From: an uncultured Flavobacteriaceae bacterium
GTDB taxonomy: Bacteria; Bacteroidota; Bacteroidia; Flavobacteriales; Flavobacteriaceae
NCBI GenBank assembly: GCA_938017825.1
Contig: CALIJE010000018.1
Coordinates: forward strand, 1 to 64,000
DNA: 64,000 nt
Reading direction: 5' to 3'
Program-made: the position numbers and the translations under genes
Notes under the pieces: generated by a model
Database searches by the model: none
The model's input: the letters and a program-made list of their open reading frames with translations, nothing else
Told to the model about the DNA's origin: nothing
Shown here: positions 1 to 64,000 of the stretch, piece by piece
How the letters are laid out: each line of letters opens with the position of its first letter
How positions within the stretch are numbered: position 1 is the first letter of the stretch

Positions 1-2
1 GA

Positions 3-224
3 ATAGATACACTATACGATTATGGATATAATAATAATTTGGTTAACTTAACTTGGATGAACTTTTATGAAACTAAAATTCATAAGAAATTAGCAGTGAA
101 ATATGCATTTGGTAAAGGAGAAAATGTTTATGTATCTGGTTTTCCTCATCTCGATGGTTTTAATGAGAAAGTAAATATTATAAGGGGATTAAAGTATATG
201 AAGCTCCGGCAAATAAGGTGTTAG
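3..224 (+). CDS. 3' end of a partial ORF, possibly glycosyltransferase-like
   Basis: The reading frame is open from the window edge and ends at a TAG at 222-224, giving about 73 readable codons. The run KLAVKYAFGKGENVYVSGFP resembles the middle of some bacterial CDP-glycerol/glycan transferase-like proteins, but this is a weak impression. If that is right the protein stops early, because the usual C-terminal half is missing, so it may be a decayed gene. The DNA is clearly more AT-rich than the genes that follow. The start lies outside the window. Function unknown. Confidence 0.3.
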   Translation: MDTLYDYGYNNNLVNLTWMNFYETKIHKKLAVKYAFGKGENVYVSGFPHLDGFNEKVNIIRGLKYMKLRQIRC

Positions 225-273
225 CCGTTGATTAGCTTTAGCTGAATTCTTCTATAAACCATTTACACATACC

Positions 274-951
274 ATGGGCATAATAAATCCTTTTAAAAAA
301 GAATTCGACAAAAAAACGGTTCACTATCAAAAGGGCATTCAAAAAAATCTATTATTGATCTTTACCCGCAACCCAGAATTGGGGAAATGTAAAACGCGAT
401 TGGCGGCTACAATTGGAAACGAAAGTGCGCTTGAAATTTATAAGTTTTTGCTACAACATACCGCCGAGATCAGCAGAAATCTGCATACGGCAAAACAAGT
501 ATGGTATTCTGAGGAAATATGGGAACATGATATCTGGGAGAATTCAATTTTTGATAAGAAAATTCAATTTGGGGAGGATTTAGGAATACGAATGGCCAAT
601 GCTTTCAAGGAGGGCTTCGCCAATGGCTATGAAAAAATATGTGTCATCGGAAGTGATATCCACGATTTGACCACCAGCGATTTAAAAAAAGCATTTTCGG
701 TTTTGAACGATAATGATTTTGTAATAGGCCCGGCTGAAGATGGCGGGTATTATCTCCTAGGCATGACCTCTTTTCGCAAGAATGTCTTTGAAAACAAAAA
801 TTGGGGCACTGAGCAGGTTTTGGAAAAGACCTTGGCAGATTTAGAAAATGAAAAAGTACATTTGTTAGAAGTTCGAAATGACGTAGATGTTTATGAGGAT
901 ATCGTGGAAATTGAAGTTTTCGAACCTTTTCTAAAACACTTAAAAGAATGA
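274..951 (+). CDS. Arsenosugar-type glycosyltransferase (DUF2064 / TIGR04282 family)
   Basis: A 225-residue protein with the family's opening signature LLLIFTRNPELGKCKTRLA at about residues 26-44 and the acidic block IGSDIHDLTTSDL, followed by IGPAEDGGYYLLGM, typical of DUF2064 nucleotide-sugar-transferase-like enzymes. Bacterial members are annotated as arsenosugar biosynthesis glycosyltransferases, thought to decorate the dimethylarsinoyl-riboside. It overlaps the next gene by 4 bp (ATGA), so the two are translationally coupled. The N-terminus is about 20 residues longer than I expect for the family, so a start inside the ORF is possible. The function is inferred from the family and from the neighbouring ArsM, phosphorylase and second glycosyltransferase. 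Confidence 0.85.
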   Translation: MGIINPFKKEFDKKTVHYQKGIQKNLLLIFTRNPELGKCKTRLAATIGNESALEIYKFLLQHTAEISRNLHTAKQVWYSEEIWEHDIWENSIFDKKIQFGEDLGIRMANAFKEGFANGYEKICVIGSDIHDLTTSDLKKAFSVLNDNDFVIGPAEDGGYYLLGMTSFRKNVFENKNWGTEQVLEKTLADLENEKVHLLEVRNDVDVYEDIVEIEVFEPFLKHLKE

Positions 952-1763
952 CACAAAAGCAATTAGACGAATCCGCTGCTTATTTGGTCGGGCGTGGCTT
1001 CGAGGCCCCCGAAATAGGGATTGTTCTGGGTACCGGTCTCGGCAAGTTGGTCGATGAAATCGAAGACCCTATTGAAGCACACTACAATCACATTCCGTTC
1101 TTTCCACTGGCCACAGTGGAATTTCATACGGGCAAACTGTTGTACGGCAATTTTCAAGGAAAAAAAGTGGTGGTCATGCAAGGTCGTTTTCACCTTTATG
1201 AAGGATATGACCTAATGGACGTGACCTACCCGATACGCGTCATGCACCAATTGGGAATCAAAAAACTGTTTATTTCAAATGCTGCCGGTGCGATCAACCT
1301 CGATTTTAAAAAAGGGGATATGATGCTGATCGAGGATCACATCAACCTACAAGGCAGCTCTCCCTTGGCCTTCAAGAATGTAGCTGAATTCGGAGATCGA
1401 TTTACCGATATGGCAGAACCTTATGACAGGCAAATGCGGAACAAATTACTCGCCATTGCCGAACGGGAAAATATAAATCTCAAAGAGGGGGTTTATGCTT
1501 CGGTCGTCGGACCCCAATTGGAAACCCGAGCTGAATATCGCATGCTAAAGATCATCGGAGCAGATGCTGTGGGAATGAGTACAGTGCCAGAAGTAATTGT
1601 TGCCAATCATTTACGACTACCTATTATAGCTGTATCTGTCTTAACAGATGAATGTGATCCAGAAAATTTGCAACCGGTTAATATTGAGGAGATTATATCA
1701 ATAGCCGGAGCAACAGAGCCAAAAATGGTCAAGCTATTTAAAGAATTGATCAAAGAAATTTAG
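948..1763 (+). CDS. Purine nucleoside phosphorylase (trimeric type)
   Basis: A 271-residue protein of normal length for the trimeric PNP family. It shows the phosphate loop GIVLGTGLG near residue 24, the ISNAAGAIN segment, and the purine-binding block VVGPQLETRAEYRM followed by GMSTVPEVIVANH. It phosphorolyses purine ribosides in the cytosol. Inside this operon a plausible job is removing adenine from the 5'-dimethylarsinoyl-5'-deoxyadenosine made by the radical SAM enzyme ArsS, leaving an arsenosugar phosphate; that link is inference from context. It starts inside the previous gene and is followed, 35 bp later, by arsM. A short GC-rich hairpin (1772-1783) lies in that gap. Confidence 0.93.
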   Translation: MTQKQLDESAAYLVGRGFEAPEIGIVLGTGLGKLVDEIEDPIEAHYNHIPFFPLATVEFHTGKLLYGNFQGKKVVVMQGRFHLYEGYDLMDVTYPIRVMHQLGIKKLFISNAAGAINLDFKKGDMMLIEDHINLQGSSPLAFKNVAEFGDRFTDMAEPYDRQMRNKLLAIAERENINLKEGVYASVVGPQLETRAEYRMLKIIGADAVGMSTVPEVIVANHLRLPIIAVSVLTDECDPENLQPVNIEEIISIAGATEPKMVKLFKELIKEI

Positions 1764-1798
1764 TCAAATATCCGCCTCGGCGGTACTAAAAAATTTAC

Positions 1799-2764
1799 AT
1801 GAGTTATCTAGAAGCGACCAATGATCTTTATAAAGAGGCGGCCTTAACACCTGATGTAGGTCTTTGCTGCACTACAAACCCGATTTGGCAATTCCCAGGA
1901 TTGTCTATCCCCACCATAATGCAAGAAATGAACTATGGCTGTGGAAGCACGGTGTCTGCCCAGGATTTGGTCAACAACCCAAAAGTGCTTTATGTTGGCG
2001 TTGGAGGGGGAATGGAATTGTTGCAATTCGCATACTTTTCAAGACAAAAAGGAGGTGTAACCGGTATTGATGTCGTTGATGAAATGCTTGAGGCTTCCCG
2101 ACAAAATTTTAAAATCGCCGAAATCGAGAACGATTGGTTCAAAAGCGAGTTCGTAAACCTCGTGAAAGGAGATGCACTTAATCTGCCCGTAGCGGATGAA
2201 AGTATTGATGTAGCGGCACAGAACTGTTTGTTCAATATCTTCAAAATGGAAGATTTGAAAAAAGCCGTTGCCGAAATGTACCGCGTTCTAAAACCACACG
2301 GGCGACTTGTAATGAGTGATCCCACATGTGAGCAGCCCATGAACGACACCTTGCGAAACGATGATAGATTACGCGCCTTATGCCTAAGCGGAAGCATTCC
2401 CATCAAAGATTATGTAAAAGTGCTGACCGATGCCGGTTTTGGCACCATTGAGATAAGAGCAAGAAAATCGTATCGGGTATTATCGCCCAACCACTACCCT
2501 ACCGATGAACTGATCTTTATCGAATCGATAGAAATTGCAGCTATCAAAGACCCCATGCCAGAAGATGGCCCCTGTATGTTTACCGGTAAGACTGCTATCT
2601 ATTACGGGGATGACGAATATTTTGATGATAAGAAAGGTCATATTTTAGTGCAAAATCAACCCTTGGCCGTTTGTGACAAGACCGCTGCTGCATTGGCCCA
2701 AGCGAGCGACCAGATTCATGTGAGCGAAAGTACTTGGCATTACGATGGTGGTGGCTGTTGTTAA
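1799..2764 (+). CDS. arsM: Arsenite S-adenosylmethionine methyltransferase, arsenosugar type
   Basis: A 321-residue class I SAM methyltransferase. Motif I is VLYVGVGGGMELLQFA near residue 64, followed by GIDVVDEMLEASRQNF. Arsenic-binding cysteines fit the LCCTTNP pair near residues 22-23 and the C in AAQNCLFNIF. The protein ends in GGGCC, a tail I associate with the Bacteroidota/cyanobacterial arsenosugar ArsM group. It methylates arsenite to dimethylarsenite in the cytosol, the entry step to arsenosugars. The radical SAM partner ArsS is not in the window and may lie upstream or elsewhere. Confidence 0.9.
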   Translation: MSYLEATNDLYKEAALTPDVGLCCTTNPIWQFPGLSIPTIMQEMNYGCGSTVSAQDLVNNPKVLYVGVGGGMELLQFAYFSRQKGGVTGIDVVDEMLEASRQNFKIAEIENDWFKSEFVNLVKGDALNLPVADESIDVAAQNCLFNIFKMEDLKKAVAEMYRVLKPHGRLVMSDPTCEQPMNDTLRNDDRLRALCLSGSIPIKDYVKVLTDAGFGTIEIRARKSYRVLSPNHYPTDELIFIESIEIAAIKDPMPEDGPCMFTGKTAIYYGDDEYFDDKKGHILVQNQPLAVCDKTAAALAQASDQIHVSESTWHYDGGGCC

Positions 2765-2816
2765 CGGTATTCGTTCAAATATTTGACAATCCAATACGAT
2801 TGCGCAATACTTAAGT

Positions 2817-3542
2817 ATGCAGTACTTTATTTTCATATTTCTGTTTCTCTCCTGCTCTGGGCAGCCTAAGACCCAAAGTAACACCATTGCGATGAAAATA
2901 GATCATTCAGAGTGGGATGCCCTCTTGAAAAAGCATGTGGACCAACAGGGAGATGTTGATTACAAGGCCTTTGCCAAAGACAAGGAAAAGCTAACGTCAT
3001 ATCTAAAGGAATTAGGACAAAATCCGATTGCTTCAACTGCCGAAAAAAATGAAAGATTGGCCTATTATATAAATTTATATAATGCAGGGACCGTGCATCT
3101 GATACTTGAAAATTACCCCTTAAAGAGCATTAAGGATATTAGTAGACCATGGGACAAAAATTGGGTAACGGTCGGCAATTCTAAGTATTCCTTAGGCGAT
3201 ATAGAACACAAAATTTTACGTAAGATGGACGAACCACGAATACACTTTGCCATCAACTGTGCTTCCTATTCCTGTCCTCGCCTACTGAACGAAGCCTTTA
3301 AGGCCAGTACCATGGAAACCCAATTGGAAACTGCAGCGAGGGCATTTGTCAATGACCCTAAGCGAAACGCGATTACAGAACAGGTAGTAGAAATTTCGGA
3401 AATCTTTAAATGGTTCAAAAAAGATTTTACAACCAAAGGCACGTTGAAGAACTATCTGAATACGTATTCGAACATAAAACTATTGCCAACTACTAAAATC
3501 ACTTATAAAGATTACGACTGGCGTCTAAACGAGTCCCCCTAG
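2817..3542 (+). CDS. DUF547 lipoprotein
   Basis: A 241-residue protein. The N-terminus MQYFIFIFLFLSCSG is a short lipoprotein signal with the modified Cys near residue 13. The body matches DUF547: SEWDALLKKHVDQQGDVDY, then ERLAYYINLYNAGTVHLIL, and FAINCASYSCPRL with its paired cysteines. DUF547 proteins are common in Bacteroidota and often accompany arsenosugar genes; their biochemical role is not known. It lies 52 bp after arsM and 2 bp before the next glycosyltransferase, so it belongs to the same operon. Confidence 0.85.
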   Translation: MQYFIFIFLFLSCSGQPKTQSNTIAMKIDHSEWDALLKKHVDQQGDVDYKAFAKDKEKLTSYLKELGQNPIASTAEKNERLAYYINLYNAGTVHLILENYPLKSIKDISRPWDKNWVTVGNSKYSLGDIEHKILRKMDEPRIHFAINCASYSCPRLLNEAFKASTMETQLETAARAFVNDPKRNAITEQVVEISEIFKWFKKDFTTKGTLKNYLNTYSNIKLLPTTKITYKDYDWRLNESP

Positions 3543-3544
3543 AT

Positions 3545-4231
3545 TTGAAAATAAGTATCATTATCCCCGTTCTCAATGAAGAAGGTACCATCGAAACTAC
3601 CATCGAACACCTTCATCAAAGTAGTGCTGTATCGTTTCTTAAAGAAATAATAGTAGTAGATGGGGGGAGTACAGACAACACTGTAGCGGTTGCACAAAAA
3701 ACAGGGGCCAAGGTAATTTCCTCATCAACAGGCAGGGCAAAACAAATGAACGCAGGTGCGCAATGCGCCAAAGGGGATATACTCTATTTTCTTCATGTAG
3801 ATACCTTACCACCATTGCATTTTGATAGCAGTATAGTTAAAGCTATTGAAAAAGGGTTCGAGGCCGGGTGTTTTCAAATGAGGTTCGATAGCAGCAGTAG
3901 ATTTCTTAGGTTTTTCGCTTGGTTCTCTCGCTTAAACCTTAAACTATGTCGGGGAGGTGATCAATCCTTGTTCATCACCAAGAATCTATTTGAACGATTA
4001 AACGGCTTTAATGAGGCGTATCAAGTCTATGAGGACAATGAATTTATAGGGCGTTTGTACGCACATACCCGGTTTAAGATATTATCGCAATACGTCAAAA
4101 CCTCGGCGCGTAGATATGAGAAAAAGGGAATGTTGGCCTTACAGTACCACTTTGGGATAATTCATTTGAAAAACCTTCTTGGAGCTGGGCCAGAGCAATT
4201 ATATCAATACTACAGACAGCATATCTCTTAA
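3545..4231 (+). CDS. Arsenosugar-type GT2 glycosyltransferase (TIGR04283 family)
   Basis: A 228-residue GT-A fold family 2 glycosyltransferase. The N-terminus KISIIIPVLNEEGTIETTI and the metal-binding acidic pair in IIVVDGGSTDNT are clear; the later FLHVDTLPP and YEDNEFIGRLYAHT segments fit the family. The start is TTG, 2 bp after the previous stop. As the last gene of the arsenosugar operon it probably transfers a sugar or glycerol-type aglycone onto the arsenoribose (inference). Its TAA overlaps, tail to tail, the TAA of the minus-strand CpeT-like gene, so the arsenosugar operon and the catabolic locus end on each other. Confidence 0.88.
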   Translation: MKISIIIPVLNEEGTIETTIEHLHQSSAVSFLKEIIVVDGGSTDNTVAVAQKTGAKVISSSTGRAKQMNAGAQCAKGDILYFLHVDTLPPLHFDSSIVKAIEKGFEAGCFQMRFDSSSRFLRFFAWFSRLNLKLCRGGDQSLFITKNLFERLNGFNEAYQVYEDNEFIGRLYAHTRFKILSQYVKTSARRYEKKGMLALQYHFGIIHLKNLLGAGPEQLYQYYRQHIS

Positions 4232-5328
4232 GAACCTGGCCGTAGCTCTTTCTGTAATTTTACATTCCGTGGAGTCTTCAAATCACATTGAGCACGAATC
4301 CACCCTGGATTAAAACCAATACGATCGGCTCCGGGGTTACCCCATGAATAGATCAAGGTTTTTTGGGTCGCCTTATCAATTATGTAGATTACGAATGTTT
4401 CTCTATGCATTCCAAACGACCAGGTGTTCGTCATTCCAAATAGCATACTTCTACCATCAGGATATTCAAATTCAAAAGTACCCCCTTGGTCATAGATATC
4501 AATATAGTGCTCCGTAATTGTGGGTCTGCCGTTCGTTTTATTGGGAAAATCCAACATACAGGTGAAACAGCGGGCTTTTTCCAATTTATACTCGCTAATT
4601 TGTTCATCATCTGCCATGCGTAAACCTGAGTTGTACCGTACTTCTTGAAAACCAAATATATCTTCCGAAATTCGCATTTGATAGTCGATCGTCTCTGAAG
4701 AATTACCAGGATTCTGGTTACAATTCTTGTCAATCGTTTTGGCAAGAAATCCATTATGTTCGCGTCTGAGCATTAGCTCACACCCCTCGACAAGTTCAGC
4801 CGACTTGGGTGTTAACTTAGAAATTTTATCAAAATTTTCACCTGAGGCAAGAATGGGTCTTCTGTTCTTAAAATGAAATACTTTGGTTCGTAGTGCTTTT
4901 TCGGTATCATCTGGCAGCAGCTGATAAATGCATTGCCTGGTGATCTTGGTTGGATCGTTATTCTGATATTCCTCCACATAAACAGCTGCCACCCCGAAAT
5001 TCGAATTCTGAAATTGTCTTACGGAAGAATGAACCCTAAGGTGTTTGGGTTTCTGTCCTTGTTTCTGCTGCATCTTATCGATGCTTAGCTGCTCACTATT
5101 GTCATATTCCCCTTCCCAAATTTGCATTAGGTAATCTAATTCACGTTCAGGATATGAAAACTTTCGGTCTGGCTCTACGGTGTTTACCGTCCGCTTTATG
5201 GTTGTTTTTGAGGAGGTACCCATAGCGGGAGAGCTGGCATTTACTTTTTCTTTTTTCTCTTGGCTTTTTGCCAACAAAAAACCCATCAAAAAAATTAGTC
5301 CTAACACTTTTCCTTTAATGGGCATCAT
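4228..5328 (-). CDS. Exported CpeT/CpcT-like protein 1
   Basis: A 366-residue protein with an N-terminal hydrophobic export signal (residues about 8-20). Residues 70-80 read IWEGEYDNSEQ, the opening motif of the CpeT/CpcT family (PF06206), and YVEEYQNNDPTKITRQCIY matches the family's second conserved stretch; a later GCEL...RR motif also fits. In cyanobacteria these proteins attach or escort phycobilins on phycobiliproteins. There is no phycobiliprotein here, so binding of a bilin or another bulky ligand at the cell envelope is the most that can be inferred. It is the last gene of the HyuB operon, 16 bp after the SnoaL-like gene. Confidence 0.8.
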   Translation of the reverse strand: MMPIKGKVLGLIFLMGFLLAKSQEKKEKVNASSPAMGTSSKTTIKRTVNTVEPDRKFSYPERELDYLMQIWEGEYDNSEQLSIDKMQQKQGQKPKHLRVHSSVRQFQNSNFGVAAVYVEEYQNNDPTKITRQCIYQLLPDDTEKALRTKVFHFKNRRPILASGENFDKISKLTPKSAELVEGCELMLRREHNGFLAKTIDKNCNQNPGNSSETIDYQMRISEDIFGFQEVRYNSGLRMADDEQISEYKLEKARCFTCMLDFPNKTNGRPTITEHYIDIYDQGGTFEFEYPDGRSMLFGMTNTWSFGMHRETFVIYIIDKATQKTLIYSWGNPGADRIGFNPGWIRAQCDLKTPRNVKLQKELRPGS

Positions 5329-5344
5329 TAACTCTTGGTTTTGG

Positions 5345-5767
5345 TTAATTCTCTTTTTTTAGCCAATCGCCAACACCATAAGGGTCGGGGTGTGCGGCCG
5401 AAACGTGCTCGTGTCGTATTTTCCAATCTCCATCTACTTTCTTCATCACGAATGACGATCGAAACGTCGTCATGATTTCCTTTTCTCCTACCGAAATATA
5501 CAAATCGGTTACCCCACTAATCCATCCCATATCTCCAACAATTTCTTCATAGGGGCCCTCGGTCCAGATGATTTTATTAAGAGCAATAGAGGAGGTAACG
5601 AAGTCTCCCCATCCTTTCATGATCATTTGAAAACCTTTGGTGGCCAAGCGTGGTCCTTCCAAAACCACATAAGTGCCTTCATCAGGGCAGTAACCCTTGC
5701 TTATTTCAGCAATATCGTGAGCAGAAATTGCATTCCAAAACCTATGTATTCGCTTCTGTAATTCCAT
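5345..5767 (-). CDS. SnoaL/NTF2-like small barrel protein
   Basis: A 140-residue protein without a signal peptide. The pattern IHRFWNAISAHDIAEISKGYCPD at the start, and FRSSFVMKKVDGDWKIRHEHVS at the end, is typical of the SnoaL-like/DUF4440 NTF2 fold, which includes isomerases, hydratases and ligand-binding proteins. I cannot identify catalytic residues. Its ATG overlaps the stop of the upstream gene in a TAATG arrangement, showing coupling with the small coiled protein and, through it, the methyltransferase and HyuB. Confidence 0.75.
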   Translation of the reverse strand: MELQKRIHRFWNAISAHDIAEISKGYCPDEGTYVVLEGPRLATKGFQMIMKGWGDFVTSSIALNKIIWTEGPYEEIVGDMGWISGVTDLYISVGEKEIMTTFRSSFVMKKVDGDWKIRHEHVSAAHPDPYGVGDWLKKEN

Positions 5768-6129
5768 TACATTTCATTGATGTCATTCGCAATTTCTTCC
5801 ATCGACTTATCAGGATTCTCCAATTCTTCTTGCTCTTGTTGAACAATACGCAGAATACGACCGATGTATTCGGCATGCCAAGTTTGCCGTTGTTCTTCTT
5901 GCTCCTTTGTTTCTGGAACAAAAGTTTCTATTTCCTCACGGGAAATACTGCCTTTTTTCTCCAACAAACGCTCAATACTATCCATTCTTTCGCGCATCAC
6001 GGCCAATTCTCCAGCAATGGCCATGGTAATGTTCAAGACGCGCTCTACCGCAGGATCGTCATGAAAATAAGGTCGCTTGCCCTTTGGTTTGTTTGAGGCT
6101 AATTTTATGTAATCAATTTTTTCTCCCAT
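5767..6129 (-). CDS. Small cytosolic protein of unknown function
   Basis: A 120-residue protein starting at MGEKIDYIKL (6127-6129); a longer in-frame ORF exists but would overlap the methyltransferase. It is rich in Glu, Arg and Gln, with long helical stretches (ITMAIAGELAVMRERMDSIE, then a Glu-rich tail) suggesting a helical bundle or coiled coil. I see no HTH, metal site or signal. It lies 4 bp after the methyltransferase stop and overlaps the next gene by one base, so it is firmly in the HyuB-methyltransferase operon. A role as a subunit or stabiliser of the preceding enzymes is possible but unsupported. Confidence 0.7.
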   Translation of the reverse strand: MGEKIDYIKLASNKPKGKRPYFHDDPAVERVLNITMAIAGELAVMRERMDSIERLLEKKGSISREEIETFVPETKEQEEQRQTWHAEYIGRILRIVQQEQEELENPDKSMEEIANDINEM

Positions 6130-6133
6130 CGTT

Positions 6134-7321
6134 TTAATTTTTAATAGCACCAAATACATTCCAAATAGGTGAGCGCCCGTGATCTTCCGGTTCATCGGCT
6201 TTTTCAGAACCATCGTCCAAATCGTTTTCAGCCTTGGCTCCAATTTGCATAAAATCCTCTTCTCGAAAACCTGAAGACGACATTAATTCAATAGGTTCTA
6301 TATCATGCATCTTAGACCAATAAGGCTCATTGTTATTAAGGGCATCCCAATCGCGTATGAACTTCTCGAACAAACTCATATCATCGGTGTACTGAGGTTG
6401 CTCAATATGCAAGGTTAGTCCTTTGGGTTTGAGCACACGGTATACCTCATCCATAATTTTGTAAATAGATTTTCCTCCGGTTTCGTGAAAGAACATAGTA
6501 GATTGTACCCAGTCAAAAGATTCATCTTCGAAGGTGGTTTTAGCGGCATCCATTTGCATGAACTTAACATTTGTAATACCCAAATCCATGGCCCGGGCAT
6601 GGGCATATCGTAACATAGGAGCGCCTGTATCTATGGCGATCACCTCGGCATCTGGGAAAGCCTTGGCAATAGGCAGTACATTGTGCCCCATTCCGCAACC
6701 GATATCTAAAATTCGTTTCGGACTAAAGTCGGGATAAGTTTTTTTCACCCAACTAACAATTGCCTTTCCTCCCCCATCACTGTAGCGCCCTAAGAGTCCG
6801 GCGGTTGTTACAAAGAGACCTGTATCGTAGTTGGCAGCAGGAGTAACATCGTCTTCGATCAGCTCTGTATGATAACTCCCAGGCATGATATGGTTATCGC
6901 AGGCCAACAAATAGGGAGGTACCTCAACGGAGTCGTCAAGAACCAGAGAATCCTTACCCTCATTTAGTGCTCTTACCTTATCTCGCAATTCTTCTGCCTG
7001 TCGCAGAACTATGGAACGCCCTGCCTGTTGCCTCATTTCCATCGTACTGCGTCTAAGCGAAGACCATACCTGGTAATGGGCATCTTTGCTTATTGCTTCT
7101 TTCAATTCTTCAGTACTAGCCATTTTTCTTCCGTGCTCCTGTTCAAACTTTGGCTCTACACGGTTTTCAAAGGCTGTTTTATTGCCTTGTGAAACATGTG
7201 CCAAGTGTTTGTTCAAATTCGCAAGAAAATTATATCTGGCTCTTTCATCATGATTCATCTTCGGAAAAACAGCATGCTGCGCTATCTTATTATACACTGG
7301 AGGTAAGTTTCGTACGCTCAT
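6134..7321 (-). CDS. Class I SAM-dependent methyltransferase
   Basis: A 395-residue protein. The C-terminal half is a Rossmann methyltransferase: motif I ILDIGCGMGHNVLPIAKAFP near residue 205, an acidic loop VIAIDTGAPMLRYA, and FDWVQSTMFFHETGG for motif IV. The N-terminal 170 residues are helical and unlike the standard fold, possibly a substrate cap. Small molecules such as quinones, carboxylates or phenolics are typical substrates of this class; the sequence does not say which. It sits 11 bp after HyuB and just before the small helical protein, in one operon. Confidence 0.85.
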   Translation of the reverse strand: MSVRNLPPVYNKIAQHAVFPKMNHDERARYNFLANLNKHLAHVSQGNKTAFENRVEPKFEQEHGRKMASTEELKEAISKDAHYQVWSSLRRSTMEMRQQAGRSIVLRQAEELRDKVRALNEGKDSLVLDDSVEVPPYLLACDNHIMPGSYHTELIEDDVTPAANYDTGLFVTTAGLLGRYSDGGGKAIVSWVKKTYPDFSPKRILDIGCGMGHNVLPIAKAFPDAEVIAIDTGAPMLRYAHARAMDLGITNVKFMQMDAAKTTFEDESFDWVQSTMFFHETGGKSIYKIMDEVYRVLKPKGLTLHIEQPQYTDDMSLFEKFIRDWDALNNNEPYWSKMHDIEPIELMSSSGFREEDFMQIGAKAENDLDDGSEKADEPEDHGRSPIWNVFGAIKN

Positions 7322-7332
7322 AGTTTCCTTTT

Positions 7333-8952
7333 TTAACTAATATATCCTAAAATTTTATCTTGTTCAATCGCCCCTTGATCACGGTTTGATGGATTACCAT
7401 ATCCGGCACCACCGGGTAGGGTTAAAATCAGCTCTTCCCCCGGGTGCAATTTTCCCAATCCCTTGGACGGAAATTCTCGTTCCGGAATTATTTTCACAGA
7501 TCCCATTTGACCATCCTTTCCCTCTAATATTCCCTTCGCGGAGGTTACGGTCTTTTCGGCCACCATTGAAACATTAATGGGCTTATCGCCAATGTTCTTA
7601 AAACTAAAACGTTGTCCGAGGCCTCCTCTATACTCCCCATCTCCTGCCGAATTCGGCACAAGTGATTTTTCTGTTACAAGAACTGCCACATCGGTTTCCA
7701 ATACCTCGATTGGCACATTGGCTACATTGGTGGGAAAGCTCAATACATGTTCACCATCCATATTGGGTCTAGCCCCATACCCACCGTTCAAGAAAAAGTA
7801 CTCCACAAACTCTTTTCCCTTATGCTCGCCGTTTAAAACGATGCACCAACAAGCACTCCCACAATCAGACTGTACTTGATTCGGAACTGCTTTTGCCAAA
7901 GCCCCGAATACTACGGAATGGAGCATATTACCAGTTACGTTACGTGCTCCTAACGGAGATGGTTTTTGTGCATTCACCAAACAACCTTCCGGGGCAGTCA
8001 CTGTTATTGGGTAAAAAGATCCATCGTTATTCGGAACATCTGGGCTGAAAGCGCATTTAATCGGATAGGCCGTATATGCAAATGCATAGTTCAAAACAGC
8101 ATTGATACTCATATAATGAGCTCCCGATGTACCTGTATAATCGGCAACGATTTCGTCGCCTTTAATGGTAATTGTAATTTCAAAATGACAGCCTTCTCCC
8201 AGACCATCACCATCTGTATCATAGGCATAGTTATAACTGCCATCTGGTGCAGCCGATAATGCTTCACGCATAGCTTTTTCAGAAGCATTGATAACAGCAT
8301 CTGCCAAATCTTGAAGGTCGATCAAGTCATTTTCTTCCATCAACTTCATCAAAGATTTGATTCCTTGGTCATTTGCCGCGACTTGGGCTCTTATGTCCCC
8401 TATAGTTTGGTCTGCCGCACGTACATTATGTTCTAAAATATTGAAAAGAGTTTCGTTTGGCTTCCCTTCGGCAATTAGCTTTGTTGGAGGTACCATTAAA
8501 CCCTCTTCATACAGGTCGCGGGTTCCTGCACCCCAAAGTTGCCCTCCCATATCAGGGGAATGCGCTATGGTGCCAATAAATCCGATGAGGCTTTCTTTAT
8601 AAAAAATTGGAGAAACAATACCAATATCCGGCTTGTGACCCGCGCACAACCAGGGGTCGTTTGTCATGACCACATCTCCTTCTTTCCATGTATCTTCAGG
8701 AAAGTAGTCCTTTAATAGTGCTTTCGTTAAAATGGGCAATACGCCTAAAAAAGAAGGAACCGATACACTTGACTGCGCAATTGAACGTCCTTTCCTATCC
8801 ATCAATACTACGGCAAAATCATTGCTTTCGCGGGTAACGGTCGAAAAGGAAGTGCGTTGCAAGGTTGTGCCCGCTTCATCTACAATGCTAATGAGTCGGG
8901 ACCAAAGTATGCTCAGGGCTATAGGATCAAAAGTTGTAGCTGTATGTAGCAT
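7333..8952 (-). CDS. hyuB: Hydantoinase B / oxoprolinase-type subunit
   Basis: A 539-residue protein matching HyuB (PF02538): FDPIALSILWSRLISIVDEAG at the start, then VVMTNDPWLCAGHKPDIGIVSPIF, GFIGTIAHSPDMGGQLWG and a C-terminal PGGAGYGNP. HyuB with HyuA forms ATP-dependent enzymes that open lactam or cyclic-amide rings (5-oxoprolinase, N-methylhydantoinase, caprolactamase) or carboxylate ketones. It is the first gene of its own operon, and an operator palindrome ends 9 bp before its ATG. Unusually its partner HyuA is separated from it by a flavoprotein gene and a promoter region. Confidence 0.9.
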   Translation of the reverse strand: MLHTATTFDPIALSILWSRLISIVDEAGTTLQRTSFSTVTRESNDFAVVLMDRKGRSIAQSSVSVPSFLGVLPILTKALLKDYFPEDTWKEGDVVMTNDPWLCAGHKPDIGIVSPIFYKESLIGFIGTIAHSPDMGGQLWGAGTRDLYEEGLMVPPTKLIAEGKPNETLFNILEHNVRAADQTIGDIRAQVAANDQGIKSLMKLMEENDLIDLQDLADAVINASEKAMREALSAAPDGSYNYAYDTDGDGLGEGCHFEITITIKGDEIVADYTGTSGAHYMSINAVLNYAFAYTAYPIKCAFSPDVPNNDGSFYPITVTAPEGCLVNAQKPSPLGARNVTGNMLHSVVFGALAKAVPNQVQSDCGSACWCIVLNGEHKGKEFVEYFFLNGGYGARPNMDGEHVLSFPTNVANVPIEVLETDVAVLVTEKSLVPNSAGDGEYRGGLGQRFSFKNIGDKPINVSMVAEKTVTSAKGILEGKDGQMGSVKIIPEREFPSKGLGKLHPGEELILTLPGGAGYGNPSNRDQGAIEQDKILGYIS

Positions 8953-8961
8953 GATTTAAAA

Positions 8962-8982
8962 TTAGTTAACTAAGTTAACTAA
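8962..8982 (-). promoter_or_regulatory. Operator-like palindrome G (short form) before hyuB
   Basis: An almost perfect 21-bp inverted repeat: TAGTTAAC, a 3-bp spacer, then GTTAACTA, with one matching base pair on each side. It lies 9 bp upstream of the hyuB ATG in a 133-bp gap. The position, between any promoter and the start codon, suggests repression by a dimeric regulator. It is one of ten related elements in the window. Confidence 0.75.
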
Positions 8983-9085
8983 TTTTTGTGTCTAAACGAA
9001 TTTTACATGTGAAAATATTGGCCAAAAACGACCATATTCCCTAAAAAAACGACCTGTCACACAAAAATTAGTAGGCCTAAACAAA

Positions 9086-10513
9086 TTATGATAAGGTTCT
9101 TCCCAATACTCTTCCAAAACCCAATGCGGGCGTAATGGCCATTCCACTGCAAAATGAACTTCCACTGGTAGCACCAAGTCCTAAAACCTCACCTGCAGCA
9201 TATAACCCAGGCATAGGATTACCTTCCGCATTCAAAACCTGCAATTCACTATTCACTTTTATACCACCGAAGGTGACCAGCACTGAGGCATGTACCTTCA
9301 AGGCATAAAATGGTGCTTGTGCAATAGGATGTTCCAAATAGTTTCGACCAAAATCAGGATCTATTTTTGTTCGTACCATGTCATTATAATTAGAAATGGT
9401 CTTTAATAAGTTATCTGCAGGAAGTCCTGTTTTTTCTGCCAATTGCTCTATAGAGCCTGCCATACACAATGCATTCTCTTTTCTAGCCTCTTCTTTCATT
9501 TCCGCTACCGTTCTGCCAATTATTATCGGATTGTGATTACCGTTTTCATCAGGTGCATTTAATGCCATTTCATCAAAGACGACCCAAAAACACCAATCGG
9601 GCTGTTGCATTGTCGTCAACTCACGAATTTCGGGGTTCGCCTCATCTTCGCGTATAAATCGTTCTCCAAGGGCATTTACATAAATATCTCGAGGTTGTCT
9701 ATATACTGAGGTCAAAACCATGGCCCATGCCTTATTGAAATCAACACGGCCGCTGCCTTCCTCCTCTTCCATTCCTCCCAAACTTGGAAGATGAAATTCC
9801 CCAAAACGAAATTGTCCTCCTTGTTGTTCCAAAATTACATGACCATCTGCCGTGGCTGTTGGATAACATGAACTTACCAAGGGAATACCTGGATGTTTTT
9901 GTTGAAAATAGGCCGGATTGCTTCCATAGCCTCCCGAAGTGATTACAATATTCTTTCCTCGAAAACGTACTTCTTTATCTTCTGCAGTACAAATTACAGT
10001 GTCATATCGCCCATCGGTTTTTCCTAATCCTACGAACGTATTTTCAAGATGGCATTCGATGCTACCATTCGAAACTTGCGCTTTCCATTTGGGCAGCAAT
10101 ACCTTTAGAATACTCAACGCCTTTTCGGGCCCATAAATGGTTCGTGCCGTATCATAGGCAACATGCCCATAAATAATGCGTGGGCATTCGGGAGACCATT
10201 GCATTCCGAGGTCATCTAGCCACGCAATGGTTTTTGGTGCTTCCTTTACGGCCTTTTCGACTAAGTCTAAGTCACCAGATTTATTGTTTATCCGATAAAT
10301 ATCAGCAAGGTGTTTCTCAATCGAATCTTCAATACCCTTCTCTCTTTGAAGTCGCGTTCCACCTGCACTCATATGGCCTCCCGACCAGTGCAAGGCACCA
10401 CCAACATGGTCTGATTTTTCAATTACCCCAACCTTTAATCCCCGTTCTGCGGCGGTAATTGCGCAACTCATCCCTGCTGTTCCTGCACCAACTATAAGAA
10501 TATCATAGGTCAT
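9086..10513 (-). CDS. FAD-dependent oxidoreductase, fumarate reductase / ketosteroid dehydrogenase type
   Basis: The start is taken at the ATG at 10511-10513 (MTYDILIVGAGTAG), giving 475 residues; this lies 1 bp after the hyuA stop, whereas a longer ORF would run into hyuA. The N-terminal dinucleotide motif GAGTAGMSCAITAAERG, the GGALHWSGGHMSAGGT loop and the C-terminal GLYAAGEVLGLGATSG block place it in the FAD_binding_2 family (fumarate reductases, delta-1-ketosteroid dehydrogenases, urocanate reductase). No signal peptide or heme motif, so it is probably cytosolic. It likely desaturates or reduces a double bond in the substrate processed by HyuA/HyuB (inference). Confidence 0.88.
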   Translation of the reverse strand: MTYDILIVGAGTAGMSCAITAAERGLKVGVIEKSDHVGGALHWSGGHMSAGGTRLQREKGIEDSIEKHLADIYRINNKSGDLDLVEKAVKEAPKTIAWLDDLGMQWSPECPRIIYGHVAYDTARTIYGPEKALSILKVLLPKWKAQVSNGSIECHLENTFVGLGKTDGRYDTVICTAEDKEVRFRGKNIVITSGGYGSNPAYFQQKHPGIPLVSSCYPTATADGHVILEQQGGQFRFGEFHLPSLGGMEEEEGSGRVDFNKAWAMVLTSVYRQPRDIYVNALGERFIREDEANPEIRELTTMQQPDWCFWVVFDEMALNAPDENGNHNPIIIGRTVAEMKEEARKENALCMAGSIEQLAEKTGLPADNLLKTISNYNDMVRTKIDPDFGRNYLEHPIAQAPFYALKVHASVLVTFGGIKVNSELQVLNAEGNPMPGLYAAGEVLGLGATSGSSFCSGMAITPALGFGRVLGRTLS

Positions 10514-10514
10514 A

Positions 10515-12587
10515 CTAATGATGTAAATCGATAAGGATATTTTTGTCAGCATCTACCTGTACAGCGCTATTGATGCCAACTACGGTAGTACTTTCTGTTT
10601 CTTCAATGATTGCCGGGCCATCAAATTTTTCATTCGGTTGCAAAGCATATCGATCATAAACAGGGCAATCTAAATACCCGGTTTCTTCAAAAAAAACTTT
10701 TCTCGTGCCCTTGTACCCTTCTTCGTTCCCTTTGGACGTTGAAAATTGTTCTACTTTCATCTCAGGTATAGGGCCTTGAACCACAACACGCCAGGTTACC
10801 ATTTCCATGTGCATACCTTCAATAGAGCGATTGTAACGAAATTCGTATTCTTTGATAAATCGTCTTTTAATTTCCTCCAAGTCATTTTCACTTAATAAAC
10901 CTTCAGGAAGTTCTATTGTAATTTCATGACCTTGACCGTAGTATCGCATTTCAACCACACGCTTAACGGTTGCATCTTTTTCATCGATTCCGGAATTGGC
11001 CAAAAAACCATATCCATCAGTCTCCATATCAGCAAGGAACGTATTGACCTCGTTCCAATCCAACGAATTCAATTCTGAAATATGGCTGTGAATTTTCTCG
11101 CTTGCCACTGGTGACACCAAAAAGCCTAGGGCAGATGTGACTCCGGCCCCAACTGGTATAATAAGCTTGTTTACATTTAACAACTTTGCAACGCCGAAAG
11201 AATGAACAGGACCAGCCCCTCCAAAACCTATCATATTAAAATGCCGTGGATCCATACCTTTTTCGAGAACGTGAACTCTTGCTGCGTTCGCCATATTCTC
11301 ATTGACGATCTTATGCACGCCCAAGGCGGCTTCTTCTATTGATATCCCCAGTGGTTTAGCCAACTTGGTCTCAATAGCTTGCCGAGCAGCTTCAATACTT
11401 AAGTTCATTTCACCGCCGAGGAAATAGTCAGCATTTAAGTATCCCAATACTAAATCAGCATCGGTTACGGTTGGGTTCTCCCCTCCTAAATTGTAACAGG
11501 CCGGACCTGGATCTGAAGATGCGGAATCTGGGCCAACTGTAAGTAGACCAATATTGTTGACTCGAGCTATACTTCCTCCACCGGCACCTATTTCGATTAA
11601 GTCTATCACTGGAATACGCACCGGAAGGCCACTTCCTTTCTTAAATCTCTTTACACGCCCCGCTTCGAAATGGTTCGTAATTTCTGGTTGTCCTTCATAA
11701 ATTACGCAGGCCTTGGCCGTGGTGCCACCCATATCAAAACACAACAAATTATCCTCTTCAAGATGCTTGCCGAAAAACACCCCTGCCATGGCACCGCCTG
11801 CAGGTCCTGATTCGAGCAAATGAATGGGTGATTTACGTGCACCATCAATGGTGGTTAATCTACCACTGGAAATCATAATATTGATATTTCCTTCGAAGCC
11901 GGATGCCATGAGCTGCGTTTCGAAATCCTTTAGGTATTTATCGGTAATAGGTTGCACATAAGCATTCATTGCCGTGGCAGAGCTACGCTCGTACTCACGA
12001 ATTTCGGGCATGATTTCCGAGGACAGGCTGTAATACATATTTGGCACGTGCTTCGCCAAATACTTGCCAATGGCCTGTTCATGACCAGTGTTGGCAAATG
12101 AATTCAAAAGACAGACCCCGACCGCCTCGATACCATTTTGTTTCAAGGTTTCGGCCAAATCTTTCAAGGCACCTTCATCCATCGGGGTTACGATATTACC
12201 TTGAATATCGACACGTTCAGAGATACCCATTCGCAGATTTCTAGGCACTAATGGTTTCGGCATGGTCAAGAAAATGTCATAAATATCATATCGCATTTCG
12301 CGACCGATCTCAAGGACATCTTCAAATCCCTTTGTCGTAATAAAAGCAGTCTTAGCTCCCTTTCGTTCGATTACGGCATTAGTAACCAAAGTAGTGCCAT
12401 GAACAATACCGTCTATATTTTTGACCGGAAAACCAAACTTATCCTCTAACTCCTTTACACCATTGAATATCCCAACAGTAGGGTCTGGATAGGTTGTCAA
12501 TGTTTTAGCAAAATAGAGCTTGTTGCTATTGTCATCGAACAATACAAAATCTGTAAATGTTCCCCCAATGTCTATCCCTAACTTCAT
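10515..12587 (-). CDS. hyuA: Hydantoinase A / oxoprolinase-type ATP-binding subunit
   Basis: A 690-residue protein with the HyuA fold: KLGIDIGGTFTDFVLFDD at the N-terminus (ASKHA phosphate-binding loop), GIVHGTTLVTNAVIERKG, the central ESGPAGGAMAGVFFG, FDMGGTTAKACVI and IGAGGGSIARV. It activates a cyclic amide carbonyl with ATP so that the ring can be hydrolysed, or carboxylates a ketone in related enzymes. It is encoded in the aldolase operon between an SDR and the FAD enzyme; its partner HyuB is in the next operon. The length matches two-subunit (split) systems. Confidence 0.92.
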   Translation of the reverse strand: MKLGIDIGGTFTDFVLFDDNSNKLYFAKTLTTYPDPTVGIFNGVKELEDKFGFPVKNIDGIVHGTTLVTNAVIERKGAKTAFITTKGFEDVLEIGREMRYDIYDIFLTMPKPLVPRNLRMGISERVDIQGNIVTPMDEGALKDLAETLKQNGIEAVGVCLLNSFANTGHEQAIGKYLAKHVPNMYYSLSSEIMPEIREYERSSATAMNAYVQPITDKYLKDFETQLMASGFEGNINIMISSGRLTTIDGARKSPIHLLESGPAGGAMAGVFFGKHLEEDNLLCFDMGGTTAKACVIYEGQPEITNHFEAGRVKRFKKGSGLPVRIPVIDLIEIGAGGGSIARVNNIGLLTVGPDSASSDPGPACYNLGGENPTVTDADLVLGYLNADYFLGGEMNLSIEAARQAIETKLAKPLGISIEEAALGVHKIVNENMANAARVHVLEKGMDPRHFNMIGFGGAGPVHSFGVAKLLNVNKLIIPVGAGVTSALGFLVSPVASEKIHSHISELNSLDWNEVNTFLADMETDGYGFLANSGIDEKDATVKRVVEMRYYGQGHEITIELPEGLLSENDLEEIKRRFIKEYEFRYNRSIEGMHMEMVTWRVVVQGPIPEMKVEQFSTSKGNEEGYKGTRKVFFEETGYLDCPVYDRYALQPNEKFDGPAIIEETESTTVVGINSAVQVDADKNILIDLHH

Positions 12588-12614
12588 TTTATAAATTCAA
12601 GTATTCTGTATTTT

Positions 12615-13448
12615 TTAGTGGTACTCCTCCCCCCCGGAAACATTCATTGCTTCCCCGGTAATATAGTCTGCCTGATCCGATGCCAAGAAGGCGACGGCTT
12701 TTGCTATATCCTCAACAAGACCAGTTCTTTTTAAAGGGTTCTTGTCGACGATACGTTGAAGGTAATCGTCATATTCAAGACCCAACTTGTCACTGAAGAA
12801 TTTATTCTGCCAATGACCTAAGCCCGTGGTAATGTGATTCGGACAAACAGCATTTACACGAATTTTATATTCACCTAGTTCCACGGCATTAGACCTTGTT
12901 AAACCGATCATACCATGTTTTGAAGCAGTATAGGCGGCCGCAAACGGAAACCCCGATTTAGCAGCTTGGCTCGCGATATTAACTATTGACCCTCCCTTAC
13001 CTTGGGCTATCATTTGAATTGCAGCATGCTTGGAACACAAAAAGGCACCCTTAAGGTTCACATCAAGTACAGCATCCCAACTGTCCTCTTTAAATTCAGT
13101 AAAGGGTTCCATAATATATCCTACCCCGGCATTGTTGACCATAATGTCGACACTTCCAAAGGCACTGCACGTCTTGGCCACAAGGTTCGCAACTTGGTCC
13201 TCAAAGCGAATATCACAAACAATGGCCAAGGCATTTACACCTTTATTTTTGGCCTTTTTTACTATAGTCTCCATATCATCGGTGGTGCCAATGTGTTCTT
13301 CGCTAAAGTTTTCACCCTGTGCATTACCAATATCCGAGACCACTACATCGCATCCCAGTTCGGCCAGTTTTAAAACAATTGCCTCACCTATGCCATCAAT
13401 ACGACCCGAACCAGTTACAATTGCCGTTTTTCCTTTCAAATTATACAT
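12615..13448 (-). CDS. Short-chain dehydrogenase/reductase (SDR)
   Basis: A 277-residue classical SDR with TGSGRIDGIGEAIVLKLAE (glycine-rich NAD(P) loop, with an unusual 3-residue insertion), NNAGVGYIM, and the catalytic Tyr-x3-Lys in YTASKHGMIGLTRS. The C-terminus DYITGEAMNVSGGEEYH is standard. It oxidises or reduces a hydroxyl/keto group in the cytosol. It lies 27 bp upstream of hyuA in the same operon and 13 bp after the HapK-like gene. The substrate is unknown. Confidence 0.9.
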   Translation of the reverse strand: MYNLKGKTAIVTGSGRIDGIGEAIVLKLAELGCDVVVSDIGNAQGENFSEEHIGTTDDMETIVKKAKNKGVNALAIVCDIRFEDQVANLVAKTCSAFGSVDIMVNNAGVGYIMEPFTEFKEDSWDAVLDVNLKGAFLCSKHAAIQMIAQGKGGSIVNIASQAAKSGFPFAAAYTASKHGMIGLTRSNAVELGEYKIRVNAVCPNHITTGLGHWQNKFFSDKLGLEYDDYLQRIVDKNPLKRTGLVEDIAKAVAFLASDQADYITGEAMNVSGGEEYH

Positions 13449-13461
13449 GGTAAGAAACTAT

Positions 13462-13773
13462 TTAAGCGATTTGTTCCGAAATGATAAACATTGGATTATC
13501 TGCAAATCCTTGAAATTCAGTCGCCACTTTTTTCATGGCCTCTGAACCAACTTCTTCACCAAGCTTTGACATATCGTTAATCTGTAAAACTTCGCAATAC
13601 TGATAGGGAGAAGGATTATCGGTGCCCATGATATTACCTAAACGAAATACTTTAAAATCATCAACCGATGTCATTTTCGACGCTGTAGGAACATCGGTAT
13701 CCTTGGCCCATTGCTCATACGCCTCTTTGGCATTTCCATCCTTTAAATTGAATAAAACAACTAGTGCTGACAT
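13462..13773 (-). CDS. HapK/RedY-like dimeric alpha+beta barrel protein
   Basis: A 103-residue protein: SALVVLFNLKDGNAKEAYEQ at the start, SVDDFKVFRLGNIMG and PYQYCEVLQIND in the middle, and FADNPMFIISEQIA at the end. This is the pattern I recognise from REDY-like protein HapK, a ferredoxin-like dimeric barrel found in prodigiosin-type (tripyrrole) and indolic biosynthetic clusters. The catalytic role in most members is unknown. In this operon it lies between the aldolase and the SDR, so an isomerase or cyclase-type step on a ring substrate is possible. The assignment is from memory of the family pattern, not a search. Confidence 0.7.
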   Translation of the reverse strand: MSALVVLFNLKDGNAKEAYEQWAKDTDVPTASKMTSVDDFKVFRLGNIMGTDNPSPYQYCEVLQINDMSKLGEEVGSEAMKKVATEFQGFADNPMFIISEQIA

Positions 13774-13796
13774 AGTTTTGTTTTTATTATTTGAGT

Positions 13797-14558
13797 TTAT
13801 TTTCTTGCTTTAAGAAAAGCACTGCCCGCAGTCTTGATCAAACCTTGTACGGAATTCATAACCATAGAGGCCCCTTTAGTTATTAAAGCTTCGGCACCTT
13901 CAGCATTTCCTGCAACAGTACCAAACCATTTTCCAGACTCTAGAATCGTGTCGAAGATCTCATCCAATACTTTTCTGACCTCTTCGTGCGCCGGACCATC
14001 GTAATATCCCATAGACATGGCCAAATCTCTTGGGCCAATGATAAAACCATCCACACCATCAATCTTACACAATTCGGGTAAGTTCTTAACACATTCCAAC
14101 GATTCAATCTGTGGCATTACCAAGGTTTGTTCGTTTGCAAAAGAAACATAATCTGCCTGGTTCATAGGTCCTTGCATATAATCTGAAGCACGAACAGGAC
14201 CCAGTCCTCGTTTCCCCATCGGCGGATATTTAATAGCTTCTACCAAAGTTTTGACATCGTCTGCATTATCTATCGTGGGCATCATTACACCCATAATGCC
14301 AGCATCCATATACTGTAAAATCAATTTGGCGTCTACACTTCGTATTCTAGCAAGTGGTGTTGTATTTCTTAGCTCGCATGCCCGCACCATATTGGTGATA
14401 TCGGAGGCGCTGATTGCACCATGCTCCCCGTCGATCATATAGAAATCCATTCCCAGGAGGCCTATATATTCACAAATGGTGGGGTCGATGGTAGGGGAAA
14501 TTACCCCAAGACCGGCCTTTCCTTCTTGTATTCTTTTCTTAAGTTGGTTTTCTTTCAT
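13797..14558 (-). CDS. HpcH/HpaI family aldolase
   Basis: A 253-residue class II pyruvate-type aldolase or CoA-ester lyase. Family positions are present: the catalytic His in DGEHGAIS, the substrate Arg in PLARIRS, the metal ligand Glu in VMPQIES and Asp in IIGPRDLAMSMG. Enzymes of this family cleave 4-hydroxy-2-oxo acids or 2-keto-3-deoxy sugars to pyruvate and an aldehyde. It is the first gene of the operon aldolase-hapK-SDR-hyuA-flavoprotein and is preceded by a doubled operator. The pyruvate released would feed the AceE/AceF complex encoded 14 kb away. Confidence 0.9.
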   Translation of the reverse strand: MKENQLKKRIQEGKAGLGVISPTIDPTICEYIGLLGMDFYMIDGEHGAISASDITNMVRACELRNTTPLARIRSVDAKLILQYMDAGIMGVMMPTIDNADDVKTLVEAIKYPPMGKRGLGPVRASDYMQGPMNQADYVSFANEQTLVMPQIESLECVKNLPELCKIDGVDGFIIGPRDLAMSMGYYDGPAHEEVRKVLDEIFDTILESGKWFGTVAGNAEGAEALITKGASMVMNSVQGLIKTAGSAFLKARK

Positions 14559-14689
14559 ATAATTCTATTGCTTTGGCTTGTTGGAATTGGTTATCACAAC
14601 TTTTGAAGAAAGGGGTTAAACCAATGGCCATACGATTATACACGAATTATTCAGTCCAATTTCGTTTCAATGGAACAATTTACAAAAAA

Positions 14690-14728
14690 TAGTTAACATT
14701 ATTAATAATTAACCATGTTAATCATTAA
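14690..14728 (-). promoter_or_regulatory. Operator-like element B (long form) before the aldolase operon
   Basis: A 39-bp element with TTAA at offsets 4, 13, 20, 29 and 36: TAGTTAAC, spacer, ATTAA, then a second dyad ATTAAC...TTAATCATTAA. It lies 131 bp upstream of the aldolase ATG in a 293-bp gap that holds nothing else I can recognise. The same offsets occur in five other elements of the window. Confidence 0.75.
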
Positions 14729-14851
14729 AAACACCATTTTGTCTCAAACATTGCCCATAAATTTTGCGGAAAACGCCGTAGAAAGAAGAGTTCATTAAGA
14801 TATTAAAATAGGGCCGATTATGGCCGAAAATTGATGTTAAATGTGAACTAG

Positions 14852-15379
14852 TTAGCGAATCGGTTCGCCTTTGGCGATTTTATCCCGCACAAAGTTCATT
14901 AAGCCGCCAGCCTCGGCAACCTTAGAAACGAAAGGTGCAGCAGGTACCGAGGTAAATTCGGTGCCTTTGCTTAGATTCTTTATAATACCCTTGTCCGCAT
15001 CGTATTCCAACTCATCACCGGTGTCACAACCCAGATGCATATCATCATCAGAAGTTACGAATGGAAGGCCATAGTTGATGGCATTGCGAAACTGCAAACG
15101 TGCGAAACTTGTCGCAAAAACTGCCTGAATACCCGCGCCCATCAATCCGGCTATCACATGTTCAATGGATTTTCCACCCCCTGCAAAGTTATGATTTGCT
15201 ACAATAAACGTAAACCCTTTGTCCTTGAATCCGTTTATCTTGTTGAATTCTTCCTTTACGCCCGACATTACAATTTTGCTATTTTCTTCAGGGTCAATTG
15301 CTGATGTCCAATGGTCAGAAGTAATAATATCGTATGCCATGACATAGTCATCCGCTACCCAACATGTTCCTTTTATCAT
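14852..15379 (-). CDS. LeuD-like small subunit of an aconitase-superfamily hydro-lyase, divergent active site
   Basis: A 175-residue swivelling-domain protein, normal length for stand-alone LeuD/HacB subunits. The family loop NFGCGSSREHA is replaced by NFAGGGKSIEH at residues 64-74, and the N-terminal NIDTDxIIP motif by AYDIITSDHW. The general fold landmarks (ARLQFRNAINYGLPFV) are kept. The usual catalytic Ser and substrate Arg are therefore altered, suggesting a different substrate from isopropylmalate. Its large subunit is two genes upstream in the operon, with an amine oxidase gene between them, 10 bp away. Confidence 0.82.
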   Translation of the reverse strand: MIKGTCWVADDYVMAYDIITSDHWTSAIDPEENSKIVMSGVKEEFNKINGFKDKGFTFIVANHNFAGGGKSIEHVIAGLMGAGIQAVFATSFARLQFRNAINYGLPFVTSDDDMHLGCDTGDELEYDADKGIIKNLSKGTEFTSVPAAPFVSKVAEAGGLMNFVRDKIAKGEPIR

Positions 15380-15389
15380 GAATTATATT

Positions 15390-16742
15390 TTAAGTCACTA
15401 TTTCGTTAAAAACCCTGCGTGCCGATTCGGCCGCCCCTTCCATTCCTCTAGATTCTTTTGCAGTGTGCTCGCCAGCGAAATGCATATTCCCAGCTGGCTT
15501 GATCATATCTTCGAACCAAGCCGCCTGGCCCACACCAAATTCTACATAGGCACCTTTGTTAAATGGATATTTACCCCAGTTCTGTTGTCCTAAATACCCA
15601 ATTTTTCCTTTAGTGGACGGTCTTATTTCATTGATCTTCTTTATGGTAAAATCAGCCACTTCCTTGTCAGACATGTTATCAAAAAATGCCGTGCCGGCGC
15701 CATTGACCCAGCATGCCAGTTCCTTTTCGGTCGGTGAGGAGCTCATATTCATAATTCGTTCTAAAGGCGTGTCCGTCCACATATCAACGGGCGCGCCGTC
15801 CTCTTCCCAGAATGGTTCGCTATGTGTTAAGTGTATTTGCGTAATATTCGTATAACTCAATTCGCTTATGGCCTTTTTTTGATTGTCATTTAAAGAAAGG
15901 TTCATTTTTACATCACGCAAAGTGGTGAATGGAATGGTAGATACTACTTTCTTAGAGCGAAATTTTGAACCGTCTGCACAGCTCACCGTAACGCCATTAT
16001 CACGATCATCAATCGCCGTAACCATTTTATCGGTCCTAACGGGATTGTCTAGACTTGTTGCAATAGAATTGATAAAGTGCTTCGAGCCGCCTTTAAAATT
16101 CAACACACGTTCAGAGCCATTGAATTTTCTAAATGCCGAACTGTGATAGGCATTGATTGCCGAGGTTTCCCTAATATCATTATAATTGGCACTGATATTG
16201 GCCAAATCGATCTGCTCTTCGGTTAAACCGTTTCTCTTTAAGAGCGCGCTATAGATTTCATCAAAATCGGGCTTTTGATACCATTGATCCAAAGCTGTTA
16301 ATTGAGGAGATTTTGCAAAGGCCGTAAATTGCAAGTAAGCGGGATTCGTTTTGGGGTCGGGCCAAGTGCCATACAACTTGCCCTCAGTGTAAATTGCTGT
16401 TGGCGAGCGCATATAGTCGGTAATATCGATCATCTCGGTATTGAATTCCTTGACCAACTTCATAACCTCGGTGTACTTATCACCAATTCCTCTTCCACCA
16501 ACTTCACGGCCAATATCATCTCTTGAAAACATTCGCCCGCCAATTCTATCACTGCCCTCTAACACAAGATATTCTTTGCCAGCTTTGTTTAGCAGATGCG
16601 CCAAGTACAATCCTGCAAGGCCACCCCCCAGAATTAGAATCTCGGCATCATAGCGAGGAGCGGCATCAGCACATGAGATGGGCAGTAAGCCTAAAGCCAT
16701 TCCTGCCGCACCTGATTTTTGTATGAAGGTTCTTCTTTTCAA
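15390..16742 (-). CDS. Tat-exported flavin amine oxidase family protein 1
   Basis: A 450-residue protein. The N-terminus MKRRTFIQKSGAAGMALG is a twin-arginine signal, followed by a possible lipobox Cys (PISC). The FAD loop ILILGGGLAGLYLAHLLNKAG begins near residue 34, with SDRIGGRMFSRD and the C-terminal FAGEHTAKESRGMEGAAES block typical of monoamine-oxidase/polyamine-oxidase proteins. It probably acts in the periplasm on an amine or another electron-rich carbon-nitrogen or carbon-carbon bond. Its place between the two cytosolic hydro-lyase subunit genes is odd and shows that a periplasmic and a cytosolic step are co-expressed. Confidence 0.88.
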   Translation of the reverse strand: MKRRTFIQKSGAAGMALGLLPISCADAAPRYDAEILILGGGLAGLYLAHLLNKAGKEYLVLEGSDRIGGRMFSRDDIGREVGGRGIGDKYTEVMKLVKEFNTEMIDITDYMRSPTAIYTEGKLYGTWPDPKTNPAYLQFTAFAKSPQLTALDQWYQKPDFDEIYSALLKRNGLTEEQIDLANISANYNDIRETSAINAYHSSAFRKFNGSERVLNFKGGSKHFINSIATSLDNPVRTDKMVTAIDDRDNGVTVSCADGSKFRSKKVVSTIPFTTLRDVKMNLSLNDNQKKAISELSYTNITQIHLTHSEPFWEEDGAPVDMWTDTPLERIMNMSSSPTEKELACWVNGAGTAFFDNMSDKEVADFTIKKINEIRPSTKGKIGYLGQQNWGKYPFNKGAYVEFGVGQAAWFEDMIKPAGNMHFAGEHTAKESRGMEGAAESARRVFNEIVT

Positions 16743-16749
16743 TGAAATT

Positions 16750-18018
16750 CTAAATGTCGAATGTTCGTGGATCGGTTACTTCACCTCTGATGGCGGAGGC
16801 GGCCACCACAGAAGGCGACGTTAAATATATTTGGGCATTTCGGCTACCCATGCGCCCGGTCATATTGCGGTTTCCTGCACTAAGTACAATATCCCCATCA
16901 CCGGCAACACCTGTATGTATCCCAGCGCAAGAAGCGCAGCTAGGCGTATCTATGGCCACACCAGCTTTAATCAAAGTTTCTAGATGCCCAGCTTGTAAGG
17001 CCTCTAAATAAACCGTTTGGCTTGCCGGCACCAAAATCATATTCACATCTCGATGCACCTGCTTGTCTTTCATGATTTCAGCCAAAGTTGCGATATCTTC
17101 CAAACGACCATTCGTGCACGTACCTACAAAAGCTTTGTTGAATTTCGTCCCGATGAGCTTATCAACCGTAACAGTATCATCTAGTTTGCCCGGCATGGCG
17201 ACCGTAGGTGCCAGGTCAGAAATATCAATATCGTAAACCATGTCATATGCTGCGTCAGCATCGCTGGTCACAAAGTCCCATTTGTCATTTGTTCTTCGTC
17301 TCAAATATCTTTCCGTAATCACATCCGGTGCCACAATGCCGTTTTTCGCGCCTAAATCAACGGTCATATTACATAGTGTCATACGCCCGGCCATACTCAT
17401 ACTTTCTATTGCAGGTCCTGTGAATTCCAATGACTTATATAGCAAATGGCCGTTCCAGTGCATCATGCCCATAATATGCAAACTCAAATCTTTGGCCATT
17501 ACCCATGGCTGCCACTTGCCCGTAATATTAAATTTCACTGACTTTGGAATTCTAAACCATGCCTTTCCAGTGGCCATGGCAACTGCCGCATCTGTAACGC
17601 CAATGGCATTCCCTACGGCACCAACAGCACCATATGTATTCGCATGTGAGTCGGTTCCAATACTAATGGTACCCGGCAATACGTGCCCCTGCTCAACCAT
17701 AATTTGATGCGCAATACCTTGCCGACCCAAGTCATAGAAATTAGTAATGTTGTGTTCTTTGACCACCTCACGCCATTCATTCAACATATTTGCAAATCGT
17801 TGTGTCGGTGGTGGTACCAAGTGGTCTGAGACGCATATAACCTTGTCTTTATCAAAGACCTCGGTTTTTCCCAAAGACCTAAATTTATCAAAGCATTGGC
17901 GTCCTAAAAAATCCATGGTCATCACGGAATGTATATCTGTCCAAACCAATTCACCCGGTATTACTTTATCCCGGCCGCTACTGCGCGCCATAATCTTCTC
18001 TGTAATGGTCATTCCCAT
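16750..18018 (-). CDS. LeuC/HacA-like large subunit of an aconitase-superfamily hydro-lyase
   Basis: A 422-residue protein, the length of two-subunit homoaconitase or dimethylmaleate-hydratase large subunits rather than true LeuC (about 465). The [4Fe-4S] ligands are in place: C301 (GTCTNGRLED), C361 and C364 (PSCASCAG). The GTDSHANTYGAVGAVG loop and GRMGSRNAQIYL end motif are canonical. It would add or remove water across a double bond in a di- or tricarboxylate. It lies 7 bp before the amine oxidase gene and 50 bp after the first gene of the operon. Confidence 0.9.
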   Translation of the reverse strand: MGMTITEKIMARSSGRDKVIPGELVWTDIHSVMTMDFLGRQCFDKFRSLGKTEVFDKDKVICVSDHLVPPPTQRFANMLNEWREVVKEHNITNFYDLGRQGIAHQIMVEQGHVLPGTISIGTDSHANTYGAVGAVGNAIGVTDAAVAMATGKAWFRIPKSVKFNITGKWQPWVMAKDLSLHIMGMMHWNGHLLYKSLEFTGPAIESMSMAGRMTLCNMTVDLGAKNGIVAPDVITERYLRRRTNDKWDFVTSDADAAYDMVYDIDISDLAPTVAMPGKLDDTVTVDKLIGTKFNKAFVGTCTNGRLEDIATLAEIMKDKQVHRDVNMILVPASQTVYLEALQAGHLETLIKAGVAIDTPSCASCAGIHTGVAGDGDIVLSAGNRNMTGRMGSRNAQIYLTSPSVVAASAIRGEVTDPRTFDI

Positions 18019-18068
18019 ATGGTGTGGTGTTTTATTCTACTAAAAATAAGTTGTATCAGGCAATGACT

Positions 18069-18587
18069 TTAGTTATCGGATCTTGAGGCCTGACCGTTGG
18101 TTCTATTTTTTGGCAAATCAACCCAAAATTGGGGATCAATACCATCTTGACCGCAGACCTTTCGTTCTTCAATCATGGTTATTCCATTGAAGATATCGTT
18201 CTCAGACCATTTCCAAACACGAATTCGGTGATCATCATTACCGATCAAATCTATTTGTTCGAACAGGGTCATACCGGGTCTGTGTTTGTATTCCCAAATT
18301 AGAACAATACTCCGTCCCGTTTCCCATGCCTTACCGGATAGTCGCGGATTTTCGAAAATCAATTCGTTATTTTCATTAAAGGGACAGATTCCAAAATCCA
18401 GGCATTCCTTAAAACCGTCTTCCCACATATATTCATTGACCTGATGGTACATTCTATCGGGAAGCAAGGCACAAGTCAAACGGCTTTTCCATTGGTCGAC
18501 CAGCTTGCCATCAGCATCTATCCTTTTATAGGTACCTTCCCAAATACCAGCATGTTTTGGGAACAATCTCAATTCTGGCGCACTCAT
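18069..18587 (-). CDS. Small beta-barrel protein, tentatively lipocalin/DUF3598-like
   Basis: A 172-residue protein from the ATG at 18585-18587; a GTG six bases upstream is an alternative start. The pattern LFPKHAGIWEGTYKRIDADG, RLTCALLPDRMYHQVNEY and TGRSIVLIWEYKHRPGMTLF looks like a calycin beta barrel similar to DUF3598, a family common in cyanobacteria and related in fold to the CpcS/CpcT bilin lyases. This is a tentative resemblance. No signal peptide, so it is cytosolic. It is the first gene of the LeuC-amine oxidase-LeuD operon, about 40 bp downstream of a doubled operator. Confidence 0.7.
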   Translation of the reverse strand: MSAPELRLFPKHAGIWEGTYKRIDADGKLVDQWKSRLTCALLPDRMYHQVNEYMWEDGFKECLDFGICPFNENNELIFENPRLSGKAWETGRSIVLIWEYKHRPGMTLFEQIDLIGNDDHRIRVWKWSENDIFNGITMIEERKVCGQDGIDPQFWVDLPKNRTNGQASRSDN

Positions 18588-18629
18588 AATCACTTTCTAT
18601 TAGGTTACTAATTGTTGAGTTCTCTAAAA

Positions 18630-18668
18630 TAGTTAATTTAATTAACTATTAACCTTATTAATCATTAA
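18630..18668 (-). promoter_or_regulatory. Operator-like element A (long form) before the LeuC operon
   Basis: A 39-bp element with TTAA at offsets 4, 13, 20, 29 and 36, beginning TAGTTAATTTAATTAACTA and ending ATTAATCATTAA. It ends about 40 bp from the start of the minus-strand DUF3598-like gene, so it should overlap the core promoter. It lies just downstream of the VOC gene (stop at 18678), so its target is the LeuC operon. Confidence 0.75.
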
Positions 18669-18677
18669 TTTTTCGAT

Positions 18678-19322
18678 TTAGTTCGTTTTTATAGGGTCTA
18701 GTGGTTCGTTAAATTCAACTAAAAAACCATCCGGATCATAAAAGATACTCACCTTAACGCGTATCGTGCCCTTACCGTCATATGATGGATATTCGCGCAA
18801 GGTAGGAGGCTTATAAATTTCAACCCCAGGAGTACGTTCTATGATCGGGAACTTTTCGTCGAGAGCATTGGTATTGAACAACATTATTGAATTTTGTACT
18901 GCAAAGCCCTGCTTCCGAACGGGTTCAATTAATTTATCAGCTTCGCCATATTGATACTCCATAAGACCTAAGACACCATAGTATTCATCTACAGCCTTTA
19001 GAAAAACCAAGCGTATATCTTGTTCACCGTCCTTGGTCGGATGCGGCCGTTTCAAAATCTTATCATAAATGACCACCATACCCAGTGCGTCTCTATAGAG
19101 CGCAAGGGATTTTTTTAAATCTCTTACGATCAAGGTGGTTCTTCTAAAGACTAAGGGGTGTTCTTGCGGATCAAAAACCTCGTTAAGCACGTCTTCGCCA
19201 GCCGTAATAGTGGTCGTGTTTGTTTCATTGGAAGTAGATCTTTCCTTACATGCAGACAAACAACACATAACACTACTGATTATGAACACATGCATTAAGT
19301 ACGCTAAGATACTTCTCATCAT
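18678..19322 (-). CDS. VOC (glyoxalase/dioxygenase fold) lipoprotein
   Basis: The start is placed at the ATG at 19320-19322, giving 214 residues, because this leaves a proper lipoprotein signal (SILAYLMHVFIISSVMCCLSAC). The mature part is one glyoxalase/bleomycin-resistance/extradiol-dioxygenase module pair: RRTTLIVRDLKKSLALYRDALGM near residue 60, and KVSIFYDPDGFLVEFNEP at the end, where the final Glu is a usual metal ligand. The substrate is unknown. An envelope-anchored VOC protein is uncommon and recurs as a theme in this locus. Confidence 0.85.
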   Translation of the reverse strand: MMRSILAYLMHVFIISSVMCCLSACKERSTSNETNTTTITAGEDVLNEVFDPQEHPLVFRRTTLIVRDLKKSLALYRDALGMVVIYDKILKRPHPTKDGEQDIRLVFLKAVDEYYGVLGLMEYQYGEADKLIEPVRKQGFAVQNSIMLFNTNALDEKFPIIERTPGVEIYKPPTLREYPSYDGKGTIRVKVSIFYDPDGFLVEFNEPLDPIKTN

Positions 19323-19730
19323 AATGGGTCTCGCTTTCGAATTAGTATTTCCTAAAATTGGCTTAGTAAGGCCCATACCTATAACTGTTCTCTTGTACAC
19401 ATCAAATCAAAATCCTAATTGATGTCAAGGGATAATTGTTCAACCCTTACAAGATTTGATAAGGTATACCATCCATTTACATAAAAATAGTTAATTTAAT
19501 TAATTATTAATATACTTAATCATTAAATTAGTCCGTAATTATTGAACAGCCAATCTTTAAAGACATGAAAATATTCATTACAATAGTATTTTGAATAGGG
19601 TGTTCGTAAAATGACAAAAATCAACTTCGGAACTAAATTTCATAATATAGGAATAGAACCAATTATATTTAAGTTGACCAATAATAAGGATTAATAGGCC
19701 TTTAATCACCAAGTAATAAAAAATAGCAGC
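19323..19730. other. 408-bp intergenic region between divergent VOC and MFS genes
   Basis: This gap contains operator element C (19488-19526) and otherwise AT-rich sequence with no ORF that looks coding and no hairpin followed by a T run. Promoters for both the minus-strand VOC gene and the plus-strand transporter operon are expected here, but I cannot place a convincing TAnnTTTG box for either. Confidence 0.6.
19488..19526. promoter_or_regulatory. Operator-like element C (long form) between VOC and MFS operons
   Basis: A 39-bp element with TTAA at offsets 4, 9, 13, 20, 29 and 36, beginning TAGTTAATTTAATTAATTA. It is 166 bp from the VOC start and 205 bp from the MFS start, the most distant of the set, so it could serve either or both divergent units. 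Confidence 0.7.
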
Positions 19731-20996
19731 ATGAACACAAATGATTTAAGCGAGTTTAAGTACGGATGGCGTGTGGTTTTATCATCGGCAATAGGTATTG
19801 GCCTGGGAATGTCTCCATTGCCATTTTATACGATAGGCGTTTTTGCCATTCCGTTGACTGAAAATTTTGGTTGGGGCATGGATGATGTGATGCTCGCACT
19901 GCCAGTGTTTACAATAAGCGCCATAATAATGAGTCCGTTAATCGGTTTGATCGCCGACAAATTTGGGGTCCGCAAAACGGTTCTTACTGCCGTTGTTCTT
20001 TTTGGCCTCACATTTATTGCCTTCATGTTTAATACCGGTAACAAAACCCTTTATTTAACGCTATGGGCACTATTATCGATAACAGGAGCAGGGACGCTGC
20101 CGATGACTTGGACCCGCGCTGTAAACAATTGGTTCAACAAAAATCGTGGCCTAGCCTTAGGTGTAACGCTCATGGGAACAGGGATTTTTGGCTCATTTGC
20201 CAAATTATATGCCTCATATCTTATAGAAAACTATGATTGGAAAATGGCGTACCTAGGGGTTGGGGCCTTACCTCTATTGATAACGTTTCCACTAGCTTAT
20301 GCTTGGTTTAGAGATGTAAATGACAAAAAAGTTGCCAAAAGGGCCGCAGCGCTAAAAGCCGCCTCACCTGAAAGCATATCCTCGGAAGTTTATGGCATGA
20401 ATCTGGGCCAAGCCTTTTCCGATAAAAAATTCTGGCTTTTGGCCATTGCTTTTATTCCTCTGTCCTTTGCAATCGGTGGGCCCATTCCCAATCTCGAAAA
20501 AATGCTAGGTGCAAAAGGGTTTGACTTTAACCAGGCGGTTATCCTTGCGACTTATTTGGGATATTCCGTGGTCGTTGGCCGCGTAGTAGGCGGCTATTTA
20601 ATTGATAGATTTTGGGCACCGGCAGTATCTTTTATCCTATTGTGTGCTCCGGCCATTTCGTGTTATATTTTATTTCAACCTGAACTCAGTTATCCCATGG
20701 CCGTTCTTGCAATTTTCATCCTTGGCTTTGCCGCTGGGGTAGAATACGACATTCTTGGGTTTCTGGTTTCCAAGTATTTTGGAATGAAATATTATTCTAC
20801 CATTTATGGAATGTTGTATAGCTTCTTTGCCCTAGGCGCAGGATTTGGACCATATATATTTAGTCGCTCTTTTACCGACACCGGTAGCTATGATCAAATA
20901 CTTCTTTATGCCGCATTCGCCTTTATACTTGGCTCAATTCCCTTATTGTTCCTTGGAAAATATAGAACGTTTGGCCCTCAAGGTTTAGTCAAATAG
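19731..20996 (+). CDS. MFS transporter, OFA/monocarboxylate-like
   Basis: A 421-residue, 12-helix major facilitator protein. The loop between helices 2 and 3 reads GLIADKFGVRKT, the family signature. The TWTRAVNNWFNKNRGLALG stretch is typical of the oxalate/formate and monocarboxylate transporter branch, suggesting a carboxylate substrate. It is the first gene of a five-gene plus-strand operon and is followed 12 bp later by a second MFS gene. Uptake of a carboxylated intermediate across the inner membrane is the likely role (inference). Confidence 0.88.
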   Translation: MNTNDLSEFKYGWRVVLSSAIGIGLGMSPLPFYTIGVFAIPLTENFGWGMDDVMLALPVFTISAIIMSPLIGLIADKFGVRKTVLTAVVLFGLTFIAFMFNTGNKTLYLTLWALLSITGAGTLPMTWTRAVNNWFNKNRGLALGVTLMGTGIFGSFAKLYASYLIENYDWKMAYLGVGALPLLITFPLAYAWFRDVNDKKVAKRAAALKAASPESISSEVYGMNLGQAFSDKKFWLLAIAFIPLSFAIGGPIPNLEKMLGAKGFDFNQAVILATYLGYSVVVGRVVGGYLIDRFWAPAVSFILLCAPAISCYILFQPELSYPMAVLAIFILGFAAGVEYDILGFLVSKYFGMKYYSTIYGMLYSFFALGAGFGPYIFSRSFTDTGSYDQILLYAAFAFILGSIPLLFLGKYRTFGPQGLVK

Positions 20997-21008
20997 ACTT
21001 GGTTATAA

Positions 21009-22256
21009 ATGAGAGGTTCTAAGAACATTCGTTGGTGGATTGCTGGCACGATATTTTTAGCCACCACCATCAATTATATTGATCGCCAAGCCCTGTCGGT
21101 TGCCGCTCCGGTTATTCGCAGAGACTTGGGATTATCAAACGAACAATATGGCTGGATCGTTAGTGCATTTCTTCTCGCCTATGCGATCATGCAAATGGTA
21201 TCTGGTCGACTAGTTGATGTCATAGGTACCAAAAAAGGATTTTCACTTGCGGTCATCTGGTGGTCTATGGCCAATATGCTACATGCCTTCGGAAAGGGTA
21301 TGTTGAGCCTGGGAATTTTTCGCTTTCTTCTAGGGATTGGTGAAGCGGCCAATTATCCGGCTGCCATGAAAACCATATCAGAATGGTTTCCTCAAGAGGA
21401 GCGAACCAAGGCAGTTGGCATATTAAATATGGGGCCAGGTTTGGGCGCCATTATTGCACCCCCATTAATGGCATGGTTGATTACCGATTTCGGTTGGAAA
21501 ATGGCCTTTGTCATCACCGGCGCGATCGGTTTCTTTTGGCTGTTGTTGTGGAGATGGATCTATTATGAACCAAAAAAACATCCAAAGATTTCAAGAGAAG
21601 AACTGGCAATCATCACATCTGGGCAAGAACATGAAGACCAAAAGTCCAAAGGACCATGGCTTAGTTACTTCAAACATAAAGAAGTATGGGGCTTGGCCCT
21701 ATCGCGATTTGTTTCAGACGGCGTATTTTACTTCTTTATATTTTGGCTGCCTTCATGGTTGGCAGATGAAAAAGGATTCAGTCTCATTGAAATAGGAATG
21801 TTCGCATGGATTCCATTTTTACTATCGGATATTGGAAGTTTTGCAGGCGGATATACCGGTAGTCGTCTAATGAAATTAGGATTCACATTGAATGCCGCTC
21901 GAAAATGGATAATATGGATCGGTGCAATTTTGGTAGTCCCTGTTTTGGGGTGTCTTTTTATCGAATCTCCCTATTGGGCAATTGCCTTGATTAGTTTTGC
22001 ACTATTCGCCACCCAATTCAAACAAGCATCCTTATTTACCTTGCCTATTGATTTATTCGGAAAGGAGGATGCGGCTTCGGTCTGGGGAATTTCTGGTTCG
22101 GCAGGAAGTTTTGGAGCTATGTTATTTACACCCCTAATAGGTTGGCTGGTAGATACGATTTCCTATTCGCCGGTATTTCTAATCGTTTCTTTTTTACATA
22201 TTTTATCCGCTATATTGGTCATGGTATTCATCCCTAAAATTCAGCGATTAGTCTAA
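21009..22256 (+). CDS. MFS transporter, anion:cation symporter (ExuT-like) type
   Basis: A 415-residue, 12-helix protein. The N-terminus TTINYIDRQALSVAAPVIRRDLG and the VDVIGTKKGF loop mark the anion:cation symporter (hexuronate/phthalate-like) branch; the GEAANYPAAMKTISEWFPQEERTKA segment is also characteristic. These carriers take up organic anions with protons or Na+. Together with the first MFS gene this operon could import two different acidic products. The exact substrate cannot be read from the sequence. Confidence 0.88.
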   Translation: MRGSKNIRWWIAGTIFLATTINYIDRQALSVAAPVIRRDLGLSNEQYGWIVSAFLLAYAIMQMVSGRLVDVIGTKKGFSLAVIWWSMANMLHAFGKGMLSLGIFRFLLGIGEAANYPAAMKTISEWFPQEERTKAVGILNMGPGLGAIIAPPLMAWLITDFGWKMAFVITGAIGFFWLLLWRWIYYEPKKHPKISREELAIITSGQEHEDQKSKGPWLSYFKHKEVWGLALSRFVSDGVFYFFIFWLPSWLADEKGFSLIEIGMFAWIPFLLSDIGSFAGGYTGSRLMKLGFTLNAARKWIIWIGAILVVPVLGCLFIESPYWAIALISFALFATQFKQASLFTLPIDLFGKEDAASVWGISGSAGSFGAMLFTPLIGWLVDTISYSPVFLIVSFLHILSAILVMVFIPKIQRLV

Positions 22257-22273
22257 TGGCAAACTTTTAAGTT

Positions 22274-22984
22274 ATGAAAAAACTAAAGCTAACTTCGTTC
22301 ATCATATTTCTCTGTATAGTGCTTAGTGCTTACAGAACGACTGGGAATAATTCAAAGGTGTCAGAACCCAGTGCTACGGTTCAATTACAACAAGACTTAG
22401 ATACACTATTAAAATGGTTCCCAGGTGAATACGACAATCATCAACAAGTGTATAAGGAGGCAATTGACAAGTTGCCTCAGGAAAAGCGACACCGCCAAAC
22501 ACATCATATATTTAAAGAGGTACACTTAGATTTTATTCCTGGCAGAAAATTATATGCCCAGCAATCACAACACTATGATCTAAATGATCTTTATCGGCAA
22601 CGAATCTATGGCTTTGAAATCGACACCATCGAACGGGCTATAAGACTACGTATTTATACCCCCAGAGACCCCGGTAAACTAACGAATGGGCATCTGAAGC
22701 CGAAACTGTTCACTACCCTGAGCGCAGAAGACTTTTTTCTTAAACCAGGTTGCGATGTATTTTGGAAACGTGAAGGAACAGTATTCAAAGGGTACTTAAA
22801 AAAGAACGCCTGCAACTATTTTTCAGATCGTTTTGGCAAACAAGTATACCTCAACGAAACATTGATACTCAGCAAAGACGCCCTAGTATTGGAAGACAAA
22901 GCAACCGATAGCGAGGGCAAGCCCGTTTTTGGAGTTCATGATAAAGGCCCAACCGTAAACCTTAAAGAAAAAGCGTGCCAATAA
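22274..22984 (+). CDS. Exported CpeT/CpcT-like protein 2
   Basis: A 236-residue protein with a Sec-type signal (KLTSFIIFLCIVLSAY). Residues 48-58 read WFPGEYDNHQQ, the PF06206 opening motif, and LNDLYRQRIYGFEID matches the conserved RQR segment; the GCDVFWKREGTVFKGYLKKN motif and spaced cysteines also fit. As in the other copies there is no phycobiliprotein partner. Being third in an operon with two organic-anion transporters suggests a periplasmic ligand-handling role. Confidence 0.8.
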   Translation: MKKLKLTSFIIFLCIVLSAYRTTGNNSKVSEPSATVQLQQDLDTLLKWFPGEYDNHQQVYKEAIDKLPQEKRHRQTHHIFKEVHLDFIPGRKLYAQQSQHYDLNDLYRQRIYGFEIDTIERAIRLRIYTPRDPGKLTNGHLKPKLFTTLSAEDFFLKPGCDVFWKREGTVFKGYLKKNACNYFSDRFGKQVYLNETLILSKDALVLEDKATDSEGKPVFGVHDKGPTVNLKEKACQ

Positions 22985-22995
22985 AACTATCATCA

Positions 22996-23772
22996 ATGAA
23001 AAACATATGCTTACTACTTTCGATTATGGTCTTTTTGCAGACTAGCTGCAAGGACAGCACACGAGATAATACTAACAAAGCTGAACTACTGACTGCAACC
23101 CAAGTCATGCAAAAAGCACACGAAAAAGCGGGTGGCGCATTTTGGCAAAAGCCTAAAAGTCTAAGTATGAAAGGGTATGGAATTTTTTATCCCCAAGGAA
23201 AACCTGTCAAGCATGAAATCCATAATATGTGGCGCGAATTTGAACAAACCAAAGAGGCTGCACACACTGCCAATGGCAAGGTTCGTATTGAATCTTTTCG
23301 AGAAGGTGTTCCCGTTTTTGTAGTTACCTATGACGGTAAAAACACCTATGACTTAAACGGAAAGCAAGAAAAATCAGCGGCCGATAATCGTTGGGCCTCA
23401 AACTTTGGTTACGGAGCCATTCGACATGCTTTAGATGATGGCTATTCGCTACAACTTGTTGCAGATGACACCGTGAAAAGCAAACCTGCCTACACCATTA
23501 AAGTTATTGACCCCGACAAAGGGGAGACCTTTTTTGGAATTGACAAGGAAGAGTTCAAAATCGTAAAAGTGGCTTTTCAAACTCCTAGAGGTTGGCATCA
23601 CAGAGAATATTCCGAGTTTTTTTCAAAAGATTCATATTCTTGGTTACAAGCAGGGCGCGTAGAACTCTATTACAATGGCAAAATATCCAATGAAGTGTTT
23701 TGGGAAGATTTCGATGTAAATGAAGAATTGGCCGATAGTCTTTTTATCTTGAACTATTCGAATGAAAAATAA
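22996..23772 (+). CDS. LolA-like / outer-membrane lipoprotein-sorting fold lipoprotein
   Basis: The start is set at 22996 (MKNICLLLSIMVFLQTSC), giving 258 residues with a lipobox Cys near residue 18. The mature protein is a mostly beta structure with repeated strands (KSLSMKGYGIFYPQG, VFVVTYDGKNTYDLNG, AYTIKVIDPDKGETFFGID), resembling LolA-like or DUF6503-type lipoproteins of Bacteroidota that bind hydrophobic ligands. The family call is tentative. It begins 12 bp after the CpeT-like gene and overlaps the next gene by 11 bp. Confidence 0.72.
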   Translation: MKNICLLLSIMVFLQTSCKDSTRDNTNKAELLTATQVMQKAHEKAGGAFWQKPKSLSMKGYGIFYPQGKPVKHEIHNMWREFEQTKEAAHTANGKVRIESFREGVPVFVVTYDGKNTYDLNGKQEKSAADNRWASNFGYGAIRHALDDGYSLQLVADDTVKSKPAYTIKVIDPDKGETFFGIDKEEFKIVKVAFQTPRGWHHREYSEFFSKDSYSWLQAGRVELYYNGKISNEVFWEDFDVNEELADSLFILNYSNEK

Positions 23773-24766
23773 ACAGCTTGTCATAAAACAGTTTTCCGAA
23801 ACCATTGGCGCCGCCACTGAAATAATTGAATGTCCCGTTCCTAAATTGGGGGCTTCCGAACTACTAATTCAGAACAAATATATCGGCATTAATGCACTAT
23901 ATGACCGTGAGTTATATCGAGGTCGCGTTCCCTATATCAATGTAGCTTTTCCCTATGTTTTTGGAGTAGAGGCAGTCGGGGTCGTGAAAGAAGTTGGCAG
24001 TGATGTTAAAACTATAAAAATTGGTCAAGCCGTTTCAACGGTAAAAGTGGGAACTGCCTATCAAGAGTTTCAAATAATTTCCGCTAATGATGCCGTCATA
24101 ATTCCCGATGCTACTCCAGAATACCTGACTTTGAACCCAACTGGGGTATCCGCTTATCTAGCACTCCGAAATACAGCAGAACTGGCAGATGGCGAGACAG
24201 TTGTTGTTTCGGCGGCAGCGGGAGGTTTGGGACATATTGTCACCCAGCTGGCCAAACAAAAAAAATGTCATGTGGTTGGTATCTGTGGTAAGCCCGAAAA
24301 GGCAAATATGCTAGAAGAAATAGGTGCTTGCGACCGTATTATCAACTATCAGGAGGAAGATATCGCCGCTGTCTTAGCAGAGGAATATAACAATAAGATC
24401 GATGTGGCTTTTGACTCTGTAGGAAGCTATATGTTCGATGCGTTTCTTGCAAATTTGGCTCCTATGGGCCGATTGGTAGTGAGCGGATTGGCAACCGAAC
24501 TTACGGCACCAAAATTTGAGCAGATCACAGGCCCTAGAGTGTATGAAAGTATATATTGGAAAGGCGCCTCGGTACGTTGTTTTATGAATCATCTATTTAA
24601 GGCACAACATCCTGAAGCACGGGATTTCTTATTTAAGGCGTATCAAAACGGAGCCTTGCAGGTGAAAGTCGACCCCGCTTCGTTTACCGGAATAGAAAGT
24701 ATTATTGAAGCTTCCGAGTACTTATTGGCCGGTAAAAGCTGTGGAAAGGTAGTAGTAGCACTGTAG
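23762..24766 (+). CDS. MDR-superfamily NADPH oxidoreductase (quinone reductase-like)
   Basis: A 334-residue medium-chain dehydrogenase/reductase. The PYVFGVEAVGVVKEVGSDVKT segment replaces the zinc-ligand motif GHE, so it is the zinc-free QOR/PTGR type. The nucleotide loop is VVSAAAGGLGHIVTQLAKQK near residue 155. It probably reduces an activated C=C or quinone with NADPH in the cytosol. Last gene of the MFS-MFS-CpeT-lipoprotein operon; it converges on the minus-strand gene 7 bp away, with no visible terminator. Confidence 0.88.
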   Translation: MKNKQLVIKQFSETIGAATEIIECPVPKLGASELLIQNKYIGINALYDRELYRGRVPYINVAFPYVFGVEAVGVVKEVGSDVKTIKIGQAVSTVKVGTAYQEFQIISANDAVIIPDATPEYLTLNPTGVSAYLALRNTAELADGETVVVSAAAGGLGHIVTQLAKQKKCHVVGICGKPEKANMLEEIGACDRIINYQEEDIAAVLAEEYNNKIDVAFDSVGSYMFDAFLANLAPMGRLVVSGLATELTAPKFEQITGPRVYESIYWKGASVRCFMNHLFKAQHPEARDFLFKAYQNGALQVKVDPASFTGIESIIEASEYLLAGKSCGKVVVAL

Positions 24767-24773
24767 CGATTGC

Positions 24774-25493
24774 TCACTCAAAATATTCTACCTGCTCCAA
24801 TTCATAATGTGTTTGCATATAACCCGCAACACCAGCCTTAAGAAGTAGATAATCATCGTCGGCAGTCACCCAAACATTATAAGCGGGATGTTCTTCTTCC
24901 AAGCCATCTGCACTCGCCAAAGAAAAATGTCGTGCTTTGAAAATTCCGGCCGCAATCCTAATCTCTTCTTCGCCGTGAAATTCGAGCCCCATAGATTTTA
25001 ATTTGAACAACATCGGTCCGGTCGCTCCACGATGGTCTGGGGAGGTCAGTAGTAAATCCTTAAAATATTGAACCCCGGTTCCTTTTGAGAGGTCGTATAA
25101 TTTCATGAGAAGTCCGTCTCCGACAATAGGGTGTGCTTGCAACCAACGCACAGGTTCTTCGATTTCTATACGTTCCGATGTTCGGCCAGTGTCTTTATTA
25201 ACGACTTCCAACTCCGCAAAATTCTCTCCGAAGCGATACCATCCAGACCCTTCTCTCTTATTGCCGACGGTAAGACGTACACTACCATCTATTGGTGAAG
25301 CATCATTATTCATAGCAAGGATAACATCCCTAACTACATTTGGTTCATCATCAATTTCACAATGGGCATCCATTACAATAACGCCGTCGCTCTGTGTCGT
25401 TATGGTAAAAAACTCTCGCCCCCGTTCCTCGTTTAAGCGTTCTGGCTTTTTACTGGTATAGCGGATATACCCACGTATGGTCTTATTGTTCAT
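24774..25493 (-). CDS. Conserved protein of unknown function, beta-rich
   Basis: A 239-residue protein without signal or membrane segments. It appears beta-rich, with EIDDEPNVVRDVILAMNN and a repeated theme of Gly/Asp turns, and ends HYELEQVEYFE. The spacing of strands could suit a lipid- or cofactor-binding barrel similar to DUF3108, but I do not recognise the family. It lies downstream of the AceE-AceF-membrane protein genes with a 1-bp gap to the membrane protein, and so is probably the last gene of the pyruvate dehydrogenase operon. Confidence 0.65.
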   Translation of the reverse strand: MNNKTIRGYIRYTSKKPERLNEERGREFFTITTQSDGVIVMDAHCEIDDEPNVVRDVILAMNNDASPIDGSVRLTVGNKREGSGWYRFGENFAELEVVNKDTGRTSERIEIEEPVRWLQAHPIVGDGLLMKLYDLSKGTGVQYFKDLLLTSPDHRGATGPMLFKLKSMGLEFHGEEEIRIAAGIFKARHFSLASADGLEEEHPAYNVWVTADDDYLLLKAGVAGYMQTHYELEQVEYFE

Positions 25494-25494
25494 A

Positions 25495-26160
25495 TCATCC
25501 TATTAAATGCAGGCCCAATGCGGCGCAAGCAATGGTTCCGACCCAAATTCCGTAAACGTAGGGCAGACAGTTGTTCATCCTCCTTTTCATAATCGCATTG
25601 ACCTCTGGCGTCTCGTTTCCCGTAACTAAATTTATAAAAGCGGGTGTAAATTTTGACAATTGTGTGCGAATTCCCAATCCGCACAAAATTAGGCCGCAGA
25701 GCACAAGTAACTTGTAATTCAGGAATGGGGCTACCAAATGTGTTGGGTGCATTAGGTTGTAAATAGCTACCACTCCAATCACCAAAACCAATAAGGGTCG
25801 AATCCAAAAGTCAATGGACTTCAACTTCTTTTTCAGCTGATCATTCTTACTGAAATGTGCGCCTAAAACCAATACCAACCAAAGTATACTGATCGCCCAA
25901 ATTCCGGTTAAAACACCATGGCTTAGATTTGCGATACCCATGAGACTTGCCATATGCAAACCCGTTGGCGTGACCAATGGCATGGCAACACGAGGCCCCA
26001 GATCACATCCGAGTAAGATATTCATCGCGGTAGCTCTTTGGGCGGGAGTCAATTTTGTGTCAACTACGAATTTACTCGAATAATACGTACCCATATCCGT
26101 ACCTAGCCATAATGCAAAAAGCAAAACATGTATTAATTTAAGAATTAGAAATACACTCAT
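25495..26160 (-). CDS. Multi-pass inner-membrane protein of unknown function
   Basis: A 221-residue hydrophobic protein with about six predicted helices: residues 2-20, a weaker one near 50-75, 82-103, 115-136, 140-160 and 195-216. The first helix carries a His (LIHVLLFALWLGTD), as in CopD-like and cytochrome-b-like membrane proteins, but heme ligation is not established. It lies 23 bp after the E2 gene in the same direction. Its presence in a pyruvate dehydrogenase operon is unexpected. Confidence 0.7.
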   Translation of the reverse strand: MSVFLILKLIHVLLFALWLGTDMGTYYSSKFVVDTKLTPAQRATAMNILLGCDLGPRVAMPLVTPTGLHMASLMGIANLSHGVLTGIWAISILWLVLVLGAHFSKNDQLKKKLKSIDFWIRPLLVLVIGVVAIYNLMHPTHLVAPFLNYKLLVLCGLILCGLGIRTQLSKFTPAFINLVTGNETPEVNAIMKRRMNNCLPYVYGIWVGTIACAALGLHLIG

Positions 26161-26183
26161 TTTGATATATTGTCAGCACAGAT

Positions 26184-27806
26184 TTAAAGGGTCCACATGA
26201 ACCAATCTTCTAGCAAGGTTTTTACATGTTTTAAAAAACGGGCGGCGTCTGCCCCGTTAATAATTCTATGATCAAAGCCTATTGTAATGGGCATAATCAA
26301 TCTTGGTTGAAACTGCTCGTCGATATGTACTGCCTCAGTCTGACTCCCAGCCACACCCAAAATGGCCACCTGAGGAAAACTCACCAAAGGAAAAATGGCA
26401 CTTGTACCTATTCCTCCTAAATTGGATATTGTAAATGTAGCCCCATCCAACTCTTCAGCAGCAATTTTCTTGCTTTTCACTTTTTCAGCCAAGCTGCCCA
26501 ATTCAAAAGAGATATCCGAAATGCTCTTTTGATCGGCATTTTTAAGAACCGGCACCAGCAAACCTCGATCTGTATCAACAGCAACACCAATATTAATATA
26601 GTCCTTATACACTATCTCGGCGTTGTGAAGGTCTATGCTTGCGTTGAAAATAGGAAAATCCTTAAGTGCTTTTGCCACCACCTTTACAAGAATCCCCGTA
26701 ATGGTCAGTGAGGCTCCTTTAGCTTTAAAAACTCCTTTATGTGCTTGCCGTTTATGTTCCAAATAAGTAATATCAACCTTCTCTTGTAACCAAGCGTGCG
26801 GAATGGTGCTCCATGAAGTTGTCATATTCTTGCCGGTCGCCTGCATGATTCCTGACATCGACTCGCTTCGTATATCGCCCCATTTGCGGAAATCGGGTAA
26901 AGTCCCCATAGATTTGGTTGCCATACCCGACACTCTATTCTGATTAAGTGCCTTGGCATAATTCTTGACATCCTTGACCGAAATTCTGTTGCTTTGTGAT
27001 GTTAGGGGTATAGTGGCTAAATCGATTCCTATTTCTCGTGCAATTTTCTTGGCGAGCGGGGAAGCCCTGTACTTGCCGTTACGGGTTTTTTTAGTAGCCA
27101 AATCAGAAGATTTTATTCTATTTGGTCTAGTGGATGCCTCGATATCTGAATTCACAGGAGCTATTACTTTCGGCACCTCGGTCAAAATTTCATCAGCGGC
27201 CACGTCAGATGTGCTGCCCAAAATTTTTGCAATAGGTGTGCCTTCTCCAATTTCATCACCTCTAGTTACCAAAATGTCTGTTATTTCTCCCCCAAAATCG
27301 GCAGGGACCTCAACGACAACCTTATCGGTCTCAACTTCCAATAAAGTTTGTTCGGACACTATAGTTTCTCCAACGGTAACATGTATTGCGATAATAGTTC
27401 CTTTTTCAATACCCTCTCCTAAGGAGGGCAGTTTTATTTCCGAAACTGTTTGCTTTATTGGAGAAGGTTTCTTTGACACCTCCATTTTAACCTTGGTTTC
27501 CTTCAGCTCGCTAGTAGCATTGGCTTTTGCGGAAATCACCTCGTTAACAGTTTCATTTGCTTCGGCAGTAAGTACATCTTCTAGTCGGATTATAGGTGTG
27601 CCTTGAGAAATTTCATCGCCGGTTTCGACCAAGATCTCGGTGATGACACCCGAAGCATCTGATGGAACTTCAACAACCACCTTATCTGTTTCAACCTCCA
27701 GTAAAGACTGTTCCTCGGTAATGGTATCGCCAACCTTGACCATAATATTTATTACAATGCCATTTTCAATACCTTCTCCCAATTCGGGTAGTTTCAATTC
27801 GGTCAT
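26184..27806 (-). CDS. aceF: Dihydrolipoamide acetyltransferase (PDH E2)
   Basis: A 540-residue E2 protein. Two lipoyl domains, with the lipoylated lysines at K42 and K162 in repeated EVETDKVVVEVP motifs; a peripheral subunit-binding domain at about 247-286 (RASPLAKKIAREIGIDL); and a catalytic core from about 310 ending in FDHRIINGADAARF with His513 and Asn517. It accepts acetyl groups from E1 and passes them to CoA. It lies 10 bp after aceE. No E3 (lipoamide dehydrogenase) is in the window, so E3 must be shared with the housekeeping complexes. Confidence 0.93.
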   Translation of the reverse strand: MTELKLPELGEGIENGIVINIMVKVGDTITEEQSLLEVETDKVVVEVPSDASGVITEILVETGDEISQGTPIIRLEDVLTAEANETVNEVISAKANATSELKETKVKMEVSKKPSPIKQTVSEIKLPSLGEGIEKGTIIAIHVTVGETIVSEQTLLEVETDKVVVEVPADFGGEITDILVTRGDEIGEGTPIAKILGSTSDVAADEILTEVPKVIAPVNSDIEASTRPNRIKSSDLATKKTRNGKYRASPLAKKIAREIGIDLATIPLTSQSNRISVKDVKNYAKALNQNRVSGMATKSMGTLPDFRKWGDIRSESMSGIMQATGKNMTTSWSTIPHAWLQEKVDITYLEHKRQAHKGVFKAKGASLTITGILVKVVAKALKDFPIFNASIDLHNAEIVYKDYINIGVAVDTDRGLLVPVLKNADQKSISDISFELGSLAEKVKSKKIAAEELDGATFTISNLGGIGTSAIFPLVSFPQVAILGVAGSQTEAVHIDEQFQPRLIMPITIGFDHRIINGADAARFLKHVKTLLEDWFMWTL

Positions 27807-27816
27807 TTCCTGAGAT

Positions 27817-30492
27817 TTAGCGCGCTGGATTAATCTTTTTACTATCTATCTTTTGCCTTTTGATAAAATCTTTTACCTCCTTGGAGGTAACAACTCCTTC
27901 TGCACGAAGCAATTGTAAAGCGGCCAACGCAATGAATTTCGGACTGATTTCAAAATAATCTCGCAGATCATTTCGTGCCTCACTCAAGCCATAACCATCG
28001 GTTCCTAAAACATGATAAGCCTTTGGCATCCATTTGGCAATGCCGTTTGCCCATTGTTTTACGTAATCGGAAACCGAGACGAAAACTCCCGTTTCATCCT
28101 CCAAGAGTCCCTCTACATATGCTTTTGGACGTTGTCCGTCAGCTGAAAGCAATGCCTGGCGTTCTACATCTTGTGCATCGCGATGCAATTCTGTATAACT
28201 TGTCACACTCCATACGTCGGTTGAAATATCGAGCTCTTCCAAAAGTTCTTTGGCCTGTAAAACCTGTAACATAATCGACCCACTTCCCATCAAATGCGCT
28301 TTGCGCTTTTTGGAAATTTTTTTGTTCGATTTTTCATAGCGATACATACCCTTAATAACACCTTCTTCAACTCCGGCAGGCATCGGTGGCATGGCATAGT
28401 TTTCGTTGGTGACCGTGATATAGTAGAAAATCTTCTCCTGTAGTTCGTACATTCTATGAATTCCATCTTTTACGATGAGGGCCAGTTCATAGGCGAACGA
28501 CGGATCATAACTTTTCATATTTGGAACAATACTAGACAGTATATGCGAATGCCCATCTTGATGTTGCACCCCTTCGCCGTTCAAGGTTGTTCTTCCTGAA
28601 GTTCCCCCGATTAAAAAGCCTTTGCACATCATATCACCACAGGCCCATATCATATCACCTACACGTTGGAAGCCAAAAATGGAATAGAATACATAAAAGG
28701 GAATCATTGGCAACCCATGCATTGAATAGGCAGATCCGGCAGCCATAAAAGAGGCAATGGCCCCAGCCTCACAAATACCTTCCTGCAAAATTTGACCATC
28801 TACACTCTCTCTATAGTAGGATATACTATCGGCATCTACCGGCTTGTACAACTGCCCCTTAGGTTGGTAAATACCCGCATATCGAAAGAGGCCATCCAAA
28901 CCGAAGGTGCGCGCCTCGTCAGGTATAATCGGAACCACAAAATCCTTGATACCTTCTTGTCGTAAAAGTTTGGTAATTATTCGAACCAAGACCATTGTCG
29001 TCGACACCGAGCGCCCTTCTGTACCTTTATAAAATTCACCCCAAAGTTCTTCGCCCGGAGTTTGTAGTGTCGGGGAATCATCTTTGCGCTCAGGCAAATA
29101 TCCCCCAAGCTCAAGACGTTGTTTTTTCAGGTATTTTATTTCCGGACTATCTTCAGCCGGAACGTAAAATTTGGCCTTGGCGGCATCTTGCTCACTTAAA
29201 GGAATGCCAAAACGTTTTGCTGCTGCAATTCGCTCATCGGCATTCATATTCTTTTTCTGATGCGTGGTATTTTTACCTTCGCCGGAATCCCCCATTCCAT
29301 AGCCCTTTAAGGTTTTCATCAAGATGACGCTTGGCTTCCCGTTTGGTCTTGCCGCCTTATCAAAGGCTGCATATATCTTTTTATAATCGTGACCACCCCG
29401 TTTTATGGTTCTAATTTCCTCATCTGAAAGGGAATGCATCAACTTCTCCAATTCTGGATTGTCCTTGACCCAATGTTTTCGCACCTCGTCTCCCGGAAGC
29501 ACTGAATACATTTGGTAATCCCCATCAAGGGCCTTATTCATTCGGTCAACCAAAATACCTTTCTGATCACGTTCCAATAGTGCATCCCATTCACTACCCC
29601 AAATTACTTTGGTAACGTTCCATCCGGCCCCCAAGAAACTGCGCTCTAATTCTTGAATCACTTTCCCATTGCCACGAACGGGGCCGTCTAAGCGTTGTAA
29701 GTTACAATTCACCACCAATACCAAATTATCGAGCTGTTCACGTACTGCAATATTTAAAGTACCCAATGTTTCGGGCTCATCCATCTCTCCATCACCAACG
29801 AATGCCCAAATTTTGCCCCCGTTCTTTTCTTTAAGCCCCCTATTTTCTAAGTACTTTTTAAAACGTGCTTGATAAATTGCACTTACCCCTATGAGCCCCA
29901 TAGAGGCAGAGGGAATCTCCCAAAACTCAGGCAAACGCCTAGGATGTGGGTAAGAAGGCAGCCCGCCTTCGGGTTGTAATTCTCGTCTAAAATTTTTCAA
30001 ATTGGCTTCAGTCAGTCGCCCCTCCAAAAGGGCCCGTGCGTAGACTCCCGGAGCGGCATGCGGTTGCAAGGAAACTAGGTCACCGCCGTATTCAGCTGAT
30101 TTTTTTCTAAAGAAATGGTTCATCCCTACTTCGTACATACTGGCGGCTGAAGCATAGGTAGCGATATGACCCCCAACTCCTTCACCACTATCATAACCTT
30201 GTAGCACCATCGCCATGGCATTCCAACGATTGATATTCTCGATTTTTGTTTCGATTACCGTATCCCCAGGATAGGGCGGCTGATGTCTTGCACTTATGGT
30301 ATTGATGTAAGGGGAATTCAGAGCTTCCCCTGCTAATTTCACCCCTTTTCGAATGGCCAATGCCCTAAGTTCGCGAATTAGATCGGCGGCTTGCTCATCG
30401 CCCTGGTCTTCTATGACTTCCTCGATAGAGGCTATCCACTCTTGCAGTTCTTCTTGCCACTCCTGACTTTTTTCTTCAGCTATCGTGTTCAT
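27817..30492 (-). CDS. aceE: Pyruvate dehydrogenase E1, homodimeric AceE type
   Basis: An 891-residue protein, the full length of homodimeric E1p. Thiamine-diphosphate binding is seen in FVGDGEMDEPETLGTLNIA (about residues 231-249), and VNCNLQRLDGPVRGNGKVIQ is canonical. It decarboxylates pyruvate and acetylates E2. Many Bacteroidota use the split alpha/beta E1 for housekeeping, so a dedicated AceE in this cluster is notable. Its start faces the alpha/beta hydrolase gene across a 123-bp region holding a doubled operator, tying pyruvate oxidation to the catabolic regulon. Confidence 0.95.
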   Translation of the reverse strand: MNTIAEEKSQEWQEELQEWIASIEEVIEDQGDEQAADLIRELRALAIRKGVKLAGEALNSPYINTISARHQPPYPGDTVIETKIENINRWNAMAMVLQGYDSGEGVGGHIATYASAASMYEVGMNHFFRKKSAEYGGDLVSLQPHAAPGVYARALLEGRLTEANLKNFRRELQPEGGLPSYPHPRRLPEFWEIPSASMGLIGVSAIYQARFKKYLENRGLKEKNGGKIWAFVGDGEMDEPETLGTLNIAVREQLDNLVLVVNCNLQRLDGPVRGNGKVIQELERSFLGAGWNVTKVIWGSEWDALLERDQKGILVDRMNKALDGDYQMYSVLPGDEVRKHWVKDNPELEKLMHSLSDEEIRTIKRGGHDYKKIYAAFDKAARPNGKPSVILMKTLKGYGMGDSGEGKNTTHQKKNMNADERIAAAKRFGIPLSEQDAAKAKFYVPAEDSPEIKYLKKQRLELGGYLPERKDDSPTLQTPGEELWGEFYKGTEGRSVSTTMVLVRIITKLLRQEGIKDFVVPIIPDEARTFGLDGLFRYAGIYQPKGQLYKPVDADSISYYRESVDGQILQEGICEAGAIASFMAAGSAYSMHGLPMIPFYVFYSIFGFQRVGDMIWACGDMMCKGFLIGGTSGRTTLNGEGVQHQDGHSHILSSIVPNMKSYDPSFAYELALIVKDGIHRMYELQEKIFYYITVTNENYAMPPMPAGVEEGVIKGMYRYEKSNKKISKKRKAHLMGSGSIMLQVLQAKELLEELDISTDVWSVTSYTELHRDAQDVERQALLSADGQRPKAYVEGLLEDETGVFVSVSDYVKQWANGIAKWMPKAYHVLGTDGYGLSEARNDLRDYFEISPKFIALAALQLLRAEGVVTSKEVKDFIKRQKIDSKKINPAR

Positions 30493-30540
30493 CCTAAAAT
30501 GCTTATAAATATCTAATACTGGACTAATGTAATCAAAAAT

Positions 30541-30576
30541 TAGTTAATATTATTAATCATTAATGTTATTAACTAA
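30541..30576. promoter_or_regulatory. Operator-like element D (long form) between aceE and hydrolase
   Basis: TTAA tetrads at offsets 4, 13, 20 and 29, beginning TAGTTAATATTATTAATCA and ending TTATTAACTAA. It lies 48 bp from the aceE start and 39 bp from the hydrolase start, so one element could control both divergent units. A good Bacteroidota -7 box (30580-30587) directly follows it on the plus strand. Confidence 0.78.
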
Positions 30577-30579
30577 ATG

Positions 30580-30587
30580 TAATTTTG
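30580..30587 (+). promoter_or_regulatory. Putative -7 promoter box of the alpha/beta hydrolase gene
   Basis: TAATTTTG fits the Bacteroidota -7 consensus TAnnTTTG exactly. It lies 28 bp before the ATG at 30616 and 3 bp after operator D, so a protein bound to D would cover the -33 region. I see no clear TTG at -33. Confidence 0.5.
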
Positions 30588-30615
30588 TATTTTTCGATTC
30601 CAATAGCAGTAAAAC

Positions 30616-31449
30616 ATGAAAAGAAAAAGCACTGATCTTTATAGAAGCACCGCAGAAAAAAGCGTAAGGAGAGCATATGTCGATACGCAATTGGGACAAT
30701 TGCACTATAGTACTGCCGGCGAAGGGCCAACCTTATTATGTATTCACCAGTCTTCATCTTCCATGGAAGAGTATATGGCACTTGTACCGTTTTTGGCAGA
30801 TCAGTATCATTTGGTTTTCTTTGATTTGCCCGGTCATGGACTGTCGAGCGACCCCATAAATGAGCCTGGAGTTGAAGAATTTACGAATACTGCTTTGGCC
30901 TTAGTAGACCATTTAGGTATTGATAAATGCAGTATTTTGGGTCATCATGGCGGCGCACTTATATCGATGAATTTTGCCTATCGTTATCCTGAACGAACCG
31001 AAAAAGTTATTCTCTCAGGTACGAGCGGTATTAAAAACGAGCTTGAAAAAAAATCATTCTCTCAAAACTTGGCAGACAGGAAAAAGGTGGGACTGGACAT
31101 AAACGGAGAATCTTTGTTATTAGCTTGGCAACGTTATGTTGCCTACATGCCAGGAGCTGCACTAACTGATGTTCTGCGCCCATTTCTAAATAGTGTAATG
31201 ACGCGCATGCGTCCGTTTGATGCGCACCACTCTGTCTTAAAATGGGACAGGGAACCTGCCTTGCGCAGTTTGCAGATGCCAACCTTATTGGTACAAGGAA
31301 TGCAAGATGAATTCGTAAGTCATCAAGAAAATTTATTGAAAATTATACCTAATGCCGAACGAGCGGTTATTCATAACGGTGGCGCATTTCTATTTTATGA
31401 TAAAGCGAAAGAATGTGCCGAACTGATCGATGCTTTTCTTAGCAAATAG
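30616..31449 (+). CDS. Alpha/beta-hydrolase-fold protein lacking the catalytic Ser and His
   Basis: A 277-residue alpha/beta hydrolase fold: LCIHQSSSSMEEY oxyanion region, VFFDLPGHGLSSDP, and the nucleophile elbow at 109-113. The elbow reads GHHGG, with His111 where the nucleophilic Ser (GHSxG) is expected, and the C-terminal catalytic-His position reads HNGGAFLF instead of GH. So it has the fold but probably not classical esterase chemistry; such proteins can be cofactor-free oxygenases, lyases or isomerases. It is transcribed from a promoter next to operator D, divergent from aceE, and its stop is 1 bp from the DUF1838 stop. Confidence 0.85.
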   Translation: MKRKSTDLYRSTAEKSVRRAYVDTQLGQLHYSTAGEGPTLLCIHQSSSSMEEYMALVPFLADQYHLVFFDLPGHGLSSDPINEPGVEEFTNTALALVDHLGIDKCSILGHHGGALISMNFAYRYPERTEKVILSGTSGIKNELEKKSFSQNLADRKKVGLDINGESLLLAWQRYVAYMPGAALTDVLRPFLNSVMTRMRPFDAHHSVLKWDREPALRSLQMPTLLVQGMQDEFVSHQENLLKIIPNAERAVIHNGGAFLFYDKAKECAELIDAFLSK

Positions 31450-31450
31450 C

Positions 31451-32320
31451 CTACCTACCCCAACCGGCACCTGCTTCCCCTTTTTGTAGAGCACGAACCT
31501 CGGCAATATCTTTTGGGGGGTTCAACCATTTTGGTTTGTTTTCTTTTGCCCATGCCAATAGTTTTTCAGGAAACTCGTCATGACTTTCTACCCGCCACGA
31601 GTGCAATTGAATAATGGCTTTCTTATCTGGCATGCCAGCCCATTGTGGCAGCGCCCCATAACGTTGCCAAGCCATTTGATGTGGTTCATCAACACTTCCT
31701 TCGGGATGCACAAAGAAATCATAATTTTCCCACGCTTGATACTGTTTTCCGGTGGGCAGTGGAAAGTCTAAATACACCTGGGCGTTGTATATATAACTGC
31801 TGCCCATTTTACGATACGGAATACCATCTTCAGATTTAATCGTCTGAACCCGTTCTCCAACACCTTGCTCTACATCGCCATAAATCCTATCATTCTCTAA
31901 ACGATAGGTAATCATTTGATAGGGATATGCGATTGGTGTAACCGGTTGGCCATTGTATTCGGTCAAGACTTCACCGGTTTCAGGATCTGTATAGGCAAAT
32001 GTCTTTCGAGTTAAATGTGTTACAATACCGTCCGCTTCTTCAGGCCAAATCACGGTAGAGCTATCAAAGCCGATCATTCCGAAGAGTTTTTCTCCTGAGG
32101 GATATTCGTAGACCGCGCCATCTGCAACCCAATGCACAGGATCACCGGTACCCGCTCTAGCATCTACCCAATTCTTCAACGCATCAGGGGCCTTTTTATA
32201 AGAATCCTTATCGGCCCAGGGGTGAACCACCTTTTCATCTTTTTCGATCTCATTGGTTTCTACATTCTCTTTACATCCAAAAAGAAAAACAACCAATACT
32301 AAAGGAAGTAATCGTCTCAT
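31451..32320 (-). CDS. DUF1838 family lipoprotein 1
   Basis: A 289-residue protein. MRRLLPLVLVVFLFGC gives a lipobox Cys at residue 16. The mature part matches DUF1838: TFAYTDPETGEVLTEYNGQP, followed by AYPYQMITYRLENDRIYGD and a Trp-rich C-terminal half (QMAWQRYGALPQWAGMP). DUF1838 has no known function. It is a single-gene unit whose start lies 34 bp from a short operator shared with the divergent flavoprotein gene. Other members occur at 54236 and 63180 in this window, in both cases near CpeT-like genes. Confidence 0.82.
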   Translation of the reverse strand: MRRLLPLVLVVFLFGCKENVETNEIEKDEKVVHPWADKDSYKKAPDALKNWVDARAGTGDPVHWVADGAVYEYPSGEKLFGMIGFDSSTVIWPEEADGIVTHLTRKTFAYTDPETGEVLTEYNGQPVTPIAYPYQMITYRLENDRIYGDVEQGVGERVQTIKSEDGIPYRKMGSSYIYNAQVYLDFPLPTGKQYQAWENYDFFVHPEGSVDEPHQMAWQRYGALPQWAGMPDKKAIIQLHSWRVESHDEFPEKLLAWAKENKPKWLNPPKDIAEVRALQKGEAGAGWGR

Positions 32321-32354
32321 TATTTTTTGTTTTAGAAACTAAAGATAACCAAAT

Positions 32355-32373
32355 TAGTTAACTTTATTAACTA
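32355..32373. promoter_or_regulatory. Operator-like element H (short form) between DUF1838 and NQO-type genes
   Basis: The sequence TAGTTAACTTTATTAACTA is identical to the core of element J at 51083. It is centred in an 80-bp divergent gap, 34 bp from the DUF1838 start and 27 bp from the flavoprotein start, so it likely overlaps both promoters. Confidence 0.78.
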
Positions 32374-32400
32374 CTTTTAGTCAAGCTAATTCAAACTGAT

Positions 32401-33048
32401 ATGAATGTATTGATCGTACACGCCCATGAGAATAGCGATTCATTCTCTAGTGCACTGGCCCGCACGGCACGTAAGCATTTCGAACAAAATGGGCACACCG
32501 TCGCTATTTCAAATTTGTACGAAAAGCGATTCAATCCGGTTGGGGGTAAACATGATTTCAAAAATGTCTCAAGTTCCGAGTACTATAAGTACGCCTTAGA
32601 ACAAATACATGCTGTAAATCAGAATTCGTTTTCCGAGGATGTCAACATAGAAATGAATTTACTGGTCGCGGCAGATGTACTTATTTTGAATTTTCCACTT
32701 TGGTGGTTTGGTATGCCGGCCATCTTAAAAGGGTGGGTAGATCGGGTTTTGGCCTACGGATTTGCCTATGGGGGTACCTATGGTCTTTATAAGGAGGGAC
32801 GATTTAAAGGCAAGAAGGCGCTATTAAGTGTTACGACTGGTAGTCCCGCTTCATTCTATACCGAACAAGGAGCGCATGGCAGATCCTTGGAAGACATTTT
32901 GCGAAACATCAACGAAGGCATTATTGGTTTAGTAGGTTATGAAATTCTGCCCCCTTTTATTGGGTATTCGGTCTCGCGTATTTCTACAGAAGAACGGCAA
33001 AAAATAATTCAAGACTATGTTGTTTTTCTAGAAGAAAAATTGAGTTGA
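32401..33048 (+). CDS. NAD(P)H:quinone oxidoreductase-type flavoprotein (flavodoxin-like fold)
   Basis: A 215-residue protein: NVLIVHAHENSDSFSSALA FMN/FAD phosphate loop, FPLWWFGMPAILKGWVDRV and LLSVTTGSPASFY are hallmarks of the NQO1/KefF/MdaB family. These enzymes carry out two-electron reduction of quinones or other electrophiles using NAD(P)H. No signal peptide; cytosolic. It is a single-gene unit with a short operator immediately upstream and is followed by the gap containing the TonB receptor promoter. Confidence 0.88.
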   Translation: MNVLIVHAHENSDSFSSALARTARKHFEQNGHTVAISNLYEKRFNPVGGKHDFKNVSSSEYYKYALEQIHAVNQNSFSEDVNIEMNLLVAADVLILNFPLWWFGMPAILKGWVDRVLAYGFAYGGTYGLYKEGRFKGKKALLSVTTGSPASFYTEQGAHGRSLEDILRNINEGIIGLVGYEILPPFIGYSVSRISTEERQKIIQDYVVFLEEKLS

Positions 33049-33176
33049 TTAGGTTACCGATTATTCAACTGTTCGCTGAATTTGTTGTGAAGATGAAACC
33101 CTCCACCCAAATTGGTTAAGAATATCATCGAAATTTTCGGGTAAATACATGATATCACCAAAAAAATTTAAAAAAA

Positions 33177-33215
33177 TAGTTAATTACATTAACCATTAAC
33201 ATAATTAATTATTAT
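33177..33215 (+). promoter_or_regulatory. Operator-like element E (long form) before the TonB receptor
   Basis: A 39-bp element with TTAA at offsets 4, 13, 20 and 29 (the fifth position is TTAT). It lies 111 bp before the receptor ATG in a 278-bp gap. A TATATTGG box at 33213-33220, one mismatch from TAnnTTTG, could be the -7 element; the operator would then cover the promoter. Confidence 0.72.
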
Positions 33216-33326
33216 ATTGGTTGCATAATACAGCTAATAAAACGACGAATTATCATGTGCTAGAGTGCCTCAAGCCAAATAATATGGGGCTTATCAACTA
33301 ATTCAAAACCAATTAATTCAAAACTT

Positions 33327-35984
33327 ATGAGAACTAAGAAACTTATGAATTTGGTCTGTTTATTCAGTTTTTTACTTTGTTCGGCAGGTATTTTTGCCCA
33401 AGGAACAGTAACAGGAACCGTGACAGATGAAAACAGTGTTCCGATTTTAGGAGCTACTGTGCAAGTAAAGGGTACCTCAACTGGTGCCGTAACCGATGAA
33501 AACGGAACATATAGCATTCAGGCATCTGACGGTGATGTGCTCGTTTTTTCCTATATCGGATTTGGCACAAAGCAAGCTACCGTTGCAGGTTCAACTGTAA
33601 ATATACAGATGCAGCCAGACGTTAGCCTTTTGAATGAGGTGGTTGTATCATCGACAAGGAAACCGGTAAGGAAACTACAGACCACTACTTCTATAAATAG
33701 TATTGGGATTGCGGACCTTGAGAACATAAGGCCAGAATCTGTTTCTGAGGCTCTTCAAAATACACCCGGGATTACAATCGATGAATCTCAAGGTAGAAAA
33801 GGTGGATTTAATATTAGAGGGTTCCCAGGTGGTAACTTCGTAACTACCTTAATAGATGGTATGCCTGTATCTGGTATTGCAGGACAATCTGGTGGAGTTC
33901 AAGAATTTTTCGGACTTGATCCAAACGTAGCGCGTATTGAGGTTGTAAGAGGCGCGGCTGCTACATTATTTGGTAGGTCTTCTGCGGCCGGTGCCTTGAA
34001 TATGATTTCTAAAACCGGTGGTACTGAGCACAAAGGTTCTGTCTCTTTTACCAAATATAATAATACGGCAAATGAAGGTCATATATATGATGGTGATTTT
34101 GACTATCGAGCAGATTTCAATTTAAATGGCCCATTGTCGGACAAGCTTCGCTATAATTTTGGAGGCTATGTTATCAATGACTCCGGTGTAAAAGAGCAAG
34201 CCAATAAAGACAAAGGTTTTCAGTTAAGGACCAACGTAGATTGGTTGGTTTCCGATAAAAGCAACATTCGATTTTATGCAGGGTATTTCAACAATCAATT
34301 CCAGAACATAATCGGTTCTGTTTGGGATATGGCGAATGAAAGTTTAGCAGATGGTTGGAATCCTAGAAGTACTTTTTACAACGATCCTTTGGGCTCCACA
34401 GTGCTAAATCAAGATTTAGGGGTAAGACAAGCTTTCTTTAATCCTACACCGGCAACCAATGCGGCTGGTGGTGGTGCATTAACTTGGAACCCCGCCGAAA
34501 GTATAGAACGAGCAAAAGGTATCAACTTCGGAATTGATGCGAACTTTCATCTGGGCAATAATTGGTACTTTTCAGAAAAAATACGATACAACGACTTCTT
34601 TCTTCGCGATATCAATGATTTGAACCTCACTACAATTTTTGAGCGTGGTGATACTACAACACGATTAAATGCCAACGCACTAAATCAAAATAGAGATTTG
34701 TTGACCGAAACGAGATTTAGCAAACTTATTCAAGGAGAATCATCAGAACACAATTTAACCTTTGGGCTTTATTATAGTGATGCTAAAAGAGACCGTCTCG
34801 GCTTTAACTATTTTTATGGGTCTAATGTTAGTCCTCGACCTACCTTTACCACCTTATTTGGTTTTGGTAATGGTTCTTTTTCAGACCCTACCTTACCGCA
34901 AACAGTTTATATTTCAAATACCTCATCCCACAGGGAAGAATCTGCAACAGGTCTGTTTCTAGGAGACGAAATGGTCTTCAATGAAAAGCTCAGCGTGAAT
35001 GCAGGTTTCCGTTATGATTGGCAAAAAGGTTATATCAACAATAATCCGGAAGAAATTAGGGAAAAGTCGATAGACTATGATCCTGCAACAGTAGAAGAAA
35101 ATGAAATAAAACTCAAAGATTATTCTTTCTCGATCGGAGCAAACTATTTAACTGGCGAATCCTCAGCTGTGTATGCAAACTTTACGCGTTCATTTACCTT
35201 TCAAACGGTTGACGAAGTTGATGATGAATTCTTGGATAATGAATTGGTAAAAAACTTTGAAGTAGGTTACCGTGCGGGTCTTGGGGATATAACGCTCGAT
35301 GCTACTTATTTCAATACCAATATAGATAATAGTGTATCTACGGTATTTGACAATGATGTAGGTGGATTTGTAGATCGCCCTGCCGGGTCGTACAAAATAA
35401 ATGGTGCTGAAATTGCTCTTGCATATACCCCAAAACTGCTTAAAGGCTTATTATTGAGCGGTAGTTTTACGCTACAAAACTCAGAATATGATGATTTCAT
35501 TGAGGGTATTTCCGATGCTACCGTTACGGCGATCAATGATAGTGGTAATGTACTTGGTCTAGAATTAGTAACCGAAGGCGGTGCAACTGCGCTTAACCTT
35601 TCTGGAAACCAAGTGCGCCAGCAACCAAAAACCATTTTTAATCTTAATTTGGCGTACAATAGTAAGTACTGGGGCGCAAATTTCGGTGGATTTACCTATA
35701 CTGGCCTTTATTATGACAACGCCAATATCTACAGCGATCAGAATCTAAGCGTTTACAATGCGGGTGCATATGTGAAATTTCCATTAGGAAACGATGAACT
35801 TAGAATTTCAATGTTGGTAAAGAATTTATTTGACGGTGCCAATCCTCAAAATATATTTACAGCAGGTGGTTTAGATGAGGTTATCCAGACCACGATAGCA
35901 GACCCGAATTACACCAATCAACTGGCGTTCCTAGTAAATCAAAATCCTAAAAGGGTCTTGTTTACCATAGGTTACTCTTTTTAA
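33327..35984 (+). CDS. TonB-dependent outer-membrane receptor
   Basis: An 885-residue receptor: signal peptide (residues 1-24, ending IFAQG), a carboxypeptidase-like regulatory domain (about 25-100; TVTGTVTDENSVPILGATVQ), a plug domain (about 115-225; NIRGFPGGNFVTTLIDGMPV, VARIEVVRGAAATLFGRSSA) and a 22-strand barrel ending in the aromatic YSF. There is no SusD partner and no TonB-box-linked sigma regulator. Receptors of this kind import siderophores, heme-like compounds or other molecules too large for porins. As the only receptor in the regulon it is the best candidate for uptake of the primary substrate. It is a single-gene unit with a terminator after it. Confidence 0.93.
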   Translation: MRTKKLMNLVCLFSFLLCSAGIFAQGTVTGTVTDENSVPILGATVQVKGTSTGAVTDENGTYSIQASDGDVLVFSYIGFGTKQATVAGSTVNIQMQPDVSLLNEVVVSSTRKPVRKLQTTTSINSIGIADLENIRPESVSEALQNTPGITIDESQGRKGGFNIRGFPGGNFVTTLIDGMPVSGIAGQSGGVQEFFGLDPNVARIEVVRGAAATLFGRSSAAGALNMISKTGGTEHKGSVSFTKYNNTANEGHIYDGDFDYRADFNLNGPLSDKLRYNFGGYVINDSGVKEQANKDKGFQLRTNVDWLVSDKSNIRFYAGYFNNQFQNIIGSVWDMANESLADGWNPRSTFYNDPLGSTVLNQDLGVRQAFFNPTPATNAAGGGALTWNPAESIERAKGINFGIDANFHLGNNWYFSEKIRYNDFFLRDINDLNLTTIFERGDTTTRLNANALNQNRDLLTETRFSKLIQGESSEHNLTFGLYYSDAKRDRLGFNYFYGSNVSPRPTFTTLFGFGNGSFSDPTLPQTVYISNTSSHREESATGLFLGDEMVFNEKLSVNAGFRYDWQKGYINNNPEEIREKSIDYDPATVEENEIKLKDYSFSIGANYLTGESSAVYANFTRSFTFQTVDEVDDEFLDNELVKNFEVGYRAGLGDITLDATYFNTNIDNSVSTVFDNDVGGFVDRPAGSYKINGAEIALAYTPKLLKGLLLSGSFTLQNSEYDDFIEGISDATVTAINDSGNVLGLELVTEGGATALNLSGNQVRQQPKTIFNLNLAYNSKYWGANFGGFTYTGLYYDNANIYSDQNLSVYNAGAYVKFPLGNDELRISMLVKNLFDGANPQNIFTAGGLDEVIQTTIADPNYTNQLAFLVNQNPKRVLFTIGYSF

Positions 35985-36018
35985 AATTTGTTAGAATTAG
36001 TTTAAGTTAAGTGATAAA

Positions 36019-36051
36019 GTGGATGGCCTAAAAACCATCCGCTTTTTTTTT
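36019..36051 (+). terminator. Rho-independent terminator of the TonB receptor gene
   Basis: An 8-bp stem (GTGGATGG with CCATCCGC, one G-T pair), an 8-base loop and a following run of nine T. It starts 35 bp after the receptor stop. Confidence 0.8.
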
Positions 36052-36066
36052 ATAATCGTTCATAAG

Positions 36067-37725
36067 CTATTTCTCTTCTATAAGTTCAATCAACTCTCCT
36101 GCTGGGCCTACAACGGTAACAGATCTATTACCATCATAACCGAGACCGTTCATCCGAATTGGTTTGGCTATAAAGAGTTCTGGGTCTATCAAATCAAGAT
36201 TCTTTATACTAAATGAACTAATTGACACGCCTGGCGGCAATTCCCCTACCCCAGTCGGCCTTGGTCCCGTAGCCTCAGAATAACCATCGATTTCTATAGA
36301 ATTGCTGAAGGCCCCCAACCGAACTAAAGCAAGAGGAAATCTATGCTCTTTAGGTAGTTTTTGTGCTGCGGACAATAACGGAATGGGTAGTTCTATAAAA
36401 AAGGCCTCGGTAGCCTTGAAAGTAGAAACATAAAAGTCGGTCAACTCCCGTGCATCGGGGCCGGCAACGACCATAATAAAAGGACGATCTATAGGCGATC
36501 GTGGGCTAAGCAGACTCGATTTTGATGGATCTCCCTTGTCTCTCGTAAAATAGAACACCTCCTCTGAAGGTCCTTTAAATTGAACTGCTCTAATAGACGA
36601 CAATCCATCGTTACCCAAATTGGCAGGGCCACCTATATGTTGAAAAGGGCTACGGCTTAACTTATCAAGAATTGCATCAGGATCTTCAACGATCAGTTCA
36701 ATAGCGTTCCAACCATAGGTCGTCATTGCCTTGTAATCTGCCGGTATCGTTCCCTCAATAATCCTCAAAAACACATCATCACCACTTTCAGCCTGTAGCA
36801 CTGCAAAGGGCCTATCTTTCATTTGAGGGCAACCCCAGCTATTTGCAAGTTGTTCAGAAATTTTACCTTCCTCCCTTGGTTCATATGCCAGCCATTTTCG
36901 ATACAATTTTTTCGTAGCCGCAACGTCCTGGGTAATCACAGTTGCCATTTTTATACGCTGGATATTAGAACCCAATACTTGACTGGCATTCTCATGAACA
37001 GCGTACGATTTTAAATCAGGAATTACCAAACGATTGATAATCTCCATGCCCTTTTTCAAAATAATAAAACGCGCAGATGCTTTTACGACTCCTACATGTT
37101 TAGCATGATGATATACATTAACGGATTTTGCCTCCATACCTTCTCCTAAATCCCAATAGGTATCGAATTCGATTCGAAGACAGTCTTTAAAATTCCCTGC
37201 TGGTACGGTAATGTCTTCCCTTCCCGTGATTTCTTGGGTAAGGGTAAATACACCATTTTGCTGAGACCCATCCAAATAGTACCGGGTGTAATTTCTTTTT
37301 ACTTGTATACTAGACCCAATTTTTTCGCGAACCGTAAACCAAACTATCGGTTCTTCAAATACGGCTATGCTATTGTCACTCGAAAAAGTTTCTCCATGAT
37401 ATAGAATTCCTTTGGGGCCTATTGAAATTAACTTTGAGGCCTTGGTAGCATCATAGTGTCGAAAAAACTTCGCGTCTTTTGCGACTTTAAAAAGGTTGTC
37501 ACCATATTCACCCTCAATTGCATTAAAAAGAGAAGGAAAACCATCTGGGACCATTTCTATTTTGGAAATATAGTCGCCATCATGCCATCCCTCAGGTGCA
37601 CTATAGCGCCATTCGTTCCCATCGGATATTGGATAGTAATCTTGAATCGAAAACGATTCTTGGCCGGCCACCGTAAAAAACGTCACCAAGAAGGCAACAC
37701 CTATTACTTTTCTTATACGAAACAT
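36067..37725 (-). CDS. Exported fusion protein: unknown N-terminal domain plus two VOC domains
   Basis: A 552-residue protein with a Sec signal (KVIGVAFLVTFFTVAGQ). Residues about 25-250 form a beta-rich domain (YYPISDGNEWRYSAPEG; ITGREDITVPAGNFKDCLRI) resembling Bacteroidota lipoprotein/LolA-like domains. From about 255 two glyoxalase-fold modules follow (IQRIKMATVITQDVAATKKLY; FIMVVAGPDARELTDFYV), the last ending GPAGELIELIEEK. Periplasmic VOC fusions of this kind are not a family I can name. It lies 18 bp after the aldehyde dehydrogenase gene, in the same operon. Confidence 0.8.
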   Translation of the reverse strand: MFRIRKVIGVAFLVTFFTVAGQESFSIQDYYPISDGNEWRYSAPEGWHDGDYISKIEMVPDGFPSLFNAIEGEYGDNLFKVAKDAKFFRHYDATKASKLISIGPKGILYHGETFSSDNSIAVFEEPIVWFTVREKIGSSIQVKRNYTRYYLDGSQQNGVFTLTQEITGREDITVPAGNFKDCLRIEFDTYWDLGEGMEAKSVNVYHHAKHVGVVKASARFIILKKGMEIINRLVIPDLKSYAVHENASQVLGSNIQRIKMATVITQDVAATKKLYRKWLAYEPREEGKISEQLANSWGCPQMKDRPFAVLQAESGDDVFLRIIEGTIPADYKAMTTYGWNAIELIVEDPDAILDKLSRSPFQHIGGPANLGNDGLSSIRAVQFKGPSEEVFYFTRDKGDPSKSSLLSPRSPIDRPFIMVVAGPDARELTDFYVSTFKATEAFFIELPIPLLSAAQKLPKEHRFPLALVRLGAFSNSIEIDGYSEATGPRPTGVGELPPGVSISSFSIKNLDLIDPELFIAKPIRMNGLGYDGNRSVTVVGPAGELIELIEEK

Positions 37726-37743
37726 AGTTGCTGATATAATCTC

Positions 37744-39195
37744 TTAGGATGTACTTTCTTCAAAACCGGCCATGGTCTGAGGATGCGCAGTTTGAATCAA
37801 CATCGCCTTCTTTCGAAAAAAACGCAAGAAACCTGCATCGCCCATACGTGAACCGTTAATTCCCGATTCTTTGAAGGAATTCTTTTCCGCATCGTATACC
37901 TGATTGGTAAGACTCCCATCATTGATACTAACAGCGCCGACATCAATTTGCGATGCAAGTTGGATTGCCATTTCGTTGTCTTTTGAAAAAACAGATGCCG
38001 ATAGACCATAGATACTATCGTTGGCCAATTTCAGGGCTTCTTCTACCGAAGAAAAAGACATTATCGGAATTAAGGGACCAAAAGTCTCCTCGGTCATAAC
38101 GCTCATACTGTGGTCTACGTTTACCAAAACAGTAGGTGCACACCATAGCCCACCGTTAATCGATTCAACTTTTCCGCCACATAATACCTTTGCGCCTTTT
38201 GCCAAAGCGTCATCAATTTGATCTTGTATCTTCTGTGCTTGTCCTTCAAAAATGAGAGGACCCATTTGTCCTTTTTCAGGGTCAGTGGTCAGTGTCACTG
38301 CTGCTGCCTTTTTTGTTATGGCCTCCACAAATTCCTCATAAATAGTGGAAGCTACATAAATACGCTCTAACGATTGACAGGCCTGCCCGGTAGCACCAAC
38401 AGCACTTCTTAAAACTGCATCTGTAGCCCCTTCAATATCCGCATCGCCCATTACAATAGCAGGGTCCTTGCCGCCCAATTCCAAAAAGGCAGGAATAAAT
38501 CGTTCGGCACAAACTGCTCCTATTTTCTTGCCTGTTGGAACACTGCCCGTAAAACAAATGGCGTCTGCATTGTTCACCACAGACTTGCCAGCCTCCGCGC
38601 CACCTCGAACCAATTTCAGGACATTTGTCAATTCTGGAACTGCCTCGATACTCTTTTCCAGGCCATCCATAAATCTAGGGGTTACTTCACTTGGCTTTAA
38701 CAACACCCCACAGCCAGCCATCAAAGCCGGTACCGTATCAATCAGGGCTAATAGTAAGGGAAAATTCCACGGACTAATTACTCCCACAACGCCATAAGGC
38801 ACCCACTGCTGTTGTATCATAACCGAATTCGCGGACATCGACTGTCGCTCTTCAGGTGGCGATAGCAATTTTGGAGCCTTGAAACACCAGGCTTGCAATA
38901 AGCCCATGGCACCTTCGGTCTCTACCTTCGATATACGTTTTCGGGCAGTATCGATACTTAAGTTGCGAGCTATTTCGGGCTGATGCTTTTGAAGGGCCTC
39001 GTACCACTTTTGCATCACGACAACCCGATTTTCGATGCCTAGGGCGTTCCAGCCAATTTGATTAGCTCTTATTTCAGCCGCTTTTTGAGCAATACCTTCC
39101 GGGCTATCTTGCAACAGTTCATAATCGTATTTCCCCGTTCTCGGATTTCTTACTTTCATAGGTGTATACCAAGGTGCTACAATAGCTTTTCCCAA
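37744..39195 (-). CDS. NAD(P)-dependent aldehyde dehydrogenase
   Basis: A 483-residue ALDH. The catalytic Glu is in FLELGGKDPAIV and the nucleophilic Cys in GATGQACQSLERIYV; GSVPTGKKIGAVCAE is the NAD loop and the C-terminal segment is complete. It oxidises an aldehyde to the acid in the cytosol. An operator ends just 12 bp upstream of its ATG, shared with the divergent HMG-CoA-lyase-like gene. The aldehyde produced by the HpcH/HpaI aldolase is one candidate substrate (inference). Confidence 0.92.
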   Translation of the reverse strand: MGKAIVAPWYTPMKVRNPRTGKYDYELLQDSPEGIAQKAAEIRANQIGWNALGIENRVVVMQKWYEALQKHQPEIARNLSIDTARKRISKVETEGAMGLLQAWCFKAPKLLSPPEERQSMSANSVMIQQQWVPYGVVGVISPWNFPLLLALIDTVPALMAGCGVLLKPSEVTPRFMDGLEKSIEAVPELTNVLKLVRGGAEAGKSVVNNADAICFTGSVPTGKKIGAVCAERFIPAFLELGGKDPAIVMGDADIEGATDAVLRSAVGATGQACQSLERIYVASTIYEEFVEAITKKAAAVTLTTDPEKGQMGPLIFEGQAQKIQDQIDDALAKGAKVLCGGKVESINGGLWCAPTVLVNVDHSMSVMTEETFGPLIPIMSFSSVEEALKLANDSIYGLSASVFSKDNEMAIQLASQIDVGAVSINDGSLTNQVYDAEKNSFKESGINGSRMGDAGFLRFFRKKAMLIQTAHPQTMAGFEESTS

Positions 39196-39207
39196 ATTTA
39201 CTAAAAT

Positions 39208-39241
39208 TAGTTAACTATATTAATCATTAATTATGTTAACT
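39208..39241. promoter_or_regulatory. Operator-like element F (long form) between ALDH and lyase operons
   Basis: TTAA tetrads at offsets 4, 13, 20 and 29, beginning TAGTTAACTATATTAATCA and ending TGTTAACT. It is 12 bp from the ALDH start on the minus strand and 80 bp from the lyase start on the plus strand, so it can control both the ALDH unit and the large imide-pathway operon. Confidence 0.78.
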
Positions 39242-39321
39242 TTTTTTAGTATTTTTATTATTTGATTCCAAAAGTTACTACTTTAGGTCAAATTCTCACC
39301 ATAAAGCAAAAGAAAAAAGGA

Positions 39322-40224
39322 ATGAAGGTAATTCTTGAAGAGCAAGGGCTACGAGACGGACTCCAAACCTTGGCGCAGATTATTCCGACCAAAAAAAAAT
39401 TGGAATACATTGACCGCCTGGTGGATGCCGGAATTAAGCGCATTCAAATTGCTTCTTTTGTGCACCCAAAATTGGTTCCTCAAATGGCGGATGCTGAAGA
39501 TGTGTGTAACGGCATAACCAAAAAAGAAGGGGTAATATACAGCGGGTTGGTACTAAATTTAAAAGGAGTTGAACGAGGCATAACGTCAGGCCTTGATCAT
39601 TTGGCCTGCTCAATATCCGCAAGTGATACGCACAGTCAAAAGAATGCCCGTTTAACCTTAAACGAGGCCAAAAACGCCTTTAAGGAAATGGTAAAACTCT
39701 CCCAGGAAAATGGAATTACGGTACGCGGAGGAATCCAATGTGCATTTGGCTGTAGATACGAAGGAAGAATAGATCCGAAGCATGTCCTGGACATGGTTGA
39801 CCATCATTTGGACACGGGCATCGATGAATTGGCACTCGCAGATTCTACGGGCATGGCAAATCCAAAACAGCTGGGAGATTTAATGCACAAAGTTGTAGAT
39901 AAGGCCGGTAACATACCGGTAGCACTCCACTTGCACAACACTGAAAATAAAGGCTATGCCAATTTTTATGCGGCCCTCATGGCAGGTGTGCAAATTTTCG
40001 ACACGGCTTTTGGCGGTTTGGGCGGTTGCCCTTTTATCAAAAGCGCCACAGGGAACATCGCGACCGAGGACACAGCGCATTTTGCACGGCAAATTGGCTA
40101 TGAAACTGGACTCGATATTGAAAAAATTGCAGCTATGAGCAGAGAAATGGAAGTTATTCTGGGACATAAACTCCCTGGGCAGTTGTACCAATTGGTAAAC
40201 AAGGAAGAAATCAAAATGATATAA
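39322..40224 (+). CDS. HMG-CoA lyase-like (pyruvate-type) CoA-ester lyase
   Basis: The start is set at the ATG at 39322, preceded by AAAAAAGGA, giving 300 residues; a TTG 60 bp upstream is less likely. TIM-barrel HMGL-like lyase: catalytic Arg11-Asp12 in EEQGLRDGLQ, metal ligands in VALHLHNTENKG, and the flexible-loop Cys in FGGLGGCPFIKSATGN. Family members cleave 3-hydroxy-acyl-CoA esters; known chemistry includes HMG-CoA and citramalyl-CoA-type cleavage. As first gene before a hydratase and a family III CoA-transferase it most likely performs the final C-C cleavage to pyruvate plus an acyl-CoA (inference). Free leucine catabolism is the alternative, but no MCC or HMG genes are nearby. Confidence 0.88.
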   Translation: MKVILEEQGLRDGLQTLAQIIPTKKKLEYIDRLVDAGIKRIQIASFVHPKLVPQMADAEDVCNGITKKEGVIYSGLVLNLKGVERGITSGLDHLACSISASDTHSQKNARLTLNEAKNAFKEMVKLSQENGITVRGGIQCAFGCRYEGRIDPKHVLDMVDHHLDTGIDELALADSTGMANPKQLGDLMHKVVDKAGNIPVALHLHNTENKGYANFYAALMAGVQIFDTAFGGLGGCPFIKSATGNIATEDTAHFARQIGYETGLDIEKIAAMSREMEVILGHKLPGQLYQLVNKEEIKMI

Positions 40225-40242
40225 AGTCTTTAAGGCAATTTA

Positions 40243-41478
40243 ATGGGACAAACTATTTCAGAAAAAATCATATCGAACCATGTTGGTAAAAAGGTGTACG
40301 CTGGGGAACTGGTCATCAGTAAAGTCGATGGGGCCATGGCCAGCGATACGACCGGCCCATTGACCATTAAGGCCTTCAAGGAAATGGGCGGCGAAAAGGT
40401 TTTTGACCCTAAAAAATGTGCCTTGATTATAGATCATGCGGCTCCTTCACCGAACGAGCGTATTGCAAATTTGCATAAGATGATGCGCGACTTTGCCAAG
40501 GAACAAGGTATGCGTTTATTTGAAATTGGGGAGGGCATTTGCCACCAAGTTATGGTGGAGAACGAATATGTAAAACCCGGTGATATTTTTATCGGTGCAG
40601 ATTCTCACACGCCAACCTATGGGGCATTGAACGCCTTTGCATGTGGTGTAGGTTCTACCGATTTGGCAGCGACCATGATGACCGGTAAGATCTGGCTGAA
40701 AGTGCCACAAACGATACAAATAAATTGTTCGGGAAAACTAAAGGAAGGTGTTACGGCTAAAGATTTAATTCTCTTTTTGGTCGGTAAAGTAACCGTTTCC
40801 GGGGCTACCTATCAAGCTATAGAATTCACGGGCGAAGCCTTCGAAGGTATGAGTTTGGCCAGCAGAATGACCATCGCGAACATGTCTTCGGAAATGGGTG
40901 CGAAAACCGGAATCGTTCACCCAAAAGGACTAAAATTGGATTATGATTTTAAGGCAGTCATTCCAGATGAAGATGCGAACTATGTGAAGACCTTTGATTT
41001 TGATGTTTCAGGATTGGAGCCACAAGTTAGCGCACCAGAATCTCCAGACAACGTCCACAACATTTCAAAATATGAAGGCACAAAAATCGATTACGCCTTT
41101 ATCGGTACCTGCTGTAATGGCCGTCTGGAAGATCTTGATATTGCGGCGGAAATTCTAAGGGGGAAAAAAATACATCCAAACGTGCGAATGGTCATCGCAC
41201 CTGCATCTCAAAGTGTTCTACTCGATGCCATAGGCAATGGCACCATGAGTACGTTGATAGAAGCCGGGGCATCCTTGATAACTTCAGGCTGCGGGCCGTG
41301 CGTGGGAACCCATCAAGGGGTGCCAGCAGATGGTGAAGTGGTTATTTCGGCCGCGAATAGAAATTTCAGAGGACGAATGGGGAACCCGAATTCGAATATA
41401 TACCTAGGCGCTCCTTCAACAGTCGCCGCCTCTGCTTTAGAAGGTCACATTACAAATCCGAAAAAATACCTTTTATAG
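40243..41478 (+). CDS. LeuC/dimethylmaleate-hydratase-like large subunit
   Basis: A 411-residue aconitase-superfamily large subunit. The [4Fe-4S] ligands are C290 (GTCCNGRLED), C350 and C353 (SGCGPCVGTH). The IGADSHTPTYGALNAFACG loop and GRMGNPNSNIYLGAPSTVAA end motif are canonical. It is shorter than biosynthetic LeuC and close in length to two-subunit homoaconitase, maleate hydratase or 2,3-dimethylmaleate hydratase. With no leucine biosynthesis genes nearby, hydration of a substituted maleate is the best fit. It begins 18 bp after the lyase. Confidence 0.9.
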   Translation: MGQTISEKIISNHVGKKVYAGELVISKVDGAMASDTTGPLTIKAFKEMGGEKVFDPKKCALIIDHAAPSPNERIANLHKMMRDFAKEQGMRLFEIGEGICHQVMVENEYVKPGDIFIGADSHTPTYGALNAFACGVGSTDLAATMMTGKIWLKVPQTIQINCSGKLKEGVTAKDLILFLVGKVTVSGATYQAIEFTGEAFEGMSLASRMTIANMSSEMGAKTGIVHPKGLKLDYDFKAVIPDEDANYVKTFDFDVSGLEPQVSAPESPDNVHNISKYEGTKIDYAFIGTCCNGRLEDLDIAAEILRGKKIHPNVRMVIAPASQSVLLDAIGNGTMSTLIEAGASLITSGCGPCVGTHQGVPADGEVVISAANRNFRGRMGNPNSNIYLGAPSTVAASALEGHITNPKKYLL

Positions 41479-41479
41479 A

Positions 41480-41986
41480 ATGGCGGTAAAAACCAACATT
41501 AAAGCGAAAGCACATGTTTACGGCAATCATATCGATACCGACCGTATCATTCCAGGGAAGTATACCAAGACTTTGGATCTATCGACTTTAGCGAATCATG
41601 TTCTAGAGGATTTAGACCCTGAATTCAATAAAATAGTTGCACAAGGGGACATCTTAGTGGCCGGAATCAATTTCGGTTGTGGATCCTCCCGTGAACAGGC
41701 GCCCTTGGCACTTAAACAGGCGGGTATCTCTGTAGTTATCGCCCGAGATTTTGCCCGTATATTTTTCAGAAATGCCATTAATATTGGGCTTCCCGTTTTA
41801 GAAATATCGGATCATCAAATACAAAAAGGAGCGAAACTCGATGTTGACTTAAAGAACGGGATCGTGAAAGATCTTACCGCTAACATATCTTATGAAGCCA
41901 CCAAATTACCAGACATTATGATTGCTATCCTTAATGAAGGTGGACTTGTAAATTATCTAAAGAAAAACGGAAACTATTCCTTATAA
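41480..41986 (+). CDS. LeuD/dimethylmaleate-hydratase-like small subunit
   Basis: A 168-residue small subunit. HIDTDRIIPGKYTK (about residues 17-30) and NFGCGSSREQAPLALK (S69, S70, R71) keep the canonical substrate-binding residues that the first LeuD copy has lost. It pairs with the large subunit, whose stop is 1 bp upstream, to make the hydro-lyase. The Gln after SSRE, where His is usual in LeuD, may tune substrate choice. Confidence 0.9.
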   Translation: MAVKTNIKAKAHVYGNHIDTDRIIPGKYTKTLDLSTLANHVLEDLDPEFNKIVAQGDILVAGINFGCGSSREQAPLALKQAGISVVIARDFARIFFRNAINIGLPVLEISDHQIQKGAKLDVDLKNGIVKDLTANISYEATKLPDIMIAILNEGGLVNYLKKNGNYSL

Positions 41987-41988
41987 AA

Positions 41989-42558
41989 ATGAGCAGATTA
42001 GAACCCATATCCGATTATGCTGAAAGTGAACTTGCGCCTCTTTTTGAGAAGGCCGAACAGTGGATGGGGTTTCAGCCGAACGATGGGTTGCTTATGGCTC
42101 ACAAACCTAAATTGCTGGTCTCTTTTTTTAGTCTGGCCAAAGCAGTTTATGACGAAGGGGATGTAGAGCCTGGGCTAAAACGTATGATCGGCCATATTAC
42201 AAGTCTTTCTGCGGGATGCGAATATTGTTCCGCCCATACAGCGTATGGAGCTGGCAAACAAGGTGTATCTGCCGAAAAAATGAAAGCCATCTGGGATTTT
42301 AAGACTTCACAACTGTTCTCAGAAAAGGAGAAAGCAGCTTTGAACGTTGGACTGAAATCAGGTATGACACCCAATCAGGTAACTGATGCCGATTTCGAAG
42401 CTTTGAAGGCTCACTTTTCAAACGCTGCAATTGTTGAAATCGTAGGTGTCATTTCTATGTTCGGTTTTTTAAATCGGTGGAACTCTACTTTCAACACACA
42501 ACTAGAACCAATTCCTGAAGCTTTTTATCAATCTATTAAAACGGAAACCAATGAGTAG
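41989..42558 (+). CDS. AhpD/carboxymuconolactone-decarboxylase-like protein
   Basis: A 189-residue helical protein of the CMD/AhpD superfamily. The CEYCSAHTAYGA motif provides the redox CxxC plus proton-relay His of AhpD-type peroxidases, so an alkylhydroperoxidase role is more likely than lactone decarboxylation. It lies 2 bp after the hydratase subunit and overlaps the CoA-transferase start by 8 bp, so its product is needed alongside the pathway, perhaps to handle peroxides made by the oxidases of this locus. Confidence 0.85.
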   Translation: MSRLEPISDYAESELAPLFEKAEQWMGFQPNDGLLMAHKPKLLVSFFSLAKAVYDEGDVEPGLKRMIGHITSLSAGCEYCSAHTAYGAGKQGVSAEKMKAIWDFKTSQLFSEKEKAALNVGLKSGMTPNQVTDADFEALKAHFSNAAIVEIVGVISMFGFLNRWNSTFNTQLEPIPEAFYQSIKTETNE

Positions 42559-43732
42559 CATGCCCTTAAAAGGTATTAAAGTCTTAGAATTCACCCATGC
42601 TGTGATGGGGCCTTGTGCCGGGTTACTACTTGCAGACATGGGAGCCGAGGTAATACATGTTGAAGCGACCCATGGGGATAGCACCAGAAGGTTACAAGGA
42701 TTCGGTACTGGTTACTTTTGGTTTTATAACCGTAATAAAAAAAGTTTAGCAGTAAACTTGAAATCAGAAAAGGGTGTTCAACTGATTTATGATTTGGTAA
42801 AGGACTATGACGTGGTTGTCGAAAACTTTGGCCCGGGCACTATGGATCGATTGGGATTGGGCTACGACAAACTCAAAACAATCAACAAGCGACTTATCTA
42901 TTGTTCGCTCAAAGGATTTCTAAGTGGGCCATATGAGAAACGTCATGCAATGGATGAAGTTGTTCAGATGATGGGCGGTCTGGCCTATATGACCGGCCGT
43001 GAAGGAGACCCTTTGAGGGCTGGCACTTCTGTAATTGATATTACAGGTGGTATGTTCGGGTATATTGGCATTTTACAGGCACTGTACGAACGTGAGAAAA
43101 CCGGGGAAGGCGGATTTGTAAAGTCGGCACTTTTTGAAACTTGTGCCTTCTTAATGGGGCAGCACATGGCGTATTCCTCACAAATCAACTATCAAATTCC
43201 GCCGATGCCCAGTCGGGTGAGCGCTTGGAGCATCTACAAAGTTTTTGACACCAAGGATGATGATAAGGTGTTTATTGGGATTATCAGCGAAAAACATTGG
43301 GAACGCTTATGCGATGTCTTCGGATGGATGGATTGGAGAAATGATAGCCGTCTTGCCACCAATAACAAACGAATAGATGAAAGAGACTGGTTTTTGTCAG
43401 CTTTGGCTGAACGCCTTCAGCAGTTCACCAAACAAGAAATTATCGATCGCTGTGACAAGGGTCATATTCCATTTGCACCCATTAGTCGCCCTGAAGACCT
43501 TTTCGAGGACGAACAACTGAACCAAGGCGAAAGTCTCATGGAAGTGGATATGGGGAATGGAAAAACTACAAAATTGCCTAAATTCCCTTTAGAATACAAA
43601 GGTAGTCGTGTTGAAAAACGTCTAGATCCCCCAAAAATCGGAGAACATACGATTGAAGTTCTTAAGAGCCTTGATATCGATGATAGTACTATAGCAAAAA
43701 TGGTAGCTGAAGGAATAATTAAAACCCACTAG
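42551..43732 (+). CDS. Family III CoA-transferase (CaiB/BaiF)
   Basis: A 393-residue protein with GIKVLEFTHAVMGPCAGLLLADMGAEVI at the start, AVNLKSEKGVQLIYDLV, and the catalytic Asp in HAMDEVVQMMGGLAYMTG near residue 137. It transfers CoA from a donor such as succinyl- or acetyl-CoA onto a carboxylate. Between a hydratase and an HMGL-like lyase it should make the hydroxy-diacid CoA thioester, as in itaconate or citramalate catabolism (inference). Start overlaps the AhpD-like gene. Confidence 0.92.
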   Translation: MSSMPLKGIKVLEFTHAVMGPCAGLLLADMGAEVIHVEATHGDSTRRLQGFGTGYFWFYNRNKKSLAVNLKSEKGVQLIYDLVKDYDVVVENFGPGTMDRLGLGYDKLKTINKRLIYCSLKGFLSGPYEKRHAMDEVVQMMGGLAYMTGREGDPLRAGTSVIDITGGMFGYIGILQALYEREKTGEGGFVKSALFETCAFLMGQHMAYSSQINYQIPPMPSRVSAWSIYKVFDTKDDDKVFIGIISEKHWERLCDVFGWMDWRNDSRLATNNKRIDERDWFLSALAERLQQFTKQEIIDRCDKGHIPFAPISRPEDLFEDEQLNQGESLMEVDMGNGKTTKLPKFPLEYKGSRVEKRLDPPKIGEHTIEVLKSLDIDDSTIAKMVAEGIIKTH

Positions 43733-43733
43733 A

Positions 43734-44192
43734 TTGAAGAAAAATATCTTGAAATATATCAGCCTAGCCAGTTTTGCCATAATTCTTTTTATCGGGTGCG
43801 GGACTCAAGAATCGCAGAGTGACATCCTTGATCAAATACAACGACAAATCGACAATCTAAAAAAGGCCCATTTAAACAGTGATGTTGATTTAGCCGATAG
43901 GCTATATCATCCTAACTTGATACTAACGTCTCAAAGTGGCACCAAATATGACAAAGAGGTAGCCTTAAAAAATATTGAGAATACTTTTGAAAGCTATGTC
44001 AATGCGGACATCGAGTTTTTGCAAGTTTCCAATTCGGTTGTTTTGACCAATTACATCAACGAACGCAAGTATAAAGATTTTGATAAAGGCAGATTTCGAC
44101 TTACTGTACTTTGGATCAAACACGAAGGAGAATGGAAAATAATTTCTATGCAATCCTCCAAAATAAAAGAACCTAAGAGAACATCAGGATAA
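43734..44192 (+). CDS. SnoaL/DUF4440-like lipoprotein
   Basis: A 152-residue protein with a TTG start 1 bp after the previous stop. KYISLASFAIILFIGC is a lipoprotein signal with Cys near residue 22. The mature part has the NTF2-like pattern of DUF4440 (IDNLKKAHLNSDVDLADRLYHPN, FRLTVLWIKHEGEWKIISMQ). An envelope-anchored NTF2 protein within a chain of cytosolic enzymes repeats the mixed-compartment theme of this locus. No function can be assigned. Confidence 0.75.
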   Translation: MKKNILKYISLASFAIILFIGCGTQESQSDILDQIQRQIDNLKKAHLNSDVDLADRLYHPNLILTSQSGTKYDKEVALKNIENTFESYVNADIEFLQVSNSVVLTNYINERKYKDFDKGRFRLTVLWIKHEGEWKIISMQSSKIKEPKRTSG

Positions 44193-44205
44193 ACCCGATC
44201 AGAAC

Positions 44206-44883
44206 ATGAAAGGAACAAAAATGCAAAGCACCGATAAAACGGCCAAGGAACTCTATTATGAGGTTAAGGCCAATCCTGCTCGAAAACGATTTGGCTTTGG
44301 TAAAAAAGCGGCTTTGGTCAACATCGATATTCAAAAGGCCTATACACGAACAGACCTATTCAAGACAGCCTATGAAGCAGACCCTAAACAATTAGAATAT
44401 GTGAATAAGCTAGCCGCCAAATTCAGGGCTTTGGGTTGGCCAGTTGTATGGACCAATGTGGCCTATATGGATTCGGCCGATGATGCCGGTATCTGGGGTA
44501 CAAGAACAGATACACCCGATAGTTTACAAAACATAAAATTTGGTTCGGAACGTGCCGAGCTAGATGATCGACTGATTTTAGATCGAAGGACCGATGTGTT
44601 TTACGAAAAGAAAATGCCTTCGCCCTTTTTTGAGACTCCGTTACAATCCTTGCTGGTTTGGCATCAGATTGATACGGTTGTCTTGACCGGAGGTTCAACC
44701 TCTGGCTGTGTCAGAGCAGCAGGAGTGGATTCCTTGTCAAGAGGATATCGAACCATCATTCCGGAAGAATGTGTCGCCGATAAGCACGAAAGTTATCACT
44801 ATGCAAATTTAACCGACCTATCATTGAAGTACTGCGATGTACGAGAGGTAAATGAGGTTTTTGAGTGGTTGAACAGTATTTGA
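44206..44883 (+). CDS. Isochorismatase-fold amidase (N-carbamoylsarcosine/maleamate amidohydrolase-like)
   Basis: A 225-residue cysteine hydrolase. The triad is D41 (LVNIDIQKAYTRTD), K135 or K136 (FYEKKMPSPFFETP) and C168 (TGGSTSGCVRAAGVDS). The sequence is very like N-carbamoylsarcosine amidase and NicF maleamate amidohydrolase, which release ammonia from a terminal amide. It precedes two imidase/allantoinase-like genes, so it most likely hydrolyses the half-amide formed by ring opening (inference). Cytosolic. A second ATG at 44221 is a possible start. Confidence 0.9.
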   Translation: MKGTKMQSTDKTAKELYYEVKANPARKRFGFGKKAALVNIDIQKAYTRTDLFKTAYEADPKQLEYVNKLAAKFRALGWPVVWTNVAYMDSADDAGIWGTRTDTPDSLQNIKFGSERAELDDRLILDRRTDVFYEKKMPSPFFETPLQSLLVWHQIDTVVLTGGSTSGCVRAAGVDSLSRGYRTIIPEECVADKHESYHYANLTDLSLKYCDVREVNEVFEWLNSI

Positions 44884-44887
44884 AAAG

Positions 44888-45838
44888 ATGAAAGAAGATC
44901 CAGGATATTACGATTATTGGCCGTACGAAAACAGGCCAAAGATTGTATGGCCGAATGGCGCAAAAGTTGCCTTTTGGGTGGCCCCCAATATAGAATTTTA
45001 CGAATTGAATCCGCCGAACAACCCTTTCAGAAAACCGTGGCCAAGACCTAATCCGTCTTTACCTGGCTATACCAGTCGTGATTGGGGAAATCGAGTAGGA
45101 CACATACGTCAAATGGATTTGCTGGAAAAGTATGGTATTCGAGGTTCTATTTCGCTGTCTGCAGCATTGTGCGACCATCATCCTGAAATTATTGAACGCT
45201 GCAAAGAGCGCGATTGGGAATTCTTTAGTCATGGCATCTACAATACCCGTTATACCTACGGAATGACGGAAGCCCAAGAGCGCGAGATGATAAAGGATTC
45301 TATTGAAACGATTTTTAAACACACTGGTCAAAAATGTGGCGGCTACCTCGCACCTGCCTTGTCGCATTCGGAATATACCTTAGACCTTTTTGCCGAAGTT
45401 GGCACTGAACTCTTTGGAGATGAAGCCGGATTTTATTCTTGTGATTTATTTCATGATGACCAGCCAACACCGATTCACTTGCGAAGTGGGAAGCGATTTG
45501 CCTCTATCCCCTATTCGTTGGAAATGAACGATACCATTGCCTACTTGGTTCAAAAAATCACCCCACGGAGATATGGAAAGGAATTGAAGGATAATTTTGA
45601 CCGCTTGTATGAAGAGGGTAAAGAAAGTGGAACGATTATGTGTATACCTACTCATAATTATCAGGTAACCAATGCCCATCGTATCAAAGCCTATGAAGAG
45701 GCATTGGAATATATTACCGGCCACACTGACGTATGGGTCACTACAGGAAAAGAAATTGCCCAATACTTCTTGGATAATTATTACGATATCGCTTTGGTAG
45801 ATATAAAAACCAAAAACAAGAAATATGGGAACGCTTAG
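44888..45838 (+). CDS. Polysaccharide-deacetylase-fold hydrolase 1 (imidase/allantoinase-like)
   Basis: A 316-residue NodB-fold protein without a signal peptide. IVWPNGAKVAFWVAPNIEFYE, RDWGNRVGHIRQMDLLEKYGIR and WEFFSHGIYNTRYTYGM mark the cytosolic branch that includes PuuE allantoinase and, as I recall, cyclic imide hydrolases; CIPTHNYQVTNAHRI supplies a late His. Such enzymes open cyclic amide or imide rings. It lies 4 bp after the amidase and overlaps the second hydrolase by 14 bp. It is not a chitin or peptidoglycan deacetylase candidate because there is no export signal. Confidence 0.85.
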   Translation: MKEDPGYYDYWPYENRPKIVWPNGAKVAFWVAPNIEFYELNPPNNPFRKPWPRPNPSLPGYTSRDWGNRVGHIRQMDLLEKYGIRGSISLSAALCDHHPEIIERCKERDWEFFSHGIYNTRYTYGMTEAQEREMIKDSIETIFKHTGQKCGGYLAPALSHSEYTLDLFAEVGTELFGDEAGFYSCDLFHDDQPTPIHLRSGKRFASIPYSLEMNDTIAYLVQKITPRRYGKELKDNFDRLYEEGKESGTIMCIPTHNYQVTNAHRIKAYEEALEYITGHTDVWVTTGKEIAQYFLDNYYDIALVDIKTKNKKYGNA

Positions 45839-46751
45839 CGACGACTATCTGAACTACCCAGAGCGTTCCTATGGTATGGACCATGAGCGTTACAAATGGA
45901 CCATGTTGCAAAATCGAAAAGAAGTACAATGGCCGAAAGGGAAAAAGATTGCACTTTGGATCAACGTAGGTTTACAGTTCTTTCCCCTAAACCAAAAAGG
46001 AGTTCCCTTTAAAGTTCCCGGCGGGATGACCAAACCCTACCCGGATTTACGGCATTTTAGCCTGCGTGATTATGGAAACCGTGTTGGTATCTTTCGCCTT
46101 CTAAACGCTTTTGACCATTACAACATTACCCCCACTTTTGCAATGAATACAAGATTAGCCGAACGCCTGCCCTATTTAACCGGAAAGATAAAGGAGCGTG
46201 GTAACGAAATTATGTGTCATGGTTATGATATGGATAAACTGCACTTTGGAGGTCAAAACGAGCAAGAAGAGACAGATTTGGTAAAACGTTCTTTAGATAA
46301 ACTTCGAGCACTAACTGGCCAGGATATTGCAGGATGGATTAGTCCTGCTAAAAACGAATCTGAAAATACTCCAGATATTTTAGCCGCACATGGCATCTCT
46401 TACTTCTGCGATTGGGTGAACGATGACATGCCCTATGATTTCAAGACCAAGAATGGTACCCTAACGGCCATGCCTTTAAGTACAGAATTGGAGGATCGCT
46501 TTATCATATTGAATAACTATCATTCTGCTGAGGATTGGGCCGATCAAGTCGATGATGCTTTTGAGTTCTTATTAAAGGAAAGTGAACTACTTGGCGGACG
46601 CATCCTGAGCCTAAATATTCATCCATGGGTATTGGGTCAACCCCATAGAATTCAATATCTTGAACGTATCCTAGATCGATTGAGCAGTCATCATGAGGTA
46701 TGGTCTTCATCAGCAAGCGAAATAGAAAAAGCTTGGAAAATGCAACAGTAA
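45825..46751 (+). CDS. Polysaccharide-deacetylase-fold hydrolase 2 (imidase/allantoinase-like)
   Basis: A 308-residue paralogue of the preceding gene: VQWPKGKKIALWINVGLQFF, SLRDYGNRVGIFRLLNAFDHY, GNEIMCHGYDMDKLHFGGQ and ILSLNIHPWVLGQPHRIQYL. The motif spacing is conserved but the overall sequence is clearly diverged, so the two may form a heteromer or act on different ring substituents. The start overlaps the first copy, indicating coupled translation. Cytosolic. Confidence 0.84.
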   Translation: MGTLSDDYLNYPERSYGMDHERYKWTMLQNRKEVQWPKGKKIALWINVGLQFFPLNQKGVPFKVPGGMTKPYPDLRHFSLRDYGNRVGIFRLLNAFDHYNITPTFAMNTRLAERLPYLTGKIKERGNEIMCHGYDMDKLHFGGQNEQEETDLVKRSLDKLRALTGQDIAGWISPAKNESENTPDILAAHGISYFCDWVNDDMPYDFKTKNGTLTAMPLSTELEDRFIILNNYHSAEDWADQVDDAFEFLLKESELLGGRILSLNIHPWVLGQPHRIQYLERILDRLSSHHEVWSSSASEIEKAWKMQQ

Positions 46752-46764
46752 ACCACCAAACCAA

Positions 46765-47661
46765 ATGACGGAATTTCTTTCGGCACATATACCAACGATT
46801 CTGCAACTCCTACTTTTTCTCGTTATGTTCGGAATGGGAATGACTTTGACCATTCCAGACTTTACTCGTGTGGGGGTAGCACCAAAAGCTGTTTTTACCG
46901 GCTTGGTGAATCAAATTGTACTTGTACCGCTTATCGCTTATGGAATTGTGCTCCTTGTTCCCATGGAACCGATGATCGCCATGGGCCTTATGGTCTGTGC
47001 CTGCAGCCCGGGTGGAGCGGTCTCCAATCTATTTTCCTTTTTGTCGAAAGGAGATACCGCCCTTTCGATCACCTTGACCGCAATTAGCAGTATCGTAACG
47101 ATATTTACCATTCCCTTGATCATCAATTTTTCTTTAGACAGTATCTTGGGTGAAGCCTCAAAAAACATTCAACTTCCTTTGGGCAAAACCATTTTCAATA
47201 TTTTTAAGTTAACGGCATTACCGGTTTTCTTAGGTATGTTCATCAATTACAAATTTCCTAAAACTGCTGAAAAAAGCAAACCCGCTATCAAATGGGGTTC
47301 TATTGCCGTTATTGTACTTGCATTGATTTTTATGATATTAAAATTAGAGGAAATAGGGGATAGCTGGGCTTTCCTAAAGGCCTGCTTCCTAAGTGTGGTT
47401 TTGCTGAATATTTTTACTTTGGGCGCGGGCTTTTTTAGTTCAAGAATTCTAAAGTTGCCCACCAAACAAGCCGCTACCATTAGTATTGAGAGCGGTATGC
47501 AAAATAATGTCCTAGGAATGACCCTGGCCATGTCACCAGGTTTACTGAATAGTCCTGAAATGGCCGCTACGCCGGGAGTGTACGGCGTAGTCATGAGTGT
47601 CTTGGCAATTGGTGTTATCTTTATGTACAAACGATTGATTACAAAAAGGGAAACAGAATGA
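46765..47661 (+). CDS. BASS family (bile acid:sodium symporter-like) transporter
   Basis: A 298-residue membrane protein with about nine to ten helices. LVMFGMGMTLTIPDFTRV and MVCACSPGGAVSNLFSFLSKGD (the Na+-binding crossover motif) and the later IESGMQNNVLGMTLAM are characteristic of BASS/SBF transporters. They carry organic anions such as bile acids, pyruvate or pantoate with Na+. It overlaps the following SDR gene by 4 bp (ATGA). In this operon it could import an imide-derived acid or pyruvate-like intermediate. Confidence 0.88.
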   Translation: MTEFLSAHIPTILQLLLFLVMFGMGMTLTIPDFTRVGVAPKAVFTGLVNQIVLVPLIAYGIVLLVPMEPMIAMGLMVCACSPGGAVSNLFSFLSKGDTALSITLTAISSIVTIFTIPLIINFSLDSILGEASKNIQLPLGKTIFNIFKLTALPVFLGMFINYKFPKTAEKSKPAIKWGSIAVIVLALIFMILKLEEIGDSWAFLKACFLSVVLLNIFTLGAGFFSSRILKLPTKQAATISIESGMQNNVLGMTLAMSPGLLNSPEMAATPGVYGVVMSVLAIGVIFMYKRLITKRETE

Positions 47662-48431
47662 AGCTACATCTCGAAAATAAACTCTTCTTGGTTGGGGGCG
47701 CCACCAGTGGTTTTGGTAAGGCAATAACCGAACAATTGGTGGACGAAGGGGCTCAAGTGATTGCTGTTGCCCGCACAAAATCGAAGCTCATTGAGTTACA
47801 AAGCGGCAATTCGAAAATTGAAATTATCGAAGCAGATCTTTCAGAAGAATCTGCTTTACAAGCAATATTAAAACAGCTAGGTAATCGAATTTTGACAGGT
47901 GCCGTGATTAATTCCGGGGGGCCTCCGGCCATGCCAGTAATGGACACCAAGCTATCTGATTGGGATGCGGCCTATAAATCTGTTGTGCGTTGGAAAATTG
48001 CCCTGACACAAGCTTTGATTCCAAAAATGATCAAAACCGGATATGGTAGATTACTTTATATTGAGAGTGTGTCTACCAAACAGCCAGTAGAAAACTTAGT
48101 GTTGAGCAATGCCATGAGGTTAGCCGTAACGGGTTATGTAAAAACCCTCTCTCAGGAGATAGGTGCGTCGGGTGTAACGCTCAATATATTAGGGCCAGGT
48201 TACCATGCTACGCAACGTATGGAAAATCTGTTCGCCAAGAATAGCGAGCTAAAAGGAATTCCCGAAGAGGAATTAAGAAAAACGTTTTCTGAACAAACCG
48301 CAGTAAAACAAATAGGAAAACCAGAAAATTTCGCCTCTTTGGCCTTGTGGCTACTCTCCTCTCATAGCAGTTATATTACTGGGCAGACCATTACCGTTGA
48401 CGGTGGTTTGGTCAAAGGTACGATGGGGTAG
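47658..48431 (+). CDS. SDR-family protein lacking the Tyr-x3-Lys catalytic pair
   Basis: A 257-residue SDR fold: LFLVGGATSGFGKAITEQL (NAD loop) and NILGPGYHATQRM are standard. Where YxxxK is expected, after YIESVSTKQP, the sequence reads LSNAMRLAVTGYVKTL, so the catalytic Tyr and Lys are missing. A group of SDR proteins with this feature exists and may bind cofactor without classical chemistry, or use other residues. It is the last gene of the large plus-strand operon, 7 bp from the convergent reductase gene. Confidence 0.85.
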   Translation: MKLHLENKLFLVGGATSGFGKAITEQLVDEGAQVIAVARTKSKLIELQSGNSKIEIIEADLSEESALQAILKQLGNRILTGAVINSGGPPAMPVMDTKLSDWDAAYKSVVRWKIALTQALIPKMIKTGYGRLLYIESVSTKQPVENLVLSNAMRLAVTGYVKTLSQEIGASGVTLNILGPGYHATQRMENLFAKNSELKGIPEEELRKTFSEQTAVKQIGKPENFASLALWLLSSHSSYITGQTITVDGGLVKGTMG

Positions 48432-48438
48432 TTGTTGG

Positions 48439-49449
48439 TCAGCCAATTTTAACCAACTGCTTCCCAACATTTTTATGTTCAAATAGACGATTCAACGCTA
48501 CCGGCATGTTCTCTAAACCCTCGAGCACATCTTCTTGGTACGTTAATTTTCCTTCTTTAATCCATTGCGCCATTTCCTTTTCAGCGATTGGGAAGTCTTT
48601 TTCAAAATCATAAATGAAAAATCCCTTCATTTTAGCACAGTTGGCGTAAATAAAATGCCAATTGTTCAAGGCATATTCAGCAGTCTCTAAATCCTTGTAT
48701 TGCGAGATTCGACCGCAACAAACCACTCTGGCGTATCTTCTCAATTTGGTCAGGGCAATGTCGAGAATTTCGGCACCTACATTGTCAAAATAAACATCAA
48801 TACCCTCTGGGAAAAAGTAATCAATACGTTCTGAAACATTTTCTTTTTTGTAGTTGATGGCACCGACATAACCAAGCTTTTCAGTTAGTAACCTGCATTT
48901 ATCGTCGGTACTTGCAAGACCTATTGCTCTTGCCCCTTTGATTTTCGCCAAATGACCGACATTCGAACCTACCCCTCCTGTGGCCGCAGAAACCAAGACA
49001 TTTTCTCCAGCCTTAAGTTCTCCTACCTCATATAGCCCAAAATAAGAGGTAAATCCCGTCATACCCAATACCCCAAGAGCGGTGGAAAACGATAAGCCAC
49101 GCTGGCGTACCTTGTACATCATATGGTACGGACTTCCATCACAAATCACATATTCTTGCCAACCATGCTTGCCTTGCACGATATCACCCACTTGATAGTC
49201 GGGATGTCTGCTTTCAATTACCTCTCCTACACCCCTTCCTCTCATGGTATCGCCTATCTGCATGACATTTTCAATGCCGGCACCATCCAACATATAGAAT
49301 TTCATAACCGGAGCCACTGAAAGAAAAAGCGTTTTGACTAAAAATTCACCAGCCTTTAATTGAGGTAGCTCTACTGTTTCCATCTTAAAATCTGTTGTTT
49401 TAACAAGTGAACCTGGTCGCGCCGCCAAGCAAAGTCGTCTGTTTTTCAT
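48439..49449 (-). CDS. MDR-superfamily NADPH-dependent reductase (PTGR/leukotriene B4 dehydrogenase type)
   Basis: A 336-residue protein. RLCLAARPGSLVKTTDFKME at the start, VLVSAATGGVGSNVGHLAKI for NADPH binding, and the C-terminal LEGLENMPVALNRLFEHKNVGK are typical of the prostaglandin reductase/alkenal reductase branch. These reduce the C=C of alpha,beta-unsaturated carbonyl compounds, which would suit a vinyl or ethylidene side chain product. A short operator lies 21 bp upstream of the ATG. Confidence 0.9.
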   Translation of the reverse strand: MKNRRLCLAARPGSLVKTTDFKMETVELPQLKAGEFLVKTLFLSVAPVMKFYMLDGAGIENVMQIGDTMRGRGVGEVIESRHPDYQVGDIVQGKHGWQEYVICDGSPYHMMYKVRQRGLSFSTALGVLGMTGFTSYFGLYEVGELKAGENVLVSAATGGVGSNVGHLAKIKGARAIGLASTDDKCRLLTEKLGYVGAINYKKENVSERIDYFFPEGIDVYFDNVGAEILDIALTKLRRYARVVCCGRISQYKDLETAEYALNNWHFIYANCAKMKGFFIYDFEKDFPIAEKEMAQWIKEGKLTYQEDVLEGLENMPVALNRLFEHKNVGKQLVKIG

Positions 49450-49470
49450 CTTTCTAAAGTAAGAATAAAT

Positions 49471-49489
49471 TAGTTAACCATATTAACTA
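49471..49489. promoter_or_regulatory. Operator-like element I (short form) between MDR reductase and amidohydrolase
   Basis: TAGTTAACCATATTAACTA, a 19-bp near-palindrome, followed on the plus side by TTTTG. It is 21 bp from the reductase start (minus) and 80 bp from the amidohydrolase start (plus), in a 120-bp divergent gap. Confidence 0.76.
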
Positions 49490-49569
49490 TTTTGTCTTAA
49501 AGCCTTCATTATCCATTTAATTATGTAGCTTAGGACATTCGCTTTTGATACGAATTAATCTACTTCATT

Positions 49570-50997
49570 ATGAAAATTTCCGCTAGGACACTCTATTTCC
49601 TTTGCATACTATGCCTTATGGCTTGCCAATCAAATGAAGTTATTTACGAGGATGCTTTGTGCATTCAAAATATTAGCACAATAGATCCAATTGAAGGTTT
49701 AAAAGAGAATCAGACTGTAATAATAAAGGATGGGAAAATTTTAAAAATCGCGGCAAGCCACCGTCTAAAATTGGCATCGGAAAACAATACAATTGACGGT
49801 ACGGGAAAATTTCTAATTCCTGGCCTATGGGATGCTCATGTACATTTTGCCTACATCGAAGAACTAGCACCCGAAATGTTCGATTTATTTCTTAGCCATG
49901 GTATCACCAGTGTACGAGATACCGGTGGTAAAGTTGATTTTGTGAAAGAATGGAAAGAAAAGGCTTTGGCTAACCCAACCGATACACCGCGCGTTATGAT
50001 GGCCGGCCCTTTATTGGATGGGGAGCCCAATGTTTATGATGGCAGCAATGCTACGCGTCCTGAGCTCTCGGTGGGCTTGGAGAATGTCGACGCAGTTTCG
50101 GTCGCAATCAAACAGTTGGTAGACAAAAAAGTTGATCTCCTAAAAGCGTATGAAATGTTGACGCCGGAGCAGTTTGAGAAAATCATGGAACTAGCTAAAG
50201 ACAAGGGGTTAAAGGTTACAGGACATATTCCCCTTAGCATGGATGCCATTAGCGTTTCCAACTTGGGGTTGAGCAGCATTGAGCATATGCGAAATCTCGA
50301 AATTTCCTGTGCCTCAAATGCTAAAGAACTTTGGGATCAACGCATAGAAATGCTCAAAAACGAAGAGCATTTAACAGGCGGCGATCTTCGATCTGCCATT
50401 CATTCCGCGCAGCGCGAAACGGCAATTAAAAATTATGACGAGGCAAGAGCCGAAAAGGTACTAGCCGTTTTAAAGAGAAATGATACTTGGCAAATACCCA
50501 CCCAAGCATTAAACACCTTCTTTACGAGAAGATATTTTGAACGTGAAGATTGGCAAGAGAGCTACAGCTTACTGCCAGATTCGATTGGACAATATTGGCT
50601 TGATCGCTCGAAGGCACTAACTCAAACAGAAACTCCTGCTGCGCAACAAGCTTGGAACAATTGGAATTATATGATGGTGGGTAAAATTCATGAATCAGGT
50701 ATTCCTATTATGGCAGGAACCGATACCCCTATTGCCTTTTTAACTCCCGGGCTAAGTTTACACGAAGAGCTCGCCGTATTGGTTGAAGCGGTAGGTCTAA
50801 CACCCATAGATGCGCTCAAAACGGCAACCTATAACCCGGCCAAGTATTTTGATATGGAAAAAGAACTCGGTTCTATAAAAGAGCAAATGTGGGCCGATCT
50901 ACTCATTCTCAATTCGAATCCGTTAGAAGATATTCAACATACAAAAAGCATTCATACCGTCATTAAACAGGGAAAAATATATACTTCAAAGAATTGA
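49570..50997 (+). CDS. Amidohydrolase-superfamily lipoprotein
   Basis: A 475-residue protein with a lipoprotein signal (TLYFLCILCLMAC, Cys near residue 19). Metal-dependent amidohydrolase fold: LIPGLWDAHVHFAYIEE (HxH), LKVTGHIPLSMDA, LSSIEHMRNLE and the catalytic Asp in IMAGTDTPIAFL. It resembles the imidazolonepropionase/prolidase-like branch, which hydrolyses cyclic amides or Xaa-Pro bonds. Anchored in the envelope, it could open a lactam ring or cut an amide of the substrate before import (inference). Single-gene unit. Confidence 0.88.
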   Translation: MKISARTLYFLCILCLMACQSNEVIYEDALCIQNISTIDPIEGLKENQTVIIKDGKILKIAASHRLKLASENNTIDGTGKFLIPGLWDAHVHFAYIEELAPEMFDLFLSHGITSVRDTGGKVDFVKEWKEKALANPTDTPRVMMAGPLLDGEPNVYDGSNATRPELSVGLENVDAVSVAIKQLVDKKVDLLKAYEMLTPEQFEKIMELAKDKGLKVTGHIPLSMDAISVSNLGLSSIEHMRNLEISCASNAKELWDQRIEMLKNEEHLTGGDLRSAIHSAQRETAIKNYDEARAEKVLAVLKRNDTWQIPTQALNTFFTRRYFEREDWQESYSLLPDSIGQYWLDRSKALTQTETPAAQQAWNNWNYMMVGKIHESGIPIMAGTDTPIAFLTPGLSLHEELAVLVEAVGLTPIDALKTATYNPAKYFDMEKELGSIKEQMWADLLILNSNPLEDIQHTKSIHTVIKQGKIYTSKN

Positions 50998-51082
50998 AAG
51001 TAAGAGCTCTCGCTCATAAGATAATGTAGTTCCTGTATATTATTTATAATACCATCTAGAATTTTGGATAAATCTCAAAATT

Positions 51083-51101
51083 TAGTTAACTTTATTAACT
51101 A
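51083..51101 (+). promoter_or_regulatory. Operator-like element J (short form with partial second dyad) before cytochrome c
   Basis: The core TAGTTAACTTTATTAACTA is identical to element H. It continues as TTAATGAATTAAAC with TTAA at offsets 20 and 28, one base short of the long-form spacing, so it is intermediate between the short and long types. It ends 21 bp before the cytochrome c ATG, in a 125-bp gap after the amidohydrolase. Confidence 0.77.
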
Positions 51102-51122
51102 TTAATGAATTAAACTATTTTT

Positions 51123-51614
51123 TTGATGAATATCTCGCGTCTCTTCTTTTTAGCACTAGTGTATTTTGGTTTAATGCTTACAATCGGTTCTTGCGGCAAT
51201 GGTGAGAAATCAAATGAAAAAAATCAGCACCTAGAATTCAAGGTTAAAAGCAACACAGACGACACAAAAACATCTGTAACTACGAGCGCCACCATCCCCC
51301 AATCTGAAAACAAATTAGGCAGACGCGTTTTTTTACTTTGCGCCGCCTGTCATAATGTAGTTAAAGGAGAACCGCATAAGGTTGGTCCAAACCTAAACGG
51401 GTTTTTGGGCAAAAAAGCAGGAATCAACGATGATTTTGAATATTCTGAAGCACTACTGAACAAAGGAATTGTTTGGAGCGAAGAAACTATTCGTGAATGG
51501 CTTGAAAACCCTGCAAGTTATGTGCCTGGAACAAAAATGGCCTTTGTAGGGGTGCAGAAAAAAGAACAGCAAGATGCGCTTATCGACTATCTCAAGGAAG
51601 TAACGAAAGAATAA
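51123..51614 (+). CDS. Class I cytochrome c lipoprotein
   Basis: A 163-residue protein with a lipoprotein signal (FGLMLTIGSC) and a single heme-binding site LCAACHNV (C-x2-CH) in a mono-heme domain from about residue 65; VPGTKMAFVGV contains the distal Met ligand. It should carry electrons in the periplasm. It is the first gene of the operon with two Tat-exported amine oxidases, 14 bp before the first, so it may be their electron acceptor. Confidence 0.92.
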   Translation: MMNISRLFFLALVYFGLMLTIGSCGNGEKSNEKNQHLEFKVKSNTDDTKTSVTTSATIPQSENKLGRRVFLLCAACHNVVKGEPHKVGPNLNGFLGKKAGINDDFEYSEALLNKGIVWSEETIREWLENPASYVPGTKMAFVGVQKKEQQDALIDYLKEVTKE

Positions 51615-51628
51615 CTATATCAATTGCT

Positions 51629-53134
51629 ATGAAATCAACTAGACGTACGTTCATTAAGGGGTTGGCAGGTGCATCGGCCGGCTTGATCATACCAGCAAGC
51701 TGCACTCCAAAAACAGACAAAGAGACCGCACAAACAAAAGCCGCAGCAATTCATTCGAAAAATAAGGCGGTAAAATCAACTCACGATATTGTAGTTGTCG
51801 GTGCCGGACTTTCAGGACTCCATGCAGCTATGTTATTGGAAGAACAGGGCTATGATGTGCAAGTTATTGAAGGTCGCAATCGCCTAGGGGGAAGGGTTTA
51901 TACGCTGAATGATGTGCCCGGTAAACCAGAGGCAGCTGGTGAATATATAGGGGCGAACTATGCCCGAATGAGAAATACCGTTGAGAAATTAGGCCTTGAA
52001 CTATTTACTCCTGAGGAAAACAATGGTGTAAATCGCCCTTGGCTATATAACATAAATGGGGAATTTATTACAGCCGAAAATTGGGAGTCGCACAAGTTAA
52101 ATCCACTTGAAGGAGAAGACAGAGCATTATTGCCCCACCGGTTTTTATCAACGATTTCTCATAGAGACAATCCGCTTGAAGGCAAACCATTGAACGCTTG
52201 GCTAGAACCAGCGTATCACCAATACGATATTCCGCATGACCAATATTTGCGATCTAAGGGAGTAAACGAAGAAACAATTAGATTAATGAATGTCGTCATT
52301 CATGCCGGAGGCATGCACAATACCTCGGCAATGAACGAGTTGCGTCGGTACCATGTAATGAATTTTAGTACTGGAAGAGTGACCTTCCCTGACGGGACAG
52401 GTTGGAAAATGATCAAAGGGGGTAATTCACTACTGCCCGAAGCCATGGCCAATAGTATGAAAAATGAGGTTCAACTGGGTAAAACGGTTGTGGGATTCAA
52501 AGAACAAGACGGCATCGTGCAAGTAAGTTGTGCTGACGGCAGTGAATTTACTGCCAAACAAGTTGTATGCAGTATTCCTATTACCGTACTACGAAATGTG
52601 ACTTTTGATCCAGTTATTAAAGGAATCACTAAAGATGCTATAAACGAGATGGATTATGGGCTTTCGGTGCAGGCACATTTCTTGATTACAGAACCGTTCT
52701 GGGAACAGGATGGAATGGAACCAACCATGTGGACAGACGGGCCACTTGAACGATTTGCCGTTCGCTCAAAGCGAAATCCTGGTGACCCTGAATCTGGTTT
52801 GGCCTTTATTAACGGGCCAGAGTCGTTAAAATTCCGATTGATGACAGACGACCAAGTATTTGACTACGTGGAGGCAAAATTAGCAGAAATTCGGCCCTCG
52901 ACCAAAGGCAAACTGAAACGCTTAATGATACAATCTTGTGAGCGTGATATTCATGGTGCCGGTGATTGGGTCTATTGGCAGCCTGGCCAGGTAAAGAAAT
53001 ATGCGAACCATATGCGAAAGAATCATGGCAATATACATTTCTGTGGAGAGCATACCGCTATAATGGAACGCGGTATGGAAGGTGCCTTTGAATCGGGAGA
53101 AAGAGCAGCACTTGATATCATCCTAAGTGCTTAA
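51629..53134 (+). CDS. Tat-exported flavin amine oxidase family protein 2
   Basis: A 501-residue protein. MKSTRRTFIKGLAGASAGL is a twin-arginine signal followed by a lipobox-like ASC. FAD loop VVVGAGLSGLHAAMLLEEQG near residue 56, RNRLGGRVYTLND, and the C-terminal FCGEHTAIMERGMEGAFES block are standard for amine oxidases of the MAO/PAO/protoporphyrinogen-oxidase superfamily. It acts in the periplasm. Related to copies at 15390 and 55126. Next to cytochrome c, it may be a dehydrogenase rather than an O2-consuming oxidase (inference). Confidence 0.88.
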   Translation: MKSTRRTFIKGLAGASAGLIIPASCTPKTDKETAQTKAAAIHSKNKAVKSTHDIVVVGAGLSGLHAAMLLEEQGYDVQVIEGRNRLGGRVYTLNDVPGKPEAAGEYIGANYARMRNTVEKLGLELFTPEENNGVNRPWLYNINGEFITAENWESHKLNPLEGEDRALLPHRFLSTISHRDNPLEGKPLNAWLEPAYHQYDIPHDQYLRSKGVNEETIRLMNVVIHAGGMHNTSAMNELRRYHVMNFSTGRVTFPDGTGWKMIKGGNSLLPEAMANSMKNEVQLGKTVVGFKEQDGIVQVSCADGSEFTAKQVVCSIPITVLRNVTFDPVIKGITKDAINEMDYGLSVQAHFLITEPFWEQDGMEPTMWTDGPLERFAVRSKRNPGDPESGLAFINGPESLKFRLMTDDQVFDYVEAKLAEIRPSTKGKLKRLMIQSCERDIHGAGDWVYWQPGQVKKYANHMRKNHGNIHFCGEHTAIMERGMEGAFESGERAALDIILSA

Positions 53135-53199
53135 AACCATATAATGTTAATGGTATTTAGTGCCTTTAACTTGAATCAAAGTTTATAAGTAGAATACCA

Positions 53200-54207
53200 A
53201 TGAAAAAAATCAACGCCTATTTTCTGATGCTTATAGCACAATGCTGTTTTCATTCAGCACTAGCGATTTCAGCCACTGTTGAAGCAGACCCAAACCTTAG
53301 AGACCTAGGTCTTATAGCGCAATGGTTCGAAGGAGAATTTGATAATGATGAACAATTATGGGTTGAAGGTCGAAGTGATTGGTGGGGCAAAACAGATGAA
53401 AAACACGGTCGCATACATGCTATTCATCGCAGAATAAAAGCTGACAGTATTGGTCAATTCGTTTTCTATGTAGAAGAATACTTGGACGGCGACCCCAGTA
53501 AAATAGGTAGACAACGCATCGTTTCTTTTGAAAGTATAGGAGACAAACCAGGTATCGTCATGAAAATATATTTCCTGAAAGATGCCCCTAAGTATATTTT
53601 GACCAGTTCAACGCATGATGCCATGATTGCAAAAGTAAACAAGCATGTTCTTTTTGGTTTGGATGGATGTGATGTTCTATTTCAACGTGTCGGTCAACAA
53701 TTTCATGGTAGTATGGCTGAAAAAGCATGCCAGTTTGGGGAGGGTGACGAGCTGCGCTATTCGGTACATGATATGATTATCTCCGAAGGTGAATATTGGC
53801 GCGTTGACCGCACCTTTTTGGTGAAGGATGATTCGTTTTGGAAAGGACACCCTAACAGCGAACCGCATAAAATGCGAAAGGCCAATTTGTATACCTGCGA
53901 CGTTTCCTTCTATGAAAAAGCCTACTATCTTCCGGGTGAAAAAGATATGAGTTACAAAGGTTTGAAAGTACATGACCAAGGCGGAACGGTTTCTCTTCTA
54001 AATCCTATTGACAACAAGACTTATTTTATCCAATTACGTAACAAAGAATATCCATTCTATACATTGGAAGACTCCAATTTCTTCTTTTTACGTTTCAAGG
54101 AGGAGGGTGCCCAAGCTTCTACGGCCTTGGCTTTCGCCGAACCGAATGCAAAAAAAATTGGTTTTCAGATTAATTGGGTAAGCGCCACATGTGAATGTGA
54201 GCAATGA
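53200..54207 (+). CDS. Exported CpeT/CpcT-like protein 3
   Basis: A 335-residue protein with a Sec signal (YFLMLIAQCCFHSALA). Residues 42-52 read WFEGEFDNDEQ and the second motif is YVEEYLDGDPSKIGRQRI, both close to copy 1 at 4228; LDGCDVLFQRVGQQFHGSMA gives the third. The length and C-terminal part (YLPGEKDMSYKGLKVHDQGG) also match copy 1, so these two are the closest pair. It lies between an amine oxidase and a DUF1838 lipoprotein in one operon, all exported. Confidence 0.8.
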   Translation: MKKINAYFLMLIAQCCFHSALAISATVEADPNLRDLGLIAQWFEGEFDNDEQLWVEGRSDWWGKTDEKHGRIHAIHRRIKADSIGQFVFYVEEYLDGDPSKIGRQRIVSFESIGDKPGIVMKIYFLKDAPKYILTSSTHDAMIAKVNKHVLFGLDGCDVLFQRVGQQFHGSMAEKACQFGEGDELRYSVHDMIISEGEYWRVDRTFLVKDDSFWKGHPNSEPHKMRKANLYTCDVSFYEKAYYLPGEKDMSYKGLKVHDQGGTVSLLNPIDNKTYFIQLRNKEYPFYTLEDSNFFFLRFKEEGAQASTALAFAEPNAKKIGFQINWVSATCECEQ

Positions 54208-54235
54208 CACTTTAAAATTGGTAAATTCAACTACT

Positions 54236-55135
54236 ATGAAAAACAAATTTGATCTACTCAAAGTCATTAGTCCCCTAGTAATACTACTATTGTTTGGTTG
54301 CAACTCAAATACAGGGAACGGCGAGACCGAAACAAATACAATCACTGAAATAAATGAGCAGCAAGAACTAGCATATAATCTCAATGACCCAAAAGACAAG
54401 CTCCTAATTTTTGAAAAAATGCAAGGAGACCTATCAGGGAAAATGACCTTTTCTTATTCCGAGGGCCGCGTTTTTGGTATTCGTCCTGATCGCCCAGATA
54501 GCCTAAATGTTTTTGGAAAAGAGGTCTTTCGTTACTCGGGTTGTGGTATGAAAATCATGCGCTTACTGAACAACGGAAATGTAGAAACCAAATCTAAGGG
54601 TTGGCTTCTTTATCGCGACCCAAAAACAGGGGAGTTTCTCAGTGAAATGGTGAACCCGTACACTGGGGAAGAAATTGAAGTACCTCCATTCAGAGCTGGT
54701 ATTCGCGGAGGCGTTATGACACCAAAAGGCCCTGAGGTAGATGCTAGTTTTACTATGGAGAGTACCGCAATCGGTGCTCCTTTGGATTTAGTTTTTACAG
54801 AACTCGGTGATAAAATTCATATTACGCGACATGCCTTTACGAGATGGTTCGAATCGAAGTCCCAAACGTGGCGTACCGAAATGACCTTGGATACTTATGA
54901 TATTGATAGAAAACATTTGTATGACAGATCACTTACACATATTCCGGCGGAATATCACTGGACAAGTGAGACATCTTGGTTATCGCTTTTAAAAATGACC
55001 GGTACTCCCGGACATATGATATGGACCTCTAGTGGAAGTACGTTTATGAACATCGAAGATCTTCCTGCAGATTTTATTGCGGCTACAAAAGAAAAACAAC
55101 CCGACATTTTCGCTGAACCTTTAAAATGGGATTAA
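54236..55135 (+). CDS. DUF1838 family lipoprotein 2
   Basis: The start is set at 54236 because it gives a lipoprotein signal (LKVISPLVILLLFGC); 299 residues. DUF1838 features: GRVFGIRPDRPDSLNVFG, RYSGCGMKIMRL, GWLLYRDPKTGEFLSEMVNP followed by YTGEEIEVPPF, and a Trp-rich C-terminus (ETSWLSLLKMTGTPGHMIWT). It begins 28 bp after the CpeT-like gene and its stop overlaps the following amine oxidase start by 10 bp. The function of DUF1838 is unknown. Confidence 0.83.
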   Translation: MKNKFDLLKVISPLVILLLFGCNSNTGNGETETNTITEINEQQELAYNLNDPKDKLLIFEKMQGDLSGKMTFSYSEGRVFGIRPDRPDSLNVFGKEVFRYSGCGMKIMRLLNNGNVETKSKGWLLYRDPKTGEFLSEMVNPYTGEEIEVPPFRAGIRGGVMTPKGPEVDASFTMESTAIGAPLDLVFTELGDKIHITRHAFTRWFESKSQTWRTEMTLDTYDIDRKHLYDRSLTHIPAEYHWTSETSWLSLLKMTGTPGHMIWTSSGSTFMNIEDLPADFIAATKEKQPDIFAEPLKWD

Positions 55136-56634
55136 AATTGGAAAAAGAGAACAAGCATATTCAGCAGCTTGATCGCAGACAAATGCTTAAAAAAAGTGGT
55201 CTGCTACTCGCTGCAGCACCCTTTTATTTTGGTTTAAAGTCTTGTGTCAGTGGCGCAAAAAAAACGTTGGATGCCGATGTAATAATCGTGGGGGCGGGGC
55301 TCGCAGGCTTAAATGCAGCTTTATTGCTTGAGCAGGCAGGTTTTAAAATCAAAGTTGTGGAAGCCACTGATCGTCTGGGCGGTCGAGTACACACTGCCAA
55401 AGAAAGTGACGTGCCAGGGCATCCAGAACTGGGCGGCAATGGTATCGGGGGCGGCTATGCACGGGTACTTGATGCAGCTCAAAAATACGGGGTTTCAATG
55501 GGGCCTATGAGACCTCGAACAGAAGCCCGAAAAGGGGAACTCATTTATCGAATCAAAAACAATTTCATACTCCCGCAAGATTGGCCTGCACACGAACTCA
55601 ATACGCTGCCTGAGGGCTATCGCAGTGGTACACCGGCTTATGTTACTTGGAGGCACTTTGGAAAAATCAACCCCCTGCCAAAAAACGACTTAGCCGCATG
55701 GCGAGACCCTAAATACCGCGAATGGGACAAATCGGTTTATGGTGTTTTAAAAAAGGAAGGTTTCTCGGACGATGACATTAAATTGGTTATGGGCACCAAT
55801 TCTAGTTATGGGGTTGACGCTCAGAACATTTCTATCATGATGTATTTTCAGATTTTAACTTGGATTGGTCAGCAGAACGCTTCTACAGGAAAAGGTGGCG
55901 CCATTGTTGGAGGAAACCAACGTTTGCCTGAAGCCATGGGAGCAGCCGTTAACCAAGATATTATGCTCAATAGTCCGGTAAAAAGTATAGCATCTGAAGC
56001 TGATGCTACAACCATAACCTTAGATAATGGCAATAGCCTTAGAGCATCGTATTGTTTGGTAACATTACCTGCTTCCGCTTTACGTCATATTCAGATGTCC
56101 CCCAGTCCTAAGGGCATGCAGCAGAAGGGAATTCAAAATTTAGACTACACTCCTGTGGTGCAATTGCACTTTATACCAAGGAAAAAATATTGGGAAGAAG
56201 ATGGTTTACCGCCAAGTATGTGGTGTGATAATTTGGCCGGGCGTTTTATGGCCCTAAAAAATGATCTACGAGATCCCGAGCGCGTTACCAGTTGTGTTGC
56301 CTTTTTGAATAGCAATGTTGCCTTAGAAATCGATAAAATGAAGCAGGCCGATGCAATCGCCTTGGTGACTAAAACCTTAGAAGAAATGAGACCAAGTTTA
56401 AAAGGTGCTTTAGACTTTGTTTACTACTGGACCTGGGTCAACAACCCTTATGCCGGCGGTGCATATGCCTATTGGAAGCCTGGTGAAATTAGCAGTTTTG
56501 CCAATAAACTTGCCGACCCTATCGGTCGTATTCACTTTGCTGGCGAACATACCGCAGTGATGAACAGAGGTATGGAGGGTGCTATGGAATCTGGGGAACG
56601 GGCCGCCTTCGATCTAATGACACTCATTGGTTAA
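55126..56634 (+). CDS. Tat-exported flavin amine oxidase family protein 3
   Basis: A 502-residue protein. DRRQMLKKSGLLLAAAPFYF near residues 16-35 is a twin-arginine signal, with an atypically long n-region. FAD loop VIIVGAGLAGLNAALLLEQAG, ATDRLGGRVHTAKES and FAGEHTAVMNRGMEGAMES are canonical. The start overlaps the DUF1838 gene. Three such exported oxidases in one locus point to successive or alternative oxidation of a periplasmic substrate. Confidence 0.88.
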   Translation: MGLKLEKENKHIQQLDRRQMLKKSGLLLAAAPFYFGLKSCVSGAKKTLDADVIIVGAGLAGLNAALLLEQAGFKIKVVEATDRLGGRVHTAKESDVPGHPELGGNGIGGGYARVLDAAQKYGVSMGPMRPRTEARKGELIYRIKNNFILPQDWPAHELNTLPEGYRSGTPAYVTWRHFGKINPLPKNDLAAWRDPKYREWDKSVYGVLKKEGFSDDDIKLVMGTNSSYGVDAQNISIMMYFQILTWIGQQNASTGKGGAIVGGNQRLPEAMGAAVNQDIMLNSPVKSIASEADATTITLDNGNSLRASYCLVTLPASALRHIQMSPSPKGMQQKGIQNLDYTPVVQLHFIPRKKYWEEDGLPPSMWCDNLAGRFMALKNDLRDPERVTSCVAFLNSNVALEIDKMKQADAIALVTKTLEEMRPSLKGALDFVYYWTWVNNPYAGGAYAYWKPGEISSFANKLADPIGRIHFAGEHTAVMNRGMEGAMESGERAAFDLMTLIG

Positions 56635-56658
56635 CTTACATGTAAACAAACGCACATT

Positions 56659-57651
56659 GTGAAACACAATCTTAACTTTTCAACTACCGATTCAGACATC
56701 AAAGGTTTTCAAGAAGTAATTTTTAGCGTTACTGATATCGAACGTTGGATCAAATTTTTTGAACATAATTGTGGTTGGAAACTAATTCATAAAAGTTCAA
56801 ATTCGAGCATAGATACGCTCAAGCAGATGTGGTCGCTCGAAGATAGTGTTCAAATAGATGAAGCAGTTTTGCATAACGAAGGGGACCATGAAGGCTTTAT
56901 TCGTTTGGTAAAGTTCAAAAATGTAGTACAAAAACAAATTCGTTCCGCCACTTACGTTTGGGATACTGGTGGCATTTTCGACGTAAATATGCGCACTCCA
57001 ACTATGGATACCTGGTACCGCGAACTACAAGACGACGGTTGGAACGGGTTTTCAGAACCAAAACGCTATGTCTTTGGTCCTTATGATGTTTCGGAGGTTT
57101 TGATGAAAGGCCCAGATGGAATCGTAATTGCATTTATGCAACGTTTTGCGCCTCCGCTAGAAGACTTTGATCATATGGGGAAGACCAGTCGCATTTTCAA
57201 TTCATCAGTTGTCGTCAAGGATATGGAGCAAACCTATGACTTCTATATTAACAAACTTGGTTTTGAACTATTTTTCCAAAGTCCGGGTTTAGATAGGGAA
57301 ACCGGACATAACGTAATTGGCATTCCACCAAACCTTAATCATGAAATTACAGTTCCTATAGATATTGTTCGACCCGATATCAATAATTTCGGGTCTATTG
57401 AATACTTAAAGACACAAGAGCTTAAAGGAAGGGATTGTGCCGAATTTGCAATACCGCCCAACTTGGGCATTCTTATGTATCGATTTCCGGTACGAAATGT
57501 AGAGAAGTACGCGGCTATGCTGCAAGAACGTGGGCTTCAATTGAACACCCCTGTACAAAAGCTGAACGTGGCACCATATGGTGATTTAAAAATTTTCTCA
57601 GTACGTTCACCAGATGGCGTATGGCTTGAGTTTATAGAACTAATAACTTAA
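56659..57651 (+). CDS. Two-domain VOC family protein
   Basis: A 330-residue protein with a GTG start. Two glyoxalase-fold halves: GFQEVIFSVTDIERWIKFFE with a C-terminal VLMKGPDGIVIAFMQ, then RIFNSSVVVKDMEQTYDFYI ending FSVRSPDGVWLEFIELI. There is no signal peptide. The acidic residues at the expected metal positions are partly replaced (AFMQ in the first half), so only the second half may hold a metal. It lies 24 bp after the third amine oxidase, in the same operon. Confidence 0.82.
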   Translation: MKHNLNFSTTDSDIKGFQEVIFSVTDIERWIKFFEHNCGWKLIHKSSNSSIDTLKQMWSLEDSVQIDEAVLHNEGDHEGFIRLVKFKNVVQKQIRSATYVWDTGGIFDVNMRTPTMDTWYRELQDDGWNGFSEPKRYVFGPYDVSEVLMKGPDGIVIAFMQRFAPPLEDFDHMGKTSRIFNSSVVVKDMEQTYDFYINKLGFELFFQSPGLDRETGHNVIGIPPNLNHEITVPIDIVRPDINNFGSIEYLKTQELKGRDCAEFAIPPNLGILMYRFPVRNVEKYAAMLQERGLQLNTPVQKLNVAPYGDLKIFSVRSPDGVWLEFIELIT

Positions 57652-57655
57652 AAAT

Positions 57656-58093
57656 ATGTCTTTACTTTACAAAAGAATAACCCTATGTGTAGCTGATCTA
57701 GAGCGTTCGTTAAAAGTTTATCGAGACATCTTGGGCTTTAAAATCAATTATATTAAACCATCTGAAAAAGATTCGTTTTCTTACCCTGTTTTTAATATCC
57801 CCAACGAAGCAGACATAAATTTTGCAACACTCGACAGCCCTAGTCAAGAACGCACATTTGCACTTACTGAAATAAAAGGGGTGCCCTTGCCAAAACACGA
57901 AGGTATTCATATGGCTGCCTCGGTCATCAAAGTAGATGACTTAATCGATGTCATCTCACAAATAACCGCATTGGGATTAAGAACAACTGACGTGAAAACA
58001 GATGAAAACGAGTACGCCACTTTTATAGAACAAGCCTTTGTTGATTTTGACGGGCATTTGATCGTACTCTATCAATTGATGGAAAAAGGCTGA
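57656..58093 (+). CDS. Single-domain VOC family protein
   Basis: A 145-residue glyoxalase-fold protein: LLYKRITLCVADLERSLKVYRDILGF at the start and FIEQAFVDFDGHLIVLYQLM at the end. Cytosolic. It follows the two-domain VOC gene by 4 bp and ends the plus-strand operon, with a likely terminator 60 bp further. Possible activities include extradiol cleavage, isomerisation or epimerisation; the usual last Glu ligand is not clear. Confidence 0.82.
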   Translation: MSLLYKRITLCVADLERSLKVYRDILGFKINYIKPSEKDSFSYPVFNIPNEADINFATLDSPSQERTFALTEIKGVPLPKHEGIHMAASVIKVDDLIDVISQITALGLRTTDVKTDENEYATFIEQAFVDFDGHLIVLYQLMEKG

Positions 58094-58152
58094 TTCTTTG
58101 AAGCTTCCTCAATATAAGCGAAGTACAATTCTAATCGTCGATCCTGTTGTTA

Positions 58153-58183
58153 GTTTATCAGCTAAGCAGACAAACCTTTTTTT
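58153..58183 (+). terminator. Possible rho-independent terminator after the VOC gene
   Basis: An imperfect stem (GTTTATCAGC with GCAGACAAAC, two mismatches), a TAA loop and a following run of seven T. It lies 60 bp after the plus-strand operon end and just before the convergent MFS gene. Confidence 0.5.
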
Positions 58184-58195
58184 GGATGAGGTTCA

Positions 58196-59425
58196 TTAGG
58201 AAGGCTCGCTTACGTTTGTATTGGCAGGTATTGGTTTTATAAAAAAGCTTATGATAAAAGCAATACAGAGCAGACCTACCATAAACCAAAAACTAGTGCT
58301 ATAGGAGCCCGATTTGTCCGCAATTAATGCCGTAAGCCACATTCCCAATCCCGAACCGACCCCTTCAAAGAAGGAAATTAACCCTCCTATCTTTCCAGCG
58401 GATTTTACCCCGAAAGTAGTTATTATGATGTAGTTGAGCAGGGTATATAAGCCACCCCACCCAATGCCTATACAAATAAGGGCTGGCCAAATTAAGGCCT
58501 TGGAATGCATGGCCAGTAAAACAACCCCAAAAACCATTAATGCCAACTGAATCTTAAACAGTTTATGCTCGTTGATATAATCCGTTATGACTCCTGAAGA
58601 CAGTTTGGCAACCAGCATAATAAAGAAGAAAATACTAAATGCGTTGGTTGCATCTTTGGCGCTAAATCCCAGTTCGCTCAAATACAAAAAAAGATTGTCT
58701 ATAACGCCTAAAATACTATAAAAACAAAAGATTCCGGTAAAACAGATTGCCCAAAAAACTGGAGTTTTAATTGCATTTTGAACCGTCAACTCTGTTAAGC
58801 CAGTTTCCTCATCTTTTTCAATTACATCAGAAGTTACCTTCTTCTTATATGTAATAGGCTTTAGAAATATAAATATGATTACGATAATGATTAAAGGAAT
58901 AATAGCCTCATACTGAAATGCAGTACGCCATCCAAAATTTTCAAGCAATGGCCTCCCGATCTGAGGAACAATCATACCCCCAAGAGAGGTTCCGGCAAGC
59001 GCAATGCCAATGGCCGTTCCCCTTTTGGTTTTGACTCGTTGCGAAACCATAATGATTATGGCCATAGTTCCGGCACCTGAGACCGCAAAAGCGAAACCTA
59101 GGTGAATGGCATAAACATGCCAAACCGATTGAATCAAGGAATAGGAAAACAACAATCCTGAAATGAGCAATAGCCCTAATACGATCATGCGTTTCACGCC
59201 CCATTTATCTATTATGGCCCCTACAAATGGCACAATCAAAGACGAAGCAACCAAATTAATCAATCCGCGAAATTTTAATTCAGACTTTGTCCACCCGAAC
59301 GTTTCCAAAATAGTCTCATCAAAAACGGTAATACCTGAAATGGTCATTCCGTTGGTTACGATCAAAGTGATGGTACCTAAAATGGCAATGCCGAATAAAG
59401 TGCCGAAAGATTGTTTTTCGCTCAT
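58196..59425 (-). CDS. MFS transporter, OFA/monocarboxylate-like, second copy
   Basis: A 409-residue, 12-helix protein with GAIIDKWGVKRMIVLG in the 2-3 loop and QRVKTKRGTAIGIALAGTSLGG, again of the monocarboxylate/oxalate-formate type. It lies at the downstream end of a minus-strand operon and its start overlaps the stop of the CpeT-like/VOC cluster gene by 4 bp. It probably exchanges or imports a small carboxylate product. Confidence 0.87.
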   Translation of the reverse strand: MSEKQSFGTLFGIAILGTITLIVTNGMTISGITVFDETILETFGWTKSELKFRGLINLVASSLIVPFVGAIIDKWGVKRMIVLGLLLISGLLFSYSLIQSVWHVYAIHLGFAFAVSGAGTMAIIIMVSQRVKTKRGTAIGIALAGTSLGGMIVPQIGRPLLENFGWRTAFQYEAIIPLIIIVIIFIFLKPITYKKKVTSDVIEKDEETGLTELTVQNAIKTPVFWAICFTGIFCFYSILGVIDNLFLYLSELGFSAKDATNAFSIFFFIMLVAKLSSGVITDYINEHKLFKIQLALMVFGVVLLAMHSKALIWPALICIGIGWGGLYTLLNYIIITTFGVKSAGKIGGLISFFEGVGSGLGMWLTALIADKSGSYSTSFWFMVGLLCIAFIISFFIKPIPANTNVSEPS

Positions 59426-59991
59426 GCTTCTATTTTTATATAATCTATTGGGGTGTCATACGGTGTAAGGCAAACACCATCTTTTCGCACTATTTCCAAA
59501 ACCGACAAATGCCCATCCGATAAGGTTTCGGTCAATTGAAACGTCATTCCAGGGCCAATGATGCCAATATGATTCGTGGTAAATTGATCTGTTTCCATCA
59601 AGGTGTATTCCGCAATTCCAAAGGGGCGAATAGACAACTCTTCATAGTCTAAAATGAAATCTGAGTTGGCATTGGTGGCTTCGGCGGCATCAAATCGTTC
59701 CGGAATTTGAACCGATTGCAAAAAGACTTTACTTTTCCCATCTGAACGAAGGTAAAACAACAGTGGTTTAAGTTCCATTTCCTTACCGGGGTAGGTATAG
59801 TAACTTTCCTCAAGCACATAAATTCCTTCGTGCCCAGCAGGTCTATTCAAAACACGATGTGAAAAAAGATCGGTCACATGTTTGGCATAAGGGTGTACCT
59901 GAACTCCAGCCTTTTTTTCTAATTCCACTTGTTGGGCATTATCCAAGGTGCCGCATAATATTTCCGTAAATCTTCTGAGTACTTTATCCAT
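59422..59991 (-). CDS. Cytosolic CpeT/CpcT-like protein 5 (divergent)
   Basis: A 189-residue protein without a signal. Residues 11-21 ILCGTLDNAQQ resemble the CpeT opening motif (compare WPGTYNNDQQ), and GIYVLEESYYTYPGKEMELK followed by FLQSVQIPERF resembles the second. The length (about 190) is that of true cyanobacterial CpcT/CpeT, unlike the longer exported copies. The similarity is remote and I rate it as probable. It overlaps the start of MFS (4 bp) and the stop of the VOC gene (1 bp). Confidence 0.65.
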   Translation of the reverse strand: MDKVLRRFTEILCGTLDNAQQVELEKKAGVQVHPYAKHVTDLFSHRVLNRPAGHEGIYVLEESYYTYPGKEMELKPLLFYLRSDGKSKVFLQSVQIPERFDAAEATNANSDFILDYEELSIRPFGIAEYTLMETDQFTTNHIGIIGPGMTFQLTETLSDGHLSVLEIVRKDGVCLTPYDTPIDYIKIEA

Positions 59992-60992
59992 TAAGCTTGT
60001 TCAAAAATTTCTATATAAAATCCGTTTGGCGTTTCTAACAGACAAGCCTGCCCATCTCCTAAAATATAGTCGGATACTTGCTGAACTTCAGATACTATCT
60101 TGGCACTATTCTGCTGGGCATTGGCCATTACCTTCGCAATATCTTTAGTTTGAAAAGAATACATCCCCAGACCTTGATTTGGCACGCAGCTCTGCACGCC
60201 CGTATCGATCATATTCCCATCTTTAAAATCTAAAAGCAAGTAATGATTTTGTTTTGCACCTGGTGCATAAATGCCACAAAAACGGAAAGGGGTTCCAGGA
60301 TTGACACCTAAGGCTCCGTCTTCTGCAGCCTCCCAAACCGAATCAAAAAGAATGTAATGTTCCAAAACATCGGTGAAAAAAGCCACTTCGGCATCTGAAT
60401 TTTTAGCGACGAAAGCCGAATACCCAGGCCCTCCAAATCCATCTGCAGGATCACATGGCGCCAATTGCGGGTAATTAACCCGCTCAATACCTACACAATG
60501 CAAATAATCCGGGCCTTGATAGATTGTCTCTAAATATTGACCCACATCTCCGTTTGCCCTTGTAATATCTCCCAATTGCATTGGAGCCATGGCTTTAACG
60601 TTAAAATCCTGCATTCTTTTGTCCATCCCCTTTGCATCTGAAGTCGGAAAACCCAGGGAAAAAGAACCCAGTTCATAGGAACTATAACTATTATGAATTT
60701 GTGGTGTTTCGGTTTTCAAATGAAGAATACGCAACTGAATTAAACTGGGCACCGTTGGTCTATAGCAATGGTATAGATCGTAATCGATTTCAGTTGGAAT
60801 ATTCCAAAACTGCTTTTGTCTGACCTTTTCTTCTTCAGAAACCGTAACCCTGTCGAAATTCATCTTCATGATGGTTCCGTAGAAATGCTGATAAGCTTCC
60901 AAATCAACCGTACAAATAGTGGCCGTATGTATGTAGCTAGTTAAAGCTCCTTCTCCTATTCCGTTTGGAATGTTTGGTCTAGTGTTTTGCAT
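59991..60992 (-). CDS. Two-domain VOC family protein
   Basis: A 333-residue protein. Two glyoxalase-fold halves: SYIHTATICTVDLEAYQHFYG in the first, and GGPGYSAFVAKNSDAEVAFFT with a C-terminal LLETPNGFYIEIFEQA in the second, where the final Glu is a usual metal ligand. Cytosolic. Stop and start overlap (TAATG) with the adjacent CpeT-like gene, and it is 6 bp after the CpeT-like lipoprotein gene. Confidence 0.82.
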   Translation of the reverse strand: MQNTRPNIPNGIGEGALTSYIHTATICTVDLEAYQHFYGTIMKMNFDRVTVSEEEKVRQKQFWNIPTEIDYDLYHCYRPTVPSLIQLRILHLKTETPQIHNSYSSYELGSFSLGFPTSDAKGMDKRMQDFNVKAMAPMQLGDITRANGDVGQYLETIYQGPDYLHCVGIERVNYPQLAPCDPADGFGGPGYSAFVAKNSDAEVAFFTDVLEHYILFDSVWEAAEDGALGVNPGTPFRFCGIYAPGAKQNHYLLLDFKDGNMIDTGVQSCVPNQGLGMYSFQTKDIAKVMANAQQNSAKIVSEVQQVSDYILGDGQACLLETPNGFYIEIFEQA

Positions 60993-60998
60993 AAACGT

Positions 60999-61727
60999 TT
61001 ATTCCTTTTTTATTCTATCAAGCTTATGAAAGGCGAAATTAGCCGCAGTCTCTAGCGTTTCATCAGTTTCCAAAGAAGAGATTTTATCGCGATAACTAAA
61101 TAATTCCTTACTTAGACGAACTTGGTAATTAAACACTTTATCACCAAAAGCACAGTCTTTACCATTCATTACCATCTCATAGGCATCACCCTCTTTACTC
61201 ACCAATAGGTCGCAGATATCGGGAAATGCAGAAATTTCATCAACCGAAAGGGAATCCAATACGCTAGGATTTCTCCATGCGCCTACATATTTTTTCTTGT
61301 CTTTAAAGGGCCACATTTTTACCCGAATGGCATTGGTCGAATCAATGCCTATGGTATAAATACGTTGTCTATACGTACTGTCTGGCTGATGGCTCCTGTA
61401 TTCCTCTACATAGAGTACATGCTCTCCGATGGTAGGTTTATTCAATTTGATGTAGTGTGACTCCAATTCTAAATAGCCTCCTTTACCCTCATCATTGAAG
61501 CGCCACACTTTTCCGCCTTCTTTTTCTACTTCCGCTATTTGTTGATCATTGTTATACGTACCGGGCCACATAGTCATGATCTCGGCAAGTTGATCTTCGG
61601 GAGTCACTGCATCTTTTTTCACCTCAGCAACCACCTTTTTTTCTTGTTTATTTTGGCCTTCCTTACAACTTCCTATAAGTGCAAGAAATATAATGAGAAA
61701 GAATGCTCTTTTTAGTGTGGTTTTCAT
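60999..61727 (-). CDS. CpeT/CpcT-like lipoprotein 4
   Basis: A 242-residue protein with lipobox Cys at residue 21 (FLALIGSC). Residues 54-63 read WPGTYNNDQQ, then YVEEYRSHQPDSTYRQRIYT and ICDLLVSKEGDAYEMVMNG with spaced Cys, all matching PF06206. It is the clearest short-form family member in the window. It lies in a minus-strand operon with two VOC/CpeT-like proteins and downstream of a SUMF1-fold protein. Confidence 0.82.
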   Translation of the reverse strand: MKTTLKRAFFLIIFLALIGSCKEGQNKQEKKVVAEVKKDAVTPEDQLAEIMTMWPGTYNNDQQIAEVEKEGGKVWRFNDEGKGGYLELESHYIKLNKPTIGEHVLYVEEYRSHQPDSTYRQRIYTIGIDSTNAIRVKMWPFKDKKKYVGAWRNPSVLDSLSVDEISAFPDICDLLVSKEGDAYEMVMNGKDCAFGDKVFNYQVRLSKELFSYRDKISSLETDETLETAANFAFHKLDRIKKE

Positions 61728-61749
61728 ATTAAATTAGATTTACATTGTT

Positions 61750-62703
61750 CTATTTATCAACTTCAGAGGCCACTCGGAATCCCAGCATGAAACTACGATA
61801 ATCGGCTCCATCTCGAGAACGAACCGCAGCCCGACTCCAAGCAATTCCACTTATCCAACTTCCCCCTTTTGGTGTGCGCCAAGTACAGGCTTCATCTGTA
61901 TTGTCTGTCCATGATGATCCATCGATCGGGGCGTTGGCCAAATCGTTCTGAAAGCAATCATTGGTCCACTCCCAAGCATTGCCCACCATATCATGTAGTC
62001 CAAAATTGTTGGGCTTAAAACGCCCAACTTTGGTGGTGAACACATAGCCATCGGTACAAGGAAATGATGCGCGACTCGGAAACCTATCTGCAAAAGCGCT
62101 ATCACCAATATTGGCATATTCGCAGGCCTCCTCCGGATTCGTGCCCCAATACCACGGGCTAGAACTACCGGCTCTAGAAGCGTATTCAAACTCCACTGCC
62201 GAAGGCACCCTATACGTACGACCAGTCTTTTTGCTTAGCCATTTGGCATAGGCATCGGCATCACTCCAACTAACGCAGACGACCGGGTCATCTTCACGTT
62301 GGGGATAACCGGGATTTTCCCAGTCGTGTTCCGCAACATAACCATAACTTTTTCCATCAAAATAATTACAACCTACAAGAGGTTCTCCCTTATAGAATGC
62401 AATATTCGACTTGTACTTGGTCTCTTCCATGAATACGCGATATTGGCCCAAGGTTACTTCTGTCTTGGCAAGGGCGAACGATTTTTTTATAGTGGCTTTG
62501 ATTCGGCTGCGTTCCCCTTTTTTTCTGCCGATCTCCTCTTCATAAGAGCCAATAAAAACCGACCCTGAAGGAATCACAACCATTTCAGGGCAAGCATCAC
62601 AATCCATAAAGGTCACTGGATCAACATCTTGTTCCTCGCTATTATTTCCAAGCATTAGACCTGCAAGGCTAACTAGGATGAATATGTGAACTATTCTATT
62701 CAT
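61750..62703 (-). CDS. SUMF1-fold exported protein, not a formylglycine enzyme
   Basis: The start is set at 62703 (MNRIVHIFILVSLAGLMLG), giving 317 residues and a signal peptide; the longer ORF would overlap the peroxiredoxin. CPEMVVIPSGSVFIGSYEEE, VSWSDADAYAKWLSKKTGR, YRVPSAVEFEYASRAGS and HDMVGNAWEWTND are the SUMF1/EgtB/PvdO fold. At the active-site position it has GGSWISGIAWSRAAVRSRDG with no cysteine pair, so it is not a sulfatase-activating enzyme. PvdO-like periplasmic oxidation is one alternative. Confidence 0.85.
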   Translation of the reverse strand: MNRIVHIFILVSLAGLMLGNNSEEQDVDPVTFMDCDACPEMVVIPSGSVFIGSYEEEIGRKKGERSRIKATIKKSFALAKTEVTLGQYRVFMEETKYKSNIAFYKGEPLVGCNYFDGKSYGYVAEHDWENPGYPQREDDPVVCVSWSDADAYAKWLSKKTGRTYRVPSAVEFEYASRAGSSSPWYWGTNPEEACEYANIGDSAFADRFPSRASFPCTDGYVFTTKVGRFKPNNFGLHDMVGNAWEWTNDCFQNDLANAPIDGSSWTDNTDEACTWRTPKGGSWISGIAWSRAAVRSRDGADYRSFMLGFRVASEVDK

Positions 62704-62707
62704 TTGA

Positions 62708-63178
62708 TCAACGGATTCCCTCCAATGTTTTTGTGATATTCTCAAAATTGGGTAATGTTTTTCCATCAGTCGTTTCTGCATACTGAACTACCCCGTTACC
62801 ATCGATTACAAAAGCGGAGCGCATAGAAAAACCAGACATTCCGGCAAAATCTCCTTCAAACAGAACGCCATAGTCCTTACTAACCTTCTTATTGAAATCA
62901 GATCCTAATGGAAAGTCCAAATTGTTCTCTTTTGAAAACTTATCGAGAACAAAAGGCGAATCAACCGATACCCCTAGCACCTCGGCGTTTAATGAAGTAT
63001 AGTTGTTTTCGGTACCGTTGGCCATACATAATTGCTCGGTACAAACACTAGTAAATGCCAAGGGGAAAAAGTGAAGAATCAGATTTTTCCCTTTATACTT
63101 TTCCAGAGTTATGGGCTGTAAATCGGTACCAACCAATTTAAATTCGGGCGCTTTGTGCCCAATAGTCAAGGCTGCCAT
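62708..63178 (-). CDS. Peroxiredoxin (AhpE/redoxin type)
   Basis: A 156-residue thioredoxin-fold peroxidase. The peroxidatic Cys is in FPLAFTSVCTEQLC, with a second Cys five residues later, and GVSVDSPFVLDKF is canonical. It reduces H2O2 or organic peroxides in the cytosol. It lies 4 bp upstream of the SUMF1-fold gene and 1 bp after the DUF1838 gene; peroxide detoxification beside amine oxidases is plausible. Confidence 0.92.
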   Translation of the reverse strand: MAALTIGHKAPEFKLVGTDLQPITLEKYKGKNLILHFFPLAFTSVCTEQLCMANGTENNYTSLNAEVLGVSVDSPFVLDKFSKENNLDFPLGSDFNKKVSKDYGVLFEGDFAGMSGFSMRSAFVIDGNGVVQYAETTDGKTLPNFENITKTLEGIR

Positions 63179-63179
63179 A

Positions 63180-64000
63180 TTATTCTTTTTTGCCCTCTTC
63201 GGTTACCTCTCCCTTATCTGCCAAGAATTTTTTGAAAACCGTCCAGGATGTTTCATTTGGACGCTTATCGTCCTTTTCAGGTGGATTGAAATAGATTGGA
63301 TACCGGTCATTTAGAATAACCTCAAGCCTATCCCAAATTCCATCCTTATTCAAAATACTCTCGCCAGTTGCATTTGCAACTATCCAGCCTGGTCTACTTC
63401 CCATTTCCATCCATGGCAGCCATTGGGAAATTCTTGACCAAGATATGTTAGACTGACTCAAATCCTTGATATTTGAATTGGTCAACTCCTCGGCCTTATA
63501 ATAGGTATTAAAAATCTCCATCGCATGATAGGTACCTCCAACATATTTTTGATAATCTCCGGAAAGAGGGTTGTTATAGAATAATGGTATCTCATATGAA
63601 GTAACGGCAACATCACCGTATTTTCTAAAACTTGTCTTTGCACTCACCTTACCATCCTCATCTTTTTCATAAGCATAACTTCTCATACTTACCGGATCAT
63701 TTGCAACATGCACTACATCAACAGTTTCTCCAGTCCAAGGGTTTTCCCATTTATCCAAAATTTCATTGGTCACTGGATCTAGGTACATCATAATCTCGCG
63801 ACCAACGCTTCTAAAGCCTTTTCCTCGTATTGGATCCTCAACACAATCGCATTGGCGTACATTGATTCCGACCACCTTAAATAAGAGACGGTCTTTTTCA
63901 CCTTGTACCCTGCTCCAGATTCTACCTTCCCACATCCCGTAAACAGGTTTGCCCTCCTCTAGGGTATTGCAGGTAGTTTTTTGTCTGATTTCGAGCGCTT
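63180..64000 (-). CDS. DUF1838 family protein 3 (5' end outside the window)
   Basis: The frame stays open from 63180 to the window edge, upstream of the internal Met at 63935, so the true start lies beyond 64000. The readable part matches DUF1838: EIMMYLDPVTNEILDKWENP followed by WTGETVDVVHVAND, and ISQWLPWMEMGSRPGWIVAN. It is the most upstream readable gene of the minus-strand operon DUF1838-peroxiredoxin-SUMF1-CpeT-VOC-CpeT-MFS. Confidence 0.82.
   Translation of the reverse strand, partial: ALEIRQKTTCNTLEEGKPVYGMWEGRIWSRVQGEKDRLLFKVVGINVRQCDCVEDPIRGKGFRSVGREIMMYLDPVTNEILDKWENPWTGETVDVVHVANDPVSMRSYAYEKDEDGKVSAKTSFRKYGDVAVTSYEIPLFYNNPLSGDYQKYVGGTYHAMEIFNTYYKAEELTNSNIKDLSQSNISWSRISQWLPWMEMGSRPGWIVANATGESILNKDGIWDRLEVILNDRYPIYFNPPEKDDKRPNETSWTVFKKFLADKGEVTEEGKKE

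Follow-up and report, generated by a model that had tools for sequence, protein, structure and literature searches.

Cyclic imide degradation proceeds through an imidase and a half-amidase. Nicotinate fermentation in Eubacterium barkeri uses dimethylmaleate hydratase and 2,3-dimethylmalate lyase, and the degradation of citramalyl-CoA and itaconate relies on CoA transfer and a CitE-like lyase. Plant chlorophyll breakdown uses pheophorbide a oxygenase and RCC reductase, and ends at phyllobilins. Every year chlorophyll is synthesized and broken down on the 10^12 kg scale, and leaves and lake sediments are reported to contain maleimides and hematinic acid (PMC7318184). This leaf study itself found hematinic acid and did not detect maleimides. 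Among the papers listed by our literature searches, we found no bacterial gene set or described bacterial pathway using maleimides or hematinic acid.

We analyzed a 64,000-nucleotide stretch of DNA from an uncultured Flavobacteriaceae bacterium, referred to as the window. It contains an operon that probably encodes the terminal section of a bacterial catabolic route for linear tetrapyrroles, either bilins or chlorophyll catabolites. All substrates and reactions of this route are inferred. Upstream enzymes, none of which has been identified, would release single rings as 3-methyl-4-R-maleimides, for example hematinic acid. The PuuE1/PuuE2 pair would open the imide ring to a maleamate, which an isochorismatase-type amidase would convert to a substituted maleate and ammonia. 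A LeuC/LeuD-type hydratase would add water onto the methyl-bearing carbon, producing 2-hydroxy-2-methyl-3-R-succinate. A class III CoA-transferase would then form its CoA ester, and an HMGL-type lyase would cleave the ester to pyruvate and R-CH2-CO-CoA. A ring that carries a different side chain may be handled independently of CoA by a second hydratase, LeuC2/LeuD2, with an HpaI-type aldolase. This CoA-free cleavage would fall to a dimethylmalate-lyase-family enzyme in many Gammaproteobacteria. A sequence-only reading of the window had proposed the maleimide pathway of imidase, amidase, hydratase, CoA-transferase and lyase, reaching tetrapyrroles only via hematinic acid. The pathway now has the support of comparative genomics, not of an assay.

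Organization and conservation of the operon

The operon is a co-directional run of 11 genes on the plus strand (39322-48431), in which adjacent genes overlap or are separated by gaps of 1-18 bp. Profile matches located all the operon genes of the sequence-only reading at the positions and on the strand it had given. The run starts with the HMGL-type lyase (39322..40224, scanned from 39319; PF00682, 138.9 bits), the LeuC-type large subunit LeuC1 (40243..41478; PF00330, 324.1 bits; TIGR02086) and the LeuD-type small subunit LeuD1 (41480..41986; PF00694, 68.0 bits; TIGR02087). It continues with the class III CoA-transferase (42551..43732; PF02515, 368.0 bits), the isochorismatase-fold amidase (44206..44883; PF00857, 101.7 bits) and two hydrolases of the PuuE/polysaccharide-deacetylase fold, PuuE1 (44888..45838; PF01522, 35.9 bits; weak TIGR03212) and PuuE2 (45825..46751; PF01522, 40.1 bits). 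A BASS-family transporter (46765..47661; PF01758, 127.4 bits) and a short-chain dehydrogenase (SDR) assigned from its sequence (47658..48431) complete the run. Two further genes inside the operon were absent from the earlier list and have no role assigned. They encode a CMD/AhpD-like protein (41989..42558; PF02627, 33.3 bits) and a DUF4440 protein (43734..44192; PF14534, 41.6 bits).

The order from the HMGL-type lyase through LeuC, LeuD, CMD, CoA-transferase, DUF4440 and amidase to PuuE1 and PuuE2 is kept in eight loci of Croceitalea, Maribacter algarum and other Flavobacteriaceae (L036, L037, L038, L040-L043 and L108). Because of this conservation, chance grouping of the operon genes is excluded. 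In most Flavobacteriaceae loci, the operon is followed by an SDR gene.

PuuE1 and PuuE2 are adjacent in all 80 related loci, which belong to Bacteroidota and Pseudomonadota. The amidase is directly upstream of the pair in 75 of them; four of the other five are cut at the locus edge. Within about 10 kb of this core, a LeuC/LeuD-type hydratase is found in 32 loci, from at least three separate clades, and a candidate lyase in 42, with a lyase of the dimethylmalate/methylisocitrate-lyase (PEP-mutase/ICL-type) family in 24. Either a hydratase or a candidate lyase is present in 48 loci, and neither was found in 32 within the sequence stretch examined, which counts against the pathway. Some of the 99 neighbor clusters around the core are antisense reading frames (cluster 3, for example) and were ignored. 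Eight loci from Halomonas, Marinobacter and Saccharospirillum represent a minimal set, consisting of a TRAP transporter, hydratase, lyase, amidase and both PuuE proteins. Four other Bacteroidota carry both hydratases, LeuC2 clustering with LeuC1, and both lyases in one cluster with CpeT, DUF3598 and DUF1838. Also counting against the pathway, genome G283 lacks a PuuE2 match at 1e-50, although it carries the two hydratases together with CpeT. The comparison demonstrated the presence, order and conservation of these genes, and the repeated pairing of enzyme classes from different clades. The imidase-amidase-hydratase-lyase combination recurs in a second phylum with other hydratase and lyase families, in agreement with the logic of the sequence-only reading.

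Tetrapyrrole-type neighbors

The window encodes four CpcT/CpeT-family proteins (PF06206, cut-off 21 bits), at 4228..5328 on the minus strand (62.6 bits), 22274..22984 and 53200..54207 on the plus strand (94.8 and 68.1 bits) and 60999..61727 on the minus strand (64.8 bits). The only PDB match of the second at E ≤0.1 is the phycocyanobilin lyase CpcT (4o4o, 1.3e-6). Among 291 Bacteroidota genomes lacking a LeuC1 orthologue, 18 also have CpeT, so CpeT by itself does not imply the pathway. Three DUF1838 proteins (PF08894, cut-off 25 bits) are encoded at 31451..32320 (minus, 40.1 bits), 54191..55135 (plus, 54.6 bits) and 63180..63935 (minus, 223.7 bits), and a DUF3598_N protein at 18069..18593 (minus; PF12204, 25.5 bits, cut-off 22). 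The predicted DUF1838 structure has a mean pLDDT of 72 and no fold match at E ≤0.001; weaker matches were not used.

DUF1838 is present in 36 of 49 core genomes, compared to 4 of 271 genomes without the core. Homologues of red-chlorophyll-catabolite reductase (RCCR) are present in 15 of 49 core genomes, a count that leaves out the window's own genome, compared to 1 of 273 background genomes. RCCR lies within 55 kb of the core in 12 of those 15. The copy in locus L063 matches PF06405 (70.3 bits, cut-off 24.9), and the three PDB sequences it matched at E ≤0.1 are all plant RCCR (3agb, 3.5e-13). We counted against the pathway that searches found no DUF1838 in 13 of the 49 core genomes and no RCCR in 34 of 49, including all four Flavobacteriaceae tested.

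Co-location of the core with bilin-lyase-, RCCR- and DUF1838-family genes is demonstrated, and these neighbors support a tetrapyrrole origin of the substrates; the actual substrate is inferred, R may be propionate, ethyl or vinyl, and the acid may be cleaved as a CoA ester or in free form. We lean, with slightly less assurance than for the operon itself, to a wider proposal for marine Bacteroidota and Pseudomonadota. The core would be the downstream half of a route mineralizing linear tetrapyrroles to pyruvate, acyl-CoA and ammonia. Upstream of it, the open-chain pigments would be bound or converted by CpcT/CpeT, DUF1838, DUF3598 and RCCR-like proteins. Alternatively, the core may degrade substituted cyclic imides from other pyrroles, alkaloids or synthetic imides, the bilin-type neighbors being incidental. 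The eight minimal loci with the TRAP transporter fit this alternative, and searches of five of their genomes (G313, G323, G325, G326 and G327) detected no RCCR and no DUF1838. It remains possible but unlikely, given the enrichment of RCCR and DUF1838 in core genomes, the co-location of RCCR with the core, and the fact that this window contains every one of the four CpeT matches in its genome.

Several additional genes are found in the window. A HyuA-type subunit (10515..12587, minus; PF01968, 293.8 bits) is a possible ATP-dependent lactamase; its best NCBIfam model, caprolactamase alpha, is not met (553.8 of 1000 bits). The HyuB-type subunit is encoded at 7333..8952 (minus; PF02538, 473.1 bits). 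A TonB-dependent receptor (33327..35984, plus), named from its sequence without a profile scan, is proposed for uptake, and a homologue adjoins the cluster in L126, L129 and L131. The conserved protein hyp2 (24774..25493, minus) has no role assigned. It is present in 17 of 80 loci and shares 48-69% identity with 18 Pseudomonadota copies. Its structure model is a beta barrel (pLDDT 90.9). The best fold matches are the uncharacterized families DUF1849 and DUF1089, the nearest being DUF1849 6ntr (Z 16.4, rmsd 3.4, 208 aligned).

Enzymes of the proposed route

PuuE1 and PuuE2, the halves of the conserved pair, are proposed to be imidases; the reaction is inferred. PuuE2 matches the PuuE allantoinase 3cl6 in the PDB (E 7.6e-24), indicating the same family and fold by sequence. 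However, PuuE1 and PuuE2 score only 97.5 and 113.1 bits against the allantoinase equivalog TIGR03212, far under its cut-off of 424.6, and the operon has a tandem pair of diverged copies with 28% identity. Plain allantoin use was rejected on the missed cut-off, in keeping with the sequence-only reading.

The amidase is proposed to act on substituted maleamate, an activity that is inferred. PF00857 and its Asp-Lys-Cys residues place it among the isochorismatase-fold cysteine amidases. These residues (D41, K135 and C168), which we take to be catalytic, are kept in at least 97% of 76 alignment rows. The nearest PDB chains are 4l07 (2.9e-27) and N-carbamoylsarcosine amidohydrolase. 4l07 is presumably a maleamate amidase; it is named in the match table only as an isochorismatase-family hydrolase, and a literature search gave no confirmation.

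The class III CoA-transferase is the proposed activator of the hydrated diacid, its substrate being inferred. It scored under the cut-offs of the succinate-glutarate and formyl-CoA transferase models, and that its substrate cannot be assigned from models was counted against the pathway. The HMGL-type lyase is proposed to be a 3-substituted citramalyl-CoA lyase giving pyruvate and R-CH2-CO-CoA, a reaction that is likewise inferred. It keeps the RDG, HLHNT and GGCP motifs; RDG, HxH and GGCP are presumably the functional motifs of the HMG-CoA lyase family. Where Pseudomonadota HMGL copies have an IE motif, all the Bacteroidota copies listed read IQ. Also counted against the pathway, the lyase meets the ordinary HMG-CoA lyase subfamily model NF004283 (297.7 bits, cut-off 246). 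Had a glutaryl-CoA dehydrogenase been encoded next to the core, R could have been set as propionate. Such an enzyme is unsupported, the acyl-CoA dehydrogenases beside the core in L103, L110 and L107 reaching 193.0, 193.0 and 261.0 of 470 bits, and this too was counted against the pathway.

The HpcH/HpaI-family aldolase (13797..14558, minus; PF03328, 116.1 bits) is a proposed free-acid lyase and does not meet the HpaI equivalog (155.7 of 368.8 bits). It lies beside LeuC2/LeuD2, an arrangement also found in G013 (L125), G034 (L130), G131 (L131) and G283 (L134). In L063, the lyase is of the PEP-mutase/ICL type (PF13714, 143 bits). Its nearest PDB match is petal death protein 1zlp (7.6e-55), and it also matches methylisocitrate lyases and 2,3-dimethylmalate lyase 3fa3 (2.1e-43); the PrpB equivalog is not met (256 of 354.4 bits). 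The K-x-CG-H motif, which we take to be functional in 2,3-dimethylmalate lyase and the ICL superfamily, is present in 25 of 25 superfamily members, all from relatives and none from the window. Two superfamily members, L048:17898 and L069:3971, read KKCGHT and may be ordinary methylisocitrate lyases.

The match to the HMG-CoA lyase model leaves room for two unrelated units in one operon, ureide/pyrimidine-type hydrolases and a branched-acid set (HMG-CoA, citramalate or itaconate-like), and allantoinase is the best model of the PuuE-like proteins, though far under cut-off. We consider this improbable, since separate lineages repeatedly combine the PuuE/amidase set with hydratases and lyases that differ in clade and family. 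Synthesis or attachment of a bilin chromophore without degradation is more doubtful still and hardly credible. The CpcT/CpeT family takes its name from chromophore attachment, which for the window proteins is an inference; no phycobiliprotein family match was found among the 40 Pfam-scanned window proteins, the other window genes being unscanned, and the presence of lyases, a CoA-transferase and hydantoinase-type genes speaks for degradation.

LeuC1/LeuD1 is the proposed hydratase of the substituted maleate in the tetrapyrrole route, a reaction that is inferred. Biosynthetic equivalogs are not met by LeuC1 (LEU2, 467.1 of 610.65 bits; leuC, 222.9 of 560.25) or by LeuD1 ('leud', 197.8 of 245.85). 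LeuD1 meets TIGR02087, 'LeuD/DmdB family' (198.2 bits, cut-off 108.95), which is a broad model. Its nearest PDB entry is 3vba (2.2e-44), and its loop reads YTKT, compared to YLRT in homoaconitase 2pkp. A separate LeuC-LeuD set, followed by a LeuA-like sequence, is located on contig C59 of the window's genome.

In a 66-row tree, LeuC1 and its orthologues form their own clade, apart from biosynthetic LeuC. The missed equivalogs, the separate set on C59 and this clade set the hydratase apart from biosynthetic LeuC, as the sequence-only reading requires. Except for that of L048, core-linked LeuC proteins fall in clades apart from E. coli LeuC and their own biosynthetic LeuC, and 18 of 19 genomes with a core-linked LeuC have another LeuC nearer that of E. 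coli. L048 is the misfit, with a LeuC placed among the biosynthetic proteins and FLL in the LeuD loop. The tree gave long-branch warnings, and therefore we claim at least three hydratase clades and no exact number. Of the 71 LeuC, those of seven loci were omitted from the tree: L006-L009, which repeat the genes of L126, L129, L131 and L134; L031 and L041, almost the same as L030 and L042; and L124, an overlong frame. The L124 LeuC-type frame adjoins the PuuE pair and amidase of G390, a background-sample genome, so its omission is not in favor of our reading. In G013, G034 and G131, the LeuC1 orthologue has a stop within the aligned range despite an open frame of 406 aa; we took the stop for the alignment overrunning the C-terminus.

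The second set, absent from the earlier finding, comprises LeuC2 (16750..18018, minus; PF00330, 302 bits), which meets a subfamily cut-off and no equivalog cut-off, and the divergent LeuD2 (14852..15379, minus; PF00694, 26.3 bits, cut-off 22.8). Ordinary leucine biosynthesis by LeuC1/LeuD1 has family membership in its favor and deserves next to no credence, being rejected on the missed equivalogs, the C59 set, the tree and the closer LeuC copies elsewhere in related genomes.

Comparison with described pathways

If the proposed route is correct, marine bacteria take the maleimides that arise when pyrrole rings from chlorophyll, heme or bilin pigments are oxidized, and convert them to pyruvate and ordinary acids. 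It would provide marker genes for the nitrogen and carbon turnover of pigments, and testable functions for DUF1838 and, outside phototrophs, for homologues of CpcT/CpeT and RCCR. Isolates carrying related loci, such as Maribacter algarum, Marinobacter oulmenensis and Microbulbifer agarilyticus, allow direct testing.

Like cyclic imide degradation, the proposed route opens an imide ring and then hydrolyzes the amide. However, in the operon the PuuE-like pair comes with a hydratase and C-C lyases, for which the plain use of succinimide or maleimide would have no need. Citramalyl-CoA and itaconate degradation similarly yields pyruvate and an acyl-CoA by CoA transfer and a lyase, whereas the operon lyase is HMGL-like instead of CitE-like, and the acid would bear a further side chain.

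Plant chlorophyll breakdown resembles the system in the RCCR homologues of the operon's relatives and in the Rieske oxygenase near the core in L053 and L063. Unlike the plant enzyme, both of these Rieske proteins end in a VanA-type C-terminal domain, with no PaO domain among the matches listed, and a PaO-type oxygenase was rejected. The plant pathway ends at phyllobilins, whereas the proposed bacterial route would continue to pyruvate.

The E. barkeri nicotinate route likewise hydrates a dialkylmaleate with an aconitase-superfamily enzyme and then splits the product into pyruvate and an acid, and gammaproteobacterial loci carry a lyase of the 3fa3 superfamily. It is fed from nicotinate, whereas the route proposed here would be fed from imides and amides. 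The Bacteroidota version also differs in having a CoA-transferase and HMGL-type lyase, as well as an HpaI-type aldolase.

Organization of the operon and conservation of the ring-opening set

The sequence-only reading proposed that the operon converts methyl-substituted maleimides to pyruvate and an acyl-CoA through an imidase, an amidase, a hydratase, a CoA-transferase and a lyase. All of these enzyme classes were found in a 7.4 kb stretch (39322-46751) as a single co-directional run. The genes overlap or are separated by 1-18 bp, and the run extends to 48431. Pfam and NCBIfam assigned an HMGL-type lyase, a LeuC/LeuD-type hydratase, a class III CoA-transferase, an isochorismatase-fold amidase and two PuuE-like hydrolases (PuuE1 and PuuE2). 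The lyase meets the HMG-CoA lyase subfamily model. None of these seven proteins reached an NCBIfam equivalog cut-off, only broad subfamily models, and the names isopropylmalate isomerase, allantoinase and formyl-CoA transferase are therefore not earned.

A scan with PuuE2 identified 179 relatives, and the best 80 were taken with up to 10 kb of flank on each side. PuuE1 adjoins PuuE2 in all 80 loci (79 by a frame-distance rule; L068 was added, its stop-to-stop frames overlapping). The amidase is immediately upstream of the pair in 75. Among the remaining five, L039, L051, L084 and L092 end there at the locus edge, and L097 has no amidase. Together these three proteins form the core, the proposed ring-opening set.

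Partner counts over the 80 loci are lower bounds, since contig ends truncate many of them. A LeuC- or LeuD-type hydratase is present in at least 32, an HMGL-type lyase in at least 28, a PEP-mutase/ICL-type lyase in at least 24 and an HpcH-type lyase in at least 8. The CoA-transferase is found in at least 29 by a stricter cut, or 35 by clustering, and a GntR regulator in at least 38. A candidate lyase accompanies the hydratase in 26 of the 32 hydratase loci. Of all 32, 8 belong to Flavobacteriaceae, like the window, and 24 to Pseudomonadota. Neither enzyme was found in 32 of the 80 loci within these flanks of at most 10 kb, many cut by contig ends. The lyases, too, vary with lineage: an HMGL motif that reads IQ in Bacteroidota copies is IE in the Pseudomonadota copies where it could be read. 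For the L063 enzyme of the PEP-mutase/ICL type, petal death protein is the nearest match, with further matches to methylisocitrate lyases and to 2,3-dimethylmalate lyase. That one ring-opening set is repeatedly paired with hydratases and lyases that differ in origin is the strongest evidence for a single pathway. Eight loci (L064, L077, L081, L082, L083, L085, L086 and L093) combine a TRAP transporter with a hydratase, a lyase, the amidase and both PuuE proteins, and are a minimal imide-to-pyruvate set, the reactions being inferred.

Relationship of the hydratase to leucine biosynthesis

Grouping of the hydratase with biosynthetic LeuC would have argued against the proposed pathway. In a tree of 66 rows, from which some rows were dropped beforehand and which carries long-branch warnings, the operon LeuC clades instead with its own orthologues, from Flavobacteriaceae and the Bacteroidota genomes G013, G034, G131 and G283. 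Besides Bacteroidota clades, core-linked LeuC proteins form a Halieaceae/Microbulbifer/Porticoccaceae/Alteromonas clade, a Halomonas/Marinobacter/Saccharospirillum clade and a betaproteobacterial/Alkalimonas/Psychrosphaera clade. The exception is L048, whose core-linked LeuC groups with biosynthetic LeuC. Of 19 searched genomes with a core-linked LeuC, 18 have another LeuC that is nearer to E. coli LeuC (52-71% identity) than the core-linked one is; in the other, G322, the core-linked LeuC is the only match. The window's genome carries a separate LeuC-LeuD set followed by a LeuA-like sequence on contig C59.

Genomic surroundings and co-occurrence

Outside 39322-46751, the window encodes four CpcT/CpeT-family (CpeT), three DUF1838 and one DUF3598_N protein, three amine-oxidase-fold flavoproteins, a hydantoinase/oxoprolinase pair with an A subunit closest to caprolactamase, and a second hydratase (LeuC2/LeuD2) with an HpaI-type aldolase. 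All four CpeT matches in this genome (87% complete) lie inside the window. Sequence alone was the basis for naming a TonB receptor and the pair of pyruvate dehydrogenase E1 (long single-chain type) and E2 (both within 26184-30492, minus strand). The dehydrogenase pair lies between catabolic genes, which fits a pyruvate-yielding pathway.

Several other genes were observed. The conserved protein hyp2 (24774-25493, minus strand) has no Pfam match, is a predicted beta barrel and shares 48-69% identity with near-core Pseudomonadota copies. A SAM-methyltransferase-like protein (6134-7321, minus strand) is conserved alongside the core in both phyla (in 12 of the 80 loci, and also in L125, L130, L131 and L134). 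A second conserved run (51123-56634, plus strand), also seen in L040-L042, encodes a cytochrome c, two amine-oxidase-fold flavoproteins, CpeT and DUF1838, which are candidates for upstream oxidation. A formylglycine-generating-enzyme-like protein (61750-62781, minus strand) lies amid CpeT and DUF1838 genes.

In G013, G034 and G131, both halves of the window's gene set unite in one cluster. The first half is amidase-PuuE1-PuuE2-SnoaL-methyltransferase-HyuB-HyuA-SDR-HpaI-LeuD2-LeuC2-DUF3598, and the adjoining half is MFS-TonB-DUF1838-HMGL-LeuC1-LeuD1-CpeT-CoA-transferase, LeuC1/LeuD1 being the operon hydratase. The G131 cluster contig stops within the methyltransferase, and its PuuE2 match is on a different contig. 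G283 has a rearranged version with no PuuE2 match at 1e-50.

Of 296 Bacteroidota genomes, 4 have a PuuE2 match at 1e-50, 5 a LeuC1 orthologue (at least 65% identity) and 23 CpeT. CpeT is on LeuC1's own contig in all five LeuC1 genomes. Excluding the window's genome, CpeT is present in 4/4 LeuC1 genomes versus 18/291 others (Fisher p 2.4e-5), three of the four being one genus. Many of the CpeT-family proteins in the 18 genomes without a LeuC1 orthologue outscore the window's copies.

Across the 80 core loci, homologues of red chlorophyll catabolite reductase (RCCR) occur in at least 9, DUF1838 in at least 12, CpeT in at least 5 (only 37 bits in L112) and DUF3598 in at least 4. In a sample of 274 Gammaproteobacteria genomes, counting G312 (the genome of L063), RCCR is found in 2, PuuE2 at 1e-60 in 3 and DUF1838 in 7; all three PuuE2 genomes are among these seven. 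We also searched 49 genomes representing 50 hand-picked core loci, mostly avoiding short contigs and near copies. RCCR is present in 15/49 versus 1/273 background genomes (Fisher p 1e-12), and DUF1838 in 36/49 versus 4/271 (Fisher p 4e-32). These p values are too small, because the 49 are not all Gammaproteobacteria, relatedness is uncorrected and the choice was not blind, having been made after the RCCR loci were known (6 of 9 included). An unselected comparison gave DUF1838 in 2/2 other PuuE2 genomes of the class sample versus 4/271 (p 4e-4). Co-location is a firmer fact than the p values: RCCR is on the core's contig, about 5-52 kb away, in 12 of the 15 positive genomes, and on another contig in G316, G321 and G328.

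Three genomes (G315, G316 and G328, of L067, L068 and L087) have 17-18 DUF1838 matches each, some single-frame fragments, far above most others searched. In Microbulbifer (L101, 11806-16658 and neighbours), a carbon-nitrogen hydrolase, an MFS transporter and RCCR adjoin the core. G588 (L120), with RCCR and four DUF1838 matches and no PuuE2 match at 1e-60, is either an incomplete genome or a core-less variant.

Proposed pathway and its source compounds

The proposed imide-to-pyruvate pathway is the best reading of the operon. Its substrate is not identified, and the neighbouring genes suggest that it derives from linear tetrapyrroles. Senescent leaves and lake sediments have been reported to contain maleimides and hematinic acid; the cited study itself found hematinic acid in leaves and did not detect maleimides (PMC7318184). 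Chlorophylls give free maleimides during early diagenesis (PMC9620498), and cyanobacteria are reported to have RCCR homologues (PMC2716323). Among the open-access papers listed (in some cases only the best 10-12 of many), judged from their entries and the openings of their abstracts, none describes a bacterial cluster of genes for using bilins, phycobilins, chlorophyll or maleimides; most subscription journals were outside this scope, and an existing report could be missed.

By inference, a methyl-bearing ring would be hydrated at the methyl carbon and then cleaved between C2 and C3 to yield pyruvate. The other half may become glutarate, butyrate or butenoate. Nicotinate fermentation employs dimethylmaleate hydratase followed by dimethylmalate lyase, and its logic is the same as that of the proposed hydration and C2-C3 cleavage.
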